Assembly: GCF_913060805.1 (NCBI RefSeq)
Contig: NZ_CAJXTC010000013.1
Location: 1-64,000, forward strand
Direction: 5' to 3'
Source of the DNA: an uncultured Draconibacterium sp.
GTDB taxonomy: Bacteria; Bacteroidota; Bacteroidia; Bacteroidales; Prolixibacteraceae
Length of the DNA: 64,000 bases
In this document: positions 1-64,000 of the stretch, one piece after another
Position numbering within the stretch: position 1 is the first letter of the stretch
Layout: each line of letters begins with the position of its first letter
Position numbers and translations under genes: made by a program
Notes under the pieces: model-generated
Databases searched by the model: none
The model's input: the letters and a program-made list of their open reading frames with translations, nothing else
What the model was told of the DNA's origin: nothing

Positions 1-150
1 AAAAAAAGAAAAAGAGTACCTACAAAATTACATTAATCCCTTGTCTGTTTCATAAGAATAGAGAGGGACGATTGTGTCGAAGGCACAATCAGGGTGAGTC
101 TAATAACTTTGAGCCAAATTGTGCTATTGATTTTCGGGAAAATCTCACAT

Positions 151-187
151 AAAAAAACAGCAGCAAGAAATTCCTGCCGCTGCTTCC
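151..187 (-). terminator. Probable intrinsic terminator of the GH43-GH2 operon
   Basis: Read on the minus strand, a GC-rich stem (AGCAGC/GCTGCT arms with a few interior mismatches) is followed by a run of seven T. It begins about 30 bases past the GH2 stop codon at 218. The remaining bases 1-150 show no gene. Confidence 0.6.
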
Positions 188-217
188 AAATAATCAATAT
201 CTATCTATTTCCAAAAT

Positions 218-2026
218 CTATTCGTATTCTGCTGCTTTCTTTTCGTAATACTTCTGCAATTCGAAAAAAGCTTTCTTTTTGTAGCCTTTTTCAGAAATCA
301 AACCTTTGCGGTTCCAGCCATCCTGAACATCGGGCAACTGACGAAGCGGCGACATAAAATCAGTCAAAATCCAGGGTGTCATTCCTGCCAAACCGTCAAT
401 TTTGTCGAACATATTAATACTTTCATGGTACAAATATTCCTGAAATTCTTCACTCCAACGAGTAAGACTGTCGGCATGAAATCCCTGCAAAGCACCGCCT
501 CCAAATTCGCTGACAATAATTGGTTTGTCTTCATCCGATGAAATTACTTTTTCGCGGCACTCGTCGGGCAGACCACCGTACCATCCAAGATATTCGTTAA
601 AACTTACAATATCGAGGTACTTCATTAGCGGGTCATTAATGGTATAATATTTTTCTTTGTTTCCATCACCGGGCTGATCTTTTTTACATGCAGCCGACAA
701 TAATCGGGTATTGTCAATGGAGCGAATATGATCGGCTACAGCGCCCAAAAATGCGTTGCGTGAGTCGGATGGTGTTGTTTCGTTTGCAATAGACCAGATA
801 ATTGAACTTGCACGGTTATAATCGCGGTTGATCACTTCGGAATACTGCTGTTTTGCTTTTTGCAGAACATTCTGATCTTTCCAGTCAATTCCCCAGTATA
901 AAGGCAATTCTTCCCAAAGCAGAATCCCCATTTTATCCGCCTCGCGAAGAATATTTTCCTGGTGCGGATAATGTGCCAAACGGATAAAATTACATCCGAG
1001 TTCTTTTGCCCAGCCCAATACAAGTTGTGCATCTTCAACAGAATTGGCACGGTCGGCACGAAGTGGATTTTCATCGTGCAACGAAATTCCTCTTAAGAAA
1101 ACCTGTTCTCCGTTTAGCAAGATTTTTTTGCCTTCGGTTTCAATCGTTCTGAAACCGATTTGATCGCTTACTTTATCGTTTGCAGCAGAGATGGAAACTT
1201 CGTACAACTTTGGATTTTTAGGCGACCACAACTCCATATTTTTTACGTCGATAGTAAAATTACAAGTCCCGTCAGCCGCAACATCAACTTCTTCATCTAC
1301 CTTTAATTCCGGAATTTCAATACGGGCTTTTTCAGGAAAAAGCTTTCCACTTAATTCCAGCTTTCCGTTAATCTGTTTGGTTTTTGAATTAAGCGTACTT
1401 TTATCTAACGAAAGGAAATAGTTGCTCACAAAAGTTTTTGGAACCTCGATCAATTTCACGTCACGGGTAATACCACCATGATTAAACCAATCGGTAACCG
1501 GAGCAGGAATTCCTCCTTTTCTACGGCTATTGTTTACACCGATAATCAGAAAATTGTCCTTCTCTTTTAGCAAGTCGGTGATCTCAAAAGCGAAGGGCGT
1601 AAAACCACCCTCATGAACTCCCAGCACTTTTCCATTAAGCGTTACGGTGCTTAAATAGTTGGCCGCACCAACATATACAAAATAACGTTTCTCGTTCGAA
1701 AGATCTGTTTTATCAAAGGTTTTGCGGTACCAGATACTTCCTTCGAAATAGGAAAGTTCAGTTTTTTGTGCATCCCAGGCACCCGGAACCCAAAGTGTTT
1801 GCGCATCGTCGAAACTATACTCAACACGGTCTGATTTGTCCTTTTGTTTTACATTCTCATAAACGGGCATAAAACCGATTTGCCCTTGTTCGTAAGGATC
1901 GAGTACATATTTCCACTTCCCATTCAAACTGGTGAACTCCCTTCCGTTTGCATTCTGAATAAAAACATCCTGCGCCAAACCAATAAATGGCAACAGGAGC
2001 AATGCAAATACTGCTAATTTCTTCAT
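218..2026 (-). CDS. Glycoside hydrolase family 2 enzyme (beta-glucuronidase/beta-galactosidase type), secreted
   Basis: Seen: 602 aa beginning with a signal peptide (hydrophobic stretch 4-18). A jelly-roll sugar-binding domain spans about 25-190, an immunoglobulin-like domain 195-295 and a TIM barrel 300-595. The acid/base lies in WSIANE (E416) and the nucleophile in IVSEFGGG (E507), as in GH2. Known: GH2 covers exo-acting beta-galactosidases, beta-glucuronidases and beta-mannosidases. The length and the AHYPH motif fit the short beta-glucuronidase-like group, but the substrate cannot be read from sequence. It lies 12 bases downstream of the GH43 gene and is probably co-transcribed with it. 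Inferred role: trimming oligosaccharides in the periplasm for this PUL. Confidence 0.88.
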   Translation of the reverse strand: MKKLAVFALLLLPFIGLAQDVFIQNANGREFTSLNGKWKYVLDPYEQGQIGFMPVYENVKQKDKSDRVEYSFDDAQTLWVPGAWDAQKTELSYFEGSIWYRKTFDKTDLSNEKRYFVYVGAANYLSTVTLNGKVLGVHEGGFTPFAFEITDLLKEKDNFLIIGVNNSRRKGGIPAPVTDWFNHGGITRDVKLIEVPKTFVSNYFLSLDKSTLNSKTKQINGKLELSGKLFPEKARIEIPELKVDEEVDVAADGTCNFTIDVKNMELWSPKNPKLYEVSISAANDKVSDQIGFRTIETEGKKILLNGEQVFLRGISLHDENPLRADRANSVEDAQLVLGWAKELGCNFIRLAHYPHQENILREADKMGILLWEELPLYWGIDWKDQNVLQKAKQQYSEVINRDYNRASSIIWSIANETTPSDSRNAFLGAVADHIRSIDNTRLLSAACKKDQPGDGNKEKYYTINDPLMKYLDIVSFNEYLGWYGGLPDECREKVISSDEDKPIIVSEFGGGALQGFHADSLTRWSEEFQEYLYHESINMFDKIDGLAGMTPWILTDFMSPLRQLPDVQDGWNRKGLISEKGYKKKAFFELQKYYEKKAAEYE

Positions 2027-2038
2027 TATTTCTATCTA

Positions 2039-3220
2039 TTATAATTCGTTTGTTTCGTCAAAAATGCTGAGGTTCCACTGATCCATCCATTTTAACACAG
2101 GCAATCCGTTTTCAAATTGAATGGGCAACCAAATGTAACTGGCTTCGATTGGCTTTTTGGGCGTCCAGCGATCGGCCATAAAAATAAAGGCATCATCTTT
2201 TCCCGCAACCGGTAAAATGTATGTGCTTTGTGAATGGAAAGTAAGGTCGGCATCCTCGCCGACACATGGATTTGGATGTTGCTCCCAAGGTCCCCAAATT
2301 GATTCAGCCGTAAACATTCGGGCAGCATTCGGATCCCAACCGGTACAACCGGACGTGATCATAAAATACTTCCCGTCTTTCTTAAAAATGGCAGGCGCTT
2401 CGTTGTGCCCGCCGGGAGCAACACGAATATACTTTCCCGTGTAACTTAAATAGTCATCGCTCAGTTCAGCAATATGTAGTGTCAGGTTTTCTTCCGATGA
2501 ATAAATATGATAAGCTTTCCCGTCGTCATCAACAAAAAGTGTCATGTCGCGCGACATTTGTCCGCCATCAAAATCACGACGGATAAACAAACCATCGTGA
2601 ACTGCTTTCATCCAGTCATCGGTCCACCAGTCGGAAAAATCATCCATAGTAACACTACTGGTTTTCTGTTCTTCAGTCATGTTCTGCGGCCAAATTCCGG
2701 CATTGGGTCGCAAGGAACGAAGATAAGTGTAAGGCCCGGTTACATTGTCGCTAACGGCAATACCAACACGAGCAGCATTGTAACCTTTTCCTTTCAACTC
2801 CAAATGAAAATACAGTACAAATTGTTGCGTTTTGGCGTTGTAAATCACCTTCGGACGCTCCATTACACAACCAGCCTCGATATCGCTACCCACACTGTCG
2901 CTTACCGGCAGCACAACACCTTCAGGTTTCCAGTTGTACAAATCTTTTGATGAGTAACAATTCACACCCACCCGCGCCGAGCTGGTATTTTCGCTTTTGA
3001 ATTCGCCAAACCAATAATACGTGTTATCGTGATAAAGAATGCCGCCTCCATGCGCGTTGATATGCACACTGTCGGCATCGGGCCAGGGTTGCCCCGGATT
3101 AAAATTTTGAAATCCTTGCGGCTCTTCTTTTTTTGAATTGCATCCCATTAATGCAACCATTAACGAAGCGCAAAAAAAAGTAAAGAGAATGGGATAAAGT
3201 TGGTTTGATCGTGGTTTCAT
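2039..3220 (-). CDS. Glycoside hydrolase family 43 lipoprotein, possibly exo-beta-1,3-galactanase-like
   Basis: Seen: 393 aa with a lipobox (VALMGC, C27), so probably membrane-anchored. The five-bladed propeller opens with HINAHGGGILYH followed by YYWFGE. Candidate active-site residues are E121 (MERPK), D225 (SRDMT) and E274 (HNEAPA). The usual N-terminal catalytic Asp of GH43 is not at the expected place. Known: members with an INAHGG opening include the GH43_24 beta-1,3-galactanases, some of which lack the Asp base. Subfamily assignment here is from memory of motifs and is tentative. The gene sits between the hybrid regulator and GH2 on the same strand. The 153-base gap upstream (3221-3373) holds no gene. 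Confidence 0.82.
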   Translation of the reverse strand: MKPRSNQLYPILFTFFCASLMVALMGCNSKKEEPQGFQNFNPGQPWPDADSVHINAHGGGILYHDNTYYWFGEFKSENTSSARVGVNCYSSKDLYNWKPEGVVLPVSDSVGSDIEAGCVMERPKVIYNAKTQQFVLYFHLELKGKGYNAARVGIAVSDNVTGPYTYLRSLRPNAGIWPQNMTEEQKTSSVTMDDFSDWWTDDWMKAVHDGLFIRRDFDGGQMSRDMTLFVDDDGKAYHIYSSEENLTLHIAELSDDYLSYTGKYIRVAPGGHNEAPAIFKKDGKYFMITSGCTGWDPNAARMFTAESIWGPWEQHPNPCVGEDADLTFHSQSTYILPVAGKDDAFIFMADRWTPKKPIEASYIWLPIQFENGLPVLKWMDQWNLSIFDETNEL

Positions 3221-3373
3221 GATAACGGCAATTTTGCTTTATTGATTTTATTCTCAGCTTTCATCAGAAAGTGAAGCAAAAATATCAGTCCGTTTTCGCA
3301 ATCAGTGGCATAAATTCAACGTAAAATTGTACATATTCGATAAACCAACTTTCATGCTGCTTTACTTGCCCGA

Positions 3374-6300
3374 TCAGGTATTTTTTTCAATATACTCTTT
3401 TGGTGTACACCCGTAAAAATCTTTAAAACAACGGCTAAAATACGACGGGCTGGTAAATCCAACCATGTAAATCACTTCACTAATCGATCGTTTTTTCTGC
3501 ACCAGCAAGCCCGATGCTACCTTTAATCGTTGTGTACGGATAAATTCGTTGGCTGTTTGCCCGGTAAGTGCTTTTATTTTACGATAAGCCTGGTTGGCAC
3601 TAACTTTTAGTTCGGCACTAAACGCTTCCACATCAAAATCGGTATTGTCCAAATTATCTTGCACCGATTGAACAGCCGCCTTCAGAAATTCCTCGTCCAG
3701 AGATGACAATTCAATGTGTTCGGGCTCCAGTATTTGTTCTGTTCGCAGTCGCTCCTGCTTTTGCTTTTGCAGAGTAAGTAGGTTGTAAATTTTCAGCGAC
3801 AAAGAGACCATATTAAAAGGTTTGTAGATATAATCCACCGCCCCTAGCTTTAGTCCTTTTATCTGATCTTCCTGCATGGTTTTGGCCGTAAGGAAAATCA
3901 CAGGAATGTGCGAATAATTCAGGTCGTTTCGAAGGTTGGTGCACAGCTCAAAACCATCCATTTCGGGCATCATCACATCCGAAAGAATAAGATCGGGAGT
4001 GTTTGCCTCAACTTTTTCGAGTGCGTCCTTGCCATTATCGGCACACGTAACATTTAAGTGTTTCGACAAGCCGGTACACAAAAACTCCTTCAAATCCGCA
4101 TCATCTTCAACAACCAAAACATGTGGTTTTGTATTATCCGATCCGTTTAATGACGCGTCGTGTAAAATATTCTCGAAAGTGGCATCTTCGGGCTGCACCA
4201 AAGTGGTTACTGAATCTTGAGGTTTCCATTTTTCGCTTTTTTCTGCTTTTGCCGCCAGCTCGCTGTTTAGTGGTAAAACCAGCCGGAAACAGCTTCCCTT
4301 TCCTTCTTCGCTGTCCAGCTCAATCGATCCGCCGTGTTGCTCAATCATTGCCTTGGCCATAAACAAACCAATGCCGCCGGTACTTTGTGTCCGCAACTGC
4401 TTCACCTGGAAGAAACGCTCAAATATTTTCTCTTGGTACTCTTTTGCAATTCCAACTCCACTGTCCTGAACTTCAATCACCACTTCTTTATCTTCGTGGG
4501 CATTCGTACGCTCAAGAGCGTTTATGGAAATCGTACTGTTATCGGGTGAATATTTAAAGGCATTCGACAAGAGATTAAATATTATTTTCTCCATTTTATC
4601 AGGGTCGAAATAGGCCATGATAGTCTCGGGAGTGGTATTTAATTTAAAATCGATATGCCGCGAATCAGCCATTGGCTTAAAGAAATTGAAAACCTCGTGA
4701 AGCAGATTTCCCAAATTACAATGTTGAATGTACAGGCTATCCGGAATTCCTTTTTCAATTTTCCGGAACTCCAGCAGTTGGTTAACCAAACGTAACAATT
4801 TATAAGCGCTTGTATTTATTAATTGCGCCAGTTTGTGCGACTCGGCACTTAGTTTTTTATCGTCAAGCAATTCTTTCGACGGCCCTAAAATAAGTGTCAG
4901 CGGTGTTCTTAACTCGTGTGTTATATCGGTAAAAAACAGTGTTTTTTGTTCGTTCAGATTTCGTAATTCTTCGGCCCTTAAATGCTCAAATGCCAGCTCA
5001 CTTTTCTTATGCGCGTTTATAATCGAGTATTTCATAAAAAAATACAAAACGGCAATAAATAACAGGCCATAAACGATATAGGCAACAATTGATTTCCACC
5101 ACGGCGGCGACATGGAAACCTGAAAAGTAGTAGCTTTTGTATAGTCAACATCGTTACCGGCGCTCGCGACAACTTTAAAGGTATAATCGCCCGGAGGAAG
5201 GTTGGTGTAGGTAGCCGTATTTCGTGTTCCGGCACTGTTCCACTGCTCATCAAAACCTTCCATCTGGAAGAAGTATTCGTTTTTCCCCGGATTTTTATAA
5301 TCCATATCCGAAAAACTAAAGGTCACCATTTTGTCTTTGTACGACAGGTTCACCTTTTCAGCATAAGGAATGTCAGAATTGATGCCATATTCTGTTCGGA
5401 GCTCCAACTCATCGTTCATACTTTTATCGTAGATCAGCAGGTCGGTAATTACCACATTGGCAGCTTGCTCGGTTTGGCTAATATTTTTGGGCTCTTGTAT
5501 AATAAAACCGGCCAGGTTACCCACCACCATTCTGCCATTCTCCAAAACGAATTGTGCATTTCTTTCCACGCGGTCGTTCTGATAATCCTGCGAAAAATGT
5601 TTGCTTACGATTAGCTCATTTTCCACATCGAACTCAACAATACCGCGGTAAGTACGAATCCACAAATCACCCGATTTGTCTTCCATCAAACCCGATATCA
5701 GGTCGTTTTGCAAGTATTCAATTTCAGGAAAACCTTTAAATTTCACCACTTCATTTGCCGACGAATCAACTTCCTTTATTTTGCGGTTCAAGCCGGAGGT
5801 TGTTCCAATCCACAGGTTGCCAAATGAATCTTCAAGAATCGCATTTACTGCATTGTCATTCAAGGATTTTTTATCGGTGGTTGAATAAAAATATTTGTCG
5901 AATTTTCCGGTTTCGGGGTGGTAACAATTGAGCCCGTTTTCAGTACCGATCCAAACATCGCCCGAGCGATCTTCGTATAATGCCCGGATAATATTGCTAC
6001 TTATCTGATCATTCTCAACGCCGGATGAAAAGCTTTCAACCGAAATAACTTTCTTTCCATCGGTCTTTAAAACTACAAAACCACGCTCTGTAATCCCCGC
6101 ATAAATTACGTTGGGGAATTTTTTGGATGGAACCAATTCGATGACTTTATTTCCCGGAATAGCAACATTTGTATTCTCGTTATAGTATTCACGGCTCGAA
6201 ACGTTGAGTTCCATATTCGGGTTAAACTGATAATGAATAAGCCCCGCATCTTCAGTGCCAATCCAGAGGCCGGTGTTATCGGCATACATATCGTAAATGG

Positions 6301-7528
6301 TGTAAGCTACAAACTCGCGGCCAGCTTGCGTGTATTTCTGCTCGCCATAATCTTTCTTTAAAACGTACACCCCGTTTTGATTTTCGTACTGCAAAAGGTT
6401 GTACGACGTACCAATCCACAACTGATCGTTGTAGGCGGCAAAACTTTTTATATAGATTTGGTTTCCAAGATTATCGACCGTTTCCGGCAACACGTAACGA
6501 CTTAATCCATTATCGGTTATTGAGGCTCGGTCGATTTTTGACGAGCCCACCCAAAGCAAACCGCTTTTATCTACAAAAAGTGCTGATATTGCATTTGACG
6601 ACAAACTTCCCGGATTATTAACCGACGCCTGATAATTCCAAAAACTTGCTTCTTCGGGCGGAAGTTGCTGCTGATCGTATTTCAGCAAACTCAAACCTTC
6701 GTTCCACGATCCGACCCACAAATTATCAAACTGATCGTAATACAATTTGAATACTACATCATCACCTAAACTGTTCGATCTGGCAGATTCGCGGTATGCA
6801 GTGAAGTGAGTTATTTCACCAGCGGAATTTACTTCTGCTTTGTTCAAACCGCCGCTCCATGTTCCAAACCACAGGTTTCCTTCTTTCGATTCAACAATTT
6901 GGGTAACGGTAGAATTTGAAAGCGAGTTTTTGCCGGGTTCAGCAACATAACGCAAATATTCACCGCTTTCCGGATAAAAACGAATCAAGCCGTTGTACGT
7001 GGCAATCCATAATATCTGGCGCGAGTCTTCGTAAATATCGCTTACCACCTCACTGGCCAGGAAATGTTTCATCTCCCCGGTTTCAGGAGCCAGTTTGTAC
7101 AAGCCATCATTCCAGGTGCCAATCCAAATAATTCCTTCGTGATCTTCGTTTAACGAAAGAATCCGGCTTCGTATTTTATATCGTTTCAGGGCACCGGTTT
7201 TTAAGTTCATAAAATTCAAACCACTTGCCGTACCAATCCACAAATTGCCGGCCTTGTCAACCATTAACTTCGTAATCTCGCGGTTTGAAATGGAAGTAGA
7301 ATCATGGAAATGCGGGTGATAAGTAACATAGTCGTAACCATCATAACGTGTCAGGCCATTTAAAGTGCCAATCCACATAAAACCATTCTGATCCTGAACG
7401 ATGGTATTTGATTTATCGATGGTAAGTCCGTTTTCTGCTCCAAAATGAGAAAAGTAAAGCTCGTTTTGCGCCAACGCTGCACAAGAGCAAAAAAGAAGAA
7501 CAAAAAGCAGTTTAGTAATTCGTAGCAT
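3374..7528 (-). CDS. Hybrid two-component system sensor/regulator (HTCS) of the PUL
   Basis: Seen: 1384 aa with a signal peptide (1-20), then about 14 repeats of the Reg_prop type (WIGT/LWIG motifs) forming two propellers to about residue 720. A Y_Y_Y domain follows (about 740-815), then one transmembrane helix near 835, a HisKA domain with HELRTP (H871), a HATPase, a receiver with SDVMMPEMDG (D1184) and a C-terminal AraC-type DNA-binding domain (about 1280-1384). Known: HTCS proteins bind a PUL-derived oligosaccharide in the periplasm and activate the adjacent susCD-like operon. Divergent placement against GH16-SusC-SusD fits that job. Both phosphoacceptor residues are intact. Confidence 0.95.
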   Translation of the reverse strand: MLRITKLLFVLLFCSCAALAQNELYFSHFGAENGLTIDKSNTIVQDQNGFMWIGTLNGLTRYDGYDYVTYHPHFHDSTSISNREITKLMVDKAGNLWIGTASGLNFMNLKTGALKRYKIRSRILSLNEDHEGIIWIGTWNDGLYKLAPETGEMKHFLASEVVSDIYEDSRQILWIATYNGLIRFYPESGEYLRYVAEPGKNSLSNSTVTQIVESKEGNLWFGTWSGGLNKAEVNSAGEITHFTAYRESARSNSLGDDVVFKLYYDQFDNLWVGSWNEGLSLLKYDQQQLPPEEASFWNYQASVNNPGSLSSNAISALFVDKSGLLWVGSSKIDRASITDNGLSRYVLPETVDNLGNQIYIKSFAAYNDQLWIGTSYNLLQYENQNGVYVLKKDYGEQKYTQAGREFVAYTIYDMYADNTGLWIGTEDAGLIHYQFNPNMELNVSSREYYNENTNVAIPGNKVIELVPSKKFPNVIYAGITERGFVVLKTDGKKVISVESFSSGVENDQISSNIIRALYEDRSGDVWIGTENGLNCYHPETGKFDKYFYSTTDKKSLNDNAVNAILEDSFGNLWIGTTSGLNRKIKEVDSSANEVVKFKGFPEIEYLQNDLISGLMEDKSGDLWIRTYRGIVEFDVENELIVSKHFSQDYQNDRVERNAQFVLENGRMVVGNLAGFIIQEPKNISQTEQAANVVITDLLIYDKSMNDELELRTEYGINSDIPYAEKVNLSYKDKMVTFSFSDMDYKNPGKNEYFFQMEGFDEQWNSAGTRNTATYTNLPPGDYTFKVVASAGNDVDYTKATTFQVSMSPPWWKSIVAYIVYGLLFIAVLYFFMKYSIINAHKKSELAFEHLRAEELRNLNEQKTLFFTDITHELRTPLTLILGPSKELLDDKKLSAESHKLAQLINTSAYKLLRLVNQLLEFRKIEKGIPDSLYIQHCNLGNLLHEVFNFFKPMADSRHIDFKLNTTPETIMAYFDPDKMEKIIFNLLSNAFKYSPDNSTISINALERTNAHEDKEVVIEVQDSGVGIAKEYQEKIFERFFQVKQLRTQSTGGIGLFMAKAMIEQHGGSIELDSEEGKGSCFRLVLPLNSELAAKAEKSEKWKPQDSVTTLVQPEDATFENILHDASLNGSDNTKPHVLVVEDDADLKEFLCTGLSKHLNVTCADNGKDALEKVEANTPDLILSDVMMPEMDGFELCTNLRNDLNYSHIPVIFLTAKTMQEDQIKGLKLGAVDYIYKPFNMVSLSLKIYNLLTLQKQKQERLRTEQILEPEHIELSSLDEEFLKAAVQSVQDNLDNTDFDVEAFSAELKVSANQAYRKIKALTGQTANEFIRTQRLKVASGLLVQKKRSISEVIYMVGFTSPSYFSRCFKDFYGCTPKEYIEKNT

Positions 7529-7547
7529 GTTAGTTTTTGCGTTTGTG

Positions 7548-7555
7548 CAAATTTA
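7548..7555 (-). promoter_or_regulatory. Candidate -7 element for the HTCS gene
   Basis: The minus strand reads TAAATTTG, matching the Bacteroidota -7 consensus TAnnTTTG, about 20 bases before the start codon. No TTG is present at the proper -33 distance, so support is partial. Confidence 0.4.
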
Positions 7556-7853
7556 TATGAAATTTGAAAAATAAGGTTTGTGTACCTCAATATACGTTAA
7601 AAATATAACAAGCCCCCGGCGCATGAATCGCCCCAACATAACTACCTGATTACATAGACATTACGAGACATTTCAATTTTACACAAATCCGACGAGTCAA
7701 ATTTGTAACAGTTTTTTTCAATTTTATGCAATCGATTTCAATTAATTGAAAGTGTACATCGATTTTGTTCAAATCATTCATTTTTTTTTGCCGGAGCTTT
7801 GTAATGTTTTCCTGAAAGAAGGGAAACAAACCAATGAACGAAAACTATAACTT
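7556..7853. promoter_or_regulatory. Divergent control region between HTCS and GH16, with a 16-bp palindrome
   Basis: This region separates the HTCS gene from the plus-strand enzyme/transport genes and contains no gene. It has a perfect palindrome TTTCAATTAATTGAAA at 7736-7751. That is flanked by two ATCGAT hexamers at 7731-7736 and 7758-7763. A weaker inverted pair, ACAAAT/ATTTGT, lies at 7684-7689 and 7700-7705. Inference: these are candidate binding sites for the HTCS AraC domain. No clear TAnnTTTG element was found for the plus-strand operon. Confidence 0.45.
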
Positions 7854-8753
7854 ATGAATCGTACTAACCATACGAAGACTATTCTTACAAAGCTGTTTCT
7901 GGTGCTGTGTATTTTTGTTGGGTACAATAGTTACGCAGGCAACAAACAAAATGCAGAGAAAAACAGGCCCAAAGATCTTCAACTGATTTGGGAGGATAAT
8001 TTCGATAACGACGGTTATCCGAATGCAAAAAACTGGAATTTCGAATATGGCTTTGTGCGCAACCGCGAACTACAATGGTATCAGCCACAAAATGCTTATT
8101 GCCAAAATGGCCTTTTAATTATAGAAGGCAAAAGGGAAAACATTTTCAATCCGAATTACAATCCGCTTAGCGACGACTGGCGCACGAATCGCTCGCGCGC
8201 TAAATACACATCAGCATGCCTTATTACTAAAGATCTGCACGAATGGCCTCCTTTTGGCTACTTCGAAATAAGTGCACGTATCAACGTATCGAACGGAGCC
8301 TGGCCCGCCATTTGGTTGTTAGGAACCGAGCAGAGCTGGCCACATTGCGGCGAGATAGACATTATGGAATTCTATCGTATAAATAATGTTCCACACATTC
8401 TGGCCAACGCAGCGTGGGGCTCGGAATTAAACTACCAGGCCAAATGGGACGATGCAAAAATACCTTTAGAACATTTTACAAAAACCGACCCCGATTGGGC
8501 CGATAAATTCCACACCTGGTCGATGCACTGGGACAAAAAACAGATCAGCATTTACCTTGATAACAAGTTACTGAACCAAATCGATCTGCAACAAACCATC
8601 AATCCTGACGGAAGCAATCCTTTTACTTCCGATCAGAAATTCTACTTGTTGCTCAACCTTGCAATTGGAGCAAACGGCGGCGATCCTACACACACAGATT
8701 TCCCCATCCAGTTTGAGGTTGACTATGTGAAAGTCTACAAACAAACGAACTAG
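7854..8753 (+). CDS. Glycoside hydrolase family 16 endo-beta-glucanase/galactanase
   Basis: Seen: 299 aa with a signal peptide (about 1-29) followed by one GH16 beta-jelly-roll. The signature is EIDIME, with nucleophile E167 and acid/base E172, including the extra residue typical of laminarinase-type GH16. The C-terminal FEVDYVKVYK strand is also typical. No carbohydrate-binding module is present. Known: GH16 enzymes cut internal beta-1,3 or beta-1,4 bonds in laminarin, agar, porphyran, lichenan or beta-1,3-galactan; subfamily is not resolved here. It is first in the plus-strand operon, 51 bases before susC. Inferred role: initial cleavage of the target polysaccharide. Confidence 0.9.
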   Translation: MNRTNHTKTILTKLFLVLCIFVGYNSYAGNKQNAEKNRPKDLQLIWEDNFDNDGYPNAKNWNFEYGFVRNRELQWYQPQNAYCQNGLLIIEGKRENIFNPNYNPLSDDWRTNRSRAKYTSACLITKDLHEWPPFGYFEISARINVSNGAWPAIWLLGTEQSWPHCGEIDIMEFYRINNVPHILANAAWGSELNYQAKWDDAKIPLEHFTKTDPDWADKFHTWSMHWDKKQISIYLDNKLLNQIDLQQTINPDGSNPFTSDQKFYLLLNLAIGANGGDPTHTDFPIQFEVDYVKVYKQTN

Positions 8754-8804
8754 ATATTCGAATTTATAACTATTTCAATTTTAATAATTAAATCACGAAT
8801 CTTT

Positions 8805-11800
8805 ATGAAAAAGAAGAGTAAATTGAATCAATGTTATTTCAGCAATGGGATTTTAAAAACCATGGCTTTGGCATTGATGTTAATCATTGTTCACGGAACA
8901 GCAGCATTTGCCGGTTCCGGAACTGCATTACAAGAAAAATCAATCACTGGTAGGGTAGTCAGCACAAGTGGCGAGTCAATACCCGGTGTATCGATTTTAG
9001 TAAAAGGAACTACACACGGAACGATTTCCGATATTGACGGAAACTTCACGCTTAGCGATGTTCGCTCTGAAGACATTCTTGTTTTCTCTTTTATCGGTAT
9101 GAAAGAAGTTGAGGTTACTGTGGGCGATCAAACCAACCTTGAGGTTACTATGGAAGACGCCGTAATTGGTGTTGACGAGGTTGTGGTTGTTGGTTACGGT
9201 ACACAGAAGAAATCGGACATTACCGGTTCGGTAAGTTCGGTGTCGGAAGAACGACTGGCCAAAATTCCTGTTTCAAACGTTATGCAGGCCGTTCAGGGTG
9301 CTGTTTCAGGTGTTAGTGTTACACAGGTTTCTTCTATTCCTGGTGAAGCTCCGCAAGTTTTGGTTCGCGGTGGCGGCTCACTTACTGCATCAACCGAACC
9401 ATATGTGGTAGTTGATGGTATTCCTATTTCAAAAATGGGAGGATCGATTAACGATATCAACCCTAACGACATCAAATCAATCGAGATTTTGAAAGATGCT
9501 TCGGCAACTGCAATTTATGGTATGAATGGTGCCAACGGTGTTATTCTTATCACTACAAAAAGCGGAAAATCATCGAAACCTACCATTAAATATTCAGGTT
9601 ATCTTGGTGTTGAAGAATTTGCCAATATTCCTGAAATGGTATCAACCGATGAATTGCTTGCACGTTATGCTGAAGGAAACCGCATCAACGGTTCTCCACT
9701 TTACGAAGCTCCGGTAAAATACCAGTACGAGGTAGAAAACTACAAAAACGGTCATACTATCGACTGGATCGACGAAGTATCGCAAACCGGTATTCAGCAA
9801 AATCACAACATCAGCATTTCGGGTGGAAGCGAGAATTTAAGCTACTACATCTCGGGTGATTTATTAGATCAAAAAGGTGTGGTAAAAGGTTATAACTACA
9901 AACGTAATTCAATACGTACCAACATTGATGCACAGGTTACCAGTTACCTGAAAATTGGTACCAACTCATCGATTGTTTATCACAACCGCGACGGTGGCCG
10001 CGCGAACTTGCTGAATGCAGAAGCAATGAGCCCGTACGGAAGAATGTACGAAGATGATGGTACCTACACTATTTACCCAATGTTTGGTGAAACTTTGTGG
10101 GCCAACCCAATGCTTCCAACGACTACCAGTCCTGAGCGTCGTCAGTTCAACGTAAACCTGAATGGTTTTGCTTATGTAACTTTTGGCGACATCTGGAAAC
10201 CACTTACAGGATTGACTTACCGTTTGAATGCCGGTCACTCTACCATTCAAAGCCGCAACAGTAACTACACTGGTCAATCGGTTAACGATTTGCTGGGTAC
10301 TGCAACAATTTCAAGAAGCGAAACTCAGGCATACACCATTGAAAATATTCTTCGTTACGACTATGATGTAAACAAACATCATATCGATCTTACCGGAGTT
10401 TATTCTTCTCAGGAAAGAGTCTATAACACCAACTGGGCACAAGCCAGCGACTTTGTAAACGACGAGCTTGGATGGGACAGAATGCAGGCAGGTGCCAGCT
10501 CAAGTGTTAGTTCTTATGCTGACCGTTATGCTGCAATTTCGCAAATGGGACGTTTAAACTATTCGTACGACAGCCGTTACCTGTTTACAGTTACTGTTCG
10601 TCGCGATGGTTCTTCAGTTTTTGCCGACGGTATGAAATACGGTACTTTCCCTTCAGTTGCTCTTGGTTGGAATATCCGCCACGAAGGTTTTATGGCAAAT
10701 GCCGAAAAAATTACCAACCTGAAACTGAGATTATCTTACGGTAAATCAGGAAACGAGGCCGTTAGTGTTTACCGCACATTTACCACAATGGCCGACAGAC
10801 AAATTCCGTTTGGCGGATCAACAAATATTGCCATGGTTACCGATCGTTTAGGAAACAGCGACTTAAGCTGGGAAACCAAAGAAAGTTTTAACCTTGGCTT
10901 AGATTTTGGGTTCTTCAATAACCGCATCAACGGTTCACTCGACGTGTATTCTGCTAATAACTCCGACCTGTTATTATCGCGTAAATTACCTTCAGCTTCT
11001 GGATTTGGTTCTGTAACAGCAAACATTGGTGAAACTTCTACAAAAGGTATCGAACTTACATTGAATACTGTAAACGTTGCAACTACAAACTTCAAATGGA
11101 ACAGTTCTATCGTTTTCTCGAACAGCAAAAGCGAAATTACTGAATTGTATGGCGACGGCCTTGATGACATTGGTAGTGGCTGGTTTCTTGGCGAGCCTAT
11201 CGGTGTTATTCGCGATTACAAAAAAATAGGTATCTGGCAGGAAGATGAAATTACAAATGGCGATCATTTAGATTGGGATCCGGTAGCAAAACCAGGTGAT
11301 GTAAAAGTAGCAGACATTAGCGGTCCTGACGGTGTTCCGGACGGAGTTATTACCGACGACGACCGTGTTATTCTTGGCCAAACAGCTCCAAAATGGACTG
11401 GTGGTTTAACCAACACTTTCGCTTACAAAAACTTCACGCTGAACGTATTTATCCAAACCGTTCAGGGAGCTATGCGTAACAACTCGCACATTGGTATGGC
11501 TGCCGACGAAATTGAGCGTAGAAACAGTTTTGCTGAAATTGGTTACTGGACACCGGAAAACCAAAGCAACGAGTGGCGTTCGCTGAACAAAAATTCAAAT
11601 CCTCACGGATACGGATTCCCGGTTAAAAACAACTTCACTCGTATTAAAGACATCACCTTGAATTACGATGTGCCTCAGCATTTGCTCGACAAAGCCGGAA
11701 TCAGCGCTTTAAGCCTGTACCTGAGCGGACGTAACCTGTACACCTTTACCGACTGGATCGGTTGGGACCCTGAAGAACGCGATACGCAACGTGGCTGGAA

Positions 11801-11864
11801 TAATTGGGAAATCAACTATCCGGCAGTAAGAACAGTAGTTTTCGGTATTAACCTTACTCTATAA
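8805..11864 (+). CDS. SusC-family TonB-dependent outer-membrane receptor
   Basis: Seen: 1019 aa with a signal peptide, a carboxypeptidase-regulatory-like domain (about 45-120), then the TonB-box region VVVVGYGTQKK, a plug domain (140-250) and a 22-strand barrel to the C-terminal FGINLTL strand. Known: with SusD it imports oligosaccharides across the outer membrane using TonB energy. It is followed after 11 bases by susD. The ligand is presumably the polysaccharide attacked by the adjacent GH16, GH43, GH2 and GH88 enzymes. Confidence 0.96.
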   Translation: MKKKSKLNQCYFSNGILKTMALALMLIIVHGTAAFAGSGTALQEKSITGRVVSTSGESIPGVSILVKGTTHGTISDIDGNFTLSDVRSEDILVFSFIGMKEVEVTVGDQTNLEVTMEDAVIGVDEVVVVGYGTQKKSDITGSVSSVSEERLAKIPVSNVMQAVQGAVSGVSVTQVSSIPGEAPQVLVRGGGSLTASTEPYVVVDGIPISKMGGSINDINPNDIKSIEILKDASATAIYGMNGANGVILITTKSGKSSKPTIKYSGYLGVEEFANIPEMVSTDELLARYAEGNRINGSPLYEAPVKYQYEVENYKNGHTIDWIDEVSQTGIQQNHNISISGGSENLSYYISGDLLDQKGVVKGYNYKRNSIRTNIDAQVTSYLKIGTNSSIVYHNRDGGRANLLNAEAMSPYGRMYEDDGTYTIYPMFGETLWANPMLPTTTSPERRQFNVNLNGFAYVTFGDIWKPLTGLTYRLNAGHSTIQSRNSNYTGQSVNDLLGTATISRSETQAYTIENILRYDYDVNKHHIDLTGVYSSQERVYNTNWAQASDFVNDELGWDRMQAGASSSVSSYADRYAAISQMGRLNYSYDSRYLFTVTVRRDGSSVFADGMKYGTFPSVALGWNIRHEGFMANAEKITNLKLRLSYGKSGNEAVSVYRTFTTMADRQIPFGGSTNIAMVTDRLGNSDLSWETKESFNLGLDFGFFNNRINGSLDVYSANNSDLLLSRKLPSASGFGSVTANIGETSTKGIELTLNTVNVATTNFKWNSSIVFSNSKSEITELYGDGLDDIGSGWFLGEPIGVIRDYKKIGIWQEDEITNGDHLDWDPVAKPGDVKVADISGPDGVPDGVITDDDRVILGQTAPKWTGGLTNTFAYKNFTLNVFIQTVQGAMRNNSHIGMAADEIERRNSFAEIGYWTPENQSNEWRSLNKNSNPHGYGFPVKNNFTRIKDITLNYDVPQHLLDKAGISALSLYLSGRNLYTFTDWIGWDPEERDTQRGWNNWEINYPAVRTVVFGINLTL

Positions 11865-11875
11865 AAGAATACAAA

Positions 11876-13588
11876 ATGAAGAAGAATAAATTTCATATAA
11901 TGATAGTGATGGCTTTAACTTTTCTGGCCATCTCTTGCAGCGAAGACTTTTTGGACGAGACACCGTATTCTTCGTATGCTCCTGAAACATTAACCGACGA
12001 AGCCGGTATTGAAGCCGCTTTGAAAGGTTTACACTATAATTTTGGTAGAATCTGGACCTGGTCTGACCAACAAGGTTGGGCTGGTGTTTGGCAAGACGGA
12101 ACCGATGTATGTTCTCCTGGTGGCGTTCAAGGCGTTGAAATTCCGTTTTTCAAATACGAAGACCTGAATTCGGAGAATGCCGCAGTTAGTTACATGTGGT
12201 CGATGTGTTACTTGATCATCAACAATGCAAACAATGCAATGGTAGCAATCGGCGAAGATGGCGATCCTGCGAAAATGGCCGAAGCACGATTCTTCCGCGG
12301 ATACTGTTATAACATTCTGGCAACATTGTATGGCGACGTGCCTTTGCTTACCGAGCCTACATCTTCTGCACGTACCGATTTGGAGCGTACTCCTGTTTCT
12401 CAGGTAAACGCACAAATTGTAGCAGATTTGAAATATGCAGCAGAAAATTTACCTGACATTACGGGTACAGTAAGCGAAAGCCGCGCCAACAAACACATGG
12501 CTATGCAAAGTTTGGGCGAAGTGTATTTGCGTCTGGATCAACCTGCTGATGCAGAAACAGTATTAACCAGCATTATCAACAGCGGACTTTTCTCAATTGT
12601 TGAGGAACGTTATGGTGTTGCTATAGATGTAAATGGCGACTATTTCAGCGACATGTTCAAATTCGGTAATCAACGTCGTTCTGAAGGAAACACTGAAGCG
12701 ATCTGGACTTTCGAACTGGAATACAACAAAGGCGGCATTTCTGGCGGATTTACAAACGCACCTCAGCAACGTCGTAACTGGGTACCGGCTTATCACAATA
12801 TTCCGGGAATGACCTATGTTTACGATGGTGTTGACGAAAGTTTTGTGCATCCATACGGAGGTCGTGGTAACGGCCGTATTCGCCCAAGTAACTGGGTAAA
12901 ATACGAGTTGTACGAAGATGGCGACATTCGTAATTCGGAAAACAATATTACACGAACATTCTACTACAACGCACCTGGTTATAGTGCAACCTGGGGTATA
13001 GATGCAAACGGTTTCAGAGTTGCAGCAGATTCGCCGGATGCAGTTATGGTAAAAGACGTTATGGTTGGTGACACTGCGCTAATTGCTGCCAGCGATACTT
13101 TGGAAGTTGCCTACCCGTACACACGTAAATGGGATTCATTCGATCCTACTGATCAGTGGGGATGGACAAACATTAAAGACTTCCCAATTATGCGTTTTGG
13201 CGAGACTTACCTGCTTCGTGCTGAGGCTCGTCTTAAAAACGGTAATGCAGCAGGTGCTGCCGACGACATTAACGTTTTACGCGATCGTGCCTTTAAAGCT
13301 GCCCGCGAAGAAAGTGGTAACAGCGAACTAGGAAAAGTATCGTCATCGGATATCGATCTCGACTTTATTTTGGATGAACGTGCACGTGAATTGTTTGCTG
13401 AAGAAAACCGCCGCATGACATTGATGCGTACGGGAACATTAGTTGAGCGCGCAGCATTGAACACCGAAAGTACAATTAAAGGTACAATCAGTGGAATCAG
13501 TGAGATTCACCTGTTGTTACCTATTCCGTTAAGCGAAATTCAACGTAACAAAGATGTTCTGTGGGAGCAAAACCCTGGATACAATTAG
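11876..13588 (+). CDS. SusD/RagB-family nutrient-binding lipoprotein
   Basis: Seen: 570 aa with a lipobox (LAISC, C20), a SusD-like N-terminal TPR domain (about 60-230) and a C-terminal RagB/SusD domain containing MRFGETYLLRAEA and the terminal QNPGYN. Known: SusD proteins cap the SusC barrel and bind glycans at the cell surface. It directly follows susC. A strong terminator follows at 13659, so GH88 may be read by partial read-through or from its own promoter. Confidence 0.96.
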   Translation: MKKNKFHIMIVMALTFLAISCSEDFLDETPYSSYAPETLTDEAGIEAALKGLHYNFGRIWTWSDQQGWAGVWQDGTDVCSPGGVQGVEIPFFKYEDLNSENAAVSYMWSMCYLIINNANNAMVAIGEDGDPAKMAEARFFRGYCYNILATLYGDVPLLTEPTSSARTDLERTPVSQVNAQIVADLKYAAENLPDITGTVSESRANKHMAMQSLGEVYLRLDQPADAETVLTSIINSGLFSIVEERYGVAIDVNGDYFSDMFKFGNQRRSEGNTEAIWTFELEYNKGGISGGFTNAPQQRRNWVPAYHNIPGMTYVYDGVDESFVHPYGGRGNGRIRPSNWVKYELYEDGDIRNSENNITRTFYYNAPGYSATWGIDANGFRVAADSPDAVMVKDVMVGDTALIAASDTLEVAYPYTRKWDSFDPTDQWGWTNIKDFPIMRFGETYLLRAEARLKNGNAAGAADDINVLRDRAFKAAREESGNSELGKVSSSDIDLDFILDERARELFAEENRRMTLMRTGTLVERAALNTESTIKGTISGISEIHLLLPIPLSEIQRNKDVLWEQNPGYN

Positions 13589-13658
13589 AATTTCAACCAA
13601 CTAAACAAATAAAACCACGATGGTTCTAGATAGTTAGTTAGATTAAGTTATTAAGTAA

Positions 13659-13687
13659 GAAATGCCCTTCGGGGCATTTCTTTTTCT
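13659..13687 (+). terminator. Intrinsic terminator after susD
   Basis: A perfect 9-bp stem (GAAATGCCC/GGGCATTTC) with a TTCG tetraloop is followed by TTTTTCTT. It is the clearest terminator of the window and lies 70 bases after the susD stop codon. Confidence 0.85.
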
Positions 13688-13725
13688 TATACTTGTTACT
13701 GTTTTCATTTATAACACAATTCATC

Positions 13726-14940
13726 ATGTTAAAAACCACTTCCTTTTTTGTCATCCTAATTCTGTTTTTCAGTTGTAAAACTCCCGACAACAAAAGTCAA
13801 TCATTTAGTTCAGTGATCGACCAGTCGCTTGAAGTTGCGACAGAACAAAGCCTACGTATGGCCGAATCACTGAAGGATCAACCGGAAAAACTTCCTCAAA
13901 CGATTGACAAAAACGGCAATTTGGTTACCTGTAATTCGGATTGGTGGGTAAGCGGATTTTTCCCTGGCGTTTTGTGGTATTTGTATGAAAATTCACCGTC
14001 CGACTCGTTAAAACACTGGGCAGAAAACTTCACCCTGCGTGTTGAAGACCAGCAATACACCACCGACAATCACGATGTTGGTTTTATGATCTTTTGCAGT
14101 TTTGGAAACGGTTACCGCATCACCGGAAATCCGGAATACAAAGAAGTGATCCATAACGCATCCAAGTCGTTGATCACACGTTTTAATCCAACCATTGGCT
14201 GCATTCGTTCGTGGGATTACGCCAGCTGGAGCGCTCAGTGGCAATACCCGGTTATTATCGATAACATGATGAATCTGGAATTGCTGGAATGGAGCGCCAA
14301 AACATTTAACGACACAACATTTAGCCACGTGGCACGCACACACGCCAACACAACTATGCAAAACCATTTCCGTGACGATTACAGTAGCTACCACGTAATT
14401 TCGTACGACACCATTACCGGTGCAGTTGAAAAGAAAAACACTTCGCAGGGATATTCTGATGAATCGGCATGGGCACGTGGCCAGGCATGGGGACTTTACG
14501 GTTACACCATGATGTACCGCGAAACAGGCGATAAAACCTATTTAGAACAGGCTGAACATATTGCCGATTTTATCATCAATCACCCCAATTTACCGGAAGA
14601 CAAAATTCCTTACTGGGATTTTAATGCACCGGATATTCCCAATGCTTTGCGCGATGCTTCGGCAGGAGCAATTATGTGTTCTGCCCTACTCGAATTAAGC
14701 GCTTATGTTTCGCCAGAAAAAGCAGCATCATATCTCGATATTGCCGAAACACAGCTTCGCAGTTTAAGTTCCGATAAGTATTTGGCAAAAGCCGGAGAGA
14801 ATGCAAACTTCATTCTAAAACACAGCGTTGGACATATGCCGAACAAAAGCGAGGTTGACGTTCCGTTAAGCTACGCCGATTATTATTTTGTTGAAGCTTT
14901 AATGCGTGCTAAAGAGTTGATAAAAGAAGGTAAGTTGTAA
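13726..14940 (+). CDS. Glycoside hydrolase family 88 (unsaturated glucuronyl hydrolase), lipoprotein
   Basis: Seen: 404 aa from the ATG at 13726. A TTG 33 bases upstream is in frame, but the lipobox LFFSC follows the ATG at the right distance. It is an (alpha/alpha)6 barrel with DNHDVGFM and IIDNMMNLELL, carrying the two catalytic Asp residues of the family. It also has YSDESAWARGQAWGLYGY and DASAGAIMCSALLEL. Known: GH88 hydrates the 4,5-unsaturated uronic acid left by polysaccharide lyases. This implies that a lyase, not present in this window, acts on the target glycan. Transcription continues the direction of susD beyond a terminator. Confidence 0.9.
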   Translation: MLKTTSFFVILILFFSCKTPDNKSQSFSSVIDQSLEVATEQSLRMAESLKDQPEKLPQTIDKNGNLVTCNSDWWVSGFFPGVLWYLYENSPSDSLKHWAENFTLRVEDQQYTTDNHDVGFMIFCSFGNGYRITGNPEYKEVIHNASKSLITRFNPTIGCIRSWDYASWSAQWQYPVIIDNMMNLELLEWSAKTFNDTTFSHVARTHANTTMQNHFRDDYSSYHVISYDTITGAVEKKNTSQGYSDESAWARGQAWGLYGYTMMYRETGDKTYLEQAEHIADFIINHPNLPEDKIPYWDFNAPDIPNALRDASAGAIMCSALLELSAYVSPEKAASYLDIAETQLRSLSSDKYLAKAGENANFILKHSVGHMPNKSEVDVPLSYADYYFVEALMRAKELIKEGKL

Positions 14941-14949
14941 TAAAAACAA

Positions 14950-14976
14950 ACAGCAGCAAGAGAACCTCGCTGCTGT
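14950..14976. terminator. Terminator between convergent GH88 and SorE-like genes
   Basis: ACAGCAGC and GCTGCTGT form an 8-bp stem with a smaller inner GAG/CTC stem. A T-rich stretch follows on the plus strand. It lies 10 bases after the GH88 stop codon. Confidence 0.55.
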
Positions 14977-15046
14977 CGTTTACGTTTATTTTCAAGTTTA
15001 TATCTAACACCCGATTGATGTCAACACACCAATCTTCGATTAAATT

Positions 15047-16321
15047 CTACAATTTATCGCCATTTTCCAACAAATAGGCTTCTGCTTCCACATTCCATAA
15101 TCCCATGTACTTTTTGCAAAGCTTATCCAGCTCGGCATACACCAGATTATCTTTTCCTTTCTCTTCGAATTCAGCAATTGCTGTAAGCGGGAAATCAAAA
15201 TGTGTATAAATCAATTTCTTACCACCAGGAATATTTGGCAGATTCAAGGTTGCTTCAGGCACTGCATTTAAACCACCAATGTGGGTTACCAGTCCTGCCG
15301 GATCCAGTCCTGCGGTCATAATTTCCAGTGCTTCGTTCATGTCGTCGGTGTTACCGCCTGAAGTTCCTACAATGTGTGTATAAGCGTAGTGTACGTTATA
15401 GAAATTCATTTTTGCCGAGAACTCGGTGTTCGATGGGCCGGCAAAAAAGTTAAGACAACCGTCGAAACCAAGAATTGCATCGCCCTGCTCAACAACCGGA
15501 GCTACCGGAGCAAACACAAATACATCGTCGTAACCTGTACCGCCGGTTAAATCTTTTAATCCGGCCACAGGATCAGCCATTTCTGCGGTATTGATGTATT
15601 TCAATTCAATGCCACGTTCTTTGGCGAACTCAACAGTGTAAAGCTCAGCTGCACGATCCAATCTTGTCTGATCGATATCGGTAACTACCATCAACGATGG
15701 TTTTCTGTCCTCACGGCGCAAAACGTAATTGATGGCTGCCAGTCCCATTGGACCAACACCTGCTAAAATTGCCATTTTACCACCTTCAACAATTTCCATT
15801 TTGTGCACGTAGCTTCCGGCTGTTGTGTGGTAATTGGCATGCATAGCACCAATAACACAGCTTAACGGCTCAGCTAGCGAGGCGGGATAATACCCCGGTC
15901 CTTCGTAAGCCAACAAACAATCCTGCACCAACACATCTTTTGGAATGATCACATAAGTTGCATCACCACCAATGTATTTGTACGAATAACCCGGCGCACT
16001 CAAAACACCCACCGGACCATCTTCGTAATAAATTGCCGGCTGAATCGAGAATTTCTGTCCAGACTTAAACTTATCCTGCCAGTTTGCTCCCACTTCAACA
16101 ATCTCACCGGCAAACTCGTGACCGATCATAATCGGATTTTCGGCAATATCATCCGGAATACGTTTGTGATCGCTTGCCTGGTTGGCAGCTTTGTAACTCG
16201 ACATACAAAGGCTGTCGGTTATTACTTTGGCCAAAATCTCATCATCACTGATTGCCGGTAATTCAAACTCCTCAACACGAAGGTCTTTTTTACCGTATAA
16301 TCGAACTGCTTTTGTCTTCAT
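15047..16321 (-). CDS. Zinc-dependent medium-chain dehydrogenase, L-sorbose-1-phosphate reductase (SorE)-like
   Basis: Seen: 424 aa with a GroES-like domain holding zinc-site residues C39 (SLCMSS) and H68-E69 (GHEFAGE). A Rossmann domain (about 185-330) carries LAGVGPMGLAA. A late block NFFAGPSN...VGTSGGNTDDM closely resembles enterobacterial SorE. Known: SorE reduces L-sorbose 1-phosphate to D-glucitol 6-phosphate with NAD(P)H. The real substrate here is uncertain, most likely a phosphorylated or free ketose. It is the last gene of the minus-strand cassette, 228 bases after the aldolase/SDR gene. It may therefore be less tightly co-transcribed. Confidence 0.82.
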   Translation of the reverse strand: MKTKAVRLYGKKDLRVEEFELPAISDDEILAKVITDSLCMSSYKAANQASDHKRIPDDIAENPIMIGHEFAGEIVEVGANWQDKFKSGQKFSIQPAIYYEDGPVGVLSAPGYSYKYIGGDATYVIIPKDVLVQDCLLAYEGPGYYPASLAEPLSCVIGAMHANYHTTAGSYVHKMEIVEGGKMAILAGVGPMGLAAINYVLRREDRKPSLMVVTDIDQTRLDRAAELYTVEFAKERGIELKYINTAEMADPVAGLKDLTGGTGYDDVFVFAPVAPVVEQGDAILGFDGCLNFFAGPSNTEFSAKMNFYNVHYAYTHIVGTSGGNTDDMNEALEIMTAGLDPAGLVTHIGGLNAVPEATLNLPNIPGGKKLIYTHFDFPLTAIAEFEEKGKDNLVYAELDKLCKKYMGLWNVEAEAYLLENGDKL

Positions 16322-16454
16322 TTTCTATTTATTTTTTCAGATTGAAAAAAGATTGAATCAGATTGATTAAGATTGAAACTTCTATCTCGAAACTCGTGAC
16401 TCGAAGCTTTCTTAATCACTCATCGTTAATCATTAATTCTTCCCATCTTTTGCC

Positions 16455-16540
16455 TTTTTACTTTCTACTTTTGCTCCCGACGCTTCGGTCGGGATTTCGA
16501 CCAGCACAGCTGTTCTCAACTTTTTACTTTCTACTTTTGC
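16455..16540. repeat. 20-bp direct repeats flanking a hairpin in the intergenic gap
   Basis: The 20-mer TTTTTACTTTCTACTTTTGC occurs at 16455-16474 and 16521-16540. Between them is a hairpin TCCCGAC/GTCGGGA at 16475-16494. Such mosaics of hairpins and direct repeats are common intergenic elements in Bacteroidota. Function unknown. Confidence 0.7.
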
Positions 16541-16549
16541 CTTTAACTT

Positions 16550-18511
16550 CTAGTGCAACATCGACTGACCGCCCGAAATTGGCAGCGCCTGTCCTGTTTC
16601 ATTCTCCTGGTCGATCAGGTATAAAATTCCTTTCACCACGTCTTTTGGCGAACATCCTTTTCCAAGAGGCACCTGGTCTAAATAAAACTGCTTCACATCT
16701 TCGATTGTTTTTGCTCCCGGCACTTTTCCTGCATTCAGATACTGAATGAACAAACCGTTTTCAGGATCGCTCCACAGCGGACCTTCGTAAAAGTTACCCG
16801 GACAAACCGAATTCACTTTAATTTTCTCTGGTGCCAGCTCTAGTGCAAACGACTGAGTAAGCCCAATTCCACCAAATTTACCACCGGCATATGCAAAATT
16901 CTTCTTACTGCCTTTTAAGCCCGATTTTGAGTTGATCTGAATGATATCAGAGTAATAATCCGGTTTAAAAGCATTTTGAAGTTTCAATATTTTAGAAGCT
17001 ACTTTTGTGCAATAGAAATAAGCGTTGTAGTTTATCTTGGTAACAAACTCGAAATTCTCCGGAGTCATTTCATCCAGACCGCCTGCACGCAACACCCCCG
17101 CATTGCTAACAAATACATCCAGACCTCCAAAAGTAGCAACAGTTTCTTTCATCAAATTGGCCAAACTGTCCATATCGGCCACGTTGGTTTTTACAAAAAT
17201 CGCCCGGTTATTGCCTTTCATCGCGGCCAGTGCAGCAGCCGTTTTATTTCCAACTTCTTCGTTAATGTCGGCAACAACAATATTGGCACCTTCTTCGGTT
17301 AAATGGCGGGCAATACCTTCGCCAAATCCCATGGCAGCGCCGGTTACAATAATGGTTTTATTCTGAACGCGGCCAACCGATGTTCCGGCAGCAATTTTGC
17401 GGCGGTAATTCTCCACCTCCCATGTATCGATAAATGCAATTTGCTCGGGTGTCATAAAATGCTGACCACCGAATGATTCCGAATAAGCACTGATCTTCAT
17501 TGCATCTTCGTAAACATCAAGAATGGTGTCGCACTGCGCAGCATGATCGCCAACCGCCAACAAACCAATTCCTTTCAGAACAATTACTTTTGGAGCAAAT
17601 CCGTTAGCTGAAATAAAAGCCGTAATCTTGTCTTTGGCCTCTTTCAAAAGATCTTCAACGTTTTCGGTATTTTCGATAAAAACGTATTTCGATTTGCAAT
17701 AAACGATCAGATCCGGCGTAAATGGCTTGGCCACTTTTTCAAAGGCCGCTGCATCTTTTGCAAATTGAGCAATTACTGCATTGTTCCGAAGTTTGAGTGT
17801 TTTAATTTCCTCTTCAGAAACCATCATTCGGATAGCTGGAATAAATTCAGCAATATCATCGCGGATTGGAAGTGCTTCTTCCGACAGTTCCTCTTTCAAT
17901 ACACCGTTCAGTTTTGCAAATACATCGTTGTAGATGGTTTCAATTTCATCGATTGAATCGGCAGCCACAAAAATTCCATGATTTTGCAAAAAGATTATCT
18001 GAGCGGCTTTTCCTTTTTCAGCTTTGAATTTGGACAACTGCTTTTCAACCTCTTTAAACAGCACATAACCCGGATCGATATAAGGAATATAAACCACCTG
18101 GTCACCAAACAATTCACCGAGGTATTTTTCAACCTCGTTGCCACACATTAGTCCATTTACTTTTGTTGGATGCAGGTGCACCACATAAGCGTAATCGATA
18201 ACATCGTGCATTGATGTTTCCACCGACGGACGGCGATCTTTTGTGATGGTAGCTTCCATCAAATCGTCTTTGATCTGGCGTTCGCGCTCAAACGAATCTG
18301 AGCTGTATGTTTTTTCCGAGATCAGCCCAAGTTTTTTGCGGTCAAGTTTTGCAAAACCATCTTCGGTAATTGTTGCAAGCGCATGACCACTGGCTTTCAC
18401 CCAAATATTTTCGTCGTTTTTATAAGAAGTGTTTCCACCTCCGGCAATAACCATCTCCGGATTTTTGCCATAGAATTGTGATATCTTAATAAGATTTTCT
18501 AATCCTTCCAT
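16550..18511 (-). CDS. Bifunctional class II aldolase / short-chain dehydrogenase
   Basis: Seen: 653 aa. The N-terminal class II aldolase (about 1-370) carries VETSMH (E98), HLHP (H112, H114) and QNHG (H178), the zinc-site pattern of the family. The C-terminal SDR domain (about 380-653) has TGAAMGFGEGI, S528 and YAGGK (Y541, K545). Known: the RhaEW/YuxG group has this architecture, cutting rhamnulose 1-phosphate to DHAP and L-lactaldehyde and oxidising the aldehyde, but those are usually about 690 aa. This shorter member lies outside the rhamnose operon, so the substrate could be another deoxy-ketose phosphate. It is co-directional with the PHP gene 103 bases upstream. Confidence 0.85.
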   Translation of the reverse strand: MEGLENLIKISQFYGKNPEMVIAGGGNTSYKNDENIWVKASGHALATITEDGFAKLDRKKLGLISEKTYSSDSFERERQIKDDLMEATITKDRRPSVETSMHDVIDYAYVVHLHPTKVNGLMCGNEVEKYLGELFGDQVVYIPYIDPGYVLFKEVEKQLSKFKAEKGKAAQIIFLQNHGIFVAADSIDEIETIYNDVFAKLNGVLKEELSEEALPIRDDIAEFIPAIRMMVSEEEIKTLKLRNNAVIAQFAKDAAAFEKVAKPFTPDLIVYCKSKYVFIENTENVEDLLKEAKDKITAFISANGFAPKVIVLKGIGLLAVGDHAAQCDTILDVYEDAMKISAYSESFGGQHFMTPEQIAFIDTWEVENYRRKIAAGTSVGRVQNKTIIVTGAAMGFGEGIARHLTEEGANIVVADINEEVGNKTAAALAAMKGNNRAIFVKTNVADMDSLANLMKETVATFGGLDVFVSNAGVLRAGGLDEMTPENFEFVTKINYNAYFYCTKVASKILKLQNAFKPDYYSDIIQINSKSGLKGSKKNFAYAGGKFGGIGLTQSFALELAPEKIKVNSVCPGNFYEGPLWSDPENGLFIQYLNAGKVPGAKTIEDVKQFYLDQVPLGKGCSPKDVVKGILYLIDQENETGQALPISGGQSMLH

Positions 18512-18614
18512 TTTTTCTTTTTCGCTTTGAATTTTGCTCGCAGATTTCGCGGATCAGCGCAGATTTACTTCTTCTATTTCTCTGCGAATATCTGCGCTAT
18601 CTGCGTGAAATTTT
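18512..18614. repeat. Intergenic inverted-repeat element
   Basis: Arms of the AGCGCAGAT/ATCTGCGCT type (about 18559-18599) with repeated CTGCG words lie between two cassette genes. They could form an mRNA hairpin that separates expression of the PHP gene from the aldolase/SDR gene. Confidence 0.45.
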
Positions 18615-19832
18615 TTATGCGATCATTTCTTTTATAACCGCGTTTCCAAGAGTGATCAGGTCGGCTACCGAACGTTCGGTACGATCCCCATTTGCCTTAA
18701 CAAATCCCTCTTCCCCATTGGTTTTTAAATATTGATGAGCTGCAATTACACAAGCTCCATCGTACGATACTTTTTTCAAATCATCAGGCAGAATATCTTC
18801 CCCATCAACTTTCACCTCGATTGGGAAAACTCCCGGCGTATTGTGCTCCGATCCCAATGAAATCACATATCCTTTTTTAGTAAAGTATTTGATGAACTCG
18901 CGCAATTTCTGCACTGAATTCCTCGATGGAATCAGTTCGATCATGTGCACATTCATTGCTTTCAACTGCTCGTCCATAAATTCCCAATCCTTCTCGAAAC
19001 CGGTAATCAGATTTCCTTTTCGGTCGTCGAGTAAAACAGGATAACATGGAATACCACCGGCATCCAAAATATACTCGCTTATGCGCTGTACCGGCGGGAA
19101 TGATGCAGGCGATTCAGGAACAAATGCAGAACCTCCGGCTTTTAATAATTTACCGCGAATTTCGTTTTCAATTGCAGGAATATCCTCAGGATTCGATTTT
19201 GGCTCCACATCAAAAAGTTCGGTGTAGAACATCATTTTACCCGACTTTTTCGGATAATTCTCCTCCACCAAAGTACGAATGGCTGTTGCAATATGTCTTT
19301 CGCGCACCAGTTCTTTGGCGTATTTTGCCTTTACATCTTCGTAAGTAAGACTCATATCAGGGTAGATCGATTGCAAAAGATAGTTCACCTTTTCAATCAT
19401 CTGCTTCACCTGCTTCTGGCTTTCAGCAAAAAGCTCTTTCAAAAACTGCGCGTTTTCTTCCGAAACCCGGTAAGGATAATTCAGTCCTTTACCACTGAAA
19501 TAAATACGCCCCGGATTATTCGGATCGTTGATGGTAACATTGCGGCGCTGAAGCTCCGGAATCAATCCGATAAACTCAACATTAAACAATGGAAATACGC
19601 CGTTTTTTACCGCGTAATTATAGAATTCGTTATATCCGTCGGAAACAAAAAAGTCGTTAATTCCCAACACATCAACCTCTTCGTCTTTTGCCAGATCAAA
19701 AATCTGCGCAATATTATCGAAAGAGCTGAATGAGTAGGGTGTGTGGATGTGGCCGTTTACGTGAGGAACGCTAACATCGCCTCCAATTCGCATTAATGTT
19801 TCAATATCCGGGTATTCTTTTAGAAAATTCAT
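18615..19832 (-). CDS. PHP-domain metal-dependent protein, function unknown
   Basis: Seen: 405 aa starting with a PHP motif NGHIHTPYS (H28, H30), then GINDFF (D60) and a late SLGSEHNTPG block, giving the metal ligands of the polymerase-and-histidinol-phosphatase fold. No polymerase or other domain is attached. Known: stand-alone PHP proteins hydrolyse phosphomonoesters such as histidinol phosphate, or cyclic phosphodiesters. Inference: in this operon it might dephosphorylate a sugar-phosphate intermediate, but nothing in the sequence identifies the substrate. It lies 96 bases downstream of E1. Confidence 0.7.
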   Translation of the reverse strand: MNFLKEYPDIETLMRIGGDVSVPHVNGHIHTPYSFSSFDNIAQIFDLAKDEEVDVLGINDFFVSDGYNEFYNYAVKNGVFPLFNVEFIGLIPELQRRNVTINDPNNPGRIYFSGKGLNYPYRVSEENAQFLKELFAESQKQVKQMIEKVNYLLQSIYPDMSLTYEDVKAKYAKELVRERHIATAIRTLVEENYPKKSGKMMFYTELFDVEPKSNPEDIPAIENEIRGKLLKAGGSAFVPESPASFPPVQRISEYILDAGGIPCYPVLLDDRKGNLITGFEKDWEFMDEQLKAMNVHMIELIPSRNSVQKLREFIKYFTKKGYVISLGSEHNTPGVFPIEVKVDGEDILPDDLKKVSYDGACVIAAHQYLKTNGEEGFVKANGDRTERSVADLITLGNAVIKEMIA

Positions 19833-19928
19833 ATCAGTTATTAGTTATTGGTTAAAAAGCAGGTGTGAATATAAAAAATCCTTTCCTACCAAAACTTATC
19901 CACACCATGCTTTTCAAACTAACCAAGA

Positions 19929-22397
19929 TTATATACCTAACTTATTTCTACGGATTTGCTCGGCATTTGTATAGTTGTTTTTCACAACGTGACCTTTCAG
20001 CGGAACGATCTTCTCGTGAATCGCATCCAGGTACCAATCAACCTGTGGGAAGAAATACTGTTCCAATTCGTACGCCGGAGTGATCCAGTTACGCGAACCA
20101 ACAACTACAGGAGGTGCATCCAACTCGTCGAATGCAAGCTCAGTAATATTTCTTGCCATATCATTCAGGAATGAACCGCGTGAGTTGGCATCGCCGGAAA
20201 TGATAATTCTTCCGGTCTTTTTAACCGACTCCAATACTTTTTCGTAGTTGAAAGGAACAATTGAACGGGCATCGATAACTTCTGCTTCCATTCCGTATTC
20301 TTCTTTCAGTTTATCAGCGGCTTCAAGAGCACGATACAATGTTGCACCAATGGTAAGAATTGTAATGTCTTTTCCTTCGCGTTTTACATCCGGCTCGCCA
20401 AATGGAATTTCGTAATATTCTTCCGGCACACCACCTTCGTGGAATTGCTCGCCAATGTCGTAAATACGCTGGCTTTCAAAGAAAATTACAGGATCAGTTC
20501 CCTGCAGTGCAGTGTTCATCAATCCTTTTGCATCGTATGGAGTTACCGGGAATACAACTTTCAATCCCGGAATATGTGCCACCAATGATGTCCAGTCTTG
20601 AGAGTGTTGTGCACCATATTTCGATCCAACGGAAACGCGAACTACAACCGGCATTTTAATTACGTTACCCGACATGGCCTGCCATTTAGGCATCTGGTTG
20701 AAAACCTCATCACCACAACGTCCAAGGAAATCGCAATACATGATCTCAGGAATAACGCGTCCACCACACATGGCGTAACCGATGGCTGTTCCAATGATCG
20801 ACGCCTCCGAAATTGGTGAGTTAAATAAACGGTTGTATGGCAGCGCTTCGGTCAAACCGCGGTAAACGGCAAAAGCGCCACCCCAGTCGCGGTTTTCTTC
20901 ACCGTATGCTACCAAGGTTGGATCTTTGTAAAAACGATCAACAACAGCTTCAAAAATACCGTCACGCAACTGGTATTGTTTAATTTTCGAGAATGGTTTT
21001 CCGTTGGCATCAAATGCAAAACGTTCTTTTTTAGAAAGCTGTTTCACACGTGGATTTTCTTCCATTGGGTGATTCACCTCAACTTCTCGGTCTTCCATTT
21101 TATCCAGGCTCTCGTTCGAGAACATCATGTCACCGATCAGTTCAGGATATTTTTCCATATCCATGTGAGGAGAAACTTTTTCATCGATAGCCAGTTTCAT
21201 CGCGTATTTCATCAACTCAACGATGTCGGCTTTAATATCTTCAAGCTCTGCTTCTTTTGCAACTCCGGCTCCAACCAGCTCGCTTGCATACGAAGCGATA
21301 CAATCCTGTTTTTCCCATGCTTCAACTTCCTCTTTGCTACGATACGACGAAGCATCAGAAGGCGAGTGACCACTGTAACGGTAAGTTAAAACGTCTAACA
21401 GAACCGGACCTTTTTTGTCTTTCAGCAGTTCCATTTTGCGTTTGTACGCATCGATTACAGCCAGTGGATTGTAACCGTCAACGCGCTCGGCGTGCATACT
21501 GTCGCGGTTTACACCGGCACCAATACGAGCGGCAATGTCGTAACCCATAGTTTCACCACAGGTTTGTCCACCCATTCCGTACTGGTTATTCATGATATTG
21601 AAAATGATTGGCAGACCACCTTTGTAAGCGCCTTCCCAAAGCTGCTCAAACTGGTCCATCGATGCAAAAGCCAGACCTTCCCAAACAGGACCGCAAGCCA
21701 TTGAAGCATCACCAATGTTGGCAACCACAATACCATCTTTTTTATTTACTTTTTTGAATAATGCAGCACCCACAGCGATATCGCCCGAACCACCAACAAT
21801 AGCGTTGTTCGGATATACGCCAAACGGTGTAAAGAAAGCGTGCATCGATCCACCTAAACCTTTATTGAAACCTGTTTCGCGGGCAAAAATCTCAGCCAGT
21901 GTTCCGTAAATAAGGAAACGGCGTGCCAATGATTTTACGTTGCCTTCGTGACCTTCTTTTACGATGTTCAGAATTGTACCATCAAAGAAGTTGGTCATTA
22001 CATCCATCAATTCGTCATCGCTCATTTTATGGATGGCCGACATACCTTTGGCCAAAATCTCGCCGTGAGAACGGTGCGAACCAAAAATAAAATCCTCTAC
22101 TCCCAGGTGATACGCCATACCAACTGCAGCCGATTCCTGTCCGATTGACAAGTGAGCAGGGCCAGGATGGTTGTACTCGATTCCTTCGTATTCCCCTTTG
22201 ATTTTAATGAGATTCAACATGGTTTCAAACTCACGAATCAGTGACATATCATGGAAGATATTGATGAATTCGTCATTCGAAAAGTTAGCTTTTTCCTCTT
22301 CAATACTTTTGTTGTATTGATTTACAGGTATTTCTTTGAATTGAATTGAACCCGGTTTTCTTACTTCAACCGGATCAATAAATTGCGACTTAGGCAT
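19929..22397 (-). CDS. Fused alpha/beta 2-oxoacid dehydrogenase E1 component (thiamine diphosphate-dependent)
   Basis: Seen: 822 aa. The alpha half (about 40-450) contains HRSHGEILAKG and GLGGSMH. Its ThDP motif has GDA at 229-231 and NNQYG at 270-274. The beta half (about 470-822) contains YGEENRDWGGAF, SPISEASIIG and VVGSRNW. Two stretches are longer than in ordinary acetoin/pyruvate E1: about 40 residues at 127-165 and about 12 residues inside the ThDP motif. Known: E1 decarboxylates a 2-oxoacid and passes the acyl group to lipoyl-E2. The substrate may be pyruvate, acetoin or a hydroxylated oxoacid. It lies 149 bases downstream of lpd, with E2 and the PHP gene in the same direction. Confidence 0.88.
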   Translation of the reverse strand: MPKSQFIDPVEVRKPGSIQFKEIPVNQYNKSIEEEKANFSNDEFINIFHDMSLIREFETMLNLIKIKGEYEGIEYNHPGPAHLSIGQESAAVGMAYHLGVEDFIFGSHRSHGEILAKGMSAIHKMSDDELMDVMTNFFDGTILNIVKEGHEGNVKSLARRFLIYGTLAEIFARETGFNKGLGGSMHAFFTPFGVYPNNAIVGGSGDIAVGAALFKKVNKKDGIVVANIGDASMACGPVWEGLAFASMDQFEQLWEGAYKGGLPIIFNIMNNQYGMGGQTCGETMGYDIAARIGAGVNRDSMHAERVDGYNPLAVIDAYKRKMELLKDKKGPVLLDVLTYRYSGHSPSDASSYRSKEEVEAWEKQDCIASYASELVGAGVAKEAELEDIKADIVELMKYAMKLAIDEKVSPHMDMEKYPELIGDMMFSNESLDKMEDREVEVNHPMEENPRVKQLSKKERFAFDANGKPFSKIKQYQLRDGIFEAVVDRFYKDPTLVAYGEENRDWGGAFAVYRGLTEALPYNRLFNSPISEASIIGTAIGYAMCGGRVIPEIMYCDFLGRCGDEVFNQMPKWQAMSGNVIKMPVVVRVSVGSKYGAQHSQDWTSLVAHIPGLKVVFPVTPYDAKGLMNTALQGTDPVIFFESQRIYDIGEQFHEGGVPEEYYEIPFGEPDVKREGKDITILTIGATLYRALEAADKLKEEYGMEAEVIDARSIVPFNYEKVLESVKKTGRIIISGDANSRGSFLNDMARNITELAFDELDAPPVVVGSRNWITPAYELEQYFFPQVDWYLDAIHEKIVPLKGHVVKNNYTNAEQIRRNKLGI

Positions 22398-22440
22398 AAT
22401 ATTTTGTTTTATTAATTTTTACTTGTTTTTCTTTTATTCA

Positions 22441-22545
22441 GACCTGGATCCGTCAGCTGACGGACAGGGTGACGTTCAGAACATGATTACAAGGACAATA
22501 CCAAGTACGTCATGCTGAACTCGTTTCAGCATCTCTGCTTTTACG
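22441..22545. repeat. REP-like hairpin cluster between lpd and E1
   Basis: A perfect 14-bp palindrome CCGTCAGCTGACGG lies at 22450-22463. A hairpin ATGCTGAA/TTCAGCAT with a 5-nt loop lies at 22512-22532. These words recur as intergenic elements in many Bacteroidota genomes (known from general experience). They would fold in the cassette mRNA and may tune E1 relative to E2-E3. Confidence 0.65.
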
Positions 22546-22546
22546 A

Positions 22547-23908
22547 TCAGTGACCGAAACTAAAAACGGTTTCTTTAAATATCTCAGAAACGGTTGGATG
22601 TGGGAACACCACTTCTTCCATTTCTTTCAGTGTCATTTCGGCTTCAATGGCCATGCAGGCGCCGTAGATCATTTCACTCGATGGATTTCCGATCATGTGA
22701 ACTCCCAGTACTTCGCCATATTTTGCTCCTACCAACACTTTGCACGATCCGCTGCCGCCTTCGTTCTCGGCGACAAACCTTCCGGCATAAGCCATTGGCA
22801 GTTCGGCAATTTTATAATCGATTCCTTTTGCTTTTGCTGTTTCTTCGGTCAATCCAACACCCGAAATTTCAGGATTGGTGTAAACCACTCCCGGAATGGC
22901 ATTGTAGCGCATTTTATCCGGGCGACCTGACAGGTTGTTTACCACTACTTCACCTTCGCGACTGGCAGTGTGTGCCAACAATGAGAAACCTGTTACATCG
23001 CCGGCTGCATAAACATTAGGAATGTTTGTGCGCATTTTTTCATCGACTTTGATTCCGCCTTTGAATAATTCAACGCCCAAATTCTCCAGACCAAAACCAG
23101 TAGTTACCGGCTTGCGGCCAACGCTCATTAATATCTTATCACCTTCGATCTCTGTTGTTTTACCATCTTTTTCGAAGCTTACTTTTGTCCCGTCAACTTT
23201 GGTAACTTTTGACGACAAATTGAACTCGATGCCTTTTTTAGCGTACATCTGACGCAACATAGCACTCTGTCCTTTGTCCATTCCGGTCAGTATCTCATCC
23301 AGCATTTCAATAATGGTAACTTTCGTTCCAAGGCTGTTAAAAATACTGGCGAACTCCATACCGATAACACCTCCACCAATGATCACCAGTGATTTTGGCT
23401 GCTCTTTCAGCTGCAAGATCTCACGATTAGTCAGTACCTCTTCATTACCCTGAACTCCGGGAATTGGGGGCACAAAAGCTTCCGATCCGGTACAGATCAT
23501 AAGGTTGGCAGCACTATAAGTTTTACTACCTGCTTCGATCTCAATACCTTCGGCACTTCTCTTTTGTATCATTGCTGCATCGTTGACTACCTCCACGTTA
23601 AACTGCTTCATTTTCATGCCAACGCCACCAACCAGTTTCTTCACCACTTTATTCTTACGGGCCATCATTTTATCGAAGCTAAACGACAGATCGTTCGCTT
23701 CCACACCGTATTTACTTCCGCTTTTTGCGCTATCGTAAATTTTGGCTCCATAAAGCAATGTTTTTGTAGGAATACAACCTTCGTTCAAACAAACACCGCC
23801 CAGTTCTTTCTTCTCGAAAAGAACCACTTTCAGTCCCTTTGCTCCGGCTCTTTCAGCGGCAACATATCCGCCCGGTCCGGCACCTATTATTGCTAAATCG
23901 TACTTCAT
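22547..23908 (-). CDS. lpdA: Dihydrolipoyl dehydrogenase (E3)
   Basis: Seen: 453 aa from the ATG at 23908; a TTG six codons upstream would overlap E2 and is less likely. The FAD motif is GAGPGGYVAA (9-18), the redox-active disulfide is GGVCLNEGCIPTK (C40, C45), and an NAD-binding GGGVIGMEFAS follows. The C-terminal dimerisation domain carries the active-site HPTVSE block. Known: it reoxidises dihydrolipoamide on E2 and produces NADH. It starts 7 bases after the E2 stop codon, so the two are translationally linked. Its presence here gives the complex a dedicated E3. Confidence 0.95.
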   Translation of the reverse strand: MKYDLAIIGAGPGGYVAAERAGAKGLKVVLFEKKELGGVCLNEGCIPTKTLLYGAKIYDSAKSGSKYGVEANDLSFSFDKMMARKNKVVKKLVGGVGMKMKQFNVEVVNDAAMIQKRSAEGIEIEAGSKTYSAANLMICTGSEAFVPPIPGVQGNEEVLTNREILQLKEQPKSLVIIGGGVIGMEFASIFNSLGTKVTIIEMLDEILTGMDKGQSAMLRQMYAKKGIEFNLSSKVTKVDGTKVSFEKDGKTTEIEGDKILMSVGRKPVTTGFGLENLGVELFKGGIKVDEKMRTNIPNVYAAGDVTGFSLLAHTASREGEVVVNNLSGRPDKMRYNAIPGVVYTNPEISGVGLTEETAKAKGIDYKIAELPMAYAGRFVAENEGGSGSCKVLVGAKYGEVLGVHMIGNPSSEMIYGACMAIEAEMTLKEMEEVVFPHPTVSEIFKETVFSFGH

Positions 23909-23915
23909 TTCGGTA

Positions 23916-25229
23916 TTAATAGTCAAAGGTTAAGTTTTCAATTTCAATAGCTACCTGCTTCACAAAACGTGTTGCCATTCCGCCATCCAGTGCCTGATGA
24001 TCGTAAGTCAAACTCAAGCCCATGTAAGGCACAAATCCGTAAACTCCGTCGCCCATATCTTTTGGTCGTGGAACGATTGTATTTACTCCCAGAATAGCTA
24101 CCTGTGGAAGGTTAATAACTGGTGTAAACATCTCAACACCGTAGTTTCCAAGGTTCGATACTGTGAATGATGCAGCCTCAGAAGAAAGCAATTCAGGATC
24201 GATACTTCCGGTACGGCAAGCGTCGGCAACTTCTTTAAACTGATTGCACAAACCGGTAATAGAAAGGTCGTCTGCATTTTTAATTACAGGAACCATCAAA
24301 CCGCGGTCGGTATCAACGGCCAGTCCAAGATGTACTTTATTAAAATATTTTACACTGTCGCCAAGGAAATGTGCATTTACATCAGGGAATTGTTTCAGCG
24401 CTTTGATAACGGCAAAACAAACCATATCGTTCAATGTAATATTCGGAGCACCTTCTTTGGCTTTAATTTCTTTACGCAGGGCCAATAATCTTCTGGCATC
24501 GGCACCTAAATGGTGTGTTAACTGCGCCGAATTCTGCAACGACTGGTGCATTGCTTTGGCGATCAGCTTGCGGATATGAGGCATTTTCTTGATCTCGAAA
24601 TCATCGGCATAAACCGGATTCGTTCCAAGATCGGATGCTTTGACAGTTCCTGCCAATCCACTGCCTTCTCCTGCTGCTTCAAGACCTTCAGCTTTGGCAA
24701 CCTCTTTAGCAAGTGGCGACATTTTTGGCTGCGATGATTCATAAGCTTTAACATCACGTTCGATTACGCGTCCACCAGGACCCGAACCTTCAATCGATTC
24801 ATAAGGAACCGCGTCTTTTTCAGCAAGATTTTTGGCGCGTGGAGAAATTTTCACTTTTTCGCCTTCAGCTTTTTCTTTCAGAACAACCTTAAGCTCTTCT
24901 TTTTCCTCGGCAGGTTTTTCTTCAACTTCTTCTTTTACTTCAGCCGCTGCGGCAGGTGCGGTTCCGGCAGAAAATTCATCGATGTTCTCGCCCGGTTGGC
25001 CAATTACGCCAATAGTTTGCAAAACAGGAACCTCATCTCCTTCTTCGCAAAAAACAGCCAATAAAACACCATCTTCCTCAGCTTCCTGCTCAAATGATGC
25101 TTTATCAGTTTCATAAGCAAAGAGCGCTTCGCCCTTTTTCACTTCCTCTCCTACTTCTTTCGTCCATTCGGTAAAGATGCAGGATTCAACAGACTGCCCC
25201 TGTCGAGGCATTATTATCGGTGTAGCCAT
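23916..25229 (-). CDS. Dihydrolipoamide acyltransferase (E2) with two peripheral-subunit-binding domains
   Basis: Seen: 437 aa from the ATG at 25229; the 33 upstream in-frame residues cover the promoter and operator and are not coding. The lipoyl domain (1-80) has ETDKA (K43). After an Ala/Glu-rich linker come two similar E1/E3-binding segments (about 128-163 and 169-202), then a catalytic domain (210-437) with DHQALDG (H411, D415). Known: E2 transfers the acyl group to CoA and forms the complex core. It is the first gene of the cassette and directly controlled by the upstream operator. The lone-lipoyl, double-PSBD layout is somewhat unusual. Confidence 0.93.
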   Translation of the reverse strand: MATPIIMPRQGQSVESCIFTEWTKEVGEEVKKGEALFAYETDKASFEQEAEEDGVLLAVFCEEGDEVPVLQTIGVIGQPGENIDEFSAGTAPAAAAEVKEEVEEKPAEEKEELKVVLKEKAEGEKVKISPRAKNLAEKDAVPYESIEGSGPGGRVIERDVKAYESSQPKMSPLAKEVAKAEGLEAAGEGSGLAGTVKASDLGTNPVYADDFEIKKMPHIRKLIAKAMHQSLQNSAQLTHHLGADARRLLALRKEIKAKEGAPNITLNDMVCFAVIKALKQFPDVNAHFLGDSVKYFNKVHLGLAVDTDRGLMVPVIKNADDLSITGLCNQFKEVADACRTGSIDPELLSSEAASFTVSNLGNYGVEMFTPVINLPQVAILGVNTIVPRPKDMGDGVYGFVPYMGLSLTYDHQALDGGMATRFVKQVAIEIENLTFDY

Positions 25230-25247
25230 AATTTTATTAATTTTCGA

Positions 25248-25278
25248 CAAACTTATATGACACAACTTGTATTTACAA
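25248..25278 (-). promoter_or_regulatory. Promoter of the E2-lpd-E1 cassette
   Basis: On the minus strand TTG (25276-25278) is followed by 20 bases and then TAAGTTTG (25248-25255), an excellent fit to the Bacteroidota sigma consensus. The predicted start lies a short distance before the E2 ATG at 25229. The -33 TTG is inside the palindrome at 25264-25281. Confidence 0.75.
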
Positions 25279-25281
25279 GTT
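25264..25281. promoter_or_regulatory. GntR-type operator 1 (overlaps the cassette promoter)
   Basis: Inverted repeat AACTTGTA-TT-TACAAGTT. Its 16-bp core ACTTGTATTTACAAGT has the ACTnGTnTnnACnAGT form known for DasR/HutC-family operators. It covers the -33 element and part of the spacer of the E2 promoter, so a bound repressor would block the cassette. Confidence 0.75.
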
Positions 25282-25329
25282 AATTCTTTGTTTTTATTTA
25301 AACTCCTAATATACAACCTTTTCAACACA

Positions 25330-25355
25330 TTTACAAGTAACTTGTAAATACATTT
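25330..25355. promoter_or_regulatory. GntR-type operator 2
   Basis: Inverted repeat TTTACAAGT-A-ACTTGTAAA (25330-25348) runs into ACTTGTAAATACATTT (25340-25355). That 16-mer matches the complement of operator 1 at 14 of 16 positions. A weaker third copy (11 of 16) is TTTTGTGTTTACATCT at 25362-25377. Together they span the divergent region and would allow looping or cooperative repression of both promoters. Confidence 0.7.
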
Positions 25356-25392
25356 TTTTAATTTTGTGTTTACATCTAAGGAGAAAATCGCT

Positions 25393-25400
25393 TATATTTG
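25393..25400 (+). promoter_or_regulatory. -7 element of the gntR-family gene
   Basis: TATATTTG matches TAnnTTTG and lies 24 bases before the GntR start codon at 25424. The -33 side is taken up by the weak third operator (25362-25377), which suggests autoregulation. Confidence 0.55.
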
Positions 25401-25423
25401 TCACTCGAGAAAAAAGAATCATT

Positions 25424-26143
25424 ATGCGTCTGAGCAAAAATCTACCACAATACAAAGTTGTTTACGAAATTATTCGCAAACACATATCAGATGGAGTTTA
25501 CTTAAAAGGAGACATTCTCCCATCGGAAAACGAACTTTGTGCGGTACATCAGACGACACGCCCAACGATACGAAAGGCACTCGACCGCCTGGTTCACGAA
25601 GGTTACATTAAAAAGAAACAGGGAAAAGGAAGTATTGTAATGGGCGTTCCGCAGGGTGTCGGAATTTTGTCTCTCTCAGGAACTACGAGTGCAGTGGGAC
25701 AGGAAAACCTAATCACGGAGATCATTGTAAAACCGGAGATCAGGCAGTGGGACACTACAAACCTGGCATATCCGCTGCTGAATGATGAGGAAGAGTTTGG
25801 CTGTATTTATTTCGAGCGACTGCGTATTATGAACAAGCAGCCTGTTTTTTACGATATTACTATGATGCCCAACATCAATCTACGTCGGTTTATCAGCCGG
25901 AACCTGGAGAACAAATCCTTGTTCAACATTTTACGCACCATGTACGACATAGAAGTTACCGGTGGCGAGCAGCGCTTGATGGCTATTCTTGCCGATAAAA
26001 ATATTCAGGAATACCTGAATGTAAAAGAAGGACATCCGATCCTTCACCTCAACCGTAAACTGGAAACCAGTCGCGAAGGCTTTTTTATCTATAGCCAGGT
26101 GTACTGCAACAGCGAGAAGTACGCTATTTTCGGTACTTTCTAA
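25424..26143 (+). CDS. GntR/HutC-family transcriptional regulator with UTRA domain
   Basis: Seen: 239 aa from the ATG at 25424; an in-frame ATG at 25364 would place 20 odd residues over the promoter. The winged helix-turn-helix (about 8-72) contains LPSENEL and TRPTIRKAL. A UTRA ligand domain (about 95-235) includes FERLRIMNKQPVFYD. Known: UTRA regulators bind small metabolites, often sugar phosphates, and release palindromic operators. Position and operator fit make it the repressor of the divergent E2-to-SorE cassette and of itself. The effector is unknown and would point to the pathway substrate. Confidence 0.92.
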   Translation: MRLSKNLPQYKVVYEIIRKHISDGVYLKGDILPSENELCAVHQTTRPTIRKALDRLVHEGYIKKKQGKGSIVMGVPQGVGILSLSGTTSAVGQENLITEIIVKPEIRQWDTTNLAYPLLNDEEEFGCIYFERLRIMNKQPVFYDITMMPNINLRRFISRNLENKSLFNILRTMYDIEVTGGEQRLMAILADKNIQEYLNVKEGHPILHLNRKLETSREGFFIYSQVYCNSEKYAIFGTF

Positions 26144-26680
26144 GTAGGATAAAAAAAAATAAAATTCCCTCTTGTCTTTCCAGACAGGAAATACTTTTTC
26201 CATTAGCTGAAAAAGTATTCAAAAAAGCCACCGCTGACGATAAAAAGCTAAAAATAAATTCCTTTCACAAAAATCAAGAAACTCCTCCTTTTAGCCCTTC
26301 ATTCTTCAGGGCTAACGAGCGTCGAACAGACTTGATTTTTTTATGCTCTCTCCATTTATTTTCTTAACGCTTTTTCTCGAAGGCGGACTTGAGGGCAAAT
26401 TCTGTGCGGGCTCGTCAAAAATCCGTCAGTCGGGCTAATTGGCTACATTGAAAAAACGCAAAGGTTATTTTTTGACAAGATTTTTGCTTTCTTTTCATCG
26501 ACTGGAAAAGAAAGAGCCTGTCTGGCTTGAAGACAAAAGTCACAACAAGAAATTTAAATTTCCAGGTTTCTTACGCAATTTGAAACATCCGTCTTCATTA
26601 AAGCTTTTCTCTTATCAGAATGCGTAATTAACTATTCCATCTTGGTAAAAAAAAGTTACTCGATTCTCTTTTGGCCCAAA
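26144..26680. repeat. Hairpin-rich non-coding region
   Basis: There is no convincing gene in this stretch. Three inverted repeats are visible: AATACTTTTTC/GAAAAAGTATT at 26190-26219 (11-bp arms, 8-nt loop, probably ending the gntR transcript); AAAAATCAAG/CTTGATTTTT at 26270-26279 and 26331-26340; and CTTTCTTTTC/GAAAAGAAAG at 26487-26514. A 62-codon reading frame at 26439-26627 looks spurious. The stretch resembles dispersed Bacteroidota intergenic repeats. Confidence 0.6.
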
Positions 26681-26704
26681 AAAAGGGCTGCGATTGCAGC
26701 CCTT
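26681..26704. terminator. Bidirectional intrinsic terminator after the rhamnose operon
   Basis: GGGCTGC and GCAGCCC (26685-26691, 26696-26702) form a stem with a GATT loop, with A-run and T-run on either side. It lies 15 bases past the class II aldolase stop codon, so it ends the minus-strand rha operon and also insulates the plus strand. Confidence 0.8.
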
Positions 26705-26718
26705 TTCATTTTATATCG

Positions 26719-28014
26719 TTACGATAAAAATTTATTCCTTAAATCTTCGATTTGTTCCTGATTGATTGGAACAAGTTTTCCAAGTGAAGCTCCCATGGTA
26801 AGTGACTTGGCACTAAACTCTGCAACTTCCAATTTATCGAAGGTTCCCAGTAATTTGTCACCGGTTACCAAAACTGAATCGTTGTTGATGATCACTGCAG
26901 GAGTATTCTCTCCCAAAGTATTCAAAATGGTTTCTTCGCCAGCAAAATGCGATCCGAAAGGTACATTTGGAATGTCTTGCAGGAAGATCCAACTTTCAGG
27001 AATCGTACGTACATCGATTTTCTCACCGGTTACGCTATAAGCCATTAAATAAGGCGTTTGTGTAAGAATGATGGAATTGATATGTGGGAAACGTTTGTAA
27101 ATCTCCTGGTGCAGCCAGGTTGAGCGACTCGGAATTTTTCCGGGCTCGCGTTTACCATCTTTTATCTGCACAATATCTTTCAACTGAATATCCCAGCGCG
27201 CTACATTGGTTGGTGTAATCAGAAAATCATTGCCCTTCCAACGCACCGAAACTGTTCCGTACGAGCTAATCATCATTCCCTGATCGCAGGCACGCAAAAC
27301 AATACGTTGTATCATTTCACGAATCGCGCGTTCATCAGAAGGATACTCCACCTTCTTCATTTCCGGCAGCAACCTTGGAATCTGGCTTTCAAATGCATCG
27401 ATCTGCTCATCCGACAAATAATTAGGTTTGCCAATTGTGCTTCCGTTTATCAAGGTGCGGGCACAAAATTCCATGGTCTCGAAACGCTGATAGGCATCAC
27501 TTAAATCGGCACCGCCCACCACTGTTCCGTGGTTTTCCATAATTACCGCATTCACACCTTTTGCAAACTCATCGGCAATTACATCGCCCAACTCATTACT
27601 TCCGGGCAAAGCGTAAGGTGCGTAACCAATTGGCCCGCAAACGTGTTTTGCCTGCGGAATTACATTGGTATCAGGAATTTGACGAACAATACTAAACGAA
27701 ACCAATGCCGGCGGATGCGCGTGAATTACAGCCTTAATCTCCGGACGACATTTATAAATGGCAATATGAAACGGATATTCCGACGACGGCTTATGACGCC
27801 CCTCGATGCTTCCATCCCTTTTCACACAAATAATATCTGTCGCACGCAATGTCCCTTTATCAATGGCCGATGGCGTTACCCACACATCCCCATCGTCGTC
27901 AATTATCGAGATATTTCCGCCGGAAGTTGTAGTCAACCCCCCTTTGTAAATCTTATCAATAATCATGATGATCTGGTCGCGCGGATGCATCCATTTCGTA
28001 TTCAATTTTCTCAT
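26719..28014 (-). CDS. Tandem-domain class II aldolase/adducin protein of the rhamnose operon
   Basis: Seen: 431 aa made of two class II aldolase domains. The N-terminal one (about 10-200) keeps SGGNIS, E79, HAHPP (H98, H100) and ENHG (H162), a complete zinc site. The C-terminal one (about 225-425) has TQTP in place of HxHP and NNDS in place of NHG, so it has lost the metal ligands. Known: rhamnulose-1-phosphate aldolase is a class II aldolase of about 270 aa with one domain. Inference: by position, last in the rhaT-rhaA-kinase operon, it is the aldolase making DHAP and L-lactaldehyde, with a structural second half. It starts 47 bases after the kinase. Confidence 0.82.
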   Translation of the reverse strand: MRKLNTKWMHPRDQIIMIIDKIYKGGLTTTSGGNISIIDDDGDVWVTPSAIDKGTLRATDIICVKRDGSIEGRHKPSSEYPFHIAIYKCRPEIKAVIHAHPPALVSFSIVRQIPDTNVIPQAKHVCGPIGYAPYALPGSNELGDVIADEFAKGVNAVIMENHGTVVGGADLSDAYQRFETMEFCARTLINGSTIGKPNYLSDEQIDAFESQIPRLLPEMKKVEYPSDERAIREMIQRIVLRACDQGMMISSYGTVSVRWKGNDFLITPTNVARWDIQLKDIVQIKDGKREPGKIPSRSTWLHQEIYKRFPHINSIILTQTPYLMAYSVTGEKIDVRTIPESWIFLQDIPNVPFGSHFAGEETILNTLGENTPAVIINNDSVLVTGDKLLGTFDKLEVAEFSAKSLTMGASLGKLVPINQEQIEDLRNKFLS

Positions 28015-28061
28015 TTCGTATATTTTAAACTGTTAGCTGTCTGTTTGTAAAATGGCTAGTC

Positions 28062-29423
28062 TTACTCCTGAATTCCAAGATCGAGCTTAGCAACATCCGC
28101 ATCCGACAAGGTATCTGAAATAACCATCGCGGCTCCAAGTGCACTCGAATTGTCAATTTCTGATATAAGAACTTTTTTAGCAGGAAAGCTCTTTTTCAGC
28201 AACTCGATAAAAATCGGATTACGTGCAAAACCACCTGAAACATAAAGAATCTCTGTATCATCATTTTCCGGCACGGCCAGGTTAATGCTTGTAATACAAA
28301 GTGCCGTCAGGTCGATCATCAACTTGGTGTATGCTTCTTCGTAATTTGCAAAAACACTCAGGTCAACAGTCTTCAGACCTTCGTCAAAACTTTCCTTGCC
28401 ATTGGGGAAATATACGGAAGCATCGCCGTATTTGTTTGAAAGCGCATCAACCAATTCCTGATCATTTTTCACTTTTTTAAATGAGTCTTGCGCCACATCG
28501 AAATGTTTGGCCAGTTTTTCGGCCCAAACTTCGTGGAAATGCCCCATAAATAAACGCGAAGATTTTACCTGTTCTTTATTCGGCGTAAGGAAACACAAAC
28601 AATCCTGCTCCAGCTCGCTGGTAGTTAAAGGCTCTTCGTTATATGGATTCATGTTGATACACCACGTTCCGGTAGAAACAAGGATAAATTTAGCCGGACT
28701 GGCTTTTAAGTAAGGCACCAACGATGCCGAACTATCGTGAATACCGGTTCCAACTTTTACCTCTTTTCCTGCTACGTCGGCAGAAAAAACCACATCGTTG
28801 TTAATGGGTTCCGGCAATGCAATATCGTTGTCCGAAATCCACTGATGGTATTTCATTTGATCGAAATCCCACATAAAGGTGTGACAACCGATTGATGTAG
28901 GCTCCGAAACTATTTCGTTTGATAAAGTATACGATAAATATTGTGGGAAATGTAAAACAGATTTTGCCTTTTCGTAAACTGTAGGTTTCTGGTCTTTCAG
29001 CCACAAAATCTGAATACCTGAATTCAGCAACAAGCCCAAGGCAGGACTGGCAGTTTTTCGGCAAAATTCATTTTTTCCTCCATACTGCTCAAAAAGACCT
29101 GCAGCAATTGTTTCAGGAATCTCCTTTAAATAGTTGTAAACCGGTGTTAGGCGTTGCCCTTTCTCATCCAAGAACATTAATGATGCGCCGTAAGTTGAGA
29201 AATTCACCCCTTTCAAATCGTATTCGTTACCGGTTACAATTTCTTCCAGGCTTTTACTGATCCACGATGTTATCAAATCGATGTCGTCGCACTCAAATCC
29301 GTCATCGTCGGTTATCACCGGAAACTTCTCTTCGTGTTGTTTTACAACTTTGAAGTTACTATCGAATAACAATATTTTTTTGTTGGTTTTTCCTATGTCG
29401 AAAACAGCTATTACTTCGGTCAT
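28062..29423 (-). CDS. rhaB: FGGY-family carbohydrate kinase, probable L-rhamnulokinase
   Basis: Seen: 453 aa from the ATG at 29423; the preceding in-frame 16 residues are not conserved-looking. The N-terminal phosphate-1 motif is FDIGKTNKKILLFD. The adenosine motif region YVSGGFARNPIF and the late SALGAAMV are those of FGGY kinases. Known: rhamnulokinase phosphorylates L-rhamnulose at O1. FGGY kinases are hard to assign by sequence alone; the assignment rests on being next to rhaA and rhaT. The symbol rhaB follows enteric naming (rhaK in Bacteroides). Confidence 0.8.
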   Translation of the reverse strand: MTEVIAVFDIGKTNKKILLFDSNFKVVKQHEEKFPVITDDDGFECDDIDLITSWISKSLEEIVTGNEYDLKGVNFSTYGASLMFLDEKGQRLTPVYNYLKEIPETIAAGLFEQYGGKNEFCRKTASPALGLLLNSGIQILWLKDQKPTVYEKAKSVLHFPQYLSYTLSNEIVSEPTSIGCHTFMWDFDQMKYHQWISDNDIALPEPINNDVVFSADVAGKEVKVGTGIHDSSASLVPYLKASPAKFILVSTGTWCINMNPYNEEPLTTSELEQDCLCFLTPNKEQVKSSRLFMGHFHEVWAEKLAKHFDVAQDSFKKVKNDQELVDALSNKYGDASVYFPNGKESFDEGLKTVDLSVFANYEEAYTKLMIDLTALCITSINLAVPENDDTEILYVSGGFARNPIFIELLKKSFPAKKVLISEIDNSSALGAAMVISDTLSDADVAKLDLGIQE

Positions 29424-29507
29424 TTTGCAGGTTTTTAAAAACAATCCTCTCCTGCCTAAATCCGTCAACACGGCAAGGCAGGAGAAGAAATGAATTAGAG
29501 ACTAAAC

Positions 29508-30770
29508 TTATCTATTTAATAAAACATCCTTTTCGTATTTCTGAATCTCAGAAATATAATCCATTCCGGTTGGAACACCTTCCTGCAAACAGTAGTAATC
29601 CCAAACGGCCGCAAACGGCATAGTTTTCAGTTCTTCCAACATAGCCAAACGCTCGAAATTCTGACCGGCTTCCTCAACTGCAACCAAATCTTTAGTTGGC
29701 TCTAACATTGCAATTAAGAATGCCTTTTGAGCTGCGCGTGTACCGGTTACATAAGCACCAATACGGTTGATAGAAGCATCGAAGAAGTCGAGACCAACAT
29801 TTACACGGCTCATAAAATCGTTGCGTACAATTTCTGATGCAATTAGTTGAATTTCTTCGTTAAGTGTAACAACGTGGTCAGAGTCCCAACGTACAGGACG
29901 AGTTACGTGAAGCAACAAACCGTCGACGTACTGCAGAACTGCAGAAATTTTATCACCTGCAATTTCGGTTGGGTGATAGTGACCGTTGTCGATACACATT
30001 AAAATATTGTTTTTCACTGCATAACCCACATAAAATTCGTTAGAACCAACAGTCATTGATTCCAAACCGATACCGAAAGTTTTACTTTCAACAGCGTCTT
30101 TCATGTGCTCTTTCGGATATTTTGTTGCCAAACCTTCGTCTAACGACTTTTGCAACAATGTGCGGTATCCGTTTCTGTCAATTGGTGTATCTTTTGATCC
30201 GTCAGGTACCCACGTATTGTGTACACAAGGCGTTCCCAGTTGTTTTCCTGCTTCGGCAGAAATAGCACGGCAACGTTTCAGGTGTTCTACCCAAAACTGA
30301 CGGATTTTTTCATCTTTACTTGATAAAGTAAAACCATCGGCCGCATTCGGGTGAGCAAAGAAAGTACCGTTAAAGTCCATACCGATTCCTTGTTCTTTAC
30401 ACCAGTCGATCCAGCCCTGGAAGTGTTTTAATTCAATTTGATCACGATCAACCATTTCGCCACCAAATTCACCATAAATAGCATGCAAATTCACACGCTG
30501 ATTACCAGGAAGTAAGGACATTACTTTTTCAAGATCCTGACGAACATCGGCAACCGATTTTGCTTTACCAGGATAATTACCTGTAGTTTGAATACCACCA
30601 CCAGAAAGTGTTGCATCCGGAGTTTCGAAACCACCTACATCGTCGGTTTGCCAGCAGTGCAGCGAAATAGTTAATTCGCTCATTTTTTTCAATGCTGCTT
30701 CAGTGTCCACACCAATTGCGGCATATTGTTCTTTGGCCAGTTCATAAGCCTTTTTAATTGATTCACTCAT
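29508..30770 (-). CDS. rhaA: L-rhamnose isomerase
   Basis: Seen: 420 aa, close in length to and clearly alignable with E. coli RhaA: SLHCWQTDDVGGFE, TGNYPGKA, AVESKTFGIG, DNGHYHPTE, PVRWDSDHVV and DFFDASINRI. The His and Asp/Glu metal ligands of the TIM-barrel site are in these blocks. Known: it converts L-rhamnose to L-rhamnulose in the cytoplasm using Mn2+/Zn2+. It lies 63 bases downstream of rhaT and 84 bases upstream of the kinase. This is the anchor gene for naming the operon. Confidence 0.95.
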   Translation of the reverse strand: MSESIKKAYELAKEQYAAIGVDTEAALKKMSELTISLHCWQTDDVGGFETPDATLSGGGIQTTGNYPGKAKSVADVRQDLEKVMSLLPGNQRVNLHAIYGEFGGEMVDRDQIELKHFQGWIDWCKEQGIGMDFNGTFFAHPNAADGFTLSSKDEKIRQFWVEHLKRCRAISAEAGKQLGTPCVHNTWVPDGSKDTPIDRNGYRTLLQKSLDEGLATKYPKEHMKDAVESKTFGIGLESMTVGSNEFYVGYAVKNNILMCIDNGHYHPTEIAGDKISAVLQYVDGLLLHVTRPVRWDSDHVVTLNEEIQLIASEIVRNDFMSRVNVGLDFFDASINRIGAYVTGTRAAQKAFLIAMLEPTKDLVAVEEAGQNFERLAMLEELKTMPFAAVWDYYCLQEGVPTGMDYISEIQKYEKDVLLNR

Positions 30771-30833
30771 AATTTTTGTTTTATTGATTTATAATTATTG
30801 CGTATAAGTTCTTTTCTTAAAAATAACCTCGTT

Positions 30834-31862
30834 TTAGAAATTGATAACGAAAGTTGAGAAGATCAGGATGACCAAACCGATGATGAGAATCGTCCAGGTT
30901 TTTGCTCCAACACCTTTCCATTCTTTCAGGATAATACCCCAAACGTTACTGAATGTTACGTTGAGCGACATAAGAATACTCCACGAGAATACCATGATTA
31001 CACTACCCTCTTCGAAAAAACTTTTACCAACTCCCAAACCGAAGAATTGTGAGTACCACAAACCTCCGGCAAGTGCACAGAATAGCAAGTTGTTGATCAA
31101 TACATTTCCGGGAACCGAGATATAATCTTTAATGGTTTTGTTTTTTACATTTTGATACAAACAATAAACTGCGTTGGTAAAAAAACCACCGATAGTTACT
31201 AATAGTGTTGCAGGAAGTGTTACGAACAATGCTTTCGATCCCATTCCGGCAGCGGCATCGGCAATTGGTTGTCCGGCAGCCAAACCTAAACTAAAACAAG
31301 CGCTCATTACACCGGCAAGCAAAGCAACCAACAATCCTTTTCCCAAAGCAAAATCTTTAATGGCGGCTTTTCGCTCTTCTTCCGACATGTTTTTGGCGCG
31401 CAAACTACCGGCATAACCAATAATAGCAATACCGGCAATGGCGATACTTACAGCAATTAAAAGCACCAAACCTTTTCCGTGAAAAAGATCTGTTCCTTCC
31501 ATAAGCGCCGGAATAATGGTACCAAATGCAGAACAAGTACCCAGCGAAATTGACTGACCAAGAGCGATTCCGAGGTAACGCATGCTTAAACCGAAAGTCA
31601 AACCTCCAACTCCCCAAAGTACGCCGTAGCCCATTGTTTTCCACATGGCTCCGTCGCCGCTTGTAATAATTTCTCCCAATGAATGTCCTGCCGGAACGGC
31701 AAGTAATGCGCCTAATAAAGGAAATACCAGCCAGGCAAAAACGCCTTGTGTTAACCAGAAGCTTTCCCACGACCAATTTTTAACTTTGTTAATTGGAACG
31801 TACGAGCTCGATTGCCCAAAACTTCCGATGGCGATAATCGCCAATCCAATTATAAAATTCAT
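30834..31862 (-). CDS. rhaT: L-rhamnose/proton symporter
   Basis: Seen: 342 aa, highly hydrophobic with about ten membrane helices. It has the RhaT-family blocks SWESFWLTQG, WGVGGLTFGLSMRYLG and SFGQSSSYVP. Known: RhaT imports L-rhamnose (and L-lyxose) with a proton through the inner membrane. It is first in the four-gene operon and has a good promoter upstream, which faces the AraC regulator gene. Confidence 0.93.
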   Translation of the reverse strand: MNFIIGLAIIAIGSFGQSSSYVPINKVKNWSWESFWLTQGVFAWLVFPLLGALLAVPAGHSLGEIITSGDGAMWKTMGYGVLWGVGGLTFGLSMRYLGIALGQSISLGTCSAFGTIIPALMEGTDLFHGKGLVLLIAVSIAIAGIAIIGYAGSLRAKNMSEEERKAAIKDFALGKGLLVALLAGVMSACFSLGLAAGQPIADAAAGMGSKALFVTLPATLLVTIGGFFTNAVYCLYQNVKNKTIKDYISVPGNVLINNLLFCALAGGLWYSQFFGLGVGKSFFEEGSVIMVFSWSILMSLNVTFSNVWGIILKEWKGVGAKTWTILIIGLVILIFSTFVINF

Positions 31863-31915
31863 AATTTCAAGTTTGATTGTTTTATTAAATTAAATCTAAG
31901 TCTATAAGTTCAGGT

Positions 31916-31946
31916 CAAAAGTAGAGGCGTTTTTTTAGGATATCAA
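31916..31946 (-). promoter_or_regulatory. Promoter of the rhaT-rhaA-kinase-aldolase operon
   Basis: The minus strand shows TTG (31944-31946), 20 bases, then TACTTTTG (31916-31923), matching the Bacteroidota consensus. The predicted 5' leader is about 45 bases. It lies within the 127-base gap shared with the AraC gene. Confidence 0.7.
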
Positions 31947-31989
31947 TACAGAATTTGGCAAAAAATTTATATTTTTTGGCACTATTTCA

Positions 31990-32862
31990 ATGAACGAGTA
32001 TTTTAAATACCTAACAACAAGTGAAGAAGATATAAACTGGGGTTTATATTTAAAGGTGGCCGGCTATGCACGAATAAAAGCCAACACAATGTACCCGCCT
32101 CGCGAACATCCGTCGGAATATTATTTTGAATGGAAAAGCGGACGCATTCTGCACGAGTTTCAGCTGAATTACATAACGGAGGGCACCGGCATTTTTGAAA
32201 ATGCTAACGGAAAATTCCAGGTAAAACCAGGGAGTTTAATCGTAATCTTCCCCAACGAATGGCACCGCTACCGCCCCACAAAAAAAACAGGTTGGGTGGA
32301 AAACTATGTTGGTTTTAACGGCCACATTGCCGACCAGCTTTTGAAACACCCAACATTTTCGTCGCAGCAACCGGTTATTCAATGCGGTATTCGCGAGGAG
32401 ATTATCGACACCTATTTGAAAATAAGCGATCTGGTTGAAAAAGAGCGTCCCGGTTATCAGCAAATCGCATCCGGCATGGTGGTAAAACTGCTGGGCTACA
32501 TCATCTCGTTCGAGAAGCGTAAAGGATTCTCCGGAAAACAAATCTCGAAAGTAATTGAAGAGGTACGTTTTTTAATGCGCCAAAATGCGGCACAGGAATT
32601 CGATTTGGAAGAGCTCGCACGCCAGCACAATGTTGGTTATTCTTATTTCCGCAAGATGTTTAAAAAGTATACCGGTGTTTCTCCCGGTCAGTATCATTTG
32701 CAATTGCGTATAATCCGTGCCAAAGAACTGCTGATTTCTACTGATAAAAGTATTAAAGAGATCAGTCTTGAACTGGGCTTTCAAACCATTCATTATTTCA
32801 GCCTCATCTTTAAAAAGAAAGTCGGCATGAATCCTTCGGAGTTTCGCAAGCGCTTGAATTGA
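31990..32862 (+). CDS. AraC-family regulator, probable activator of the rhamnose operon
   Basis: Seen: 290 aa. An N-terminal cupin-like sensor domain (about 40-150, with EWHRYRPT) and a C-terminal double helix-turn-helix (about 190-290, with YFRKMFKKYTGVSPGQY and the second-helix block FQTIHYFSLIFKK). Known: RhaS/RhaR are AraC-family activators responding to L-rhamnose. The divergent position, 127 bases from rhaT, supports control of that operon. Rhamnose as effector is inferred, not visible in sequence. Confidence 0.85.
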   Translation: MNEYFKYLTTSEEDINWGLYLKVAGYARIKANTMYPPREHPSEYYFEWKSGRILHEFQLNYITEGTGIFENANGKFQVKPGSLIVIFPNEWHRYRPTKKTGWVENYVGFNGHIADQLLKHPTFSSQQPVIQCGIREEIIDTYLKISDLVEKERPGYQQIASGMVVKLLGYIISFEKRKGFSGKQISKVIEEVRFLMRQNAAQEFDLEELARQHNVGYSYFRKMFKKYTGVSPGQYHLQLRIIRAKELLISTDKSIKEISLELGFQTIHYFSLIFKKKVGMNPSEFRKRLN

Positions 32863-33012
32863 TGGCTAAAAAACGCTTCAGAAATTACCTACTCATATTC
32901 CCTAAAAACACGTAAATGTCATTGCTTTTTATTACGAACAAAACTAAGTTCGCACAGAAAATTGAGATTCAAAAAAAATAGGTTAATTTGTACCTTTTAA
33001 AATATTCAAACA

Positions 33013-33765
33013 TTGGCTAATAATCATCATCTTAACGTTTCTGAGGTACTCGATCATATTTCTTTAGATTGTGTAATATTTGGTTTTCACGACAACGAAT
33101 TAAAGGTTTTAATGCTTCGTTTAAAACACACCGATGCCTATGGTTTGCCGGGTGGTTTTTTAAAACACGAAGAAACGTTGGAGCAGGCAGCCGAGCGCAC
33201 CCTGAAAGAACGAACCGGATTGGACAATATTTTCCTGAGACAGTTTAAGGTTTTTAGCGATCCACTTCGAGATAAACCGAAAAAAGACGATCCTGAATTT
33301 TTACGGAACGAACCGCCCGAAGTGGTTGAGTTTTTCAAAAAACGTTTTATTTCGGTTGGTTTTTATGCGCTGGTTGAGTTCTCGAAAGTTGATCCGCAAC
33401 CCGATGCATTGTCTGACGGCTGTGAATGGATAAGTCCGTTTGCCGATGTTGAAATGTTTATCGACCACAAAGATATTATCGATAAAGCGCTGACAACGTT
33501 GCGCATTCAATTGAACCAGCAACCTATTGGATTAAAATTACTGCCACGGAAATTTACCATGCCACAATTGCAAAAGTTATACGAAACGATTTTGGGGCGC
33601 GAACTCGACCGCAGAAATTTTCAGCGAAAGATATTATCATACAAAATTCTGAATAAACTGAATGAGCGAAAAACCGGAGGAGCACATAAAGCACCGTTCC
33701 TGTACGAATTTAATCGCGAGAGCTACAAACAAGCGCTAGAAGACGGTTTAAGTGGAGTTTGGTAG
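33013..33765 (+). CDS. Nudix-related transcriptional regulator (NrtR/AraR-like), TTG start
   Basis: Seen: 250 aa from a TTG codon at 33013; the frame is closed by a stop just upstream, and the next ATG would delete the first strand of the Nudix fold. The Nudix domain covers about 10-150. Its Nudix box is altered: the expected REx2EExG is RTLKERTG, so hydrolysis is unlikely. A winged-helix-like C-terminal domain (about 165-245) follows, with LPRKFTMPQLQKLYE and RRNFQRKIL. Known: in Bacteroides such proteins (AraR) regulate pentose genes, and NrtR regulates NAD synthesis. The effector here is unknown. Its stop is 5 bases from the converging ABC permease stop. Confidence 0.8.
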   Translation: MANNHHLNVSEVLDHISLDCVIFGFHDNELKVLMLRLKHTDAYGLPGGFLKHEETLEQAAERTLKERTGLDNIFLRQFKVFSDPLRDKPKKDDPEFLRNEPPEVVEFFKKRFISVGFYALVEFSKVDPQPDALSDGCEWISPFADVEMFIDHKDIIDKALTTLRIQLNQQPIGLKLLPRKFTMPQLQKLYETILGRELDRRNFQRKILSYKILNKLNERKTGGAHKAPFLYEFNRESYKQALEDGLSGVW

Positions 33766-33770
33766 AAGCT

Positions 33771-34481
33771 TTACGCAAAATGTTTCCGGATAAAAATTCG
33801 GGTTACCACCCACAACAAAACCAGGAAGAAGATAAATCCAACGGCTGCAAATAAGCCAACAGGCAGGTTTTGCGTTGCGTTGTCGATAGCTTGAAATACC
33901 CAGTGCGTTGGAAAAATGCCAAATAAATGCACAAACTTTTCCGGCACGAAAAAGGCTGCAATCGGGATCAACACCAGCATGTTAAACGCTTTTACATAAA
34001 CCATTCCCTGCATGCGGTTTTGCACTACTGAATTAACCGCCAAAGCATAAACCGGAACTACCAGCGCCGCCAAAAACGAGATCAACAATATTGATACCAA
34101 CGACAGTTCGCAAATGTTTTGGATGAAGAGCAAGATCAGGTTCAAAACTACGGTAAATAAATACGGAATAAGAAAACGGGAAACGATGTACTCCAGCTTA
34201 CTCAGCGGAACAACGCCATATACTTTTGCCACTTCCGATTCTTTTTCATCGATAAGAACCATAGTATTAATAAAGCAAAACATTTGTGTGTTTTCAATAA
34301 CGGCAACCACCAAAAACAACGACAAGTAAGGAATCAAAAAGTCGTATTTCTCAAGCAATGGAGGCACTGCCCAAATAATCAGGGCAAACATAATTACGGG
34401 CAAAACCAAAAATGATTTTAGTGACGGATCACGAAAAATCAGTTTAAAATCAGTAAAAGCCAGTTTTAAAATCTTCTTCAT
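33771..34481 (-). CDS. ABC-2 type transporter permease
   Basis: Seen: 236 aa from the ATG at 34481; a longer frame reaching 34583 would overlap the upstream permease and begins with non-membrane residues. There are six hydrophobic segments and a cytoplasmic loop IDEKESEVAKVYGVVPLS between helices 2 and 3, typical of ABC-2 permeases. It starts 10 bases after the neighbouring permease and forms the heterodimer partner with it. Substrate unknown; genes under a TetR repressor often export drugs or lipids. Confidence 0.8.
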   Translation of the reverse strand: MKKILKLAFTDFKLIFRDPSLKSFLVLPVIMFALIIWAVPPLLEKYDFLIPYLSLFLVVAVIENTQMFCFINTMVLIDEKESEVAKVYGVVPLSKLEYIVSRFLIPYLFTVVLNLILLFIQNICELSLVSILLISFLAALVVPVYALAVNSVVQNRMQGMVYVKAFNMLVLIPIAAFFVPEKFVHLFGIFPTHWVFQAIDNATQNLPVGLFAAVGFIFFLVLLWVVTRIFIRKHFA

Positions 34482-34491
34482 TTCCGGTGTT

Positions 34492-35190
34492 TTATTGATG
34501 AACAATTTTGCCTGAAAACCTGTGAAATGCCAGCCAGTAAAAAAGCGGGATAAAAACCACAATTGAGCATAAAGCATAAACAAAATTTACTGGCGTACCA
34601 CTAATGGCGTAATCAATCAAGTCGAGGCTTCCCTGAATGGGGAGAATATATTTCACCACGCCCAACTCCAAAACTCCGAGGTACTGAATGAGTGGCAGAT
34701 TTACAAATACAAGGAACACGGGAATGGAGGTCATGGTAAATTTTAAGATCTCATCGGAGAAAGTAAGCATATACAACCCCAACAATGCTGATAGTATTGA
34801 AATTGAAAGCGAACCAACTGCAAACAAAACAATGTTAAAATCAAATCCTTTTACGGAAAATGCCAGCCCGAGCGAGCAAATTGCACCAATCAGAGAAATG
34901 GATATAACTTTTGAAATCAGTAAATGATGCAAGTTGAAAGGCGTGACAAAAATAGCCTGTAAGATCTGATGTTTCAATTCAATATAAATTGCCAGTGCAA
35001 TAAAAAAGTAGCCAATTACCGACGGATCGTTCAGAACCAGTGCCACCACCAATTTATCTAAACCATTGATGTCGCGTAAAAAATACAGCACCAGTCCGTA
35101 CATCAAAGTTACCGCAAAACTAACCGCAATAATGCTGTTCTTTTGCAGCAAAACAAACTGCCATTTTAATTGCGAACCAAAACTATTCAT
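34492..35190 (-). CDS. ABC-2 type transporter permease
   Basis: Seen: 232 aa, six predicted membrane segments. The ATG at 35190 is preferred over a TTG two codons upstream. It overlaps the ATPase stop by 8 bases (35183-35190), a sign of translational coupling. It resembles fluoroquinolone-exporter-type permeases in size, but no specific family is recognised. Confidence 0.78.
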   Translation of the reverse strand: MNSFGSQLKWQFVLLQKNSIIAVSFAVTLMYGLVLYFLRDINGLDKLVVALVLNDPSVIGYFFIALAIYIELKHQILQAIFVTPFNLHHLLISKVISISLIGAICSLGLAFSVKGFDFNIVLFAVGSLSISILSALLGLYMLTFSDEILKFTMTSIPVFLVFVNLPLIQYLGVLELGVVKYILPIQGSLDLIDYAISGTPVNFVYALCSIVVFIPLFYWLAFHRFSGKIVHQ

Positions 35191-36037
35191 GATCAAGTGA
35201 TTTTCCGGTTACACGAATAAAAACCTCCTCCAAAGTTGCCTCCAGCGTATGAATGCGTTTTACCTCACCCTGCTTAATAAAGTCAAGAAATTGCGGATTT
35301 ACGCCAAGGTCTTTCAGTGGAAATTCTTCTGTTTTACCACCTTTCAAATCAACTGTTACTGCTTCCTTACCGTAACTGCTTTTCAGGTTGCGGGGTGTGT
35401 CAGTCAATACCAGTTTACCATCCACGATAAACGACACACGGTCGCAAATACCATCGGCAGTTTCCATGCTATGTGTGGTTACAAAAATGGTTTTCCCCTG
35501 ATTTTTCAAGTCCAGAATATGCTGTTTTATCTTGTGCGCATTTACCGGATCAAGGCCGGTGGTTGGCTCATCGAAAAACAAAATATCAGGATCGTGCTGA
35601 ATGGCGCGGATAAAATTCAGTCGCATTTTCATTCCTTTCGAATAGGTTTCAACCGGCTTATCCATCGCATCCTGCAAGTCAACCATTTCGAAAAGTTCGG
35701 CACTGTTGTGTTTTTTACCGTTAGGGTAGAAAGCTGCAAACAACTCCAGATTTTCTTTTCCCGTTAATTTCAGATAATGATTCGGTAGCTCAAAACCAAC
35801 GCCAATACGCTCGAAATACGAATTATTCCACTCCGAAAGATTCTTCCCATCAATATTCACCTGACCTTTGTAGCCTTCCAGAATTTTATACAGCACTTTT
35901 TGAGCCGTACTTTTCCCGGCTCCCGACGGACCAAGAAAACCGAATATCTCCCCTTTTGCAATCGAGAAATCAAGACCTTTTAAAGTCGGTCCATCATTAC
36001 CGGGGTATTGAAACACCAAATTTTCAACCTGTATCAT
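35183..36037 (-). CDS. ABC transporter ATP-binding protein
   Basis: Seen: 284 aa from the ATG at 36037, four bases after the TetR stop codon. Walker A is GPSGAGKST (about 37-45), the signature is YSKGMKMRL and Walker B is ILFFDEPTTGLDP. A DUF4162-like C-terminal tail is consistent with drug/lipid-export ATPases. Known: it energises the two permeases encoded downstream. The four genes tetR-ATPase-permease-permease form one minus-strand operon. Confidence 0.92.
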   Translation of the reverse strand: MIQVENLVFQYPGNDGPTLKGLDFSIAKGEIFGFLGPSGAGKSTAQKVLYKILEGYKGQVNIDGKNLSEWNNSYFERIGVGFELPNHYLKLTGKENLELFAAFYPNGKKHNSAELFEMVDLQDAMDKPVETYSKGMKMRLNFIRAIQHDPDILFFDEPTTGLDPVNAHKIKQHILDLKNQGKTIFVTTHSMETADGICDRVSFIVDGKLVLTDTPRNLKSSYGKEAVTVDLKGGKTEEFPLKDLGVNPQFLDFIKQGEVKRIHTLEATLEEVFIRVTGKSLDHE

Positions 36038-36041
36038 TCGT

Positions 36042-36701
36042 TTAGTTTTTATCAAAAGCCGGTTTGGCCAGTTTTATATAGTCTGCAACCACTTGCATTA
36101 AATCATCCTTTTTACCAAAATAAACCGGTTGCTGCCTCTCTATACTTTCTTTAGGATTGATTACACCTGTAACTTCCAGTTGCTCCTGAATACTAACACC
36201 CAGTTTATATAAAAAGAAACCCTGCGTTTTTACCGAAATATCAGAACGGAACAAACCTGCTTGCACTTCATATTCTACCATCTTTTCAAAACCTGCCACC
36301 ACCTGCGAAAGCAACTCGTTGTACAAATGTTTTAAGGAAGGCGAATTGAGATTTTGTGTGAGGTTATGCAAAAAATGACTGTGCAACGGGTTCTCATCAT
36401 CAAAGCGAAAACCATGTTCGTACAAAACGGAAAAAAAAGCCCAAAAATCGGGGTAATTTTCGCGTTTAACCGCTTCGGTGTACTTCGTCTTAACCGCAAC
36501 CGATTCGTTCACCAAATACATAAACAAATCCAGCTTATCGTTGAAATACTGGTAAACGCTGCCTTTGGCGATTCCCAACTGTTTTACTACCATAGAAATG
36601 GAAGCTTCGTCGTAAGTCTTTACCGCAAACTCTCTCAAAAAAGCATCTGTGATCTGCTTTTTCTTTTCCTCCTTTAACTTTATGAATGTTTCTTTTGGCA
36701 T
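36042..36701 (-). CDS. TetR-family repressor of the ABC exporter operon
   Basis: Seen: 219 aa with an N-terminal helix-turn-helix (about 14-55, VKQLGIAKGSVYQYFNDK) and an all-helical ligand domain. Known: TetR proteins repress neighbouring exporters and are released by the exported compound. Two TGACTnnnnAGTCA palindromes lie immediately upstream of the start codon, giving direct support for autoregulation of the operon. Confidence 0.93.
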   Translation of the reverse strand: MPKETFIKLKEEKKKQITDAFLREFAVKTYDEASISMVVKQLGIAKGSVYQYFNDKLDLFMYLVNESVAVKTKYTEAVKRENYPDFWAFFSVLYEHGFRFDDENPLHSHFLHNLTQNLNSPSLKHLYNELLSQVVAGFEKMVEYEVQAGLFRSDISVKTQGFFLYKLGVSIQEQLEVTGVINPKESIERQQPVYFGKKDDLMQVVADYIKLAKPAFDKN

Positions 36702-36706
36702 ATTTA

Positions 36707-36752
36707 TGACTACTCAGTCACAAATATAAAAATAAAAATGACTGCATAGTCA
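36707..36752. promoter_or_regulatory. Two TetR-type operators flanking a -7 element
   Basis: TGACTACTCAGTCA (36707-36720) and TGACTGCATAGTCA (36739-36752) share 5-bp arms and 4-bp spacers. Their centres are 32 bp apart, about three helical turns. Between them the minus strand has TATATTTG (36721-36728), a -7 element for the tetR gene. Dimers bound to the two sites would enclose the promoter. Confidence 0.8.
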
Positions 36753-36782
36753 CATTTTGGGATTAAAAAAACAGAACTGAAT

Positions 36783-37496
36783 TTAAGATTGGAGTTTTTT
36801 CAGCACCGCGTCTTTGTAACTGCGGCTTACTGGAATTTGCTTTTTGCCAATTTCAATGATTTCGGCAGTAAACGAATCAATCGCATTTACAGCCACAATA
36901 AATGAGCGATGCACACGCAGAAAATCCTGTTGTGGCAACTTGGCTTCAATGCTGGAAATGGTTTCGCGTGTTACAATGGTTTTATCAACCAAATGGATTC
37001 TAATGTAATCAGCCAGACTTTCGATGTACAGGATCTCCGGGAAATTTATTTTTATCATTTTCCGGTCGGAGCGCACAAAGATCGACTCGCTTTTTTCCGG
37101 TTCAATTCGTGCCGACTCTTCAAAAGTCACCTGCTGATTTTCGCTTAGGTATTTATTAATACTCTGCATCAATCGGCCAAACGAAATGGGTTTCAGCAGA
37201 TAATCCACCGCCTGCAAATCAAACCCATCAACGGCATACTCGCGATACGCCGTTGTAAAAATTACTTTCACCGCGTTGTTTATCGATTTGGCAAACGACA
37301 AACCTGAAATCTCCGGCATATTTATATCTAGAAAAACCAGATCGACCGGCTGACTGCTGATGACATTAAAAGCCTCGACTGCATTTTTGCAAAGAGCAAT
37401 AATCTCAACGGTTTCGATTTTCCGAAGATGGCTCTCCAGAATTTCGCGCGCCATGGGCTCGTCATCAACAATTATGCAACGTATCTTTTTAGTCAT
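36783..37496 (-). CDS. LytR/AlgR-type response regulator (receiver plus LytTR)
   Basis: Seen: 237 aa. The receiver has DDE at 11-13, phosphoacceptor D57 in FLDINMPEISG, and a conserved Lys in LLKPIS. The LytTR DNA-binding domain spans about 135-235 (IFVRSDRKMIKI, VHRSFIV). It overlaps the kinase gene by 8 bases, so the pair is translationally coupled. Known: LytTR regulators bind direct repeats upstream of target promoters. Targets are not evident; the divergent serine-hydrolase gene is one candidate. Confidence 0.93.
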   Translation of the reverse strand: MTKKIRCIIVDDEPMAREILESHLRKIETVEIIALCKNAVEAFNVISSQPVDLVFLDINMPEISGLSFAKSINNAVKVIFTTAYREYAVDGFDLQAVDYLLKPISFGRLMQSINKYLSENQQVTFEESARIEPEKSESIFVRSDRKMIKINFPEILYIESLADYIRIHLVDKTIVTRETISSIEAKLPQQDFLRVHRSFIVAVNAIDSFTAEIIEIGKKQIPVSRSYKDAVLKKLQS

Positions 37497-38574
37497 CCTT
37501 CTGATTCGATTGTTCTGTTTTTGTCAGGTCGCAAATAACAAGTTTTGTTGTGTACCAGTTTCCTTTTATTTCGTGCGTCAATTCATAATTGCTCGGGTAA
37601 TTCAAATCCAGCCGTTTTCTGATATTCAAAAGTCCCAGTCCACCATTTTTATGCACGTTATCCTCATCAATAAACGAATTTGCAATTTCAAATTCCAGGC
37701 AGCCATTTTCAATCCGCACCTCAATTTTAATGCGCAAAAATCCATCTACTAAGTTACCATGTTTAAAGGCATTTTCAACAAAAGGGATCAGTAACATTGG
37801 CGCCACCTGAATCTCCTCGTTCACTTCCGACGACTTAAAATCCACTTTCAGCGTATCCTGAAAGCGTACTTTTTCCAACTCGATGTACTCCTGAATATGC
37901 AACACTTCCTCCTTTAAACTTACCAGCGGCTTGTTTACCTGGTACAAAATATAATCAAGCAAATTCGATAGTTTCAGAATGATGTCCGGCGTTTGCTTCG
38001 ACTGTTTCAGCGCAAAACCATAAATCGTGTTTAATGTATTGAATAAAAAATGTGGATGGATCTGGCGTTTCAAATAATGCAGTTCCTGGTCTTTTAACTG
38101 AAGTTGTGTTTCCAGAATTTTATTCTGTAACTCCTTGTTCGCTGTTGCGGTTTTAAAACTCTGATTCAGAATGCTCACAAAACTAATTATGCCAACAACG
38201 ATAATCACCAACAGCAAAACAAAAAAGAAATTCTTGCTCATTGGAGGCATCTCGTTCAGGTTAAACTTAAGCACCAAAATCAGGCAGGTATATATCAGCA
38301 ACGAGATAACGTAGGAAATATAAACGAAGGTATAAAAGCTATACAGGGCAAATTTCCAGTAGCGCTTAGCCAGCAAGTACCGGGGAATAAGGCGATAGTT
38401 TACGAAATAAGTAACGCCAATAGTCAATGGCAATAAGCCGCTCGAAAACCACAGCGCATAATCTACTTTGTCAGAGTTATAGCTAAAGAAATAGAAAAAG
38501 AAAAACCAAACCGCCACCCAAAACAGCGTGTGAAACAGGATCGTTCGAAATGGTATTCTTCTTATTTGAATCAT
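37489..38574 (-). CDS. LytS-type sensor histidine kinase
   Basis: Seen: 361 aa from the ATG at 38574; a TTG six codons earlier is less likely. Four membrane helices (about 10-135), a coiled segment (145-165), then the His_kinase motif QIHPHFLFNTLN with phospho-His H175, and an HATPase with PFVENAFKHG and GGLGLLNIRKRL. It lacks a recognisable periplasmic sensor domain. It forms a two-gene operon with the LytTR regulator. Confidence 0.92.
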   Translation of the reverse strand: MIQIRRIPFRTILFHTLFWVAVWFFFFYFFSYNSDKVDYALWFSSGLLPLTIGVTYFVNYRLIPRYLLAKRYWKFALYSFYTFVYISYVISLLIYTCLILVLKFNLNEMPPMSKNFFFVLLLVIIVVGIISFVSILNQSFKTATANKELQNKILETQLQLKDQELHYLKRQIHPHFLFNTLNTIYGFALKQSKQTPDIILKLSNLLDYILYQVNKPLVSLKEEVLHIQEYIELEKVRFQDTLKVDFKSSEVNEEIQVAPMLLIPFVENAFKHGNLVDGFLRIKIEVRIENGCLEFEIANSFIDEDNVHKNGGLGLLNIRKRLDLNYPSNYELTHEIKGNWYTTKLVICDLTKTEQSNQKDD

Positions 38575-38787
38575 AAAAACAATATTACTCAAAATTGGTG
38601 TATTTACGCCTTTTAATCGATGAATTACGGGTTAAGCGCCTGTTGTTGCATATCCGCCCCAATAAATCGGTATAAAACGCATTTTATGCAGAATAAGGCG
38701 GGTAATCCTTCATCTGTCGCATAAAAAAATACCGACAACATATTCCAACTAATTTTAATTCCGAAATAACCAAGTTAGCATTGACAA

Positions 38788-39870
38788 ATGAAGAAACTTA
38801 AATTAATACTACTGTTTATAATTGTTGCAGGCGGGCAATTGTTTAGCCAGCCAGTTCCAACACAAATAGATAAAATCGTAAACAAGTATTACAAGGCAGG
38901 CCGGTTTAACGGTAGTATTTTAGTGGCAGAAGATAACACACCAATTTATCAAAAAGGTGTTGGTTTTGCTCATACAGCCCTAAAAATTCCGAATACAACC
39001 GATACTAAATTTATGATCGGCTCGTGTACGAAACAATTTACTGCAGCCCTGATTCTACTTTTCAAGGAAGAGGGAAAACTGGCGCTGACGGATCCGATCT
39101 CTAAATACATTCCCGATTATCCTACGGAAAAAGGCGATAAAATTACCATCCACCATCTGCTTTCTCATACTTCAGGCATACCCGGTTATCTGGAGATTCC
39201 GGAAATAGAAAAGTTGATGTATACTGAAAATAAACCTTTGGATATAATCAAAAATTTCCGGGATCTTGACCTTGATTTTGAACCCGGAACTCAATTTAAA
39301 TATTCCAATTCCGGCTATTACGTTTTGGGACAAATTATAGAAAATGTAAGCGGTAAAACCTACGAAGAAGTCCTTCAGGAAAAGATCTTCAATCCCTTGG
39401 GGATGAAAAACTCGGGTGTATATCAGAATTCAAATCCTCCTCAAAAAATAGCCTCAGGATATATTACAAAAGATGATTCAACCCGGCTTGCCCCGCCGGT
39501 TAATGCGACTGTTGCCTATGCTGCCGGAGCTTTGTATTCTACCATCAATGATTTACAGATTTGGGAAAATGCACTGGTTAACAACACGCTTCTTTCAAAA
39601 GAAAGTGTGGCTTTAATGACCACATCTCACACCGAACATTATGGGTATGGATTCGGTCTGATTACAATTCCTACGAATAATAAACCCGTCAGAATCTGGG
39701 GACACGAGGGAGAATTTTTTGGATTCAGATCGCTGATGCACGTTCTCGATAATGGCCGGTTTTTTATCGTTTTACTCGATAATCATGAAGATCCCGGTCT
39801 TATGAAAATGGCCAATAAAATTAGGAATATTTTATACGCCGATGAGCAGCAGAGCACCGTGAAGCACTAA
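38788..39870 (+). CDS. Serine hydrolase of the class C beta-lactamase family
   Basis: Seen: 360 aa with a signal peptide (about 1-20). The catalytic SxxK motif is SCTK (S79, K82), the second is YSN (Y172, N174), and HTSG lies at 127-130. A third GHEGEFFG block stands where KTG would be. Known: this family includes DD-peptidases, esterases and D-amino-acid amidases; genuine antibiotic resistance is unlikely. Divergent from the LytS/LytR pair (213 bases). Confidence 0.88.
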   Translation: MKKLKLILLFIIVAGGQLFSQPVPTQIDKIVNKYYKAGRFNGSILVAEDNTPIYQKGVGFAHTALKIPNTTDTKFMIGSCTKQFTAALILLFKEEGKLALTDPISKYIPDYPTEKGDKITIHHLLSHTSGIPGYLEIPEIEKLMYTENKPLDIIKNFRDLDLDFEPGTQFKYSNSGYYVLGQIIENVSGKTYEEVLQEKIFNPLGMKNSGVYQNSNPPQKIASGYITKDDSTRLAPPVNATVAYAAGALYSTINDLQIWENALVNNTLLSKESVALMTTSHTEHYGYGFGLITIPTNNKPVRIWGHEGEFFGFRSLMHVLDNGRFFIVLLDNHEDPGLMKMANKIRNILYADEQQSTVKH

Positions 39871-39917
39871 AACTGAAATTTTGGAAACTTTTTTTATAAA
39901 TATTAAATTTAAAAATT

Positions 39918-40295
39918 ATGAATGCAATTATTGACAAACTTAACGATGGCGGCCCCGCTTTTACCTACATTATTGTACTGGCATTTTTGGTTATAATAGG
40001 GTTCTTTGTACGTGGACTTTTAATGAAAGGAGAAAAGTACAAAACCATTGAATTGATGAAGCAAATAAGTTGGTTTGCAGTAGCCTGGGGATTTTTAGGG
40101 CGCGTTTTCGGACTGATTATGATCTTCGATAAAGTTCAGGCGATGGGCGATGTAGCACCAAGCGTTTTTGCCGACGGATTAAAAATTGCTCTGGTTGCTC
40201 CTTTATGCGGAATTCTGGTGTTTGCGTTAACACGGTTAGGAATTATTGTACTTGTCGGCCTGCAAAAAAATTACCAGCCACAAGAAAAGGAGTAA
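39918..40295 (+). CDS. Small membrane protein resembling MotA/TolQ/ExbB channel subunits
   Basis: Seen: 125 aa with three hydrophobic helices (about 14-34, 50-72 and 90-118). The middle block GFLGRVFGLIMIFDKVQAMG and the block ADGLKIALVAPLCGILVFA are reminiscent of the MotA/TolQ/ExbB fold. It is too short for a complete ExbB (about 220 aa) and no ExbD partner follows. It lies 47 bases after the serine hydrolase. Function uncertain. Confidence 0.6.
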   Translation: MNAIIDKLNDGGPAFTYIIVLAFLVIIGFFVRGLLMKGEKYKTIELMKQISWFAVAWGFLGRVFGLIMIFDKVQAMGDVAPSVFADGLKIALVAPLCGILVFALTRLGIIVLVGLQKNYQPQEKE

Positions 40296-40374
40296 CAACC
40301 AAGAATTATTCCAACACATTCAACTGCCTGAACCGCTTAGCTCAATAATAGTAAACGATTCAAACAGCCTCAAC

Positions 40375-41625
40375 ATGAAAACAAAAATCCGGCTCATATT
40401 AATTGTAAGCCTTATTCTTCTATTTCAACAATCTGCAACTGCACAACAAAACAAACCGGTTCATTATCTGAAAAAAACAGGGATTGTCGACAGTTTATAT
40501 TCCAACATTCTGAAAGAATCACGAGAGATTTATATTCAACTTCCGGAAAACTACGATCCGGATGGAGCACAAAAATATCCTGTAGTTTTTGTTTTAGATG
40601 GAGAAGTATTTCTGCCAACAGTTAGCAATGTACACGACTTTTACAGTGGCGGATTTATTCCTGAAATGGTACTTGTTGGTATTTCAAACAAACAAAACCG
40701 GACCAGAGATTTAACCACGTCGACCATAACAACAAAATATGGTATGCCGTTTAACGAGAAGAATGGCGAAGCAGAGCACTTTCTGAAATTCATTGAAAAA
40801 GAACTCATCCCTTACATCGAAAACAAGTACCGGGTTAGCAATTTCAGAACATTAATTGGCCATTCGTACGGAGGGTTGTTTACCATTTATTCGTTAATTA
40901 ACCGCCCTGATTTATTTACCAATTACATCGCCATCGACCCCAGTCTTGATTGGGATGATCAGAAACTTATTAATGATGCTAAAGGAGTACTTGCTTACCA
41001 AAGTTTTAAAAACAAAGCTCTATTTATGTCGTTAAGCGGACAACTGCACATGCAAAATCCGGCAGTAACCATCGATAATGTAATGCAGGACACCAGCGAT
41101 TTTACGCTGTTTGCGCGTTCGAATATCGCTTTTTCAGACCTCGCAAAACAAAACGCAAAAAACGGATTAAGTTTTAATTGGAAATTTTATCCCAACGATA
41201 TTCATGGTACAATTCCATTCCCTTCGATTATGGATGGGTTAATTGCAGTTTTTAACTGGTTTCAGATGGAAAATACAGCCAAAATTAATTCGTTTGACAC
41301 ACCAAAAGAAGAACTCTACAAAATCGTAAAACACCGGGAACAAAAGCTAAAAGACCATTTTGGTTATTTTGTTCCCCCCTATCCTGAAGAACTACTAAAT
41401 ATGTCGGGCTATATGAATATGGACATGCAACAAATGCCAAAAGCAAAAATGTATTTTGATTTTGCCCTTGAATATTATCCCGAAAGTGCTAATGTTTACG
41501 ATTCAATGGCCGACTATTATGAAGCGCAGGGAAAACCAGCAGATGCCATAAAATATTTGAATAAGGCATTTGAATTAAGTGGTAACGATTATTATAAAAA
41601 GAGAATTGAAAGTTTGACGAAATAA
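40375..41625 (+). CDS. Secreted alpha/beta-hydrolase esterase (enterochelin esterase/IroE-like) with TPR tail
   Basis: Seen: 416 aa from the ATG at 40375, which is followed by a signal peptide ending ATAQQ; an upstream ATG at 40246 lies inside the preceding gene. The esterase fold has the nucleophile elbow GHSYGG (S164), a D/H pair in the late block (YPNDIHG), and C-terminal TPR-like residues (about 330-416, with SMADYYEAQGKPADAIKYL). Known: relatives hydrolyse siderophores or S-formylglutathione; in Bacteroidota many are generic carbohydrate esterases. Substrate unknown. Confidence 0.82.
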   Translation: MKTKIRLILIVSLILLFQQSATAQQNKPVHYLKKTGIVDSLYSNILKESREIYIQLPENYDPDGAQKYPVVFVLDGEVFLPTVSNVHDFYSGGFIPEMVLVGISNKQNRTRDLTTSTITTKYGMPFNEKNGEAEHFLKFIEKELIPYIENKYRVSNFRTLIGHSYGGLFTIYSLINRPDLFTNYIAIDPSLDWDDQKLINDAKGVLAYQSFKNKALFMSLSGQLHMQNPAVTIDNVMQDTSDFTLFARSNIAFSDLAKQNAKNGLSFNWKFYPNDIHGTIPFPSIMDGLIAVFNWFQMENTAKINSFDTPKEELYKIVKHREQKLKDHFGYFVPPYPEELLNMSGYMNMDMQQMPKAKMYFDFALEYYPESANVYDSMADYYEAQGKPADAIKYLNKAFELSGNDYYKKRIESLTK

Positions 41626-41661
41626 AGTATTAGGCATAAAAAATAACATCCATAAAAAAAC

Positions 41662-41739
41662 TGTCATTTCGAACAAAGTGAGAAATCTGTTACAATATGA
41701 AAGTAACAGATTTCTCCTCCCTCACTCGTCGAAATGACA
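41662..41739. repeat. Dispersed hairpin repeat, copy 1
   Basis: TGTCATTTCGAAC...GAGAAATCTGTTAC pairs with GTAACAGATTTCTC...CGAAATGACA, giving arms of more than 30 bases with a short loop. Related copies lie at 42677-42759 and 44479-44571. This intergenic palindrome family is widespread in Bacteroidota (known). Confidence 0.85.
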
Positions 41740-41836
41740 ATTGTTTTTTCGACTCTCTTATACCACAGAGCTTCTTCTTCAACACTTGCCTCGTTTTGTT
41801 GTTGCTTAATTATAACACAACCAAATTAAGCACGAA

Positions 41837-42589
41837 ATGAGACCAATCGAATCCATCACCGATGTAATCCAAACCCTGGATTCTATCATCGAAGAATCGT
41901 TGAAAACCGGCGATACACTCGGCTATTTTGCCGTACTCTACCAAAAGGTAACGATTAAGGTAAAAGAAGAAATCGAGAATAATTATTTTGATGACGGCCT
42001 GCGAATGGAAAAACTGGATGTTGTTTTTGCCAAACGTTACATCGATGCCTATTTCGCATGGAAGAAAAATCGACCGATAACTCAGTCGTGGGAGATTGCT
42101 TTTACAGAAGCCTCGAATAATAACCTGCTGGTGGTCCAACATCTTTTACTTGGAATGAATGCACACATCAATCTTGATCTTGGAATTGCGGCGGCGGAAA
42201 TCTCAAACAACAATAACATCGCTGATTTGGAGGATGATTTTAAACGCATAAATGAAATATTGGCATCGATGGTAGACGAAGTACAGCAAGGACTTTCTTC
42301 CATCTGGCCCTTTCTACGGAAGTTGCTTTTATGGCTCGGACAGGTAGATAATATGCTGGTAGATTTTAGTATGAAAATCGCTCGCGATGGAGCATGGAAA
42401 TTTGCCAAAGAAATAGCTACCATTGAAGAAGCCGGATGGCCGGAAACGATCAAAATCAGAGACAAAAAAGTTGCAAATAAAACATTGCTCATTACCGATC
42501 CCGGGAAAGTTATCCGGCTTTTGTTCCGCATCATTCGCTGGACTGAACGCGGAACAGTTGCCGATAAAATCCAAAAATTAAGGCGATGA
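41837..42589 (+). CDS. DUF5995 family protein
   Basis: Seen: 250 aa, no signal peptide or membrane helix. It has the block PITQSWEIAFTEA followed by VQHLLLGMNAHINLDLGIAA, a pattern recalled from DUF5995. The HxxxGxxxHxxxD arrangement could bind a metal. Known: function of the family is not established. It stands between two dispersed hairpin repeats, with no clear operon partner. Confidence 0.72.
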   Translation: MRPIESITDVIQTLDSIIEESLKTGDTLGYFAVLYQKVTIKVKEEIENNYFDDGLRMEKLDVVFAKRYIDAYFAWKKNRPITQSWEIAFTEASNNNLLVVQHLLLGMNAHINLDLGIAAAEISNNNNIADLEDDFKRINEILASMVDEVQQGLSSIWPFLRKLLLWLGQVDNMLVDFSMKIARDGAWKFAKEIATIEEAGWPETIKIRDKKVANKTLLITDPGKVIRLLFRIIRWTERGTVADKIQKLRR

Positions 42590-42629
42590 AAATTTGTATT
42601 CACCGCCTTAGTTTTATCGTTGTGTGCAT

Positions 42630-42658
42630 GCGCTTAGCGGTTTGGAACCGCTTAGCGC
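42630..42658. repeat. Near-perfect hairpin GCGCTTAGCGGTT
   Basis: 13-bp arms (42630-42642, 42646-42658) pair with one T-T mismatch around a 3-nt loop. It lies between the DUF5995 stop codon and repeat copy 2. No T-run follows, so it is probably another intergenic element. Confidence 0.6.
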
Positions 42659-42676
42659 GTAAAGCCTCTATAGTTC

Positions 42677-42759
42677 TGTCATTTCGAACGCAGAGAGAAA
42701 TCTGTCGCTGATTTCGGTTAAATAACAGATTTCTCAGTCGTTCCTCCTTCGAAATGACA
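42677..42759. repeat. Dispersed hairpin repeat, copy 2
   Basis: It has the same TGTCATTTCG/CGAAATGACA ends and GAGAAATCTGT/AACAGATTTCTC inner arms as copy 1. It ends 5 bases before the ftcD stop codon. Confidence 0.85.
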
Positions 42760-42763
42760 AGAA

Positions 42764-44461
42764 CTATCCTTCAATTTTATTATTGACAATCTCCAGAATT
42801 GCTGCCTCTTTTTCATTGGCAGCTTTTAACAGGTCCTCTGCTTTTGCCAAAGCATTTTCTAGAAATTCGGCATCAGCAAAACCCGCCGCGTTAATCTTCA
42901 CATTCAGGTAGGCACCATGAACAGCTGTTCGGGCACACAACGCTCCTACCCCCGCATCGGAAACTGAATTTGGATTTCCAACTTCTGCCATCGCTTGCAT
43001 TACTACCAATGAATCGTGCGCCAGCTGCATTACTTTTAACGGCACTTCAATGGCATTTTTTGTGGCATCGTGAATGGCTTGTTTGCGCTCGGCTTTTTCC
43101 TGCTCGCTGGATTTTGGCAGTCCAAATGCTGCCATAATTTTATTGAAAGCATCCGTGTCTTCATCCACACAATTCAATAAAGCGGTGTGGTAATATTTGC
43201 CTTTTTCTGCCCAGTCGGAAAATTCTTCCCAACGCTCATCCCATCCACGTTTATGCGCCGAGAGGTTGGCAACCATAGCACCTAAAGCACCTCCCAAAGC
43301 ACCAACATAAGCAGAAATAGAACCACCTCCCGGAGCCGGTGATTCAGAAGCTGTTTCGTCTTTAAACTGAGTTAAGGTCATGTCAACCAGCTTTTTCGCC
43401 GATTTATCTTCGATCACATATTCAATGATCTTCTTTTTCGGATCGAAAGGTGCCAGTTCATCCAGCCCCAGCGATTTGATGGCGATTTTTATAATCTCCT
43501 CATCCGAAATACCGGTTGAACGTTCTTGTTTTCGCAGGAAATATTTCCCCGCATCCAACATCGCCTGAAGCGGAATCAATCCAACTAACTCCGATCCTGT
43601 TACACGAATACCTCGCTCCGTAGCTTTTTTACAAGTTTCATCAAAAGCCACATGAACAGGCGTAACTGTTATGTCGGTCAGGTTAATGGAAATTTGCGCC
43701 ACTCCATACTCTTCGATGTACCAACCAATGGCGCGTGTCTTTTTCAGACTTCCCGGAATACGAACCGGCTCACCATTTTCGTCGTTTACAATTTTCCCGG
43801 TAATCGGGTTTCCCTCGCGTTTTACACGTCCTGCCTCACGAATATCAAAAGCAATGGCATTAGCCCGGCGGGTTGAAGTTGTATTCAGGTTGATATTGTA
43901 AGCCACCAAAAAGTTACGTGCACCGATAGCTGTGGCACCACTTCCAGCCACTCTTTCGTTCCATTCATTCGGGCCAAAATCAGGTTTCCATTTTTCGGTA
44001 GTAATACGTTCTTTTAAGGCTTCGTATTCGCCTGAACGACAATTTGCTAAACTGCGACGTTCCTCATTAAAAGCTGCAAACTCGTAACTAAACACCGGAA
44101 TTCCCAGTTCTTCGCCAACACGTTGTCCAAGTTTTCGGGCATATTCAATGGCTTCTTCCATACTAACATTAGCAACGGGTACCAGCGGACAAACATCGGT
44201 GGCACCAAAACGCGGGTGTTCACCTTTGTGCTGACTCATGTCGATCAACTCGGCAGCGCGTTTTATTCCGCGAAATGCAGCTTCGATCACATCATCAGGC
44301 GTGCCTACAAAAGTTACCACTGTACGGTTGGTCGCTTTACCGGGATCAACATCCAGCAAACTGATATCGGCCACACTTTCAATAGCATTGGTAATTTCTT
44401 TGATTATACTCATATCGCGCCCTTCAGAAAAGTTAGGGACGCATTCGATAATTTTTTTCAT
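42764..44461 (-). CDS. ftcD: Formimidoyltransferase-cyclodeaminase
   Basis: Seen: 565 aa from the ATG at 44461 (KKIIECVPNFSEGRD); an extension to 44635 would run through repeat copy 3. The N-terminal formimidoyltransferase has HKGEHPRFGATDVCP. The C-terminal cyclodeaminase (about 375-565) has SPAPGGGSISAYVGALGGAL. Known: it transfers the formimino group of N-formiminoglutamate to tetrahydrofolate and deaminates the product, completing histidine breakdown. It is followed upstream by hutI on the same strand after a 350-base repeat-rich gap; hutH and hutU are not in this window. Confidence 0.95.
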   Translation of the reverse strand: MKKIIECVPNFSEGRDMSIIKEITNAIESVADISLLDVDPGKATNRTVVTFVGTPDDVIEAAFRGIKRAAELIDMSQHKGEHPRFGATDVCPLVPVANVSMEEAIEYARKLGQRVGEELGIPVFSYEFAAFNEERRSLANCRSGEYEALKERITTEKWKPDFGPNEWNERVAGSGATAIGARNFLVAYNINLNTTSTRRANAIAFDIREAGRVKREGNPITGKIVNDENGEPVRIPGSLKKTRAIGWYIEEYGVAQISINLTDITVTPVHVAFDETCKKATERGIRVTGSELVGLIPLQAMLDAGKYFLRKQERSTGISDEEIIKIAIKSLGLDELAPFDPKKKIIEYVIEDKSAKKLVDMTLTQFKDETASESPAPGGGSISAYVGALGGALGAMVANLSAHKRGWDERWEEFSDWAEKGKYYHTALLNCVDEDTDAFNKIMAAFGLPKSSEQEKAERKQAIHDATKNAIEVPLKVMQLAHDSLVVMQAMAEVGNPNSVSDAGVGALCARTAVHGAYLNVKINAAGFADAEFLENALAKAEDLLKAANEKEAAILEIVNNKIEG

Positions 44462-44811
44462 TTCAATTAGTTTATTGCTGTCATTTCGAACGAAGAGAGA
44501 ATTGAAAATCAGCGGAGCTAAATCTCTTCCTTTTGTAACAGATTTCTCCTCGCCTACTCGTCGAAATGACATTTTATGCGAATGTATAAATTGCAAGAGA
44601 TTTAGCTTATGATTTTTTGCAGTGATTAATTCCACTTTACTGATTTATTATACTATTTATAAAATCAATCTGTTTTACCCTAATCCCTAAAGGGAACCAG
44701 ATTGATTTTTTGGACTTCACCCTTCAGGGTTGGGGTAAAAATCCAAAAAATCATATATTAAGATAATCAGTTAAAGTTGAATTAAACAGTCAGACCGAGC
44801 GGAGTCGAAGC
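44462..44811. repeat. Repeat-mosaic gap between ftcD and hutI (includes hairpin copy 3)
   Basis: Hairpin copy 3 occupies 44479-44571 and carries an inserted segment. AGCTAAATCTCTT (44516-44528) from that insert pairs with AAGAGATTTAGCT (44595-44607). ATGATTTTTTG (44608-44618) pairs with CAAAAAATCAT (44744-44754), enclosing another palindromic block with ACCCTAATCCCT and AGGGTTGGGGT. No gene is present. It looks like several intergenic elements inserted in one another. Confidence 0.7.
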
Positions 44812-46065
44812 TTAGAAGTTTTGAATCTCGCCATTAATAATTACCGTTTCAACCAAATTCGAACCATAAGCATACGGCAAATACTCGATTCCCGGAACTT
44901 CGCTGGTAATAAACAGGTTGGCAACTTTTCCACGGGCAATACTTCCGTAGCTTTCACTAATTCCCATGGCGTATGCCGTATTCAGCGTGGTAGCGTTGAT
45001 CACTTCTTCGGGCAACATTTTAAAATTAATGCAGCCCATTGCCGAAATCAGACTCATGTTTCCGCTTGGCGACGAGCCCGGGTTAAAATCGGATGCCAGC
45101 GCCACCGGCAAACCAGCTTCAATCATTTCGCGCACAGGCGACAATTTCATGTTCAAAAAGAAAGCAGCCCCCGGCAAAACCGTCGGCATAGTTTCCGAAC
45201 CTTTTAACGCCGCAATTTCATCTTCACCCACATATTCCAGGTGATCAACCGAAAGTGCATTGTATTTCACGCCGGCCTGAATACCGCCTGTTAATCCAAG
45301 TTCATTGGCATGGATTTTTGGACGCAAACCATATTTTATTCCGGCCATAAGAATTCGTTCGGTGTCTTCCACCGAGAAAAAGCCCTGATCGCAGAACACG
45401 TCAATAAAATCGGCCAGCTCTTCGGCGGCAACCTGCGGAATCATCTCATTGATAATAATATCGACATATTCTGATGGATTGTTTTTATACTCCAAAGGAA
45501 TGGCATGTGCACCCAAAAAATTGGCACGCACACAAATGGGCGAAGTGCGTTTTATCTGCTGAATAACGCGCAACATTTTCAATTCGTCCTCGGTATTCAA
45601 TCCGTAGCCGCTTTTTATTTCTACGGCTCCGGTTCCCATTTTAACGATTTCCCAAATGCGCTCCATAGCACTTTCATACAGTTCTTCTTCCGACGTTTCG
45701 TGCAACAGTTTCGCCGAATTCAAAATACCACCACCCCGGCGCGCAATCTCTTCGTACGACAAACCTTTTATCCGATCCACAAATTCCTTTTCGCGCGGTG
45801 CCGCATAAACCAAATGCGTGTGCGAATCGCAAAAACTGGGGTAAACCAGCCGGTTCGAGCAATCGATCTCAATTAGCAAATCATCATCAATATATTTGTC
45901 TTTTAGCTGATCCATGGTGCCAAAGTCCTCAATCACTTCATCGCGGATAATAAGAAACGCATTTTTTATGGTATTCACCTTTGCCATTTCTTTTCCGGCT
46001 CTGAATAAAACGGGTTGGTCTTCCACCTGAACCAGCTCTTTTATATTTTCCAGTAATAGTTTCAT
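44812..46065 (-). CDS. hutI: Imidazolonepropionase
   Basis: Seen: 417 aa from the ATG at 46065. It is an amidohydrolase with metal ligands CDSHTHLVYA, the block TGAVEIKSGYGLN, KIHANELG, the catalytic VDHLEYVG and SDFNPGSSPSGN. Known: it hydrolyses 4-imidazolone-5-propanoate to N-formimino-L-glutamate, the step directly before FtcD. The gap to the divergent NTF2-like gene is 162 bases. Confidence 0.95.
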   Translation of the reverse strand: MKLLLENIKELVQVEDQPVLFRAGKEMAKVNTIKNAFLIIRDEVIEDFGTMDQLKDKYIDDDLLIEIDCSNRLVYPSFCDSHTHLVYAAPREKEFVDRIKGLSYEEIARRGGGILNSAKLLHETSEEELYESAMERIWEIVKMGTGAVEIKSGYGLNTEDELKMLRVIQQIKRTSPICVRANFLGAHAIPLEYKNNPSEYVDIIINEMIPQVAAEELADFIDVFCDQGFFSVEDTERILMAGIKYGLRPKIHANELGLTGGIQAGVKYNALSVDHLEYVGEDEIAALKGSETMPTVLPGAAFFLNMKLSPVREMIEAGLPVALASDFNPGSSPSGNMSLISAMGCINFKMLPEEVINATTLNTAYAMGISESYGSIARGKVANLFITSEVPGIEYLPYAYGSNLVETVIINGEIQNF

Positions 46066-46227
46066 TCCCTTTGCTGTTATTCTGTTTGTTTTAAAAAGGT
46101 ACAAAAATGCAGGCATAAATCAACCTTTTACCGGCCGTTTTTGAAATGATGGAAATCAGCAAAACCAAATAAGCACTGAAAAAGCCAAACAGCGGCGCTT
46201 AACTTTTATCCGAATAGCACGTAAGAG

Positions 46228-47007
46228 ATGAAAACTTTAATCACAACTATTATGAAAAACTTATTGCTTCTTTTGGGGCTTTTAGCGCTGCTAATGGCCT
46301 GCCAGACTGCTGATCCTGAACAGGAAAAATCAGCCGTTGAAACCACACTGAATGATTTTTACACTGCCATGGAAAATTTCGATTACGATGGTGTGAGAGC
46401 ACTTTGCACCACCGATTTTAGCCTTTACGAAACCGGGTTCGATCACAAGGATCTGGATGGTTTTATCGAGTCGGTAAAATCGATGGAAGGTGCAGCTTTT
46501 AATGTTGTTATCGATATAAAAAGCACCGAAGTATCGGGCGAAATGGCTTTTTCGGTGGTTAATTTTAATGCCGACATTGCAATGGGCGATGCCAAAATGA
46601 GCATTGAAGCCTACGAAACGTATGTGTTCAAAAAGGTAAATAATAAATGGCTGCTTCATTACTGTCACAGCACACATTTACCCGATAAAAACGATGTTCA
46701 TCTGGCCAGCCTTCACTTACTTAAAGTACCTGAAGGAGGATCAATTGACCCGATGCTAAATGTCATGGACAAATTTAACCAGGCCATTGCCGAAATGGGT
46801 TTCTGGGATTGTGGTTACACCGTAATGCAGGTGGTACCCGACAGCAACGACGAATACAACTACTTTATAAAAGGAAACTGGAAAAACCAGGAAACCTACG
46901 ACGCCATACACGATAGTGAAGGATGGAAATCGATTGCTGATAATTTCCCGGAAGAAGCTTCGAAGCTAATGGAAAATCAGATTTATGTGAAAGTTGAGGA
47001 TTTATAA
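46228..47007 (+). CDS. NTF2/SnoaL-like lipoprotein
   Basis: Seen: 259 aa with a lipobox LLMAC; an alternative ATG eight codons in (46252) would give a tighter signal peptide. The first domain (about 35-150) is NTF2/SnoaL-like, ending in NNKWLLHYCHST. The second (about 155-259, WDCGYTVMQVVPD, GNWKNQETYDAIHDS) resembles a dimeric alpha-beta barrel. No catalytic residues are assured. Proteins of this group are common next to stress or oxidation functions. Function unknown. Confidence 0.7.
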   Translation: MKTLITTIMKNLLLLLGLLALLMACQTADPEQEKSAVETTLNDFYTAMENFDYDGVRALCTTDFSLYETGFDHKDLDGFIESVKSMEGAAFNVVIDIKSTEVSGEMAFSVVNFNADIAMGDAKMSIEAYETYVFKKVNNKWLLHYCHSTHLPDKNDVHLASLHLLKVPEGGSIDPMLNVMDKFNQAIAEMGFWDCGYTVMQVVPDSNDEYNYFIKGNWKNQETYDAIHDSEGWKSIADNFPEEASKLMENQIYVKVEDL

Positions 47008-47026
47008 AAACACTCAGTAGCAACAC

Positions 47027-47064
47027 AAAAACATCCATAACTCATGCAAATTATGGATGTTTTT
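47027..47064. terminator. Bidirectional terminator between convergent NTF2-like genes
   Basis: AAAACATCCATAA and TTATGGATGTTTT form a 13-bp stem, followed by T on the plus strand and likewise on the minus strand. It serves both genes, which end at 47007 and 47084. Confidence 0.85.
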
Positions 47065-47083
47065 GCTTTGTAAAACTTGTGTT

Positions 47084-47590
47084 CTATAAATCAGCGGTAA
47101 CAAACTCCGACTCCTGCAACGATTCATGAAAATGAATCACCATCCATTTATTGTCGATCTTTTGCAGTACCAGTGTGCTTCCACATTCGGGAAAACTCAA
47201 AGTAGATCCGGGAAAATAAAATTTTCCCTTGTAAGGCATGGTAACAATAGCAACATCGCGGGTAACTATCCGAATATCAGGAGTTGAAAATGCAAAGTCC
47301 ACCTTTTCAAGATTGTCAAATACTCCGTGTACCTCTTTGCTAAAAGCATCAACACGCATTGTCTCTCCACGAATTCCAATGTATTTAAAATCTTTATCGA
47401 GCAAAAAGTTTGACTCAAAAGCTTGCGTTACAGCCATGTGTTTCATGCCTTCCATCATTTTATTGATAGTGGTTTCAACCTCCTGGCTTAAAACTTCTTT
47501 TTCAGCTTGGGTAATTGGTTTTTCTGCTGTGTTTGTGCATGCAGCGAGCATAAACAAACCTGCGGTTAAAAGGATTGAAATAGTTCTCAT
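47084..47590 (-). CDS. NTF2/SnoaL-like lipoprotein
   Basis: Seen: 168 aa with lipobox LAAC (MLAAC, C18), then one NTF2-like domain. A SFPECGSTLVLQKIDNKWMV strand pair is typical of the fold's end. It is 39 bases downstream of the 111-aa gene and probably co-transcribed. Function unknown; it is related in fold, not closely in sequence, to the 46228 protein. Confidence 0.7.
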   Translation of the reverse strand: MRTISILLTAGLFMLAACTNTAEKPITQAEKEVLSQEVETTINKMMEGMKHMAVTQAFESNFLLDKDFKYIGIRGETMRVDAFSKEVHGVFDNLEKVDFAFSTPDIRIVTRDVAIVTMPYKGKFYFPGSTLSFPECGSTLVLQKIDNKWMVIHFHESLQESEFVTADL

Positions 47591-47629
47591 TTGTTTAGTC
47601 TTTAAGGTTTTAATATTTAAGTCGAATTG

Positions 47630-47965
47630 TTACATCGAAATCAGTTTACCAATTATTTCATCGGGTGTAGTCAATTCTCCCGACACATTTTCCTGGTGGA
47701 AATAGTTGTACCAGCCGGCTTCCATTACCACGGCTTCAAACTCCTTTTTCATATCCAGCGAGGGGAATTTCCAAACGGCATAAAAATCAAAATTAGCCCG
47801 GTGTGTTGTCGCCTCATCGTTAACACCCCAGCCAACAATTTCCACCCCTTTTTCGAGCAACGACTGCATGTGCGGCCCTATTTGTTCAAGGTAACTGCCA
47901 CGTTCCTCGCGCGATAGTTGTTTCCACGCATCCCGTGCACTCCACAATTCGATAAAACATTCCAT
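47630..47965 (-). CDS. Conserved small protein, dimeric alpha-beta barrel type (DUF6616-like)
   Basis: Seen: 111 aa, no signal peptide. It has the block ELWSARDAWKQLS, a VGWGVND turn and YAVWKFPS, resembling small proteins annotated DUF6616 (from memory). It is probably an antiparallel-sheet dimer related to ABM/EthD-like barrels. It heads a two-gene operon with the NTF2 lipoprotein. Confidence 0.5.
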   Translation of the reverse strand: MECFIELWSARDAWKQLSREERGSYLEQIGPHMQSLLEKGVEIVGWGVNDEATTHRANFDFYAVWKFPSLDMKKEFEAVVMEAGWYNYFHQENVSGELTTPDEIIGKLISM

Positions 47966-48362
47966 GATTGTTTGATTTTAGTTAATACCCACAGACAGAC
48001 CGCCCGGTCTGCCCGAATTTCAATTAAATAAGTTACAAAATAAACCACTGAAAAACAATGTATTAATCAATACAAAAAAGAGAATCGAGCAATAGAACCT
48101 GCAAATTACCGGAGTTGAATGGGATGCACTAAATTCAGTAATTACCAGTCTCAAGGAATTTTGCACAGCCGGTTTCTTCGAATGGCATTCCACCCAACTC
48201 TACTTTTCGCTTTCCATTCAGAATAAATAAATTTTTGACGTTGAACATTTTACGCCATGCACACGTTTTTAAATTTAATTGCAACCATCATGTTAACCCG
48301 GTTATCCTTATATACATTTTGGCCAATCCCCAGTGCTTAACCACTAATTAAAGCTTGAGAGT
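47966..48362. other. Non-coding divergent region with an imperfect stem-loop
   Basis: There is no gene here. An imperfect stem with GAGTTG (48112-48117) and CAACTC (48195-48200), and inner GGATGC/GCATTCC arms, encloses about 60 bases. TACATTTTG at 48313-48321 is a plausible -7-like element for the downstream regulator gene. Whether the stem-loop is DNA- or RNA-acting is unknown. Confidence 0.4.
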
Positions 48363-49472
48363 ATGCCTTATTTCATCGATAATCATGAGCTAAATGGTGA
48401 CGTCCACACCGAGGCAATCGCACAAAAGCACCTCAAGGATATTACTGTACAACACCGATATCATTGCCGGAAACTGGGATATTGGTACGACGAAAAACGA
48501 AAGATCGCCTTTTGTTTATTCGAAGCCCCCAACCGCGCGTGTATAGAACAACTGCACAAGGAGGAACATGGCAACGTGGCCAACCACATTATTGAAGTAG
48601 ATTCAAGGATCATCGATTTTTTCCTGAAACAAATCGAATCGCAAACTCAAACCGAAAAGGTAGATATTAATAGTGTCAGCACGCAGCCGCTTACAACCAT
48701 TATGGCGCTAAGCATCGATTCGAATGAGTTGTACAGTTTGAAACAGGAAGAGCGACGTTCGCTATCGAAATTATTCAAGAAACTGGTACTCGACTATTGC
48801 AACCACTTTAAAGGAACTGTTATTCTGCGCGACCAATTTGCCTCGCAGCTAACTTTCGATTCAACAAGTGCTGCGGTTTATTGCGCATTAAAAATTCATA
48901 AGGAATTTGCTCCGTTTATTAAACCACTGCAACGCAAACTATTTTTAAAGGTGGGAATCAGCGGTTGTTATTTGGAACATATCAGCAATATTGAATTCGA
49001 GCAGTCGGTAAAACTGGCAAAACGATTGTGCTACATTTCTACAGAAAAAATTCTGGTTACCCTCGAAGTGCGGAACCTGTTTCAGAGCGAAAGTATGAAA
49101 GTGGTGATTAAAGGCGACCGCATAAAATCTATTTCGCCTGACGAAGTGCGCTTTATTACCAGTTTAATGGATTACATGGAAAAACACTGGAAAAATCACG
49201 ACCTGCATGCCTCAATGCTCGAAAACCACCTGGGGTGTAGCAAATCGCAGATTTACCGAAAAATGAAAGCGCTTATTGGCGAGTCGCCAAACTCGTTTAT
49301 AAAAGCCTATCGCCTTAACCGGGCTAAACAATTGCTGCGCAGTAAAAGTGGTAACATCTCCGAAATAGCTTTCGATACCGGTTTTGGCAGCCCATCGTAC
49401 TTCTCGAAATGTTTTCAGAAAGAATACGGAATTACCCCATCCGACTTTCAAATAATGCTTGCAGAAGCATAA
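48363..49472 (+). CDS. DUF4242 - degenerate cyclase-like - AraC regulator (paralogue A)
   Basis: Seen: 369 aa in three parts. A DUF4242 domain lies at 1-90 (MPYFIDNHEL, HLKDITVQHRYHC, FCLFEAPN). A segment at about 110-250 has a class III adenylate-cyclase-like fold (LKVGISG, SVKLAKRLC, EKILVTLEVRNL) but lacks the catalytic Asn/Arg. An AraC DNA-binding domain lies at about 268-369 (HLGCSKSQIYRKMKALIGESPNSFI). Known: DUF4242 includes a nickel-binding Streptomyces protein. The architecture suggests a regulator sensing a metal or small ligand. It faces the minus-strand NTF2/DUF6616-like pair. Confidence 0.75.
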   Translation: MPYFIDNHELNGDVHTEAIAQKHLKDITVQHRYHCRKLGYWYDEKRKIAFCLFEAPNRACIEQLHKEEHGNVANHIIEVDSRIIDFFLKQIESQTQTEKVDINSVSTQPLTTIMALSIDSNELYSLKQEERRSLSKLFKKLVLDYCNHFKGTVILRDQFASQLTFDSTSAAVYCALKIHKEFAPFIKPLQRKLFLKVGISGCYLEHISNIEFEQSVKLAKRLCYISTEKILVTLEVRNLFQSESMKVVIKGDRIKSISPDEVRFITSLMDYMEKHWKNHDLHASMLENHLGCSKSQIYRKMKALIGESPNSFIKAYRLNRAKQLLRSKSGNISEIAFDTGFGSPSYFSKCFQKEYGITPSDFQIMLAEA

Positions 49473-49771
49473 ATCACCCTATTTAACACTTAATGATCTT
49501 TTTATATCTTATTTTGAATCAAATTTGCTAACACCCGTCTTCTCTAGTGTCGTAAATTTGCAAGTAACAGTTCAATGGATCAGAATTGAAGAAGCACCCC
49601 AACGCATCAAACCCTTTTTATTTTAAATGCTACTTAGGTCCGAAACATCCGTTAATGGGTATCCGGTGGTTAGTTTGACAACAAGGAAAATAACTATATA
49701 TCGACAACAGAAAACATTTAGAAACAGAAACAATGAAAATTAGATTTTAGAAACTATTAAAACTCAAAGTC

Positions 49772-50515
49772 ATGAAAACAATTAAATTATTATTCGTATG
49801 CATGTTAGTAGCCATTTTTGCGCATGCACAAGAAAGCGTTCCTCCTTATACTATGGAAGACGTAGAAGTAACACCTCCTAAGTTTACAGCAGTTAAGTAC
49901 AGTCCTACTGATAACACAAACGCACTGAAAACCTACATCGCCAACAATTTTAAATACGATGCAGATTTTGGAGAAGCAGCTGAAGGCACCCAAGTAGTTA
50001 AGTTTATTATCAATTCCGACGGAAGTTTGTCGAATATTGAGGTAGTAAACAGCGTTTCGCCAACAGTTGACGACCTTATTACAAATATATTGGCAGAAAC
50101 CGATTACATGTGGATGCCGGGTAAAAACAATGGAGTTCCGGTGGCCATGGAAAAAGAAATTGCTATTCAGATTAAACTGGGAATGACAGAATCGGCAGCA
50201 GAAGATCGCGATTTTACCGAAATTGCCCAGGACTATTTCACCAAAGGAGCTGAGAAGTTATTCTTCGATCAGAAAACTAAAAAAGCCATCAGATGTTTCG
50301 AGGCTGCTGCACGCTACCGTCCTTACGACCAGGGCACTTTGTATATGTTAGCACTTTGCGAAGTTGACCGCGGAAATATGGATGCAGCACAAGCATACGT
50401 CGAAAGATTCAGAAAACTGGGAGGCGATAAAGATATATTGGAAGAAAATCTGGCACAAGACGTGAAAAGCGTTGACGGATACGAACTACTATCGCAACTT
50501 TTTGCAACCGAATAA
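49772..50515 (+). CDS. Periplasmic TonB C-terminal-domain protein with helical repeat tail
   Basis: Seen: 247 aa with a cleavable-looking signal peptide (MKTIKLLFVCMLVAIFAHA), not the N-terminal anchor helix of a normal TonB. A TonB-C domain (about 45-135) has VVKFIINSDGSLSNIEVV and WMPGKNNGVPV. A TPR/Sel1-like helical segment (about 150-240) has AIRCFEAAARYRPYDQGT. Known: TonB-C domains contact TonB boxes or peptidoglycan. Without an anchor it is unlikely to transduce energy. The gap before it (49473-49771) shows no gene. Confidence 0.78.
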   Translation: MKTIKLLFVCMLVAIFAHAQESVPPYTMEDVEVTPPKFTAVKYSPTDNTNALKTYIANNFKYDADFGEAAEGTQVVKFIINSDGSLSNIEVVNSVSPTVDDLITNILAETDYMWMPGKNNGVPVAMEKEIAIQIKLGMTESAAEDRDFTEIAQDYFTKGAEKLFFDQKTKKAIRCFEAAARYRPYDQGTLYMLALCEVDRGNMDAAQAYVERFRKLGGDKDILEENLAQDVKSVDGYELLSQLFATE

Positions 50516-50546
50516 TTAAACGTACTATTAAGTAGAATTTTAACAC

Positions 50547-50587
50547 AGGCCGTTTCGGAACATGTTTCCGGGATGGCCTTTTTTTTG
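50547..50587 (+). terminator. Intrinsic terminator after the TonB-C gene
   Basis: Stem AGGCC/GGCCT with an inner CGGAA/TTCCG stem and a run of eight T. It starts 31 bases after the stop codon. Confidence 0.8.
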
Positions 50588-50854
50588 TCTATAATCTCAG
50601 TGCAGCAACCAAACCACACCGCTAATTTCCGTTAAACCTGACTTCAACAAAACATCAGAAGTAAACAAGAGTTCAAGCCGAAATCATCGCCATATTTTTA
50701 AATTTTTCAGGAAAAACGTTTGGCGAAATTGACCAAAAGGTCTTAACTTGTTTACAATAAATTACACAAACATTCTACATCAGTTAAAAATTTGAACGCT
50801 AAAAAATGCCTAAGTCATCATAATAGCAGATGACAGTTATTTATACTTAAGTTA

Positions 50855-50886
50855 AAAACCGTTGGGAAATCCCGGCGGTTTTTTAA
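50855..50886 (+). terminator. Orphan intrinsic terminator
   Basis: AAAACCGTTGGG and CCCGGCGGTTTTTT form a stable stem with an AAAT loop and terminal T-run. No open reading frame precedes it within 260 bases, so it may end a small non-coding RNA. Confidence 0.7.
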
Positions 50887-51116
50887 TTAATCTCAGTCCA
50901 AAATCCCTCCGTTTTTCTCCTCCTCAAACACCTTTTTTCGCTCTCAGTCTCCATCAATCTCCCACCAATCTTCTATCAATCTTCCGAATGATACAAATGT
51001 TGCATTTAATGATTCATCTGTGTTCGACTGGCATACTCGCCATGGCGTAATTTTGTATTAAACGTTACAACAAGAATTCGTGCAGCACACCATTAATAAC
51101 TTAAAATCACAGAATT

Positions 51117-52025
51117 ATGAAAAAGAAAATCATCAGCATCGGAAGCCTTGGCACACTGGTTATTGTACTTCTGGGTATATTATTTATAAATGCCGGAAAT
51201 AAAGACGAAAACAAGGCCATAATTAGCCTCCTTGAAAACGAACGAAAAACCTATTGCGACAACGATTTTGAAGCCTATGCAAAAAACTGGATTCAAAATG
51301 AGCAGGCACTTTTTATGTATGCAAGTATGGAAGATCATTTTTCGATGCAAGGCTGGGATCTAATCAGCGAGACCATGACACAACATATGGATTTCAAAAT
51401 TGAAAACAACATTAAAACCGTTGAAAATCCTGAAGACTTCGAATACCACAACATACTGGTGGATGGTAACATGGCCTGGGTAAATGTATCGCAGTATGAT
51501 GCCGACAAAAGTGTAAAAGACAGACGAGCCTACGTGCTAAAAAAGGAAAATAACGATTGGAAAATTTTAAATATCAACCTGTTTGGCACTGAGAGCTACG
51601 CCGAAGGAAAATTTGTGGTGAATGCCAACAACGCCCCCGAAAAAACACATGTCCATCTTGACGATTTTCCAAAGGATAAAGTATTCCCGATGATTGAAGG
51701 TTGGGGCGGTATGTGTGTCGACATCAACAACGCACCTGCCGGAACCGAGTTCTCGCCGCTTTTGGAAGGACTGGAAAACGACCATTGCCAGGTGCCGCAC
51801 TGGGGCTATGTTGTTGAAGGCGCCATTCGTATGGATTACGAAGATGGTACTTCGGAAGTGTTTCGTGCCGGTGAAGCTTTTTACATGAAACCCGGACATA
51901 CGGGCGGTGTTCTGGAAAATCTGTTGCTGGTAAGTTTTGGCCCCGAGGAAGGTATTCAGCATTTGGTAGATCACTTTGAAAAGAAAGTGGCAGCCATGCA
52001 GGCCGAACAAACAACGCAGAATTAA
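51117..52025 (+). CDS. NTF2-like / cupin fusion protein
   Basis: Seen: 302 aa with an N-terminal membrane anchor or signal (about 7-26). An NTF2/SnoaL-like domain (about 30-155) is followed by a cupin-like barrel (about 195-290) with HWGYVVEGAIRMDYEDG and EAFYMKPGHTGG. The His and Glu positions could bind a metal. Known: such two-domain proteins have no assigned reaction. It lies 91 bases upstream of a DUF4242-AraC regulator in the same direction, probably part of one unit. Confidence 0.72.
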   Translation: MKKKIISIGSLGTLVIVLLGILFINAGNKDENKAIISLLENERKTYCDNDFEAYAKNWIQNEQALFMYASMEDHFSMQGWDLISETMTQHMDFKIENNIKTVENPEDFEYHNILVDGNMAWVNVSQYDADKSVKDRRAYVLKKENNDWKILNINLFGTESYAEGKFVVNANNAPEKTHVHLDDFPKDKVFPMIEGWGGMCVDINNAPAGTEFSPLLEGLENDHCQVPHWGYVVEGAIRMDYEDGTSEVFRAGEAFYMKPGHTGGVLENLLLVSFGPEEGIQHLVDHFEKKVAAMQAEQTTQN

Positions 52026-52116
52026 ACACCCAATGAATCGGCCGGCACATCTGCCTGATGAACAAATTTTTACAACGCCATGTTACACTTTATACTGAAC
52101 TTTTAAAAACTGCACT

Positions 52117-53223
52117 ATGCCACTATTTATGGATTACCACATAACCCCGGGCATAAAGCTCGAAGAAGCAAAAAAGGCGCACCTCAAAGACCTCGCAGTG
52201 CAGTCGAAATACAACGTAAAATACCACCAGTTTTGGGTGAATGAAAAAGATGGCATGGTGTTTTGTCTGATGGAAGGCCCAAGTAAAGAAGCCTGCCGTG
52301 CCGTACACAAAGAAGCCAACGATATAGAAACATGTAATCTTGTGGAAGTAGATGGCGGTATGTATTCGGCGTTTATGGCTTACGACCAGGCACTCGATCA
52401 TGGCATTGTAATGAAAAATGCCAGTCAGGCCGATACCGGTTACCGCTTTATACTAACGCTTGATATTATTTCGCTCACCACAGTGAAGAAAAGTATCGAT
52501 TTCGAACGATTAAAATTCCCGGAAAAACCACGGCAGATCGCCGGCAATTACATCCATAAATTCCAGGGACGCATCCTGCGGCAATTGCAGAACGACAGCC
52601 TTATTGCCACTTTTTACACGCCCGAAAGTGCCGTTCAATGCGCCATTGGTATTCGTGATTCGTTTAACAAACACATCGGCGAACAAAAAGATGCCGGCTG
52701 GAACATCCGGTTTAGAATGGGAATTAGTGTTGGCCAGCCGGTTACCGATCACGGAAATGCTATTTTTGAGCGGGCCGTGGAACAAAGTTATCGTTTCTGC
52801 AAAATTGCCGGCGATGGCGAAATTATCACCTCCACACTCATGGGTAAACTAAGCGTTTTCTGCGATCAGGAAATTGAAAAGGAAACGGTAAAAGTGCTCA
52901 ACGAAGCCGAAGAAGCTTTTCTTACCCGTTTGTTTACTATTGTTGACGGCCACTACCCCAACGAAACTTTTAATGTTGAAAGCCTGAGCCGCGAAATCGG
53001 TGTGAGCCGGCCGCATTTGTACCGAAAAATCCGAAGTCTTACCGGTACTTCGCCCAATGGTTTTATCCGCGACTTACGCATGAGCAAGGCCCTTTCACTA
53101 ATGAAACAACGAAAGAAAAACATTACCGAAATAGCGCTGGATGTTGGCATCAGCAATCCATCATATTTCGCCAAATGTTTTCACGAAAAATACGGAATTC
53201 TTCCTTCGCAGGTAGCTGTATGA
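52117..53223 (+). CDS. DUF4242 - degenerate cyclase-like - AraC regulator (paralogue B)
   Basis: Seen: 368 aa with the same three-part design as the 48363 protein. DUF4242 occupies 1-88 (MPLFMDYHITPG, HLKDLAVQSKYNV, FCLMEGPSKEA). A cyclase-like domain occupies about 105-255, clearer here (RFRMGISVGQPV, YRFCKIAGDGEII), keeping an Asp in LTLDII but not the substrate-binding Asn/Arg. An AraC domain lies at about 268-368 (IGVSRPHLYRKIRSLTGTSPNGFI). Inferred: duplication gave two regulators with different ligands. It precedes the flavin oxidase by 155 bases. Confidence 0.75.
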   Translation: MPLFMDYHITPGIKLEEAKKAHLKDLAVQSKYNVKYHQFWVNEKDGMVFCLMEGPSKEACRAVHKEANDIETCNLVEVDGGMYSAFMAYDQALDHGIVMKNASQADTGYRFILTLDIISLTTVKKSIDFERLKFPEKPRQIAGNYIHKFQGRILRQLQNDSLIATFYTPESAVQCAIGIRDSFNKHIGEQKDAGWNIRFRMGISVGQPVTDHGNAIFERAVEQSYRFCKIAGDGEIITSTLMGKLSVFCDQEIEKETVKVLNEAEEAFLTRLFTIVDGHYPNETFNVESLSREIGVSRPHLYRKIRSLTGTSPNGFIRDLRMSKALSLMKQRKKNITEIALDVGISNPSYFAKCFHEKYGILPSQVAV

Positions 53224-53378
53224 GGTAGCAACTCACCATCCCGCGCGTATAAGCCCCCGCTCGATTAAGCTTTGATTACCAGGATAATATTTCAATTCAC
53301 AGCATTGGTATGCTTGTAATGCCCGTGGTTCGAAATAAGCTAATGCACGTTTTCATTTTAACCAAAAATTATAATGTC

Positions 53379-54803
53379 ATGGAAATTATTACAAGATCCG
53401 GTAACAAAACAAACATCGATCAGCAGCTGATCGACGATTTTTGCACATCGTTAGGTGGAACATTGGTAACTGCTTCGGCTGACAACTACGACGAAGTTCG
53501 ACAAATTTGGAACGGTATGCACGACAAAAAACCGGCACTGATAGCACAGTGTTCGGGAGTGGCCGATGTGGTGGCATCGGTAAATTTTGCCCGCGAAAAC
53601 GACATCCTGTTTTCGGTGCGCGGCGGAGGGCACAACGTTGGTGGTAGTGCCACAAACGATGGCGGACTGATGATCGACCTATCGCAAATGAAAGGCATCC
53701 GTGTCGATCTCGAGAAAAAGACCGTTTATGCCCAAGGCGGCGTAACCATTGCCGATCTCGACCGCGAAACATCGATTTTCGGGTTGGTAGCTCCATCAGG
53801 AGTAGTTTCAACAACAGGAATTGCCGGATTAACACTGGGCGGTGGTTTGGGTCATCTGCGCAAAAAACACGGGCTGAGTATCGATAACCTGGTTTCGGTG
53901 GATGTGGTAACTGCCGACGGACAATTTATAACCGCCTGCGAAAAACAGAATTCCGATCTTTTTTGGGCCGTACGTGGCGGCGGCGGAAACTTTGGCGTGG
54001 TTACTTCTTTCCAGTATCAACTGCATCCGGTAGGGCCAATGGTAACCTTGTGTGCGCCTTTTTACCCGGCAGAAGAAGCCCCAGAATTATTGCCGGCATG
54101 GCAAAAATTTATGGATGAGTCGCCCGACGAAGTATCGTCGACTGCGATGTTCTGGACCATCCCTCCCGTTCCCGATTTCCCCGAAGAAGCGCATGGCAGA
54201 CGCGTGCTTATTCTTCTCGCTGTACATTGTGGCGATGTGGAAAAAGGCGAGCAAATGCTTAAACCTTTGCGCGAACTCAGCACACCACTGGTCGACCTGA
54301 GCACTCCTATACCGTGGACCGTACTGCAAACCATGTTCGATCCTTTCTTCCCGAAAGGCGAGCAGCTGTACTATTTTAAATCGAGATACATTAACCGGAT
54401 GGATACAAAAGCCATCGATGCCATTGTTCCAAAAGCAAGTAATCCGCCACAACCAATGGTGCTAATCGCGATCTGGCATATTGGAGGTGCCGTTAGCCGC
54501 GTAAAAGACGATGCCACTCCTTTCTCCGGCCGACAATCGAATTACCTGTTTAGTATCGATGCCATTTGGGCCGATGCCAGTGCGAATGACGAAGTGATCC
54601 GTTATGCCCGCGAGTTTCTGGATGACCTGAAGGAATTCTCTCCCGGTGGATTGTATGTGAACTTTGCCGGTTTGGGCGAAGAAGGTGTCGATCTGGTAAA
54701 ATCGGCTTACGGAAAAAACTACGAGCGTCTGTCGGTGATAAAAAAGAAATACGATCCGAACAATTTATTCCGCATCAACCAAAATATTAAGCCGGCGGAA
54801 TAG
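53379..54803 (+). CDS. FAD-linked oxidase, berberine-bridge type
   Basis: Seen: 474 aa from the ATG at 53379; an upstream frame opening at 53310 adds residues without family likeness. The PCMH-type FAD domain has RGGGHNVGG with H85, the probable covalent FAD link, and GIAGLTLGGGLGHLRKKHG without the second Cys used for bicovalent FAD. The C-terminal BBE motif is YVNFAGLGEEG...YDPNNLFRINQNI. Known: relatives oxidise sugars, alkaloids or other secondary alcohols with O2. It has no signal peptide, so it is likely cytoplasmic. It may be controlled by paralogue B. Confidence 0.88.
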   Translation: MEIITRSGNKTNIDQQLIDDFCTSLGGTLVTASADNYDEVRQIWNGMHDKKPALIAQCSGVADVVASVNFARENDILFSVRGGGHNVGGSATNDGGLMIDLSQMKGIRVDLEKKTVYAQGGVTIADLDRETSIFGLVAPSGVVSTTGIAGLTLGGGLGHLRKKHGLSIDNLVSVDVVTADGQFITACEKQNSDLFWAVRGGGGNFGVVTSFQYQLHPVGPMVTLCAPFYPAEEAPELLPAWQKFMDESPDEVSSTAMFWTIPPVPDFPEEAHGRRVLILLAVHCGDVEKGEQMLKPLRELSTPLVDLSTPIPWTVLQTMFDPFFPKGEQLYYFKSRYINRMDTKAIDAIVPKASNPPQPMVLIAIWHIGGAVSRVKDDATPFSGRQSNYLFSIDAIWADASANDEVIRYAREFLDDLKEFSPGGLYVNFAGLGEEGVDLVKSAYGKNYERLSVIKKKYDPNNLFRINQNIKPAE

Positions 54804-55474
54804 TCTGGGGAGCGGCTTTAAAAGGATTTCCACGCGAAAGAGGTGCAGGCGATTTTAACTTCGCTAATTGCGGCGCATAGAACTCCTCTGCCCTGATCAG
54901 CTTTTGCGGATGCGCCTTTCCCGTTTGTCCTTTTACCCCGGATTTCCCGCTTCGTCTACCGACGAATCGTTCATCCGGGGTTACCAAAATCGAATCCCTA
55001 CGGGATTATTTTATACCTGATAACAGGACCAAAGGTCCGAAACGTTTAAGCGTTGTCCGTAAGGGCAACGACTGGGGAGATTGCTTCTACCACGCGAAAG
55101 CCCCGAAGCTTCGGGGGCGCGGGAACGGTGCTTTTGCACCGTCCTTTTGGGCGGTGTTATTGAAAATTACGGCGCATAAAACTCCCCTGCCCTGATCGGC
55201 TTTTGCTGATGCGCCTTTTTCCGTTTGTCCTTTTACCCCCGGATTTCCCGCTTCGTCTACCGACGAATCGTTCATCCGGGGTTACCAAAATCGAATCCCT
55301 ACGGAATTATGCACTTCGCCAGGCTGACGGACAGAGGATTAAAACCAGACAACACAGCAAATCCTTCCTACAAAACCTATAGGATAACTTTTATTCCGAA
55401 ATATTCGTAAGAAGAGTTACGTCCATTTTCAGTTGTGGAAAAACCAGACTTTTATTAACCAAAAATTACCAATT
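54804..55474. repeat. Composite dispersed repeats (A1, B1, A2)
   Basis: No gene is present. Unit A occurs at 54871-55009 and 55170-55310, a direct repeat of about 140 bases. Each copy holds CCCCGGAT...ATCCGGGG arms and an inner TTCGTC/GACGAA hairpin. Unit B lies between them at 55022-55133. Relatives of both occur at 58378-58412 (A, partial) and 58522-58627 (B). Similar reading frames on the minus strand in both A units are by-products of the repeat. Confidence 0.8.
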
Positions 55475-56056
55475 ATGAAAAATTTCAAAAAATTGCTGTG
55501 TCTGGTTTTTTGCGTCAGCCTGTGTTTTGCTTGTGCAGATTTTAACGAAGATGTTACGAACGACCTGAAAAGTGGGAAGTACGGCTCCGGCAAAGATGGA
55601 GATGTAAAAATGGTAACTGTGCCATTTAAAGCGCATTACCTGGGAACCTATATGGAACCGGGAGACAAATGTCCCGGCACCACCAATGTTATAGTTGACG
55701 GAGTGGGTGAAGGAACACACGTGGGAGTTTCCACCGTTCATTTCGATTTTTGTATTCTTGGCGCAACAGCTAGTGGAGATTCTATTTTTTATGGCAATAC
55801 CGACGCCTACATTGTTGCCGACAACGGAGACTCTTTATTTATCTCAGTAGAAGGAGCTGTAGTTTCACCGCCTCTGGAAGATCACCCGGATTATGTGGTG
55901 AATTACTGGAGAGATCCGTTTGTGATTTTAGGCGGTACCGGACGATTTGAAGGAGCCACAGGAGAAGGAATGTCGGACGATTACAACAGTACGGAAGATG
56001 GCTACTCTCACCATAACTGGGAAGGCACCATAACAATGCTTAAAGGAAAAAGATAA
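55475..56056 (+). CDS. Lipoprotein with allene-oxide-cyclase-like barrel fold
   Basis: Seen: 193 aa from the ATG at 55475 with lipobox-like CFAC (C20). A beta-rich domain ends in VILGGTGRFEGATGEG and a GTITMLKG strand. Known: the GGTGRFxGATGxG turn occurs in dirigent/allene-oxide-cyclase-like barrels and in many uncharacterised Bacteroidota lipoproteins. No enzymatic residues are evident. It stands alone; a terminator follows. Confidence 0.7.
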   Translation: MKNFKKLLCLVFCVSLCFACADFNEDVTNDLKSGKYGSGKDGDVKMVTVPFKAHYLGTYMEPGDKCPGTTNVIVDGVGEGTHVGVSTVHFDFCILGATASGDSIFYGNTDAYIVADNGDSLFISVEGAVVSPPLEDHPDYVVNYWRDPFVILGGTGRFEGATGEGMSDDYNSTEDGYSHHNWEGTITMLKGKR

Positions 56057-56081
56057 ATAGCTGATTCTTATACCCCAATAC

Positions 56082-56113
56082 AAAAGGCTTGACTACTGGT
56101 TAAGCCTTTTTTT
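56082..56113. terminator. Bidirectional terminator overlapping the MFS stop codon
   Basis: AAAAGGCTT(G) and (T)AAGCCTTTT form a stem with T-runs in both directions. It separates the lipoprotein (plus strand) from the MFS gene (minus strand, ends 56100). Confidence 0.8.
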
Positions 56114-57149
56114 GTTTCAACAAGGTCCGAAGTCCGAAGTAAAAGAACAGCAAGGCAAAAAGTATGAAAATTAAAATTACCCAATCCACCTGAAACCATC
56201 CTTTGTATTCGGTGTACGTTGGAACGGCACCTAAAAAAAGTGCCAGTGTGGTTAAACCAAATGAAAATCCGGCTTTACCCGGTAGCGTATTCGAAATAGC
56301 CACCAGCGTAACCGGCATGGTAAAGTTAAAGACCAAAGCGCCGATCACCCCCAAAACAACATACGAACTTCCGAACGACAACAGCGGTAAAGCCAGTAAT
56401 AAACCGAAAATGCCGGTTTTCATCCAGCCAAATTTATCCGCCAGAATTCCACCAAATGCTTTGCCCAATGCAACCACTGCGGTCAATAAGACCAATAAAT
56501 ACACATTTGATTTCCAAGGGAAGTTTACCGTTAATCCCACAACCGACCGTATGGCGATCGACAGAAGTAACAGGACGACTACCAACACAAAATAGTTTAT
56601 TTTTTTCACCGGATTTTGGGGCACCGAATACGCCGGAACTTTTGTAAACAGCAACAACAGGGCGAACAAAAGTAAAGCCGCCGGGAAAACAAATAAGTAC
56701 ATTTTTACGGGAGAAGTTGCCAGGTAAATTCCCAGGGCTAAACCAACTCCGCCGGGCGCAACAAAAATACCCGGATACTTTGCTTTTTGATGATCGATGT
56801 TTAAAGCGATTTGTCCGCCGCCAACATGAAACAGCGCATTACCAAAACCTGCCAAAACGATTGCAAAAGCCGGGGTTCGCAAAAAGAACCAGGCCGCCAA
56901 TACAATCAGCACGCCGGTAATTGCCGCTAACTTGGGTTGCTCATATTTATCGAGCAACCAGCCCAGTGGCACCTGCAATACAAAAGCCAGTGCATTGTAC
57001 AAAATAATATAGCTTAATAATCCTGACCGAACATCTACAGCGCCCAATAACAAAAAGGCGCACGATGCATCAACCAGTGCATGACACAAGCCATAAACTA
57101 TCAAAAAATTAGTGATAACAGAAGTACTGCTGCTTTGGATTTTAGGCAT
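56100..57149 (-). CDS. Major facilitator superfamily transporter
   Basis: Seen: 349 aa from the ATG at 57149; a TTG 30 bases upstream is possible. About ten or eleven hydrophobic helices, with a GWLLDKYEQPKLA loop between helices 2 and 3, the usual MFS motif-A position, and LADKFG in the second half. It is shorter than the usual 400 aa for MFS. Substrate unknown. It is isolated between terminators and the DUF lipoprotein gene. Confidence 0.8.
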   Translation of the reverse strand: MPKIQSSSTSVITNFLIVYGLCHALVDASCAFLLLGAVDVRSGLLSYIILYNALAFVLQVPLGWLLDKYEQPKLAAITGVLIVLAAWFFLRTPAFAIVLAGFGNALFHVGGGQIALNIDHQKAKYPGIFVAPGGVGLALGIYLATSPVKMYLFVFPAALLLFALLLLFTKVPAYSVPQNPVKKINYFVLVVVLLLLSIAIRSVVGLTVNFPWKSNVYLLVLLTAVVALGKAFGGILADKFGWMKTGIFGLLLALPLLSFGSSYVVLGVIGALVFNFTMPVTLVAISNTLPGKAGFSFGLTTLALFLGAVPTYTEYKGWFQVDWVILIFILFALLFFYFGLRTLLKQKKA

Positions 57150-57247
57150 TATACGAGGCTGATTTTTCAGTTTTTCCAAATGTACCGATTATAAACCGGG
57201 TGGAGATGAAAACTGCGGAAAGATAATCCGGCTTAATTAACTAATAA

Positions 57248-57811
57248 TTACCACTCCCACTGAAGAATATTTTCCTCATCGATAAAACCAAAATTCGAGA
57301 TGGTATGTGTACTTGTAACTTCGGAGATGCTGTTCACCCCATCCACATCGGTCGTATCCATGTAGGAAGTAACCACGGCATGTTCTTCATTTACCGCCAG
57401 GCTAAAAACTTCGTCATCGTATATAAACCGAATTGTACCATCGTCCTCAATTTTCAGCACTTCAAACGAGTCGTTCTCAAAAGGTATTTCGTAAACACCG
57501 GTAAGCCCACTGGCACAACCACCACCTGCTGTACCCGATAAACAGGCTCCTCCCCCGTAAATAAATTTGAGGTTTTTATTAATCTCGAAATCAATGATGC
57601 CATTTAGAGTATTCAGGTCCTCATCGTAGCGATAAGTAGGAAAATCAATTTGTAACGACGGTGGTTCGGGGCCGGAAATCAATACCCCGTCAACTTGAGT
57701 AAAACCTTCAACAAACAGATAAGACATGGGCTCATCATCTTCGTTATCGAAAATACAGGCTCCGAGTGGAAGCAAAAGGGTGAGGATAAACAACAGTTTG
57801 TAATTTTTCAT
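57248..57811 (-). CDS. Hypothetical lipoprotein
   Basis: Seen: 187 aa with lipobox LGAC (C19), an acidic DNEDDEP stretch, a Cys/Gly-rich segment (GGACLSGTAGGGCASG) and predicted beta strands. No family was recognised. It stands 98 bases from the MFS gene on the same strand. Surface location is likely from the lipobox and acidic tail. Confidence 0.7.
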   Translation of the reverse strand: MKNYKLLFILTLLLPLGACIFDNEDDEPMSYLFVEGFTQVDGVLISGPEPPSLQIDFPTYRYDEDLNTLNGIIDFEINKNLKFIYGGGACLSGTAGGGCASGLTGVYEIPFENDSFEVLKIEDDGTIRFIYDDEVFSLAVNEEHAVVTSYMDTTDVDGVNSISEVTSTHTISNFGFIDEENILQWEW

Positions 57812-57894
57812 GTTCGGAAATGTTTATTTGCTCTTTTGAGTACGTGTGATAAAAGTAAATATTGTTTACGTAAAACAAAAGTGAACATGGAGGA

Positions 57895-58311
57895 TTAGTT
57901 TATCGCACCAACGGGGGCTTTATAAATAACAACCGACTGTACCGCAATATCGTGAATGGCTTTTGCCTTTTTATTGCCGCTTACGGTGATTAGTGAAAGC
58001 CAGCCCAGCAAAGCTTTTATGATGTAGCGAACTATAGCCAGCGGGAAAAGAATATTCTTCTCCGGGTTATTGGCTCGTTTTACCCGGATACCAACCAGAA
58101 AATGACCGATCGTTCCACCGAAAGTGCTGGTAAAAATCGGGTCGTAAAGCAGGAAAATAAATACAAATGCCGCTAGCCGCAAAAAATATGGAACGTTATC
58201 AAATTGATCGAACAAATCAACAATACCCAGCATAAAAACAAGCAACAATACTGAATCGACAATTACTGCTTTTACTCGTACAAAAACTCCGGGGTAGTTT
58301 TGATTTTCCAT
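57895..58311 (-). CDS. RDD-family membrane protein
   Basis: Seen: 138 aa with three hydrophobic helices. An N-terminal VRVKAVIVDSVLL (the Arg-Asp pattern of RDD proteins) is followed later by GGTIGHFLVGIRVKRAN. Known: RDD proteins are small, mostly uncharacterised membrane proteins, some linked to ion transport. The 83-base gap to the hypothetical lipoprotein carries no gene. Confidence 0.78.
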   Translation of the reverse strand: MENQNYPGVFVRVKAVIVDSVLLLVFMLGIVDLFDQFDNVPYFLRLAAFVFIFLLYDPIFTSTFGGTIGHFLVGIRVKRANNPEKNILFPLAIVRYIIKALLGWLSLITVSGNKKAKAIHDIAVQSVVIYKAPVGAIN

Positions 58312-58883
58312 TTTTATTTATTGGTATTTCTTTTTGGGTGTGAATTACAGATTTTTGCACTGTCCTTCAGGACAGTGATCCGGTGTTACCAAAATCAAAT
58401 CTCTTCGGGATTGTCTTTGATTTGCTTGTGACTAATTTCCACCCGCCTGCTTTGTCATTGCTAATCTTTCATCGCCCTTACGGACGATGCTGAAATGTAC
58501 CGGGGCCTTGCCCCTAAAACGAACAGGGCCAAAGGTCCGGCAAATCAAAGCGTTGTCCGCAAGGGCAACGACTGGGGAGATTGCTTCGCGCAAGCCCCGA
58601 AGTTTCGGGAGCACGGTAGCGGTGTTTAGTTCAAATCAGGCTCAAGCTGAACCTTTTATTGTAAGTTCTCGTAATTTAATTTCTGTTAGCTTTTGTAACT
58701 TAAAGTATTAAGTCATTAGCAACGATGAAGAGTTGATTGAATGAACCACTTTATACAAAAACTTGTTTCATACATCTAAATTGGTGTTATAAGCCAAAGT
58801 TTAGGGTTCCACATACAAGAATTATAACCTCGCATTTTCAGAAATGTGATAATGCGGTTAAAAACCATACAAAATCTATAACT
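58312..58883. repeat. Gene-free region with repeat units A3 and B2
   Basis: A3 (58378-58412) matches the ATCCGG-GTTACCAAAATC end of unit A. B2 (58522-58627) matches B1 over AACAGG-CCAAAGGTCCG and the GCGTTGTCCG to GATTGCTTC block. The order A-B is the same as at 54.9-55.1 kb. The remainder upstream of 58884 shows no gene; an in-frame ATG at 58737 is not used because a signal peptide begins at 58884. Confidence 0.65.
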
Positions 58884-61800
58884 ATGAAATATTGTCTACT
58901 CCTTTTGTCCTTACTACTAGCTTTTCAAACGTATAGCCAATCGCCCATCATGCAACCCACGATCTCGCCTGATGGCTCTGAAATAGCCTTCAGTTTTCAA
59001 GGTGATATCTGGATAGCGAAAGCCACAGCAGAAAATCCCAAACGCCTTACCTTACACGAAGCCTATGAAGGAAATCCTGTATGGTCTGATGATGGAAAAC
59101 AAGTGATTTTTTCAAGCGATCGTTTTGGGAACAATGACCTGTTTAAGATTGCTGCCGCTGGTGGAACGCCAATACGTCTTACCTATAACTCTGCCAATGA
59201 TCTACCTGCCAGTATCATGCCAAATGGCGCTATACTTTTTAACACTGGTAGAAATTACCTACAGATAGAAAGAGAACCGGAAATATATATTTTAAAAGAA
59301 GGAGCTGCTACTGAAACGCGCTTTATGGACGCCCTTGGTTCAGAACCGGTTAGTTCTCCGGACGGAACAAAAATTGCTTTTGTACGTGGTACTTGCAGAA
59401 TCGCAAGAGAAGCATACAATGGTCCTGCCAATCGTGATATATGGGTGTACGACATTACAAAAGACGAATACCAGCAAATAACCACTCATGGTACCAATGA
59501 TTTTGCCCCCCAATGGCTAAACAATAACGAGCTTGTTTTTATTTCGGGTAGAAACGGTCGTTATAACATTTACAAAGCTGACGAAAGTGGAACCATGAGC
59601 CTGCTAACCAATGAAAAGGACTTCGGGATATTTTCATTTTCATTAAGCAGAGAAAGCAACAAAATAGCCTATCAAACTGCAAAGCAATCATTTATTTTTA
59701 ACCTGTCTGACAATACAAAGACAGCCATAAACGTGGATATTGCTACCGATTACCGATTCGACCCGGTAGTAAAAGAAAATACGAAGAACAAAGTGGATGA
59801 ATTTGCTTTGTCTCCAAATGGTAAGTTTATCGCTTACAGTGTTCGGGGAGAACTGTTTGTCACCCGTAATGACAGCGAAGATGATAAAGCGGTGCGCCTG
59901 ACAAATACCTCTGCGCGCGATATTAATCCGGTGTGGTTAAACGATGAAACATTGCTGTTTATTTCAGATGCTGAAGGCCAAAATGACTTATACATGCTTA
60001 CCTCAACCGACGAGGAAGTAAAAGACTTATTTTACTCTTTCAAAAGAGAAATAACGCGATTAACCAAAACAACCGAAGAAGAAAGCAAGCCATTAGTCAG
60101 CCCTGATGGCGAGAAGGTGGCTATACTTCAGGGACGTGGAACATTAATAGTATTTTCTATAGATAAATCGGGAAATCTTGGTGATAGTAAAATCCTTCTT
60201 GACGATTGGGCTACCCCAAACGGAATTACCTGGTCACCCGACAGCAAATGGCTGGCCTATAGCAAACCCGATTTAGACTTTAACAACGAAGTATTTATTC
60301 ATGCGGCTGATAATAGTCAGGCCCCGGTAAATGTTAGCATGCACCCAAAAAGGGATGCCAATCCGGTATGGAGTAAAGACGGCAGCAAACTGGGATTTGT
60401 TTCCGAAAGAAATAATGGCGATAGCGACATTTGGTTTGTCTGGCTAAAAAAGGAAGATTGGGAAAAATCCAAAGCAGAATGGACCCGAAATGAAAAAGAA
60501 GCTAAAGACAAAACCCCTGAAAAAGATAAAAAAGAAGAGGATAACAAAGGAGACGATACAGAAGATAAACAAGAAAAGGAAAAAGATATTGAGATTGACT
60601 TCGATAAAATGTACCAACGCATAGTACAGGTGACCAAGTTTGCGGGTGGTGAAACCGATTTTGCCTTTGATGACAAAGGGGAATTTATTTATTATACCAA
60701 CGGAGCAGTGCGCAGGTTAGACTATGTTATTGATAGAAGTCTGTTCAAAATAAAATGGGATGGCAGCGATAAAAAAGAAATAAAAGGAATAAAAAACCCT
60801 ACCGGTTTGCAAACAACACCGTTAAAGGGGAAACTCTATTTTAAGCAAGAAAGTGGAGTGATAAGCGCACTCGATTTGAAATCAGATAAAATTGAAAAAC
60901 TTTCGGTAAGCTCAGAATTGAGAATACGGTACAAGGAAGAACTCTCTCAAATATTTGAGGAAGGTTGGAGAACATTAGGGGCAGTCTTCTACGATCCACA
61001 ATTTCATGGTCAGGATTGGGAAGCACTAAAAGCAAACTACAAGCCCATTGCATTAGCAGCTTCTTCGAAACAAGATTTTCGATGGTTCTTTAATTTGATG
61101 CTTGGTCAGCTGAATGCCTCACACATGGGACTTTATGGTGATAATCCGCAAAAAGAGACCCAGAGAGAACTGACAGGGAAAATAGGAATCGAAGGGGAAG
61201 CAGTACAAGAAGGATTTAAAATTTCCAGAATTGTAGCAAACAGTCCGGCAGACCGGGAGGAAAGCAAACTAAAAATTGGCGATATCATTACAGCCGTGAA
61301 TATGGAAGCAGTAGTACCAACAGCCAACTTTTTTGCCTTAATGGAGGGCACTTCTAATGAAAGAACCTTATTAAACATTAAACGAGGAGAACAAAATGAG
61401 GAAATTCTAATTTGGCCCGGTACATCTTTGGGAGCAGAATTGTATGACGAATGGGTTGAAGCAAGAAGAGCACTGGTAGATGAATACTCAAATGGCAAAT
61501 TAGGCTACCTGCACATTCAGGGCATGAACTGGACTTCGTTTGAGCGTTTTGAAAGAGAATTAATGGCTGCCGGTTATGGCAAAGAAGGTATTGTTATTGA
61601 TGTACGCTACAACGGCGGCGGATGGACAACCGATTACCTAATGACAGTATTAAGCGTGAGGCAACATGCCTATACTGTACCAAGAGGTGCCTCAGAAAAT
61701 CCTTCTGAACAACATAAAGACTTTAGATCGTACTACCCATTTGGAGAGCGTTTACCTTTAACAGCCTGGACAAAACCATCTATTGCTTTATGTAACGAAG

Positions 61801-62099
61801 CCTCCTACTCCAATGCCGAAATTTTTTCACATGCGTATAAAACACTGGGGCTGGGCACTTTAGTTGGACAGCCAACCTTTGGCGCTGTAATTTCAACTGG
61901 TTCAACCAGATTACAGGATGGATCCAGGTTGCGTTTACCCACCAGAGGTTGGTATGTGAAAGCCACAGATGAAAACATGGAAAACGGCCCGGCTGTACCA
62001 AACATACTGGTTGAAAACCCTCCGGCTTATAAAGCAAAAAATGTAGATCCTCAACTAAAAAAAGCAGTGGAGCAGCTCATTAGTGAAATGGAAAAGTGA
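58884..62099 (+). CDS. Tricorn-type serine protease (S41 family), secreted
   Basis: Seen: 1071 aa from the ATG at 58884 with a signal peptide (MKYCLLLLSLLLAFQTYS). Beta-propeller repeats of TolB/WD type run to about 560 (SPDGSEIAFSFQGDIW, NPVWSDDG), followed by a Lys/Glu-rich linker (about 530-570), a second part, a PDZ domain (about 765-840) and an S41 domain (about 855-1060). The catalytic His is in NASHMGLYG (H747) and the nucleophile in NEASYSNAE (S976), with DVRYNGGG before it. Known: tricorn proteases degrade peptides from other proteases. Here the signal peptide makes it periplasmic or secreted. It is followed by a SusC-type receptor. Confidence 0.92.
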   Translation: MKYCLLLLSLLLAFQTYSQSPIMQPTISPDGSEIAFSFQGDIWIAKATAENPKRLTLHEAYEGNPVWSDDGKQVIFSSDRFGNNDLFKIAAAGGTPIRLTYNSANDLPASIMPNGAILFNTGRNYLQIEREPEIYILKEGAATETRFMDALGSEPVSSPDGTKIAFVRGTCRIAREAYNGPANRDIWVYDITKDEYQQITTHGTNDFAPQWLNNNELVFISGRNGRYNIYKADESGTMSLLTNEKDFGIFSFSLSRESNKIAYQTAKQSFIFNLSDNTKTAINVDIATDYRFDPVVKENTKNKVDEFALSPNGKFIAYSVRGELFVTRNDSEDDKAVRLTNTSARDINPVWLNDETLLFISDAEGQNDLYMLTSTDEEVKDLFYSFKREITRLTKTTEEESKPLVSPDGEKVAILQGRGTLIVFSIDKSGNLGDSKILLDDWATPNGITWSPDSKWLAYSKPDLDFNNEVFIHAADNSQAPVNVSMHPKRDANPVWSKDGSKLGFVSERNNGDSDIWFVWLKKEDWEKSKAEWTRNEKEAKDKTPEKDKKEEDNKGDDTEDKQEKEKDIEIDFDKMYQRIVQVTKFAGGETDFAFDDKGEFIYYTNGAVRRLDYVIDRSLFKIKWDGSDKKEIKGIKNPTGLQTTPLKGKLYFKQESGVISALDLKSDKIEKLSVSSELRIRYKEELSQIFEEGWRTLGAVFYDPQFHGQDWEALKANYKPIALAASSKQDFRWFFNLMLGQLNASHMGLYGDNPQKETQRELTGKIGIEGEAVQEGFKISRIVANSPADREESKLKIGDIITAVNMEAVVPTANFFALMEGTSNERTLLNIKRGEQNEEILIWPGTSLGAELYDEWVEARRALVDEYSNGKLGYLHIQGMNWTSFERFERELMAAGYGKEGIVIDVRYNGGGWTTDYLMTVLSVRQHAYTVPRGASENPSEQHKDFRSYYPFGERLPLTAWTKPSIALCNEASYSNAEIFSHAYKTLGLGTLVGQPTFGAVISTGSTRLQDGSRLRLPTRGWYVKATDENMENGPAVPNILVENPPAYKAKNVDPQLKKAVEQLISEMEK

Positions 62100-62290
62100 T
62101 GAGCAAATAAACAAACTGAAGCAATACCATTATCCATGGCGAGGCAATATTCAAGTGTGCGTATAAAAACAATGCCGTGACTAACGTAATTGAAACAAAA
62201 AAATCATTAATGCTGTATAATTATTCTATTGTATAAATGCACTTAATAGTGCGATACTTATTTATTTACTAATCTAACAATCTAATTCCA

Positions 62291-64000
62291 ATGAGAAAAC
62301 TGACACTATTTCTTATTTGTTCGCTTATAGTAGGTGTACAAATAGCAAGTGCACAGGTTAGGAGTGTTACCGGAACCGTATTAAGTTCTGAGGATAATTC
62401 TCCAATACCGGGTGTATCAGTAAGTATAAAGGGGACCACCGTTGGTACAGTAACCAATATTGATGGTGTTTACTCTTTCGACATTCCAACAGATGCACAA
62501 ACAATTGTGTTTTCATTTGTTGGTATGAAAACGGTTGAAATGCCGGCAACAGGTTCTGTAATTAATGTTAACCTTGAGCCGGATGTTTTAGGACTTGATG
62601 AAGTGATTGTAACTGCCTATGGTACATCAACTAAGCAGGCGTTTACTGGTTCTGCTGATGTAGTGGGTGCTGAAGAATTATCAGCACGAAATGTTACTTC
62701 TCCGATTGCTGCAATTGAAGGTAGAGCAACAGGGGTACAATTTACTTCTGCATCAGGGCAACCGGGTTCTTCTCCGAATATTGTTATTCGCGGAGTAGGA
62801 ACACTTAACGGTAGTTCAGATCCATTGTATATTGTAGATGGTATACAGTACGAAGGTTCGTTAAATACCATTAACCAGGAAGATATCGAATCTTTTACCA
62901 TCCTTAAAGATGCCGCTTCTACGTCATTATACGGATCGAGAGCTGCTAATGGTGTAGTTTTAATTACCACTAAAAATGGTACTACCGGAGCTATAAAAAC
63001 GTCTGTATCTGCCCAGGTAGGTATTGTTAGCAGAAGTATTCCAAGCTACGATGAAGTTTCGCCGGGTCAATATTATGAAATGATGTGGCAAGCTTTAAAA
63101 AATTCAAGTGCCGGCGACGGAGATCCGGCCTATGCTTCCGCAAATATTTACAATAATTTAGGGTATAACCCATTTAATGTGGCAAATGCTCAAATTGTTG
63201 GAACCGACGGAATGCTAAACCCTAGCGCAAGAGTAATTTATAAAAGCCTTGACTGGTACGATGAAATGGAACAAACCGGGTTACGAACCAACTACAATGT
63301 TAATGTAGCAGGTGGAGGCGAAAAACATAAAATATTTTTTTCTGCTTCATACCTCGATGAAGAAGGTTATGTGGTTACAACCAGTTTTGATCGTATTACG
63401 TCTCGTTTAAATGCCGAATTCGATGCCACCGATTGGTTAAAACTTGGAGGAAGCGCAAACATTACTATTACTGAATCTGAAGGTCCAACTTCGGCAGGAA
63501 CAAGTAGTATCGTAAACCCTTTCGGATTTGCTAAAAACATCGGATCAATTTACCCGGTATATGTAAACGACTTAGACGGAAACATCGTATTAGATGCCGG
63601 AGGAGAGCCTGTTTTTGATAACGGTGAAGGTTATTCGGAATACAATATCGGTTCAAGGCCAATAAATCAAGGTCGTCATGCGCTTCAGGAATTGTTGCTA
63701 AATAATGAAACGACAAGAAACAATACCTACGGAGTTAGATTCTTTGCTGACTTCAAAATAATTGAAGGTCTTAATCTTAGATTGAATTACGGTAGAGATA
63801 TAAATGAAGGTCTCGAAAAAGAATATGAAAACCATATTATTGGAGATGCTCAACCAACCGGAAGATATGGAGAAGACAGATACCGGAGAGATGTTGAAAA
63901 CTTCAATCAGATTTTAACATTCAAAAAATACTTTAACGAAGTTCACAGTGTAGACCTAACTGCCGGTCATGAGAGCTTCCAAAGAATATATTCAGGTATC
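62291..64000 (+). CDS. SusC-family TonB-dependent receptor, cut by the window end
   Basis: Seen: first 570 codons of a receptor. Signal peptide MRKLTLFLICSLIVGVQIAS, carboxypeptidase-regulatory-like domain (about 25-100, PGVSVSIKGTTVGTVT), the DEVIVTAYGTSTKQ TonB-box region and a plug with YIVDGIQYEG and DAASTSLYGSRAANGV. The barrel starts but the C-terminus lies beyond 64000. It follows the tricorn gene by 191 bases on the same strand. Known: it would import a ligand with a SusD partner not visible here. It is only loosely similar to the 8805 receptor. Confidence 0.93.
   Translation, partial: MRKLTLFLICSLIVGVQIASAQVRSVTGTVLSSEDNSPIPGVSVSIKGTTVGTVTNIDGVYSFDIPTDAQTIVFSFVGMKTVEMPATGSVINVNLEPDVLGLDEVIVTAYGTSTKQAFTGSADVVGAEELSARNVTSPIAAIEGRATGVQFTSASGQPGSSPNIVIRGVGTLNGSSDPLYIVDGIQYEGSLNTINQEDIESFTILKDAASTSLYGSRAANGVVLITTKNGTTGAIKTSVSAQVGIVSRSIPSYDEVSPGQYYEMMWQALKNSSAGDGDPAYASANIYNNLGYNPFNVANAQIVGTDGMLNPSARVIYKSLDWYDEMEQTGLRTNYNVNVAGGGEKHKIFFSASYLDEEGYVVTTSFDRITSRLNAEFDATDWLKLGGSANITITESEGPTSAGTSSIVNPFGFAKNIGSIYPVYVNDLDGNIVLDAGGEPVFDNGEGYSEYNIGSRPINQGRHALQELLLNNETTRNNTYGVRFFADFKIIEGLNLRLNYGRDINEGLEKEYENHIIGDAQPTGRYGEDRYRRDVENFNQILTFKKYFNEVHSVDLTAGHESFQRIYSGI

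Follow-up and report, generated by a model that had tools for sequence, protein, structure and literature searches.

The window, a stretch of 64,000 nucleotides from an uncultured Draconibacterium sp., contains a set of seven genes at 15047-26143. A check of open reading frames and domains, the latter against Pfam and NCBIfam, bore out the sequence-only reading of six gene families on one strand headed by a divergent GntR/UTRA gene, with small start-codon adjustments to the earlier calls. The regulator gene (25424..26143, plus strand) encodes a GntR/UTRA-type protein with both domains over the cut-off (Pfam GntR 61.6 bits, UTRA 61.1 bits). It is followed on the minus strand by E2 (23916..25229, ATG at 25229), with a lipoyl domain (motif ETDKA), an E3-binding domain and a 2-oxoacid_dh acyltransferase domain; by the dihydrolipoyl dehydrogenase E3 (22547..23908; TIGR01350 496 bits, above the cut-off of 409), with the redox motif GGVCLNEGCIP; by a fused E1 alpha/beta of 822 aa (19929..22397), carrying a 42-residue insert in its alpha part after SHRSHGEILAKG; by a stand-alone PHP-fold protein of 405 aa (18615..19832; Pfam PHP 31.7 bits); by a fusion of a RhaE-like class II aldolase half with a sorbitol-6-phosphate-dehydrogenase-like short-chain dehydrogenase (SDR) half (16550..18511); and by a SorE-like zinc dehydrogenase of the ketose-1-phosphate reductase family (15047..16321). 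A terminator-like stem of 13 pairs with a T-rich tail lies after SorE (14949..14977, minus strand). On the same strand, no terminator-like stem was found in the gaps between the cassette genes and one weak match falls inside E1; this placement is compatible with a single transcript for the cassette.

The neighbouring rhamnose operon (26719-32862), which has an AraC-type regulator, is associated with the cassette and lies outside it. Its minus-strand genes encode a two-domain class II aldolase (26719-28014), an FGGY kinase that is RhaK by position (28062-29471), the L-rhamnose isomerase RhaI (29508-30770; PF06134, 612.8 bits) and RhaT (30834-31862; PF06379). The kinase and transporter previously ascribed to this operon are both present, and the adjacency occurs in other genomes as well.

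The gap between GntR and E2 contains a perfect 16-bp palindrome, ACTTGTAAATACAAGT (25265..25280), a candidate GntR operator, and a second palindrome, ATTTACAAGTTACTTGTAAAT (25329..25349). The GntR gene adjoins E2 in many relatives, and 45 of the 46 GntR-E2 gaps examined contained the palindrome ACTTGTAWWTACAAGT with at most 2 mismatches (perfect in 35), while the 7-mer ACTTGTA was found in 44. Across 2.3 Mb of fetched loci, which overlap so that some are counted twice, 79 of 86 operator-like matches were adjacent to E2/GntR. In a single case (L083), the operator was matched in front of a PHP gene located away from its partners. In G164 the operator stands ahead of a RhaE-like gene, with RhaD2-RhaK about 5 kb away; RhaE is a loose name for this gene and for its counterpart in G058, since both are 24-28% identical to the cassette aldolase half. 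In the window, no operator was found before the rhamnose operon.

In a set of 198 genomes from the order, E1, PHP and SorE had strong matches in 27, 25 and 25, respectively, and the PHP and SorE sets were both nested inside the E1 set (Fisher p ~1e-29, with related genomes treated as independent; the other p-values below are likewise not independent). Three weak E1 matches (31-41%; G062, G087 and G171) were removed from an initial 30, G058 and G112 were counted as cassette-positive from E1 fragments at contig ends, and the E1 candidate lists were scored in part (5 of 7 for the window's genome). Gene order was compared across 106 loci, which include the same genomes under two names and many short contigs. 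Draconibacterium orientale shares the gene order of the window, and its PHP is 92% identical. The neighbourhood search suggested earlier revealed that the unit recurs and carries a regulator motif of its own. The sequence-only reading had also held that parts lying in unrelated places would tell against one pathway; such scattering was seen in some genomes (G074, G178, G169 and G108), yet the parts co-occur there. Compared across genomes, the cassette genes show themselves to be one evolutionary unit with its own candidate operator. Among the literature matches listed, including the available parts of PMC3870299 and PMC3424233, we found no published description of this gene set.

For the whole aldolase/SDR fusion, the RhaEW family TIGR02632 was the top NCBIfam match, at 256.9 bits and below the cut-off of 567.75. 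The aldolase half is 24-29% identical to three RhaEW; its E98, H112, H114 and H178, conserved throughout the 14 full-length alignment rows, are the Glu, HxH motif and His that we take to form the active site of class II aldolases. The SDR half is 28, 27 and 29% identical to the SDR halves of three RhaEW; it lacks the RhaW SKN/HLAR motif and has a sorbitol-6-phosphate-dehydrogenase-like NSKSG/KFGG/GLTQS stretch. Because its best solved match is sorbitol-6-phosphate dehydrogenase 5o3z (E 4e-39), it would be expected to work like that enzyme; it scored 218.6 bits against the corresponding family NF009050, below the cut-off of 307. The Klebsiella sorbose-operon SDR was rejected as a close relative (27% identity). 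Judged by motifs and matches, the SDR half is sorbitol-6-phosphate-dehydrogenase-like and not the lactaldehyde dehydrogenase RhaW. The SorE-like protein is 50.6% identical over 100% of its length to annotated Klebsiella sorE and 53.5% identical to a gene from an E. coli plasmid that is annotated as yggP; the surroundings of SorE-like genes in E. coli and L. plantarum were of little help. Homology assigns SorE and the SDR half to the ketose-1-phosphate/hexitol-phosphate dehydrogenase families. The PHP structure model was confident (pLDDT 92.7) and had the PHP fold; a fold search with it was led by RNase AM, the nearest solved fold, and other PHP structures. The PHP sequence gave only chance-level matches to sequences of solved structures, and no relatives were found in plasmids at E 1e-5. 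Its H28, H30, N59, D60, E86, H180, H330 and H366 were invariant in 24 rows, and D60 is followed by an invariant Phe where we assume that the canonical metal motifs usually have His. Our guess is that PHP is a phosphoesterase for some pathway intermediate.

The window E1 is 54% identical to E1s of rhizobial plasmids, and the window-type and rhizobial E1s formed one clade (support 100/100) with a common insert. It is 36% identical to three acetoin-type E1s, two of which adjoin an annotated acetoin E2 while the other was assigned from a butanediol dehydrogenase neighbor, versus 24-32% to three annotated PDH or BCKDH E1s. It also scored below the PDH family cut-offs (NF006667, 239 versus 321 bits; TIGR03182, 203 versus 394 bits). 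The E1 tree (17 rows) had a long stem and deep nodes at 82/84 and 82/70, and a PDH-annotated fused E1 grouped with the acetoin E1s. The alpha and beta E1 His residues, presumably catalytic, are common to the aligned 2-oxo-acid and acetoin enzymes. The window E2 is of the ordinary acyltransferase type and not the lipoyl plus alpha/beta-hydrolase E2 of acetoin dehydrogenase; a probable Enterococcus acetoin complex (L157) also has an acyltransferase-type E2. The rhizobial loci pair E1 with an acetoin-type E2 split over two genes, one for a free-standing lipoyl domain and one for an alpha/beta hydrolase. The hydrolase aligns with the C-terminal region of acetoin dehydrogenase E2 (NF011457, 177.7 bits, cut-off 307) and is 32.5% identical to AcoC. 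The rhizobial E1s have genes for sugar transporters, kinases and an epimerase-like protein as neighbors, including psicose-epimerase-like and fructokinase-like genes; the annotation of these stretches is incomplete and lists no aldolase, and one has a transaldolase 12 kb away. The phylogeny places E1 in a distinct clade, which by sequence identity is nearest to acetoin dehydrogenases. The earlier view of E1 as the finisher for a 2-oxo acid was not upheld, as E1 looks more like an acetoin-type, C-C-cleaving enzyme.

The links between the cassette and rhamnose and fucose genes are their adjacency, the split-off aldolase halves within rhamnose operons and the missing lactaldehyde reductase. RhaI was on the same contig as the cassette in 5 of 24 genomes and FucI in 2 of 18, compared with 0 of 22 for the control AraA (adjacency p-values are rough, assuming a fixed 40 kb out of 3.3 Mb), and some cassettes adjoin a fuculokinase gene or FucP-FucK-FucI. 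In G125 and G096 the aldolase half is a separate gene located between RhaI and RhaK, and in G007 a split-off copy lies close to rhamnose genes; identification of the split gene as an SDR paralogue was rejected. None of the 27 cassette genomes had a lactaldehyde reductase FucO above the cut-off, versus 11 of 21 RhaI-positive cassette-free genomes, the enzyme being below the cut-off or missing in the other 10; at the family level the figures were 0 of 16 and 8 of 16 (p 0.002). FucI had a class II aldolase no more than 5 kb away in 1 of 18 cassette genomes versus 11 of 23 others, some contigs being short. RhaI itself was present in 24 of 27 cassette genomes versus 21 of 171 others, a correlation weakened because the AraA control was nearly as strong (22 of 27 with the cassette and 19 of 171 without). 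The RhaI association persisted within AraA-positive (p 0.037) and AraA-negative (p 6e-6) genomes, and the AraA association within RhaI-positive (p 0.035) and RhaI-negative (p 0.0004) genomes. The cassette also occurs in G118 and G136, which lack RhaI, and in G169 (97% complete), which has neither RhaI nor FucI. An ordinary aldolase route can coexist with the cassette, since another rhamnulose-phosphate-type aldolase is kept in 13 of 24 RhaI-positive cassette genomes, including the window's, and a RhaE-like half, fused or split, is found in 10 of the remaining 11. In G112, the eleventh, the cassette is interrupted by a contig end, and one short class II match was seen alongside an AraD-like one. 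A class of cassette genomes without rhamnulose-phosphate aldolase (the 11 of 24 without an E. coli-type or two-domain enzyme, rows below 60% identity having been left out of the two-domain set) was discarded on account of these halves.

Algal and plant polysaccharides are rich in rhamnose and fucose, and in the known phosphorylative bacterial routes the deoxy end passes through lactaldehyde to propanediol or lactate. The gene set conserved in many Bacteroidota may represent an undescribed route for these deoxy sugars. Our preferred reading, tentative and somewhat short of an even chance, is that the cassette is a GntR-controlled catabolic module for phosphorylated 6-deoxyhexose (L-rhamnose, L-fucose) intermediates, acting by a carbonyl shift and E1 cleavage. 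SorE would act on a 6-deoxyketose-1-phosphate, reducing its ketone at C2 to give a deoxyhexitol phosphate, whose far carbon the SDR half would then oxidize, much as the pair of SorE and sorbitol-6-phosphate dehydrogenase converts L-sorbose-1-phosphate to fructose-6-phosphate. The product would be the methyl ketone CH3-CO-CHOH-R (1-deoxyketose-6-phosphate), an acetoin-like acyloin, which E1 would split, with the acetyl group passed to CoA by E2 and the lipoyl arm reoxidized by E3. The net yield would be acetyl-CoA and tetrose-4-phosphate, with neither a 1,2-propanediol branch nor loss of CO2. By way of DHAP and L-lactaldehyde, the RhaE-like aldolase half may supply the deoxyketose-1-phosphate or rearrange it; if the stereochemistry of SorE and SDR is as known, entry would be at 6-deoxy-L-sorbose-1-phosphate and the products would be acetyl-CoA and D-erythrose-4-phosphate. 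Put as a methylpentose pathway in which the carbonyl is transposed and a separate-clade TPP/lipoyl complex cleaves the 1-deoxyketose phosphate to acetyl-CoA and tetrose phosphate, an acetoin-dehydrogenase-type machine turned sugar-splitting in Bacteroidota and rhizobia, the idea is possible and slightly more doubtful. The earlier proposal that the pathway cuts a ketose phosphate, oxidizes the aldehyde and yields an acyl-CoA survives in part: a ketose phosphate remains a plausible substrate class and a dedicated lipoyl complex a plausible source of acyl-CoA, whereas aldehyde oxidation fits poorly with an SDR whose closest match is sorbitol-6-phosphate dehydrogenase and in which the RhaW motif is missing.

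Other explanations were weighed against this module. The aldolase half could cut rhamnulose-1-phosphate or fuculose-1-phosphate to DHAP and L-lactaldehyde in the manner of RhaEW, with the SDR half oxidizing the lactaldehyde to lactate; once this had been turned into pyruvate, E1/E2/E3 would serve as a dedicated pyruvate dehydrogenase. The relationship of the aldolase half to RhaE, with TIGR02632 as top match and active-site residues kept, the split halves in or near rhamnose operons, and the missing FucO, which fits lactaldehyde oxidation, all speak for it, and RhaEW itself is biochemically validated (PMC3870299). We nevertheless consider it unlikely: the fusion is far below the TIGR02632 cut-off and its SDR motifs are of the other type, SorE and PHP would have no job, no lactate dehydrogenase was recognized within the cassette, and E1, with strong matches in 27 of the 198 genomes and scores below the PDH cut-offs, is not a housekeeping PDH of the order. 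Less likely again is that carbonyl shift and E1 cleavage act on non-deoxy ketose phosphates (sorbose- or tagatose-type) to give glycolyl-CoA, a lipoyl-linked counterpart of phosphoketolase. Non-deoxy hexitol phosphates are substrates of the SorE and SDR families, some variants carry genes resembling mannitol-1-phosphate dehydrogenase, fructose-6-phosphate aldolase, fructokinase and, weakly, hexitol phosphatase (none reaching its curated cut-off), and both the psicose-epimerase-like and fructokinase-like genes beside the rhizobial relatives and the gene content of G169 would fit. However, fructose-6-phosphate enters glycolysis anyway, making such an enzyme superfluous, adjacency points to rhamnose and fucose genes, and the absence of FucO would be left unexplained.

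A true 2-oxo-acid dehydrogenase for some sugar acid, formed from a polyol phosphate by the other enzymes, would agree with the complete E1/E2/E3 architecture and the shared E1 His residues. We regard it as improbable, given that no dehydratase, aldehyde dehydrogenase or lactonase was recognized in the recurring set and that the closest E1 relatives are of the acetoin type. That the genes are unrelated and neighbors by chance, as their scattering in a few genomes (G074, G178 and G169) might suggest, is contradicted by nested co-occurrence and the common operator and is extremely improbable. If the proposed deoxy-sugar module is true, the deoxy end would go straight to acetyl-CoA, which would change carbon and energy accounting for Bacteroidota on such sugars; the 2-oxo-acid/acetoin dehydrogenase family would gain a sugar-cleaving role; and a job would be suggested for the fused "alpha-ketoacid dehydrogenase" genes of rhizobial plasmids. 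Even with the wrong exact substrate, a conserved unnamed module and its candidate operator are defined.

Among known systems, the acetoin dehydrogenase complex (AcoA/AcoB/AcoC plus E3) shares its E1 family with the cassette, its E2 type is kept by the rhizobial relatives, and the cassette would use the same acyloin cleavage to acetyl-CoA. In contrast, the cassette E1 is fused, only 36% identical and bears the 42-residue alpha insert, and the recurring set has no recognized acetoin or butanediol genes, with sugar-phosphate enzymes around it instead. RhaEW (rhamnulose-1-phosphate aldolase/lactaldehyde dehydrogenase) resembles the cassette in its related aldolase half, its aldolase-SDR fusion and its rhamnose neighborhood, but the cassette SDR is sorbitol-6-phosphate-dehydrogenase-like and not RhaW, and the fusion is far below the family cut-off and belongs to a larger set with SorE, PHP and E1/E2/E3. 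The L-sorbose operon has a SorE of 50.6% identity, and in both systems a reductase/dehydrogenase pair would shift a carbonyl along a C6 phosphate; the cassette differs in having a TPP/lipoyl complex and no PTS, and its SDR is 27% identical to the Klebsiella operon SDR and nearer to 5o3z. Finally, the canonical rhamnose/fucose route has a similar isomerase, kinase and transporter to those near the cassette, whereas none of the 27 cassette genomes has FucO above the cut-off, and in 17 of 18 cassette genomes with FucI no class II aldolase lies within 5 kb of it.

The seven genes that the sequence-only reading had placed in the cassette (window 15047–26143) were borne out by ORF calls, Pfam and NCBIfam. 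The GntR/UTRA gene starts at 25424 and runs rightward (ORF calls, Pfam); E2 (start 25229; ORF calls, Pfam), E3 (start 23908; ORF calls, NCBIfam) and, downstream of E3 and ending at 15047, the genes for fused E1, PHP, aldolase/SDR and SorE-like proteins (ORF calls, Pfam, NCBIfam) run leftward. A terminator-like stem of 13 pairs was found 3' of SorE, and none on the coding strand in the intergenic gaps of the cassette. By eye, the gaps at 16340–16540, 18515–18610 and 22400–22546 look repeat-like, and they may have grown via insertion. Elsewhere in the window there are 93-nt direct repeats (spacing 301 nt, 90%) and a separate 66-nt repeat pair (3.5 kb apart, 88%), which involve 54917–55310 and 58522–58587, and a short interspersed repeat, CTGTCATTTCGAACAAAGTGAGAAATCTGT, REP-like in appearance, in three copies (41661–41690, 42676–42705 and 44478–44507; 77–100%).

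Recurrence was examined in an even set of 198 genomes of the order Bacteroidales, with strong E1 matches defined by identity ≥68%. Strong matches were found for E1 in 27 genomes, PHP in 25 and SorE in 25, and the E1 set contains the whole PHP and SorE sets; the cassette genes form a unit. PHP is missing in G058 and G112, and SorE in G014 and G112, where the cassettes are broken at contig ends. The parts are indeed scattered over separate contigs in four genomes (G074, G178, G169 and G108), yet they still co-occur there. A scan with a PHP alignment gave at least 428 relatives in GTDB genomes, and the 80 top-scoring ones, whose titles all point to Bacteroidota, were retrieved; the nearest named homologue was that of D. 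orientale (92% identity), in keeping with a Draconibacterium-like genome. The 106 loci used for gene order include some duplicates and many broken at contig ends; the numbers with a recognised gene were 104 for PHP, 95 for aldolase/SDR, 76 for SorE, 67 for E1, 53 for E2, 48 for GntR and 14 for E3. Optional neighbours included HAD phosphatases, a stand-alone class II aldolase, an aldo-keto reductase, a second zinc dehydrogenase, FGGY kinases, and mannitol-1-phosphate-dehydrogenase-like, fructose-6-phosphate-aldolase-like and fructokinase-like proteins; their sugar-specific names fall under curated cut-offs, with one L-fuculokinase as the sole exception.

The candidate GntR operator, the 16-bp palindrome ACTTGTAWWTACAAGT, was matched with ≤2 mismatches in 45 of 46 GntR–E2 gaps (35 perfect, 9 with one mismatch and 1 with two; 45 distinct sequences), the exception, L047, having three mismatches. 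The fetched loci (2.3 Mb) contained 86 matches at this threshold: 79 beside E2/GntR, 4 intragenic and 3 at other promoters, namely upstream of an ORF preceding E2 (L046), of a dispersed PHP gene (L083) and of a RhaE-like gene that lies some 5 kb away from RhaD2–RhaK (L204, genome G164). No such site was found at the rhamnose operon of the window.

This operon (26719–32862) lies directly beyond GntR and encodes, by Pfam, L-rhamnose isomerase, RhaT, an AraC-type regulator, an FGGY kinase and a two-domain class II aldolase. The last, a duplicated form (26719–28014), stands in place of an E. coli-type RhaD, and has strong matches (≥60%) in 14 of the 198 genomes. On the other side of the cassette, an adjoining glycan-use locus (7854–14940) carries GH16 and a SusC/SusD pair (Pfam), as well as a protein of 415 aa that matches no Pfam family. 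RhaI was present in 24 and FucI in 18 of the 27 cassette genomes, versus 21 and 23 of the remaining 171; one or the other was present in 26 of the 27, all except G169. However, the AraA control (22/27 versus 19/171) was almost as strongly associated as RhaI, so the mere presence of sugar isomerases with the cassette largely mirrors a sugar-eating life style. Other signs of a link to methylpentoses were more specific. RhaI shares the contig of the cassette in 5 of 24 genomes, FucI in 2 of 18 and AraA in 0 of 22; either RhaI or FucI does so in 6 of 26 (p 0.025 against AraA). FucP–FucK–FucI adjoin the cassette in G164, and an L-fuculokinase lies near it in L057. Lactaldehyde reductase exceeded its cut-off in none of the 27 cassette genomes (G096 fell just under it, with 495 of 523 bits) versus 11 of 21 RhaI-positive cassette-free genomes; by family, the counts were 0 of 16 and 8 of 16. 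FucI had a class II aldolase no more than 5 kb away in 1 of 18 cassette genomes versus 11 of 23 others, some contigs ending near FucI; none was found within this distance in L168, L190, L193–L196, L198 and L200–L203, all from cassette genomes, where FucI stands alone or with FucK and/or FucP. Cassette-free G029 carries RhaT–RhaI–kinase–two-domain aldolase and FucO (lactaldehyde reductase), whereas G143, of the same family, has cassette–RhaT–RhaI–RhaK without the two-domain aldolase or FucO.

The SorE-like protein is 50.6% identical over its full length to annotated Klebsiella SorE, and the best match of the SDR half is sorbitol-6-phosphate dehydrogenase. The aldolase half resembles RhaE, with active-site residues retained, but RhaW, the lactaldehyde dehydrogenase half of RhaEW, is only 27–29% identical to the SDR half and differs in a catalytic-region motif. 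The SDR occurs without the aldolase half in at least eight genomes (G118, G197, G164, G007, G096, G125, G058 and Puteibacter); a detached aldolase half lies between RhaI and RhaK in G125 and G096 and near rhamnose genes in G007. G118 (90% complete) has FucI and lacks RhaI, and its sole protein found with this aldolase fold adjoins AraA and is thus probably AraD. PHP was modelled with confidence as a PHP fold, RNase AM being the nearest structure, and its second motif is unusual. Two homologues outside the cassette (L036 9358–10575 and L037 9392–10618) lie beside an ABC-transporter ATPase and a small protein, TatA-like by eye; E1 and SorE are present elsewhere in their genomes.

SorE and sorbitol-6-phosphate dehydrogenase jointly shift the carbonyl of a C6 phosphate from C2 to the far end. 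Applied to a 6-deoxyketose-1-phosphate, as would arise from rhamnose or fucose, this shift would give CH3-CO-CHOH-R, which would be barred from glycolysis and would contain the type of bond broken by acetoin dehydrogenase E1. Cleavage would yield acetyl-CoA and a tetrose phosphate, consistent with the recurring fructose-6-phosphate-aldolase-like gene. By this route the cassette could bypass the aldolase half, yet that half is retained; all substrate assignments here are inferred. Since pyruvate and acetoin dehydrogenases reportedly make 1-deoxyketoses (PMC3424233), cleavage of 1-deoxyketoses by such enzymes in the reverse direction is plausible. No description of this gene set was found among the papers covered, which came mainly from the open literature and, for longer listings, from their top part.

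The cassette E1 differs from ordinary pyruvate dehydrogenases (PDH): it scores under PDH cut-offs, and its occurrence is limited to 27 of the 198 genomes. No second E1 match at E 1e-60 was found in the genome of the window, with five of seven candidates scored. Among plasmid-borne proteins, fused E1s of rhizobia are closest to the cassette E1 (52–54%); in 60 rows sampled along the ranking, the next near-full-length matches drop to about 31–33%. E1s from Bacteroidota and rhizobia group in a single clade (support 100/100) in a tree of 17 rows, whose stem is long and whose deep nodes are weak, and in which one PDH-annotated row grouped with acetoin rows. Members of the clade have in common an insert of 42 residues in the alpha part, downstream of the SHRSHGE..AKG motif (46 residues versus 4 in acetoin and PDH-type rows), preceded by about seven extra residues. 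Rhizobial plasmids with this clade include pRL8 of Rhizobium johnstonii 3841. An unassigned C. difficile E1 pair is 35% identical to the cassette E1. Another sugar-linked lipoyl complex is possibly encoded on a C. difficile plasmid, where genes for E1, E2 and E3 form an operon (L164 4998–9927) adjoining those for a GH43 protein and a regulator of the sugar-binding type. Rhizobial E1s are surrounded by sugar transporters and kinases, in some cases also by an epimerase-like protein, and this clade occurs with a split acetoin-type E2 in plasmid sugar-transport loci (L146 14001–17532, L147 14001–17484 and L160 14001–17523). Outside the clade, acetoin-type E1s are nearest to the cassette E1 by identity (36%, versus 24–32% for PDH- and BCKDH-annotated proteins). 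In Rhizobium and Agrobacterium, E1 is followed by a free lipoyl protein of 77–78 aa and then by an alpha/beta hydrolase, which acetoin dehydrogenase E2 resembles in its C-terminal half; a lipoyl synthase gene lies near the Agrobacterium E1, as it does in one acetoin operon.
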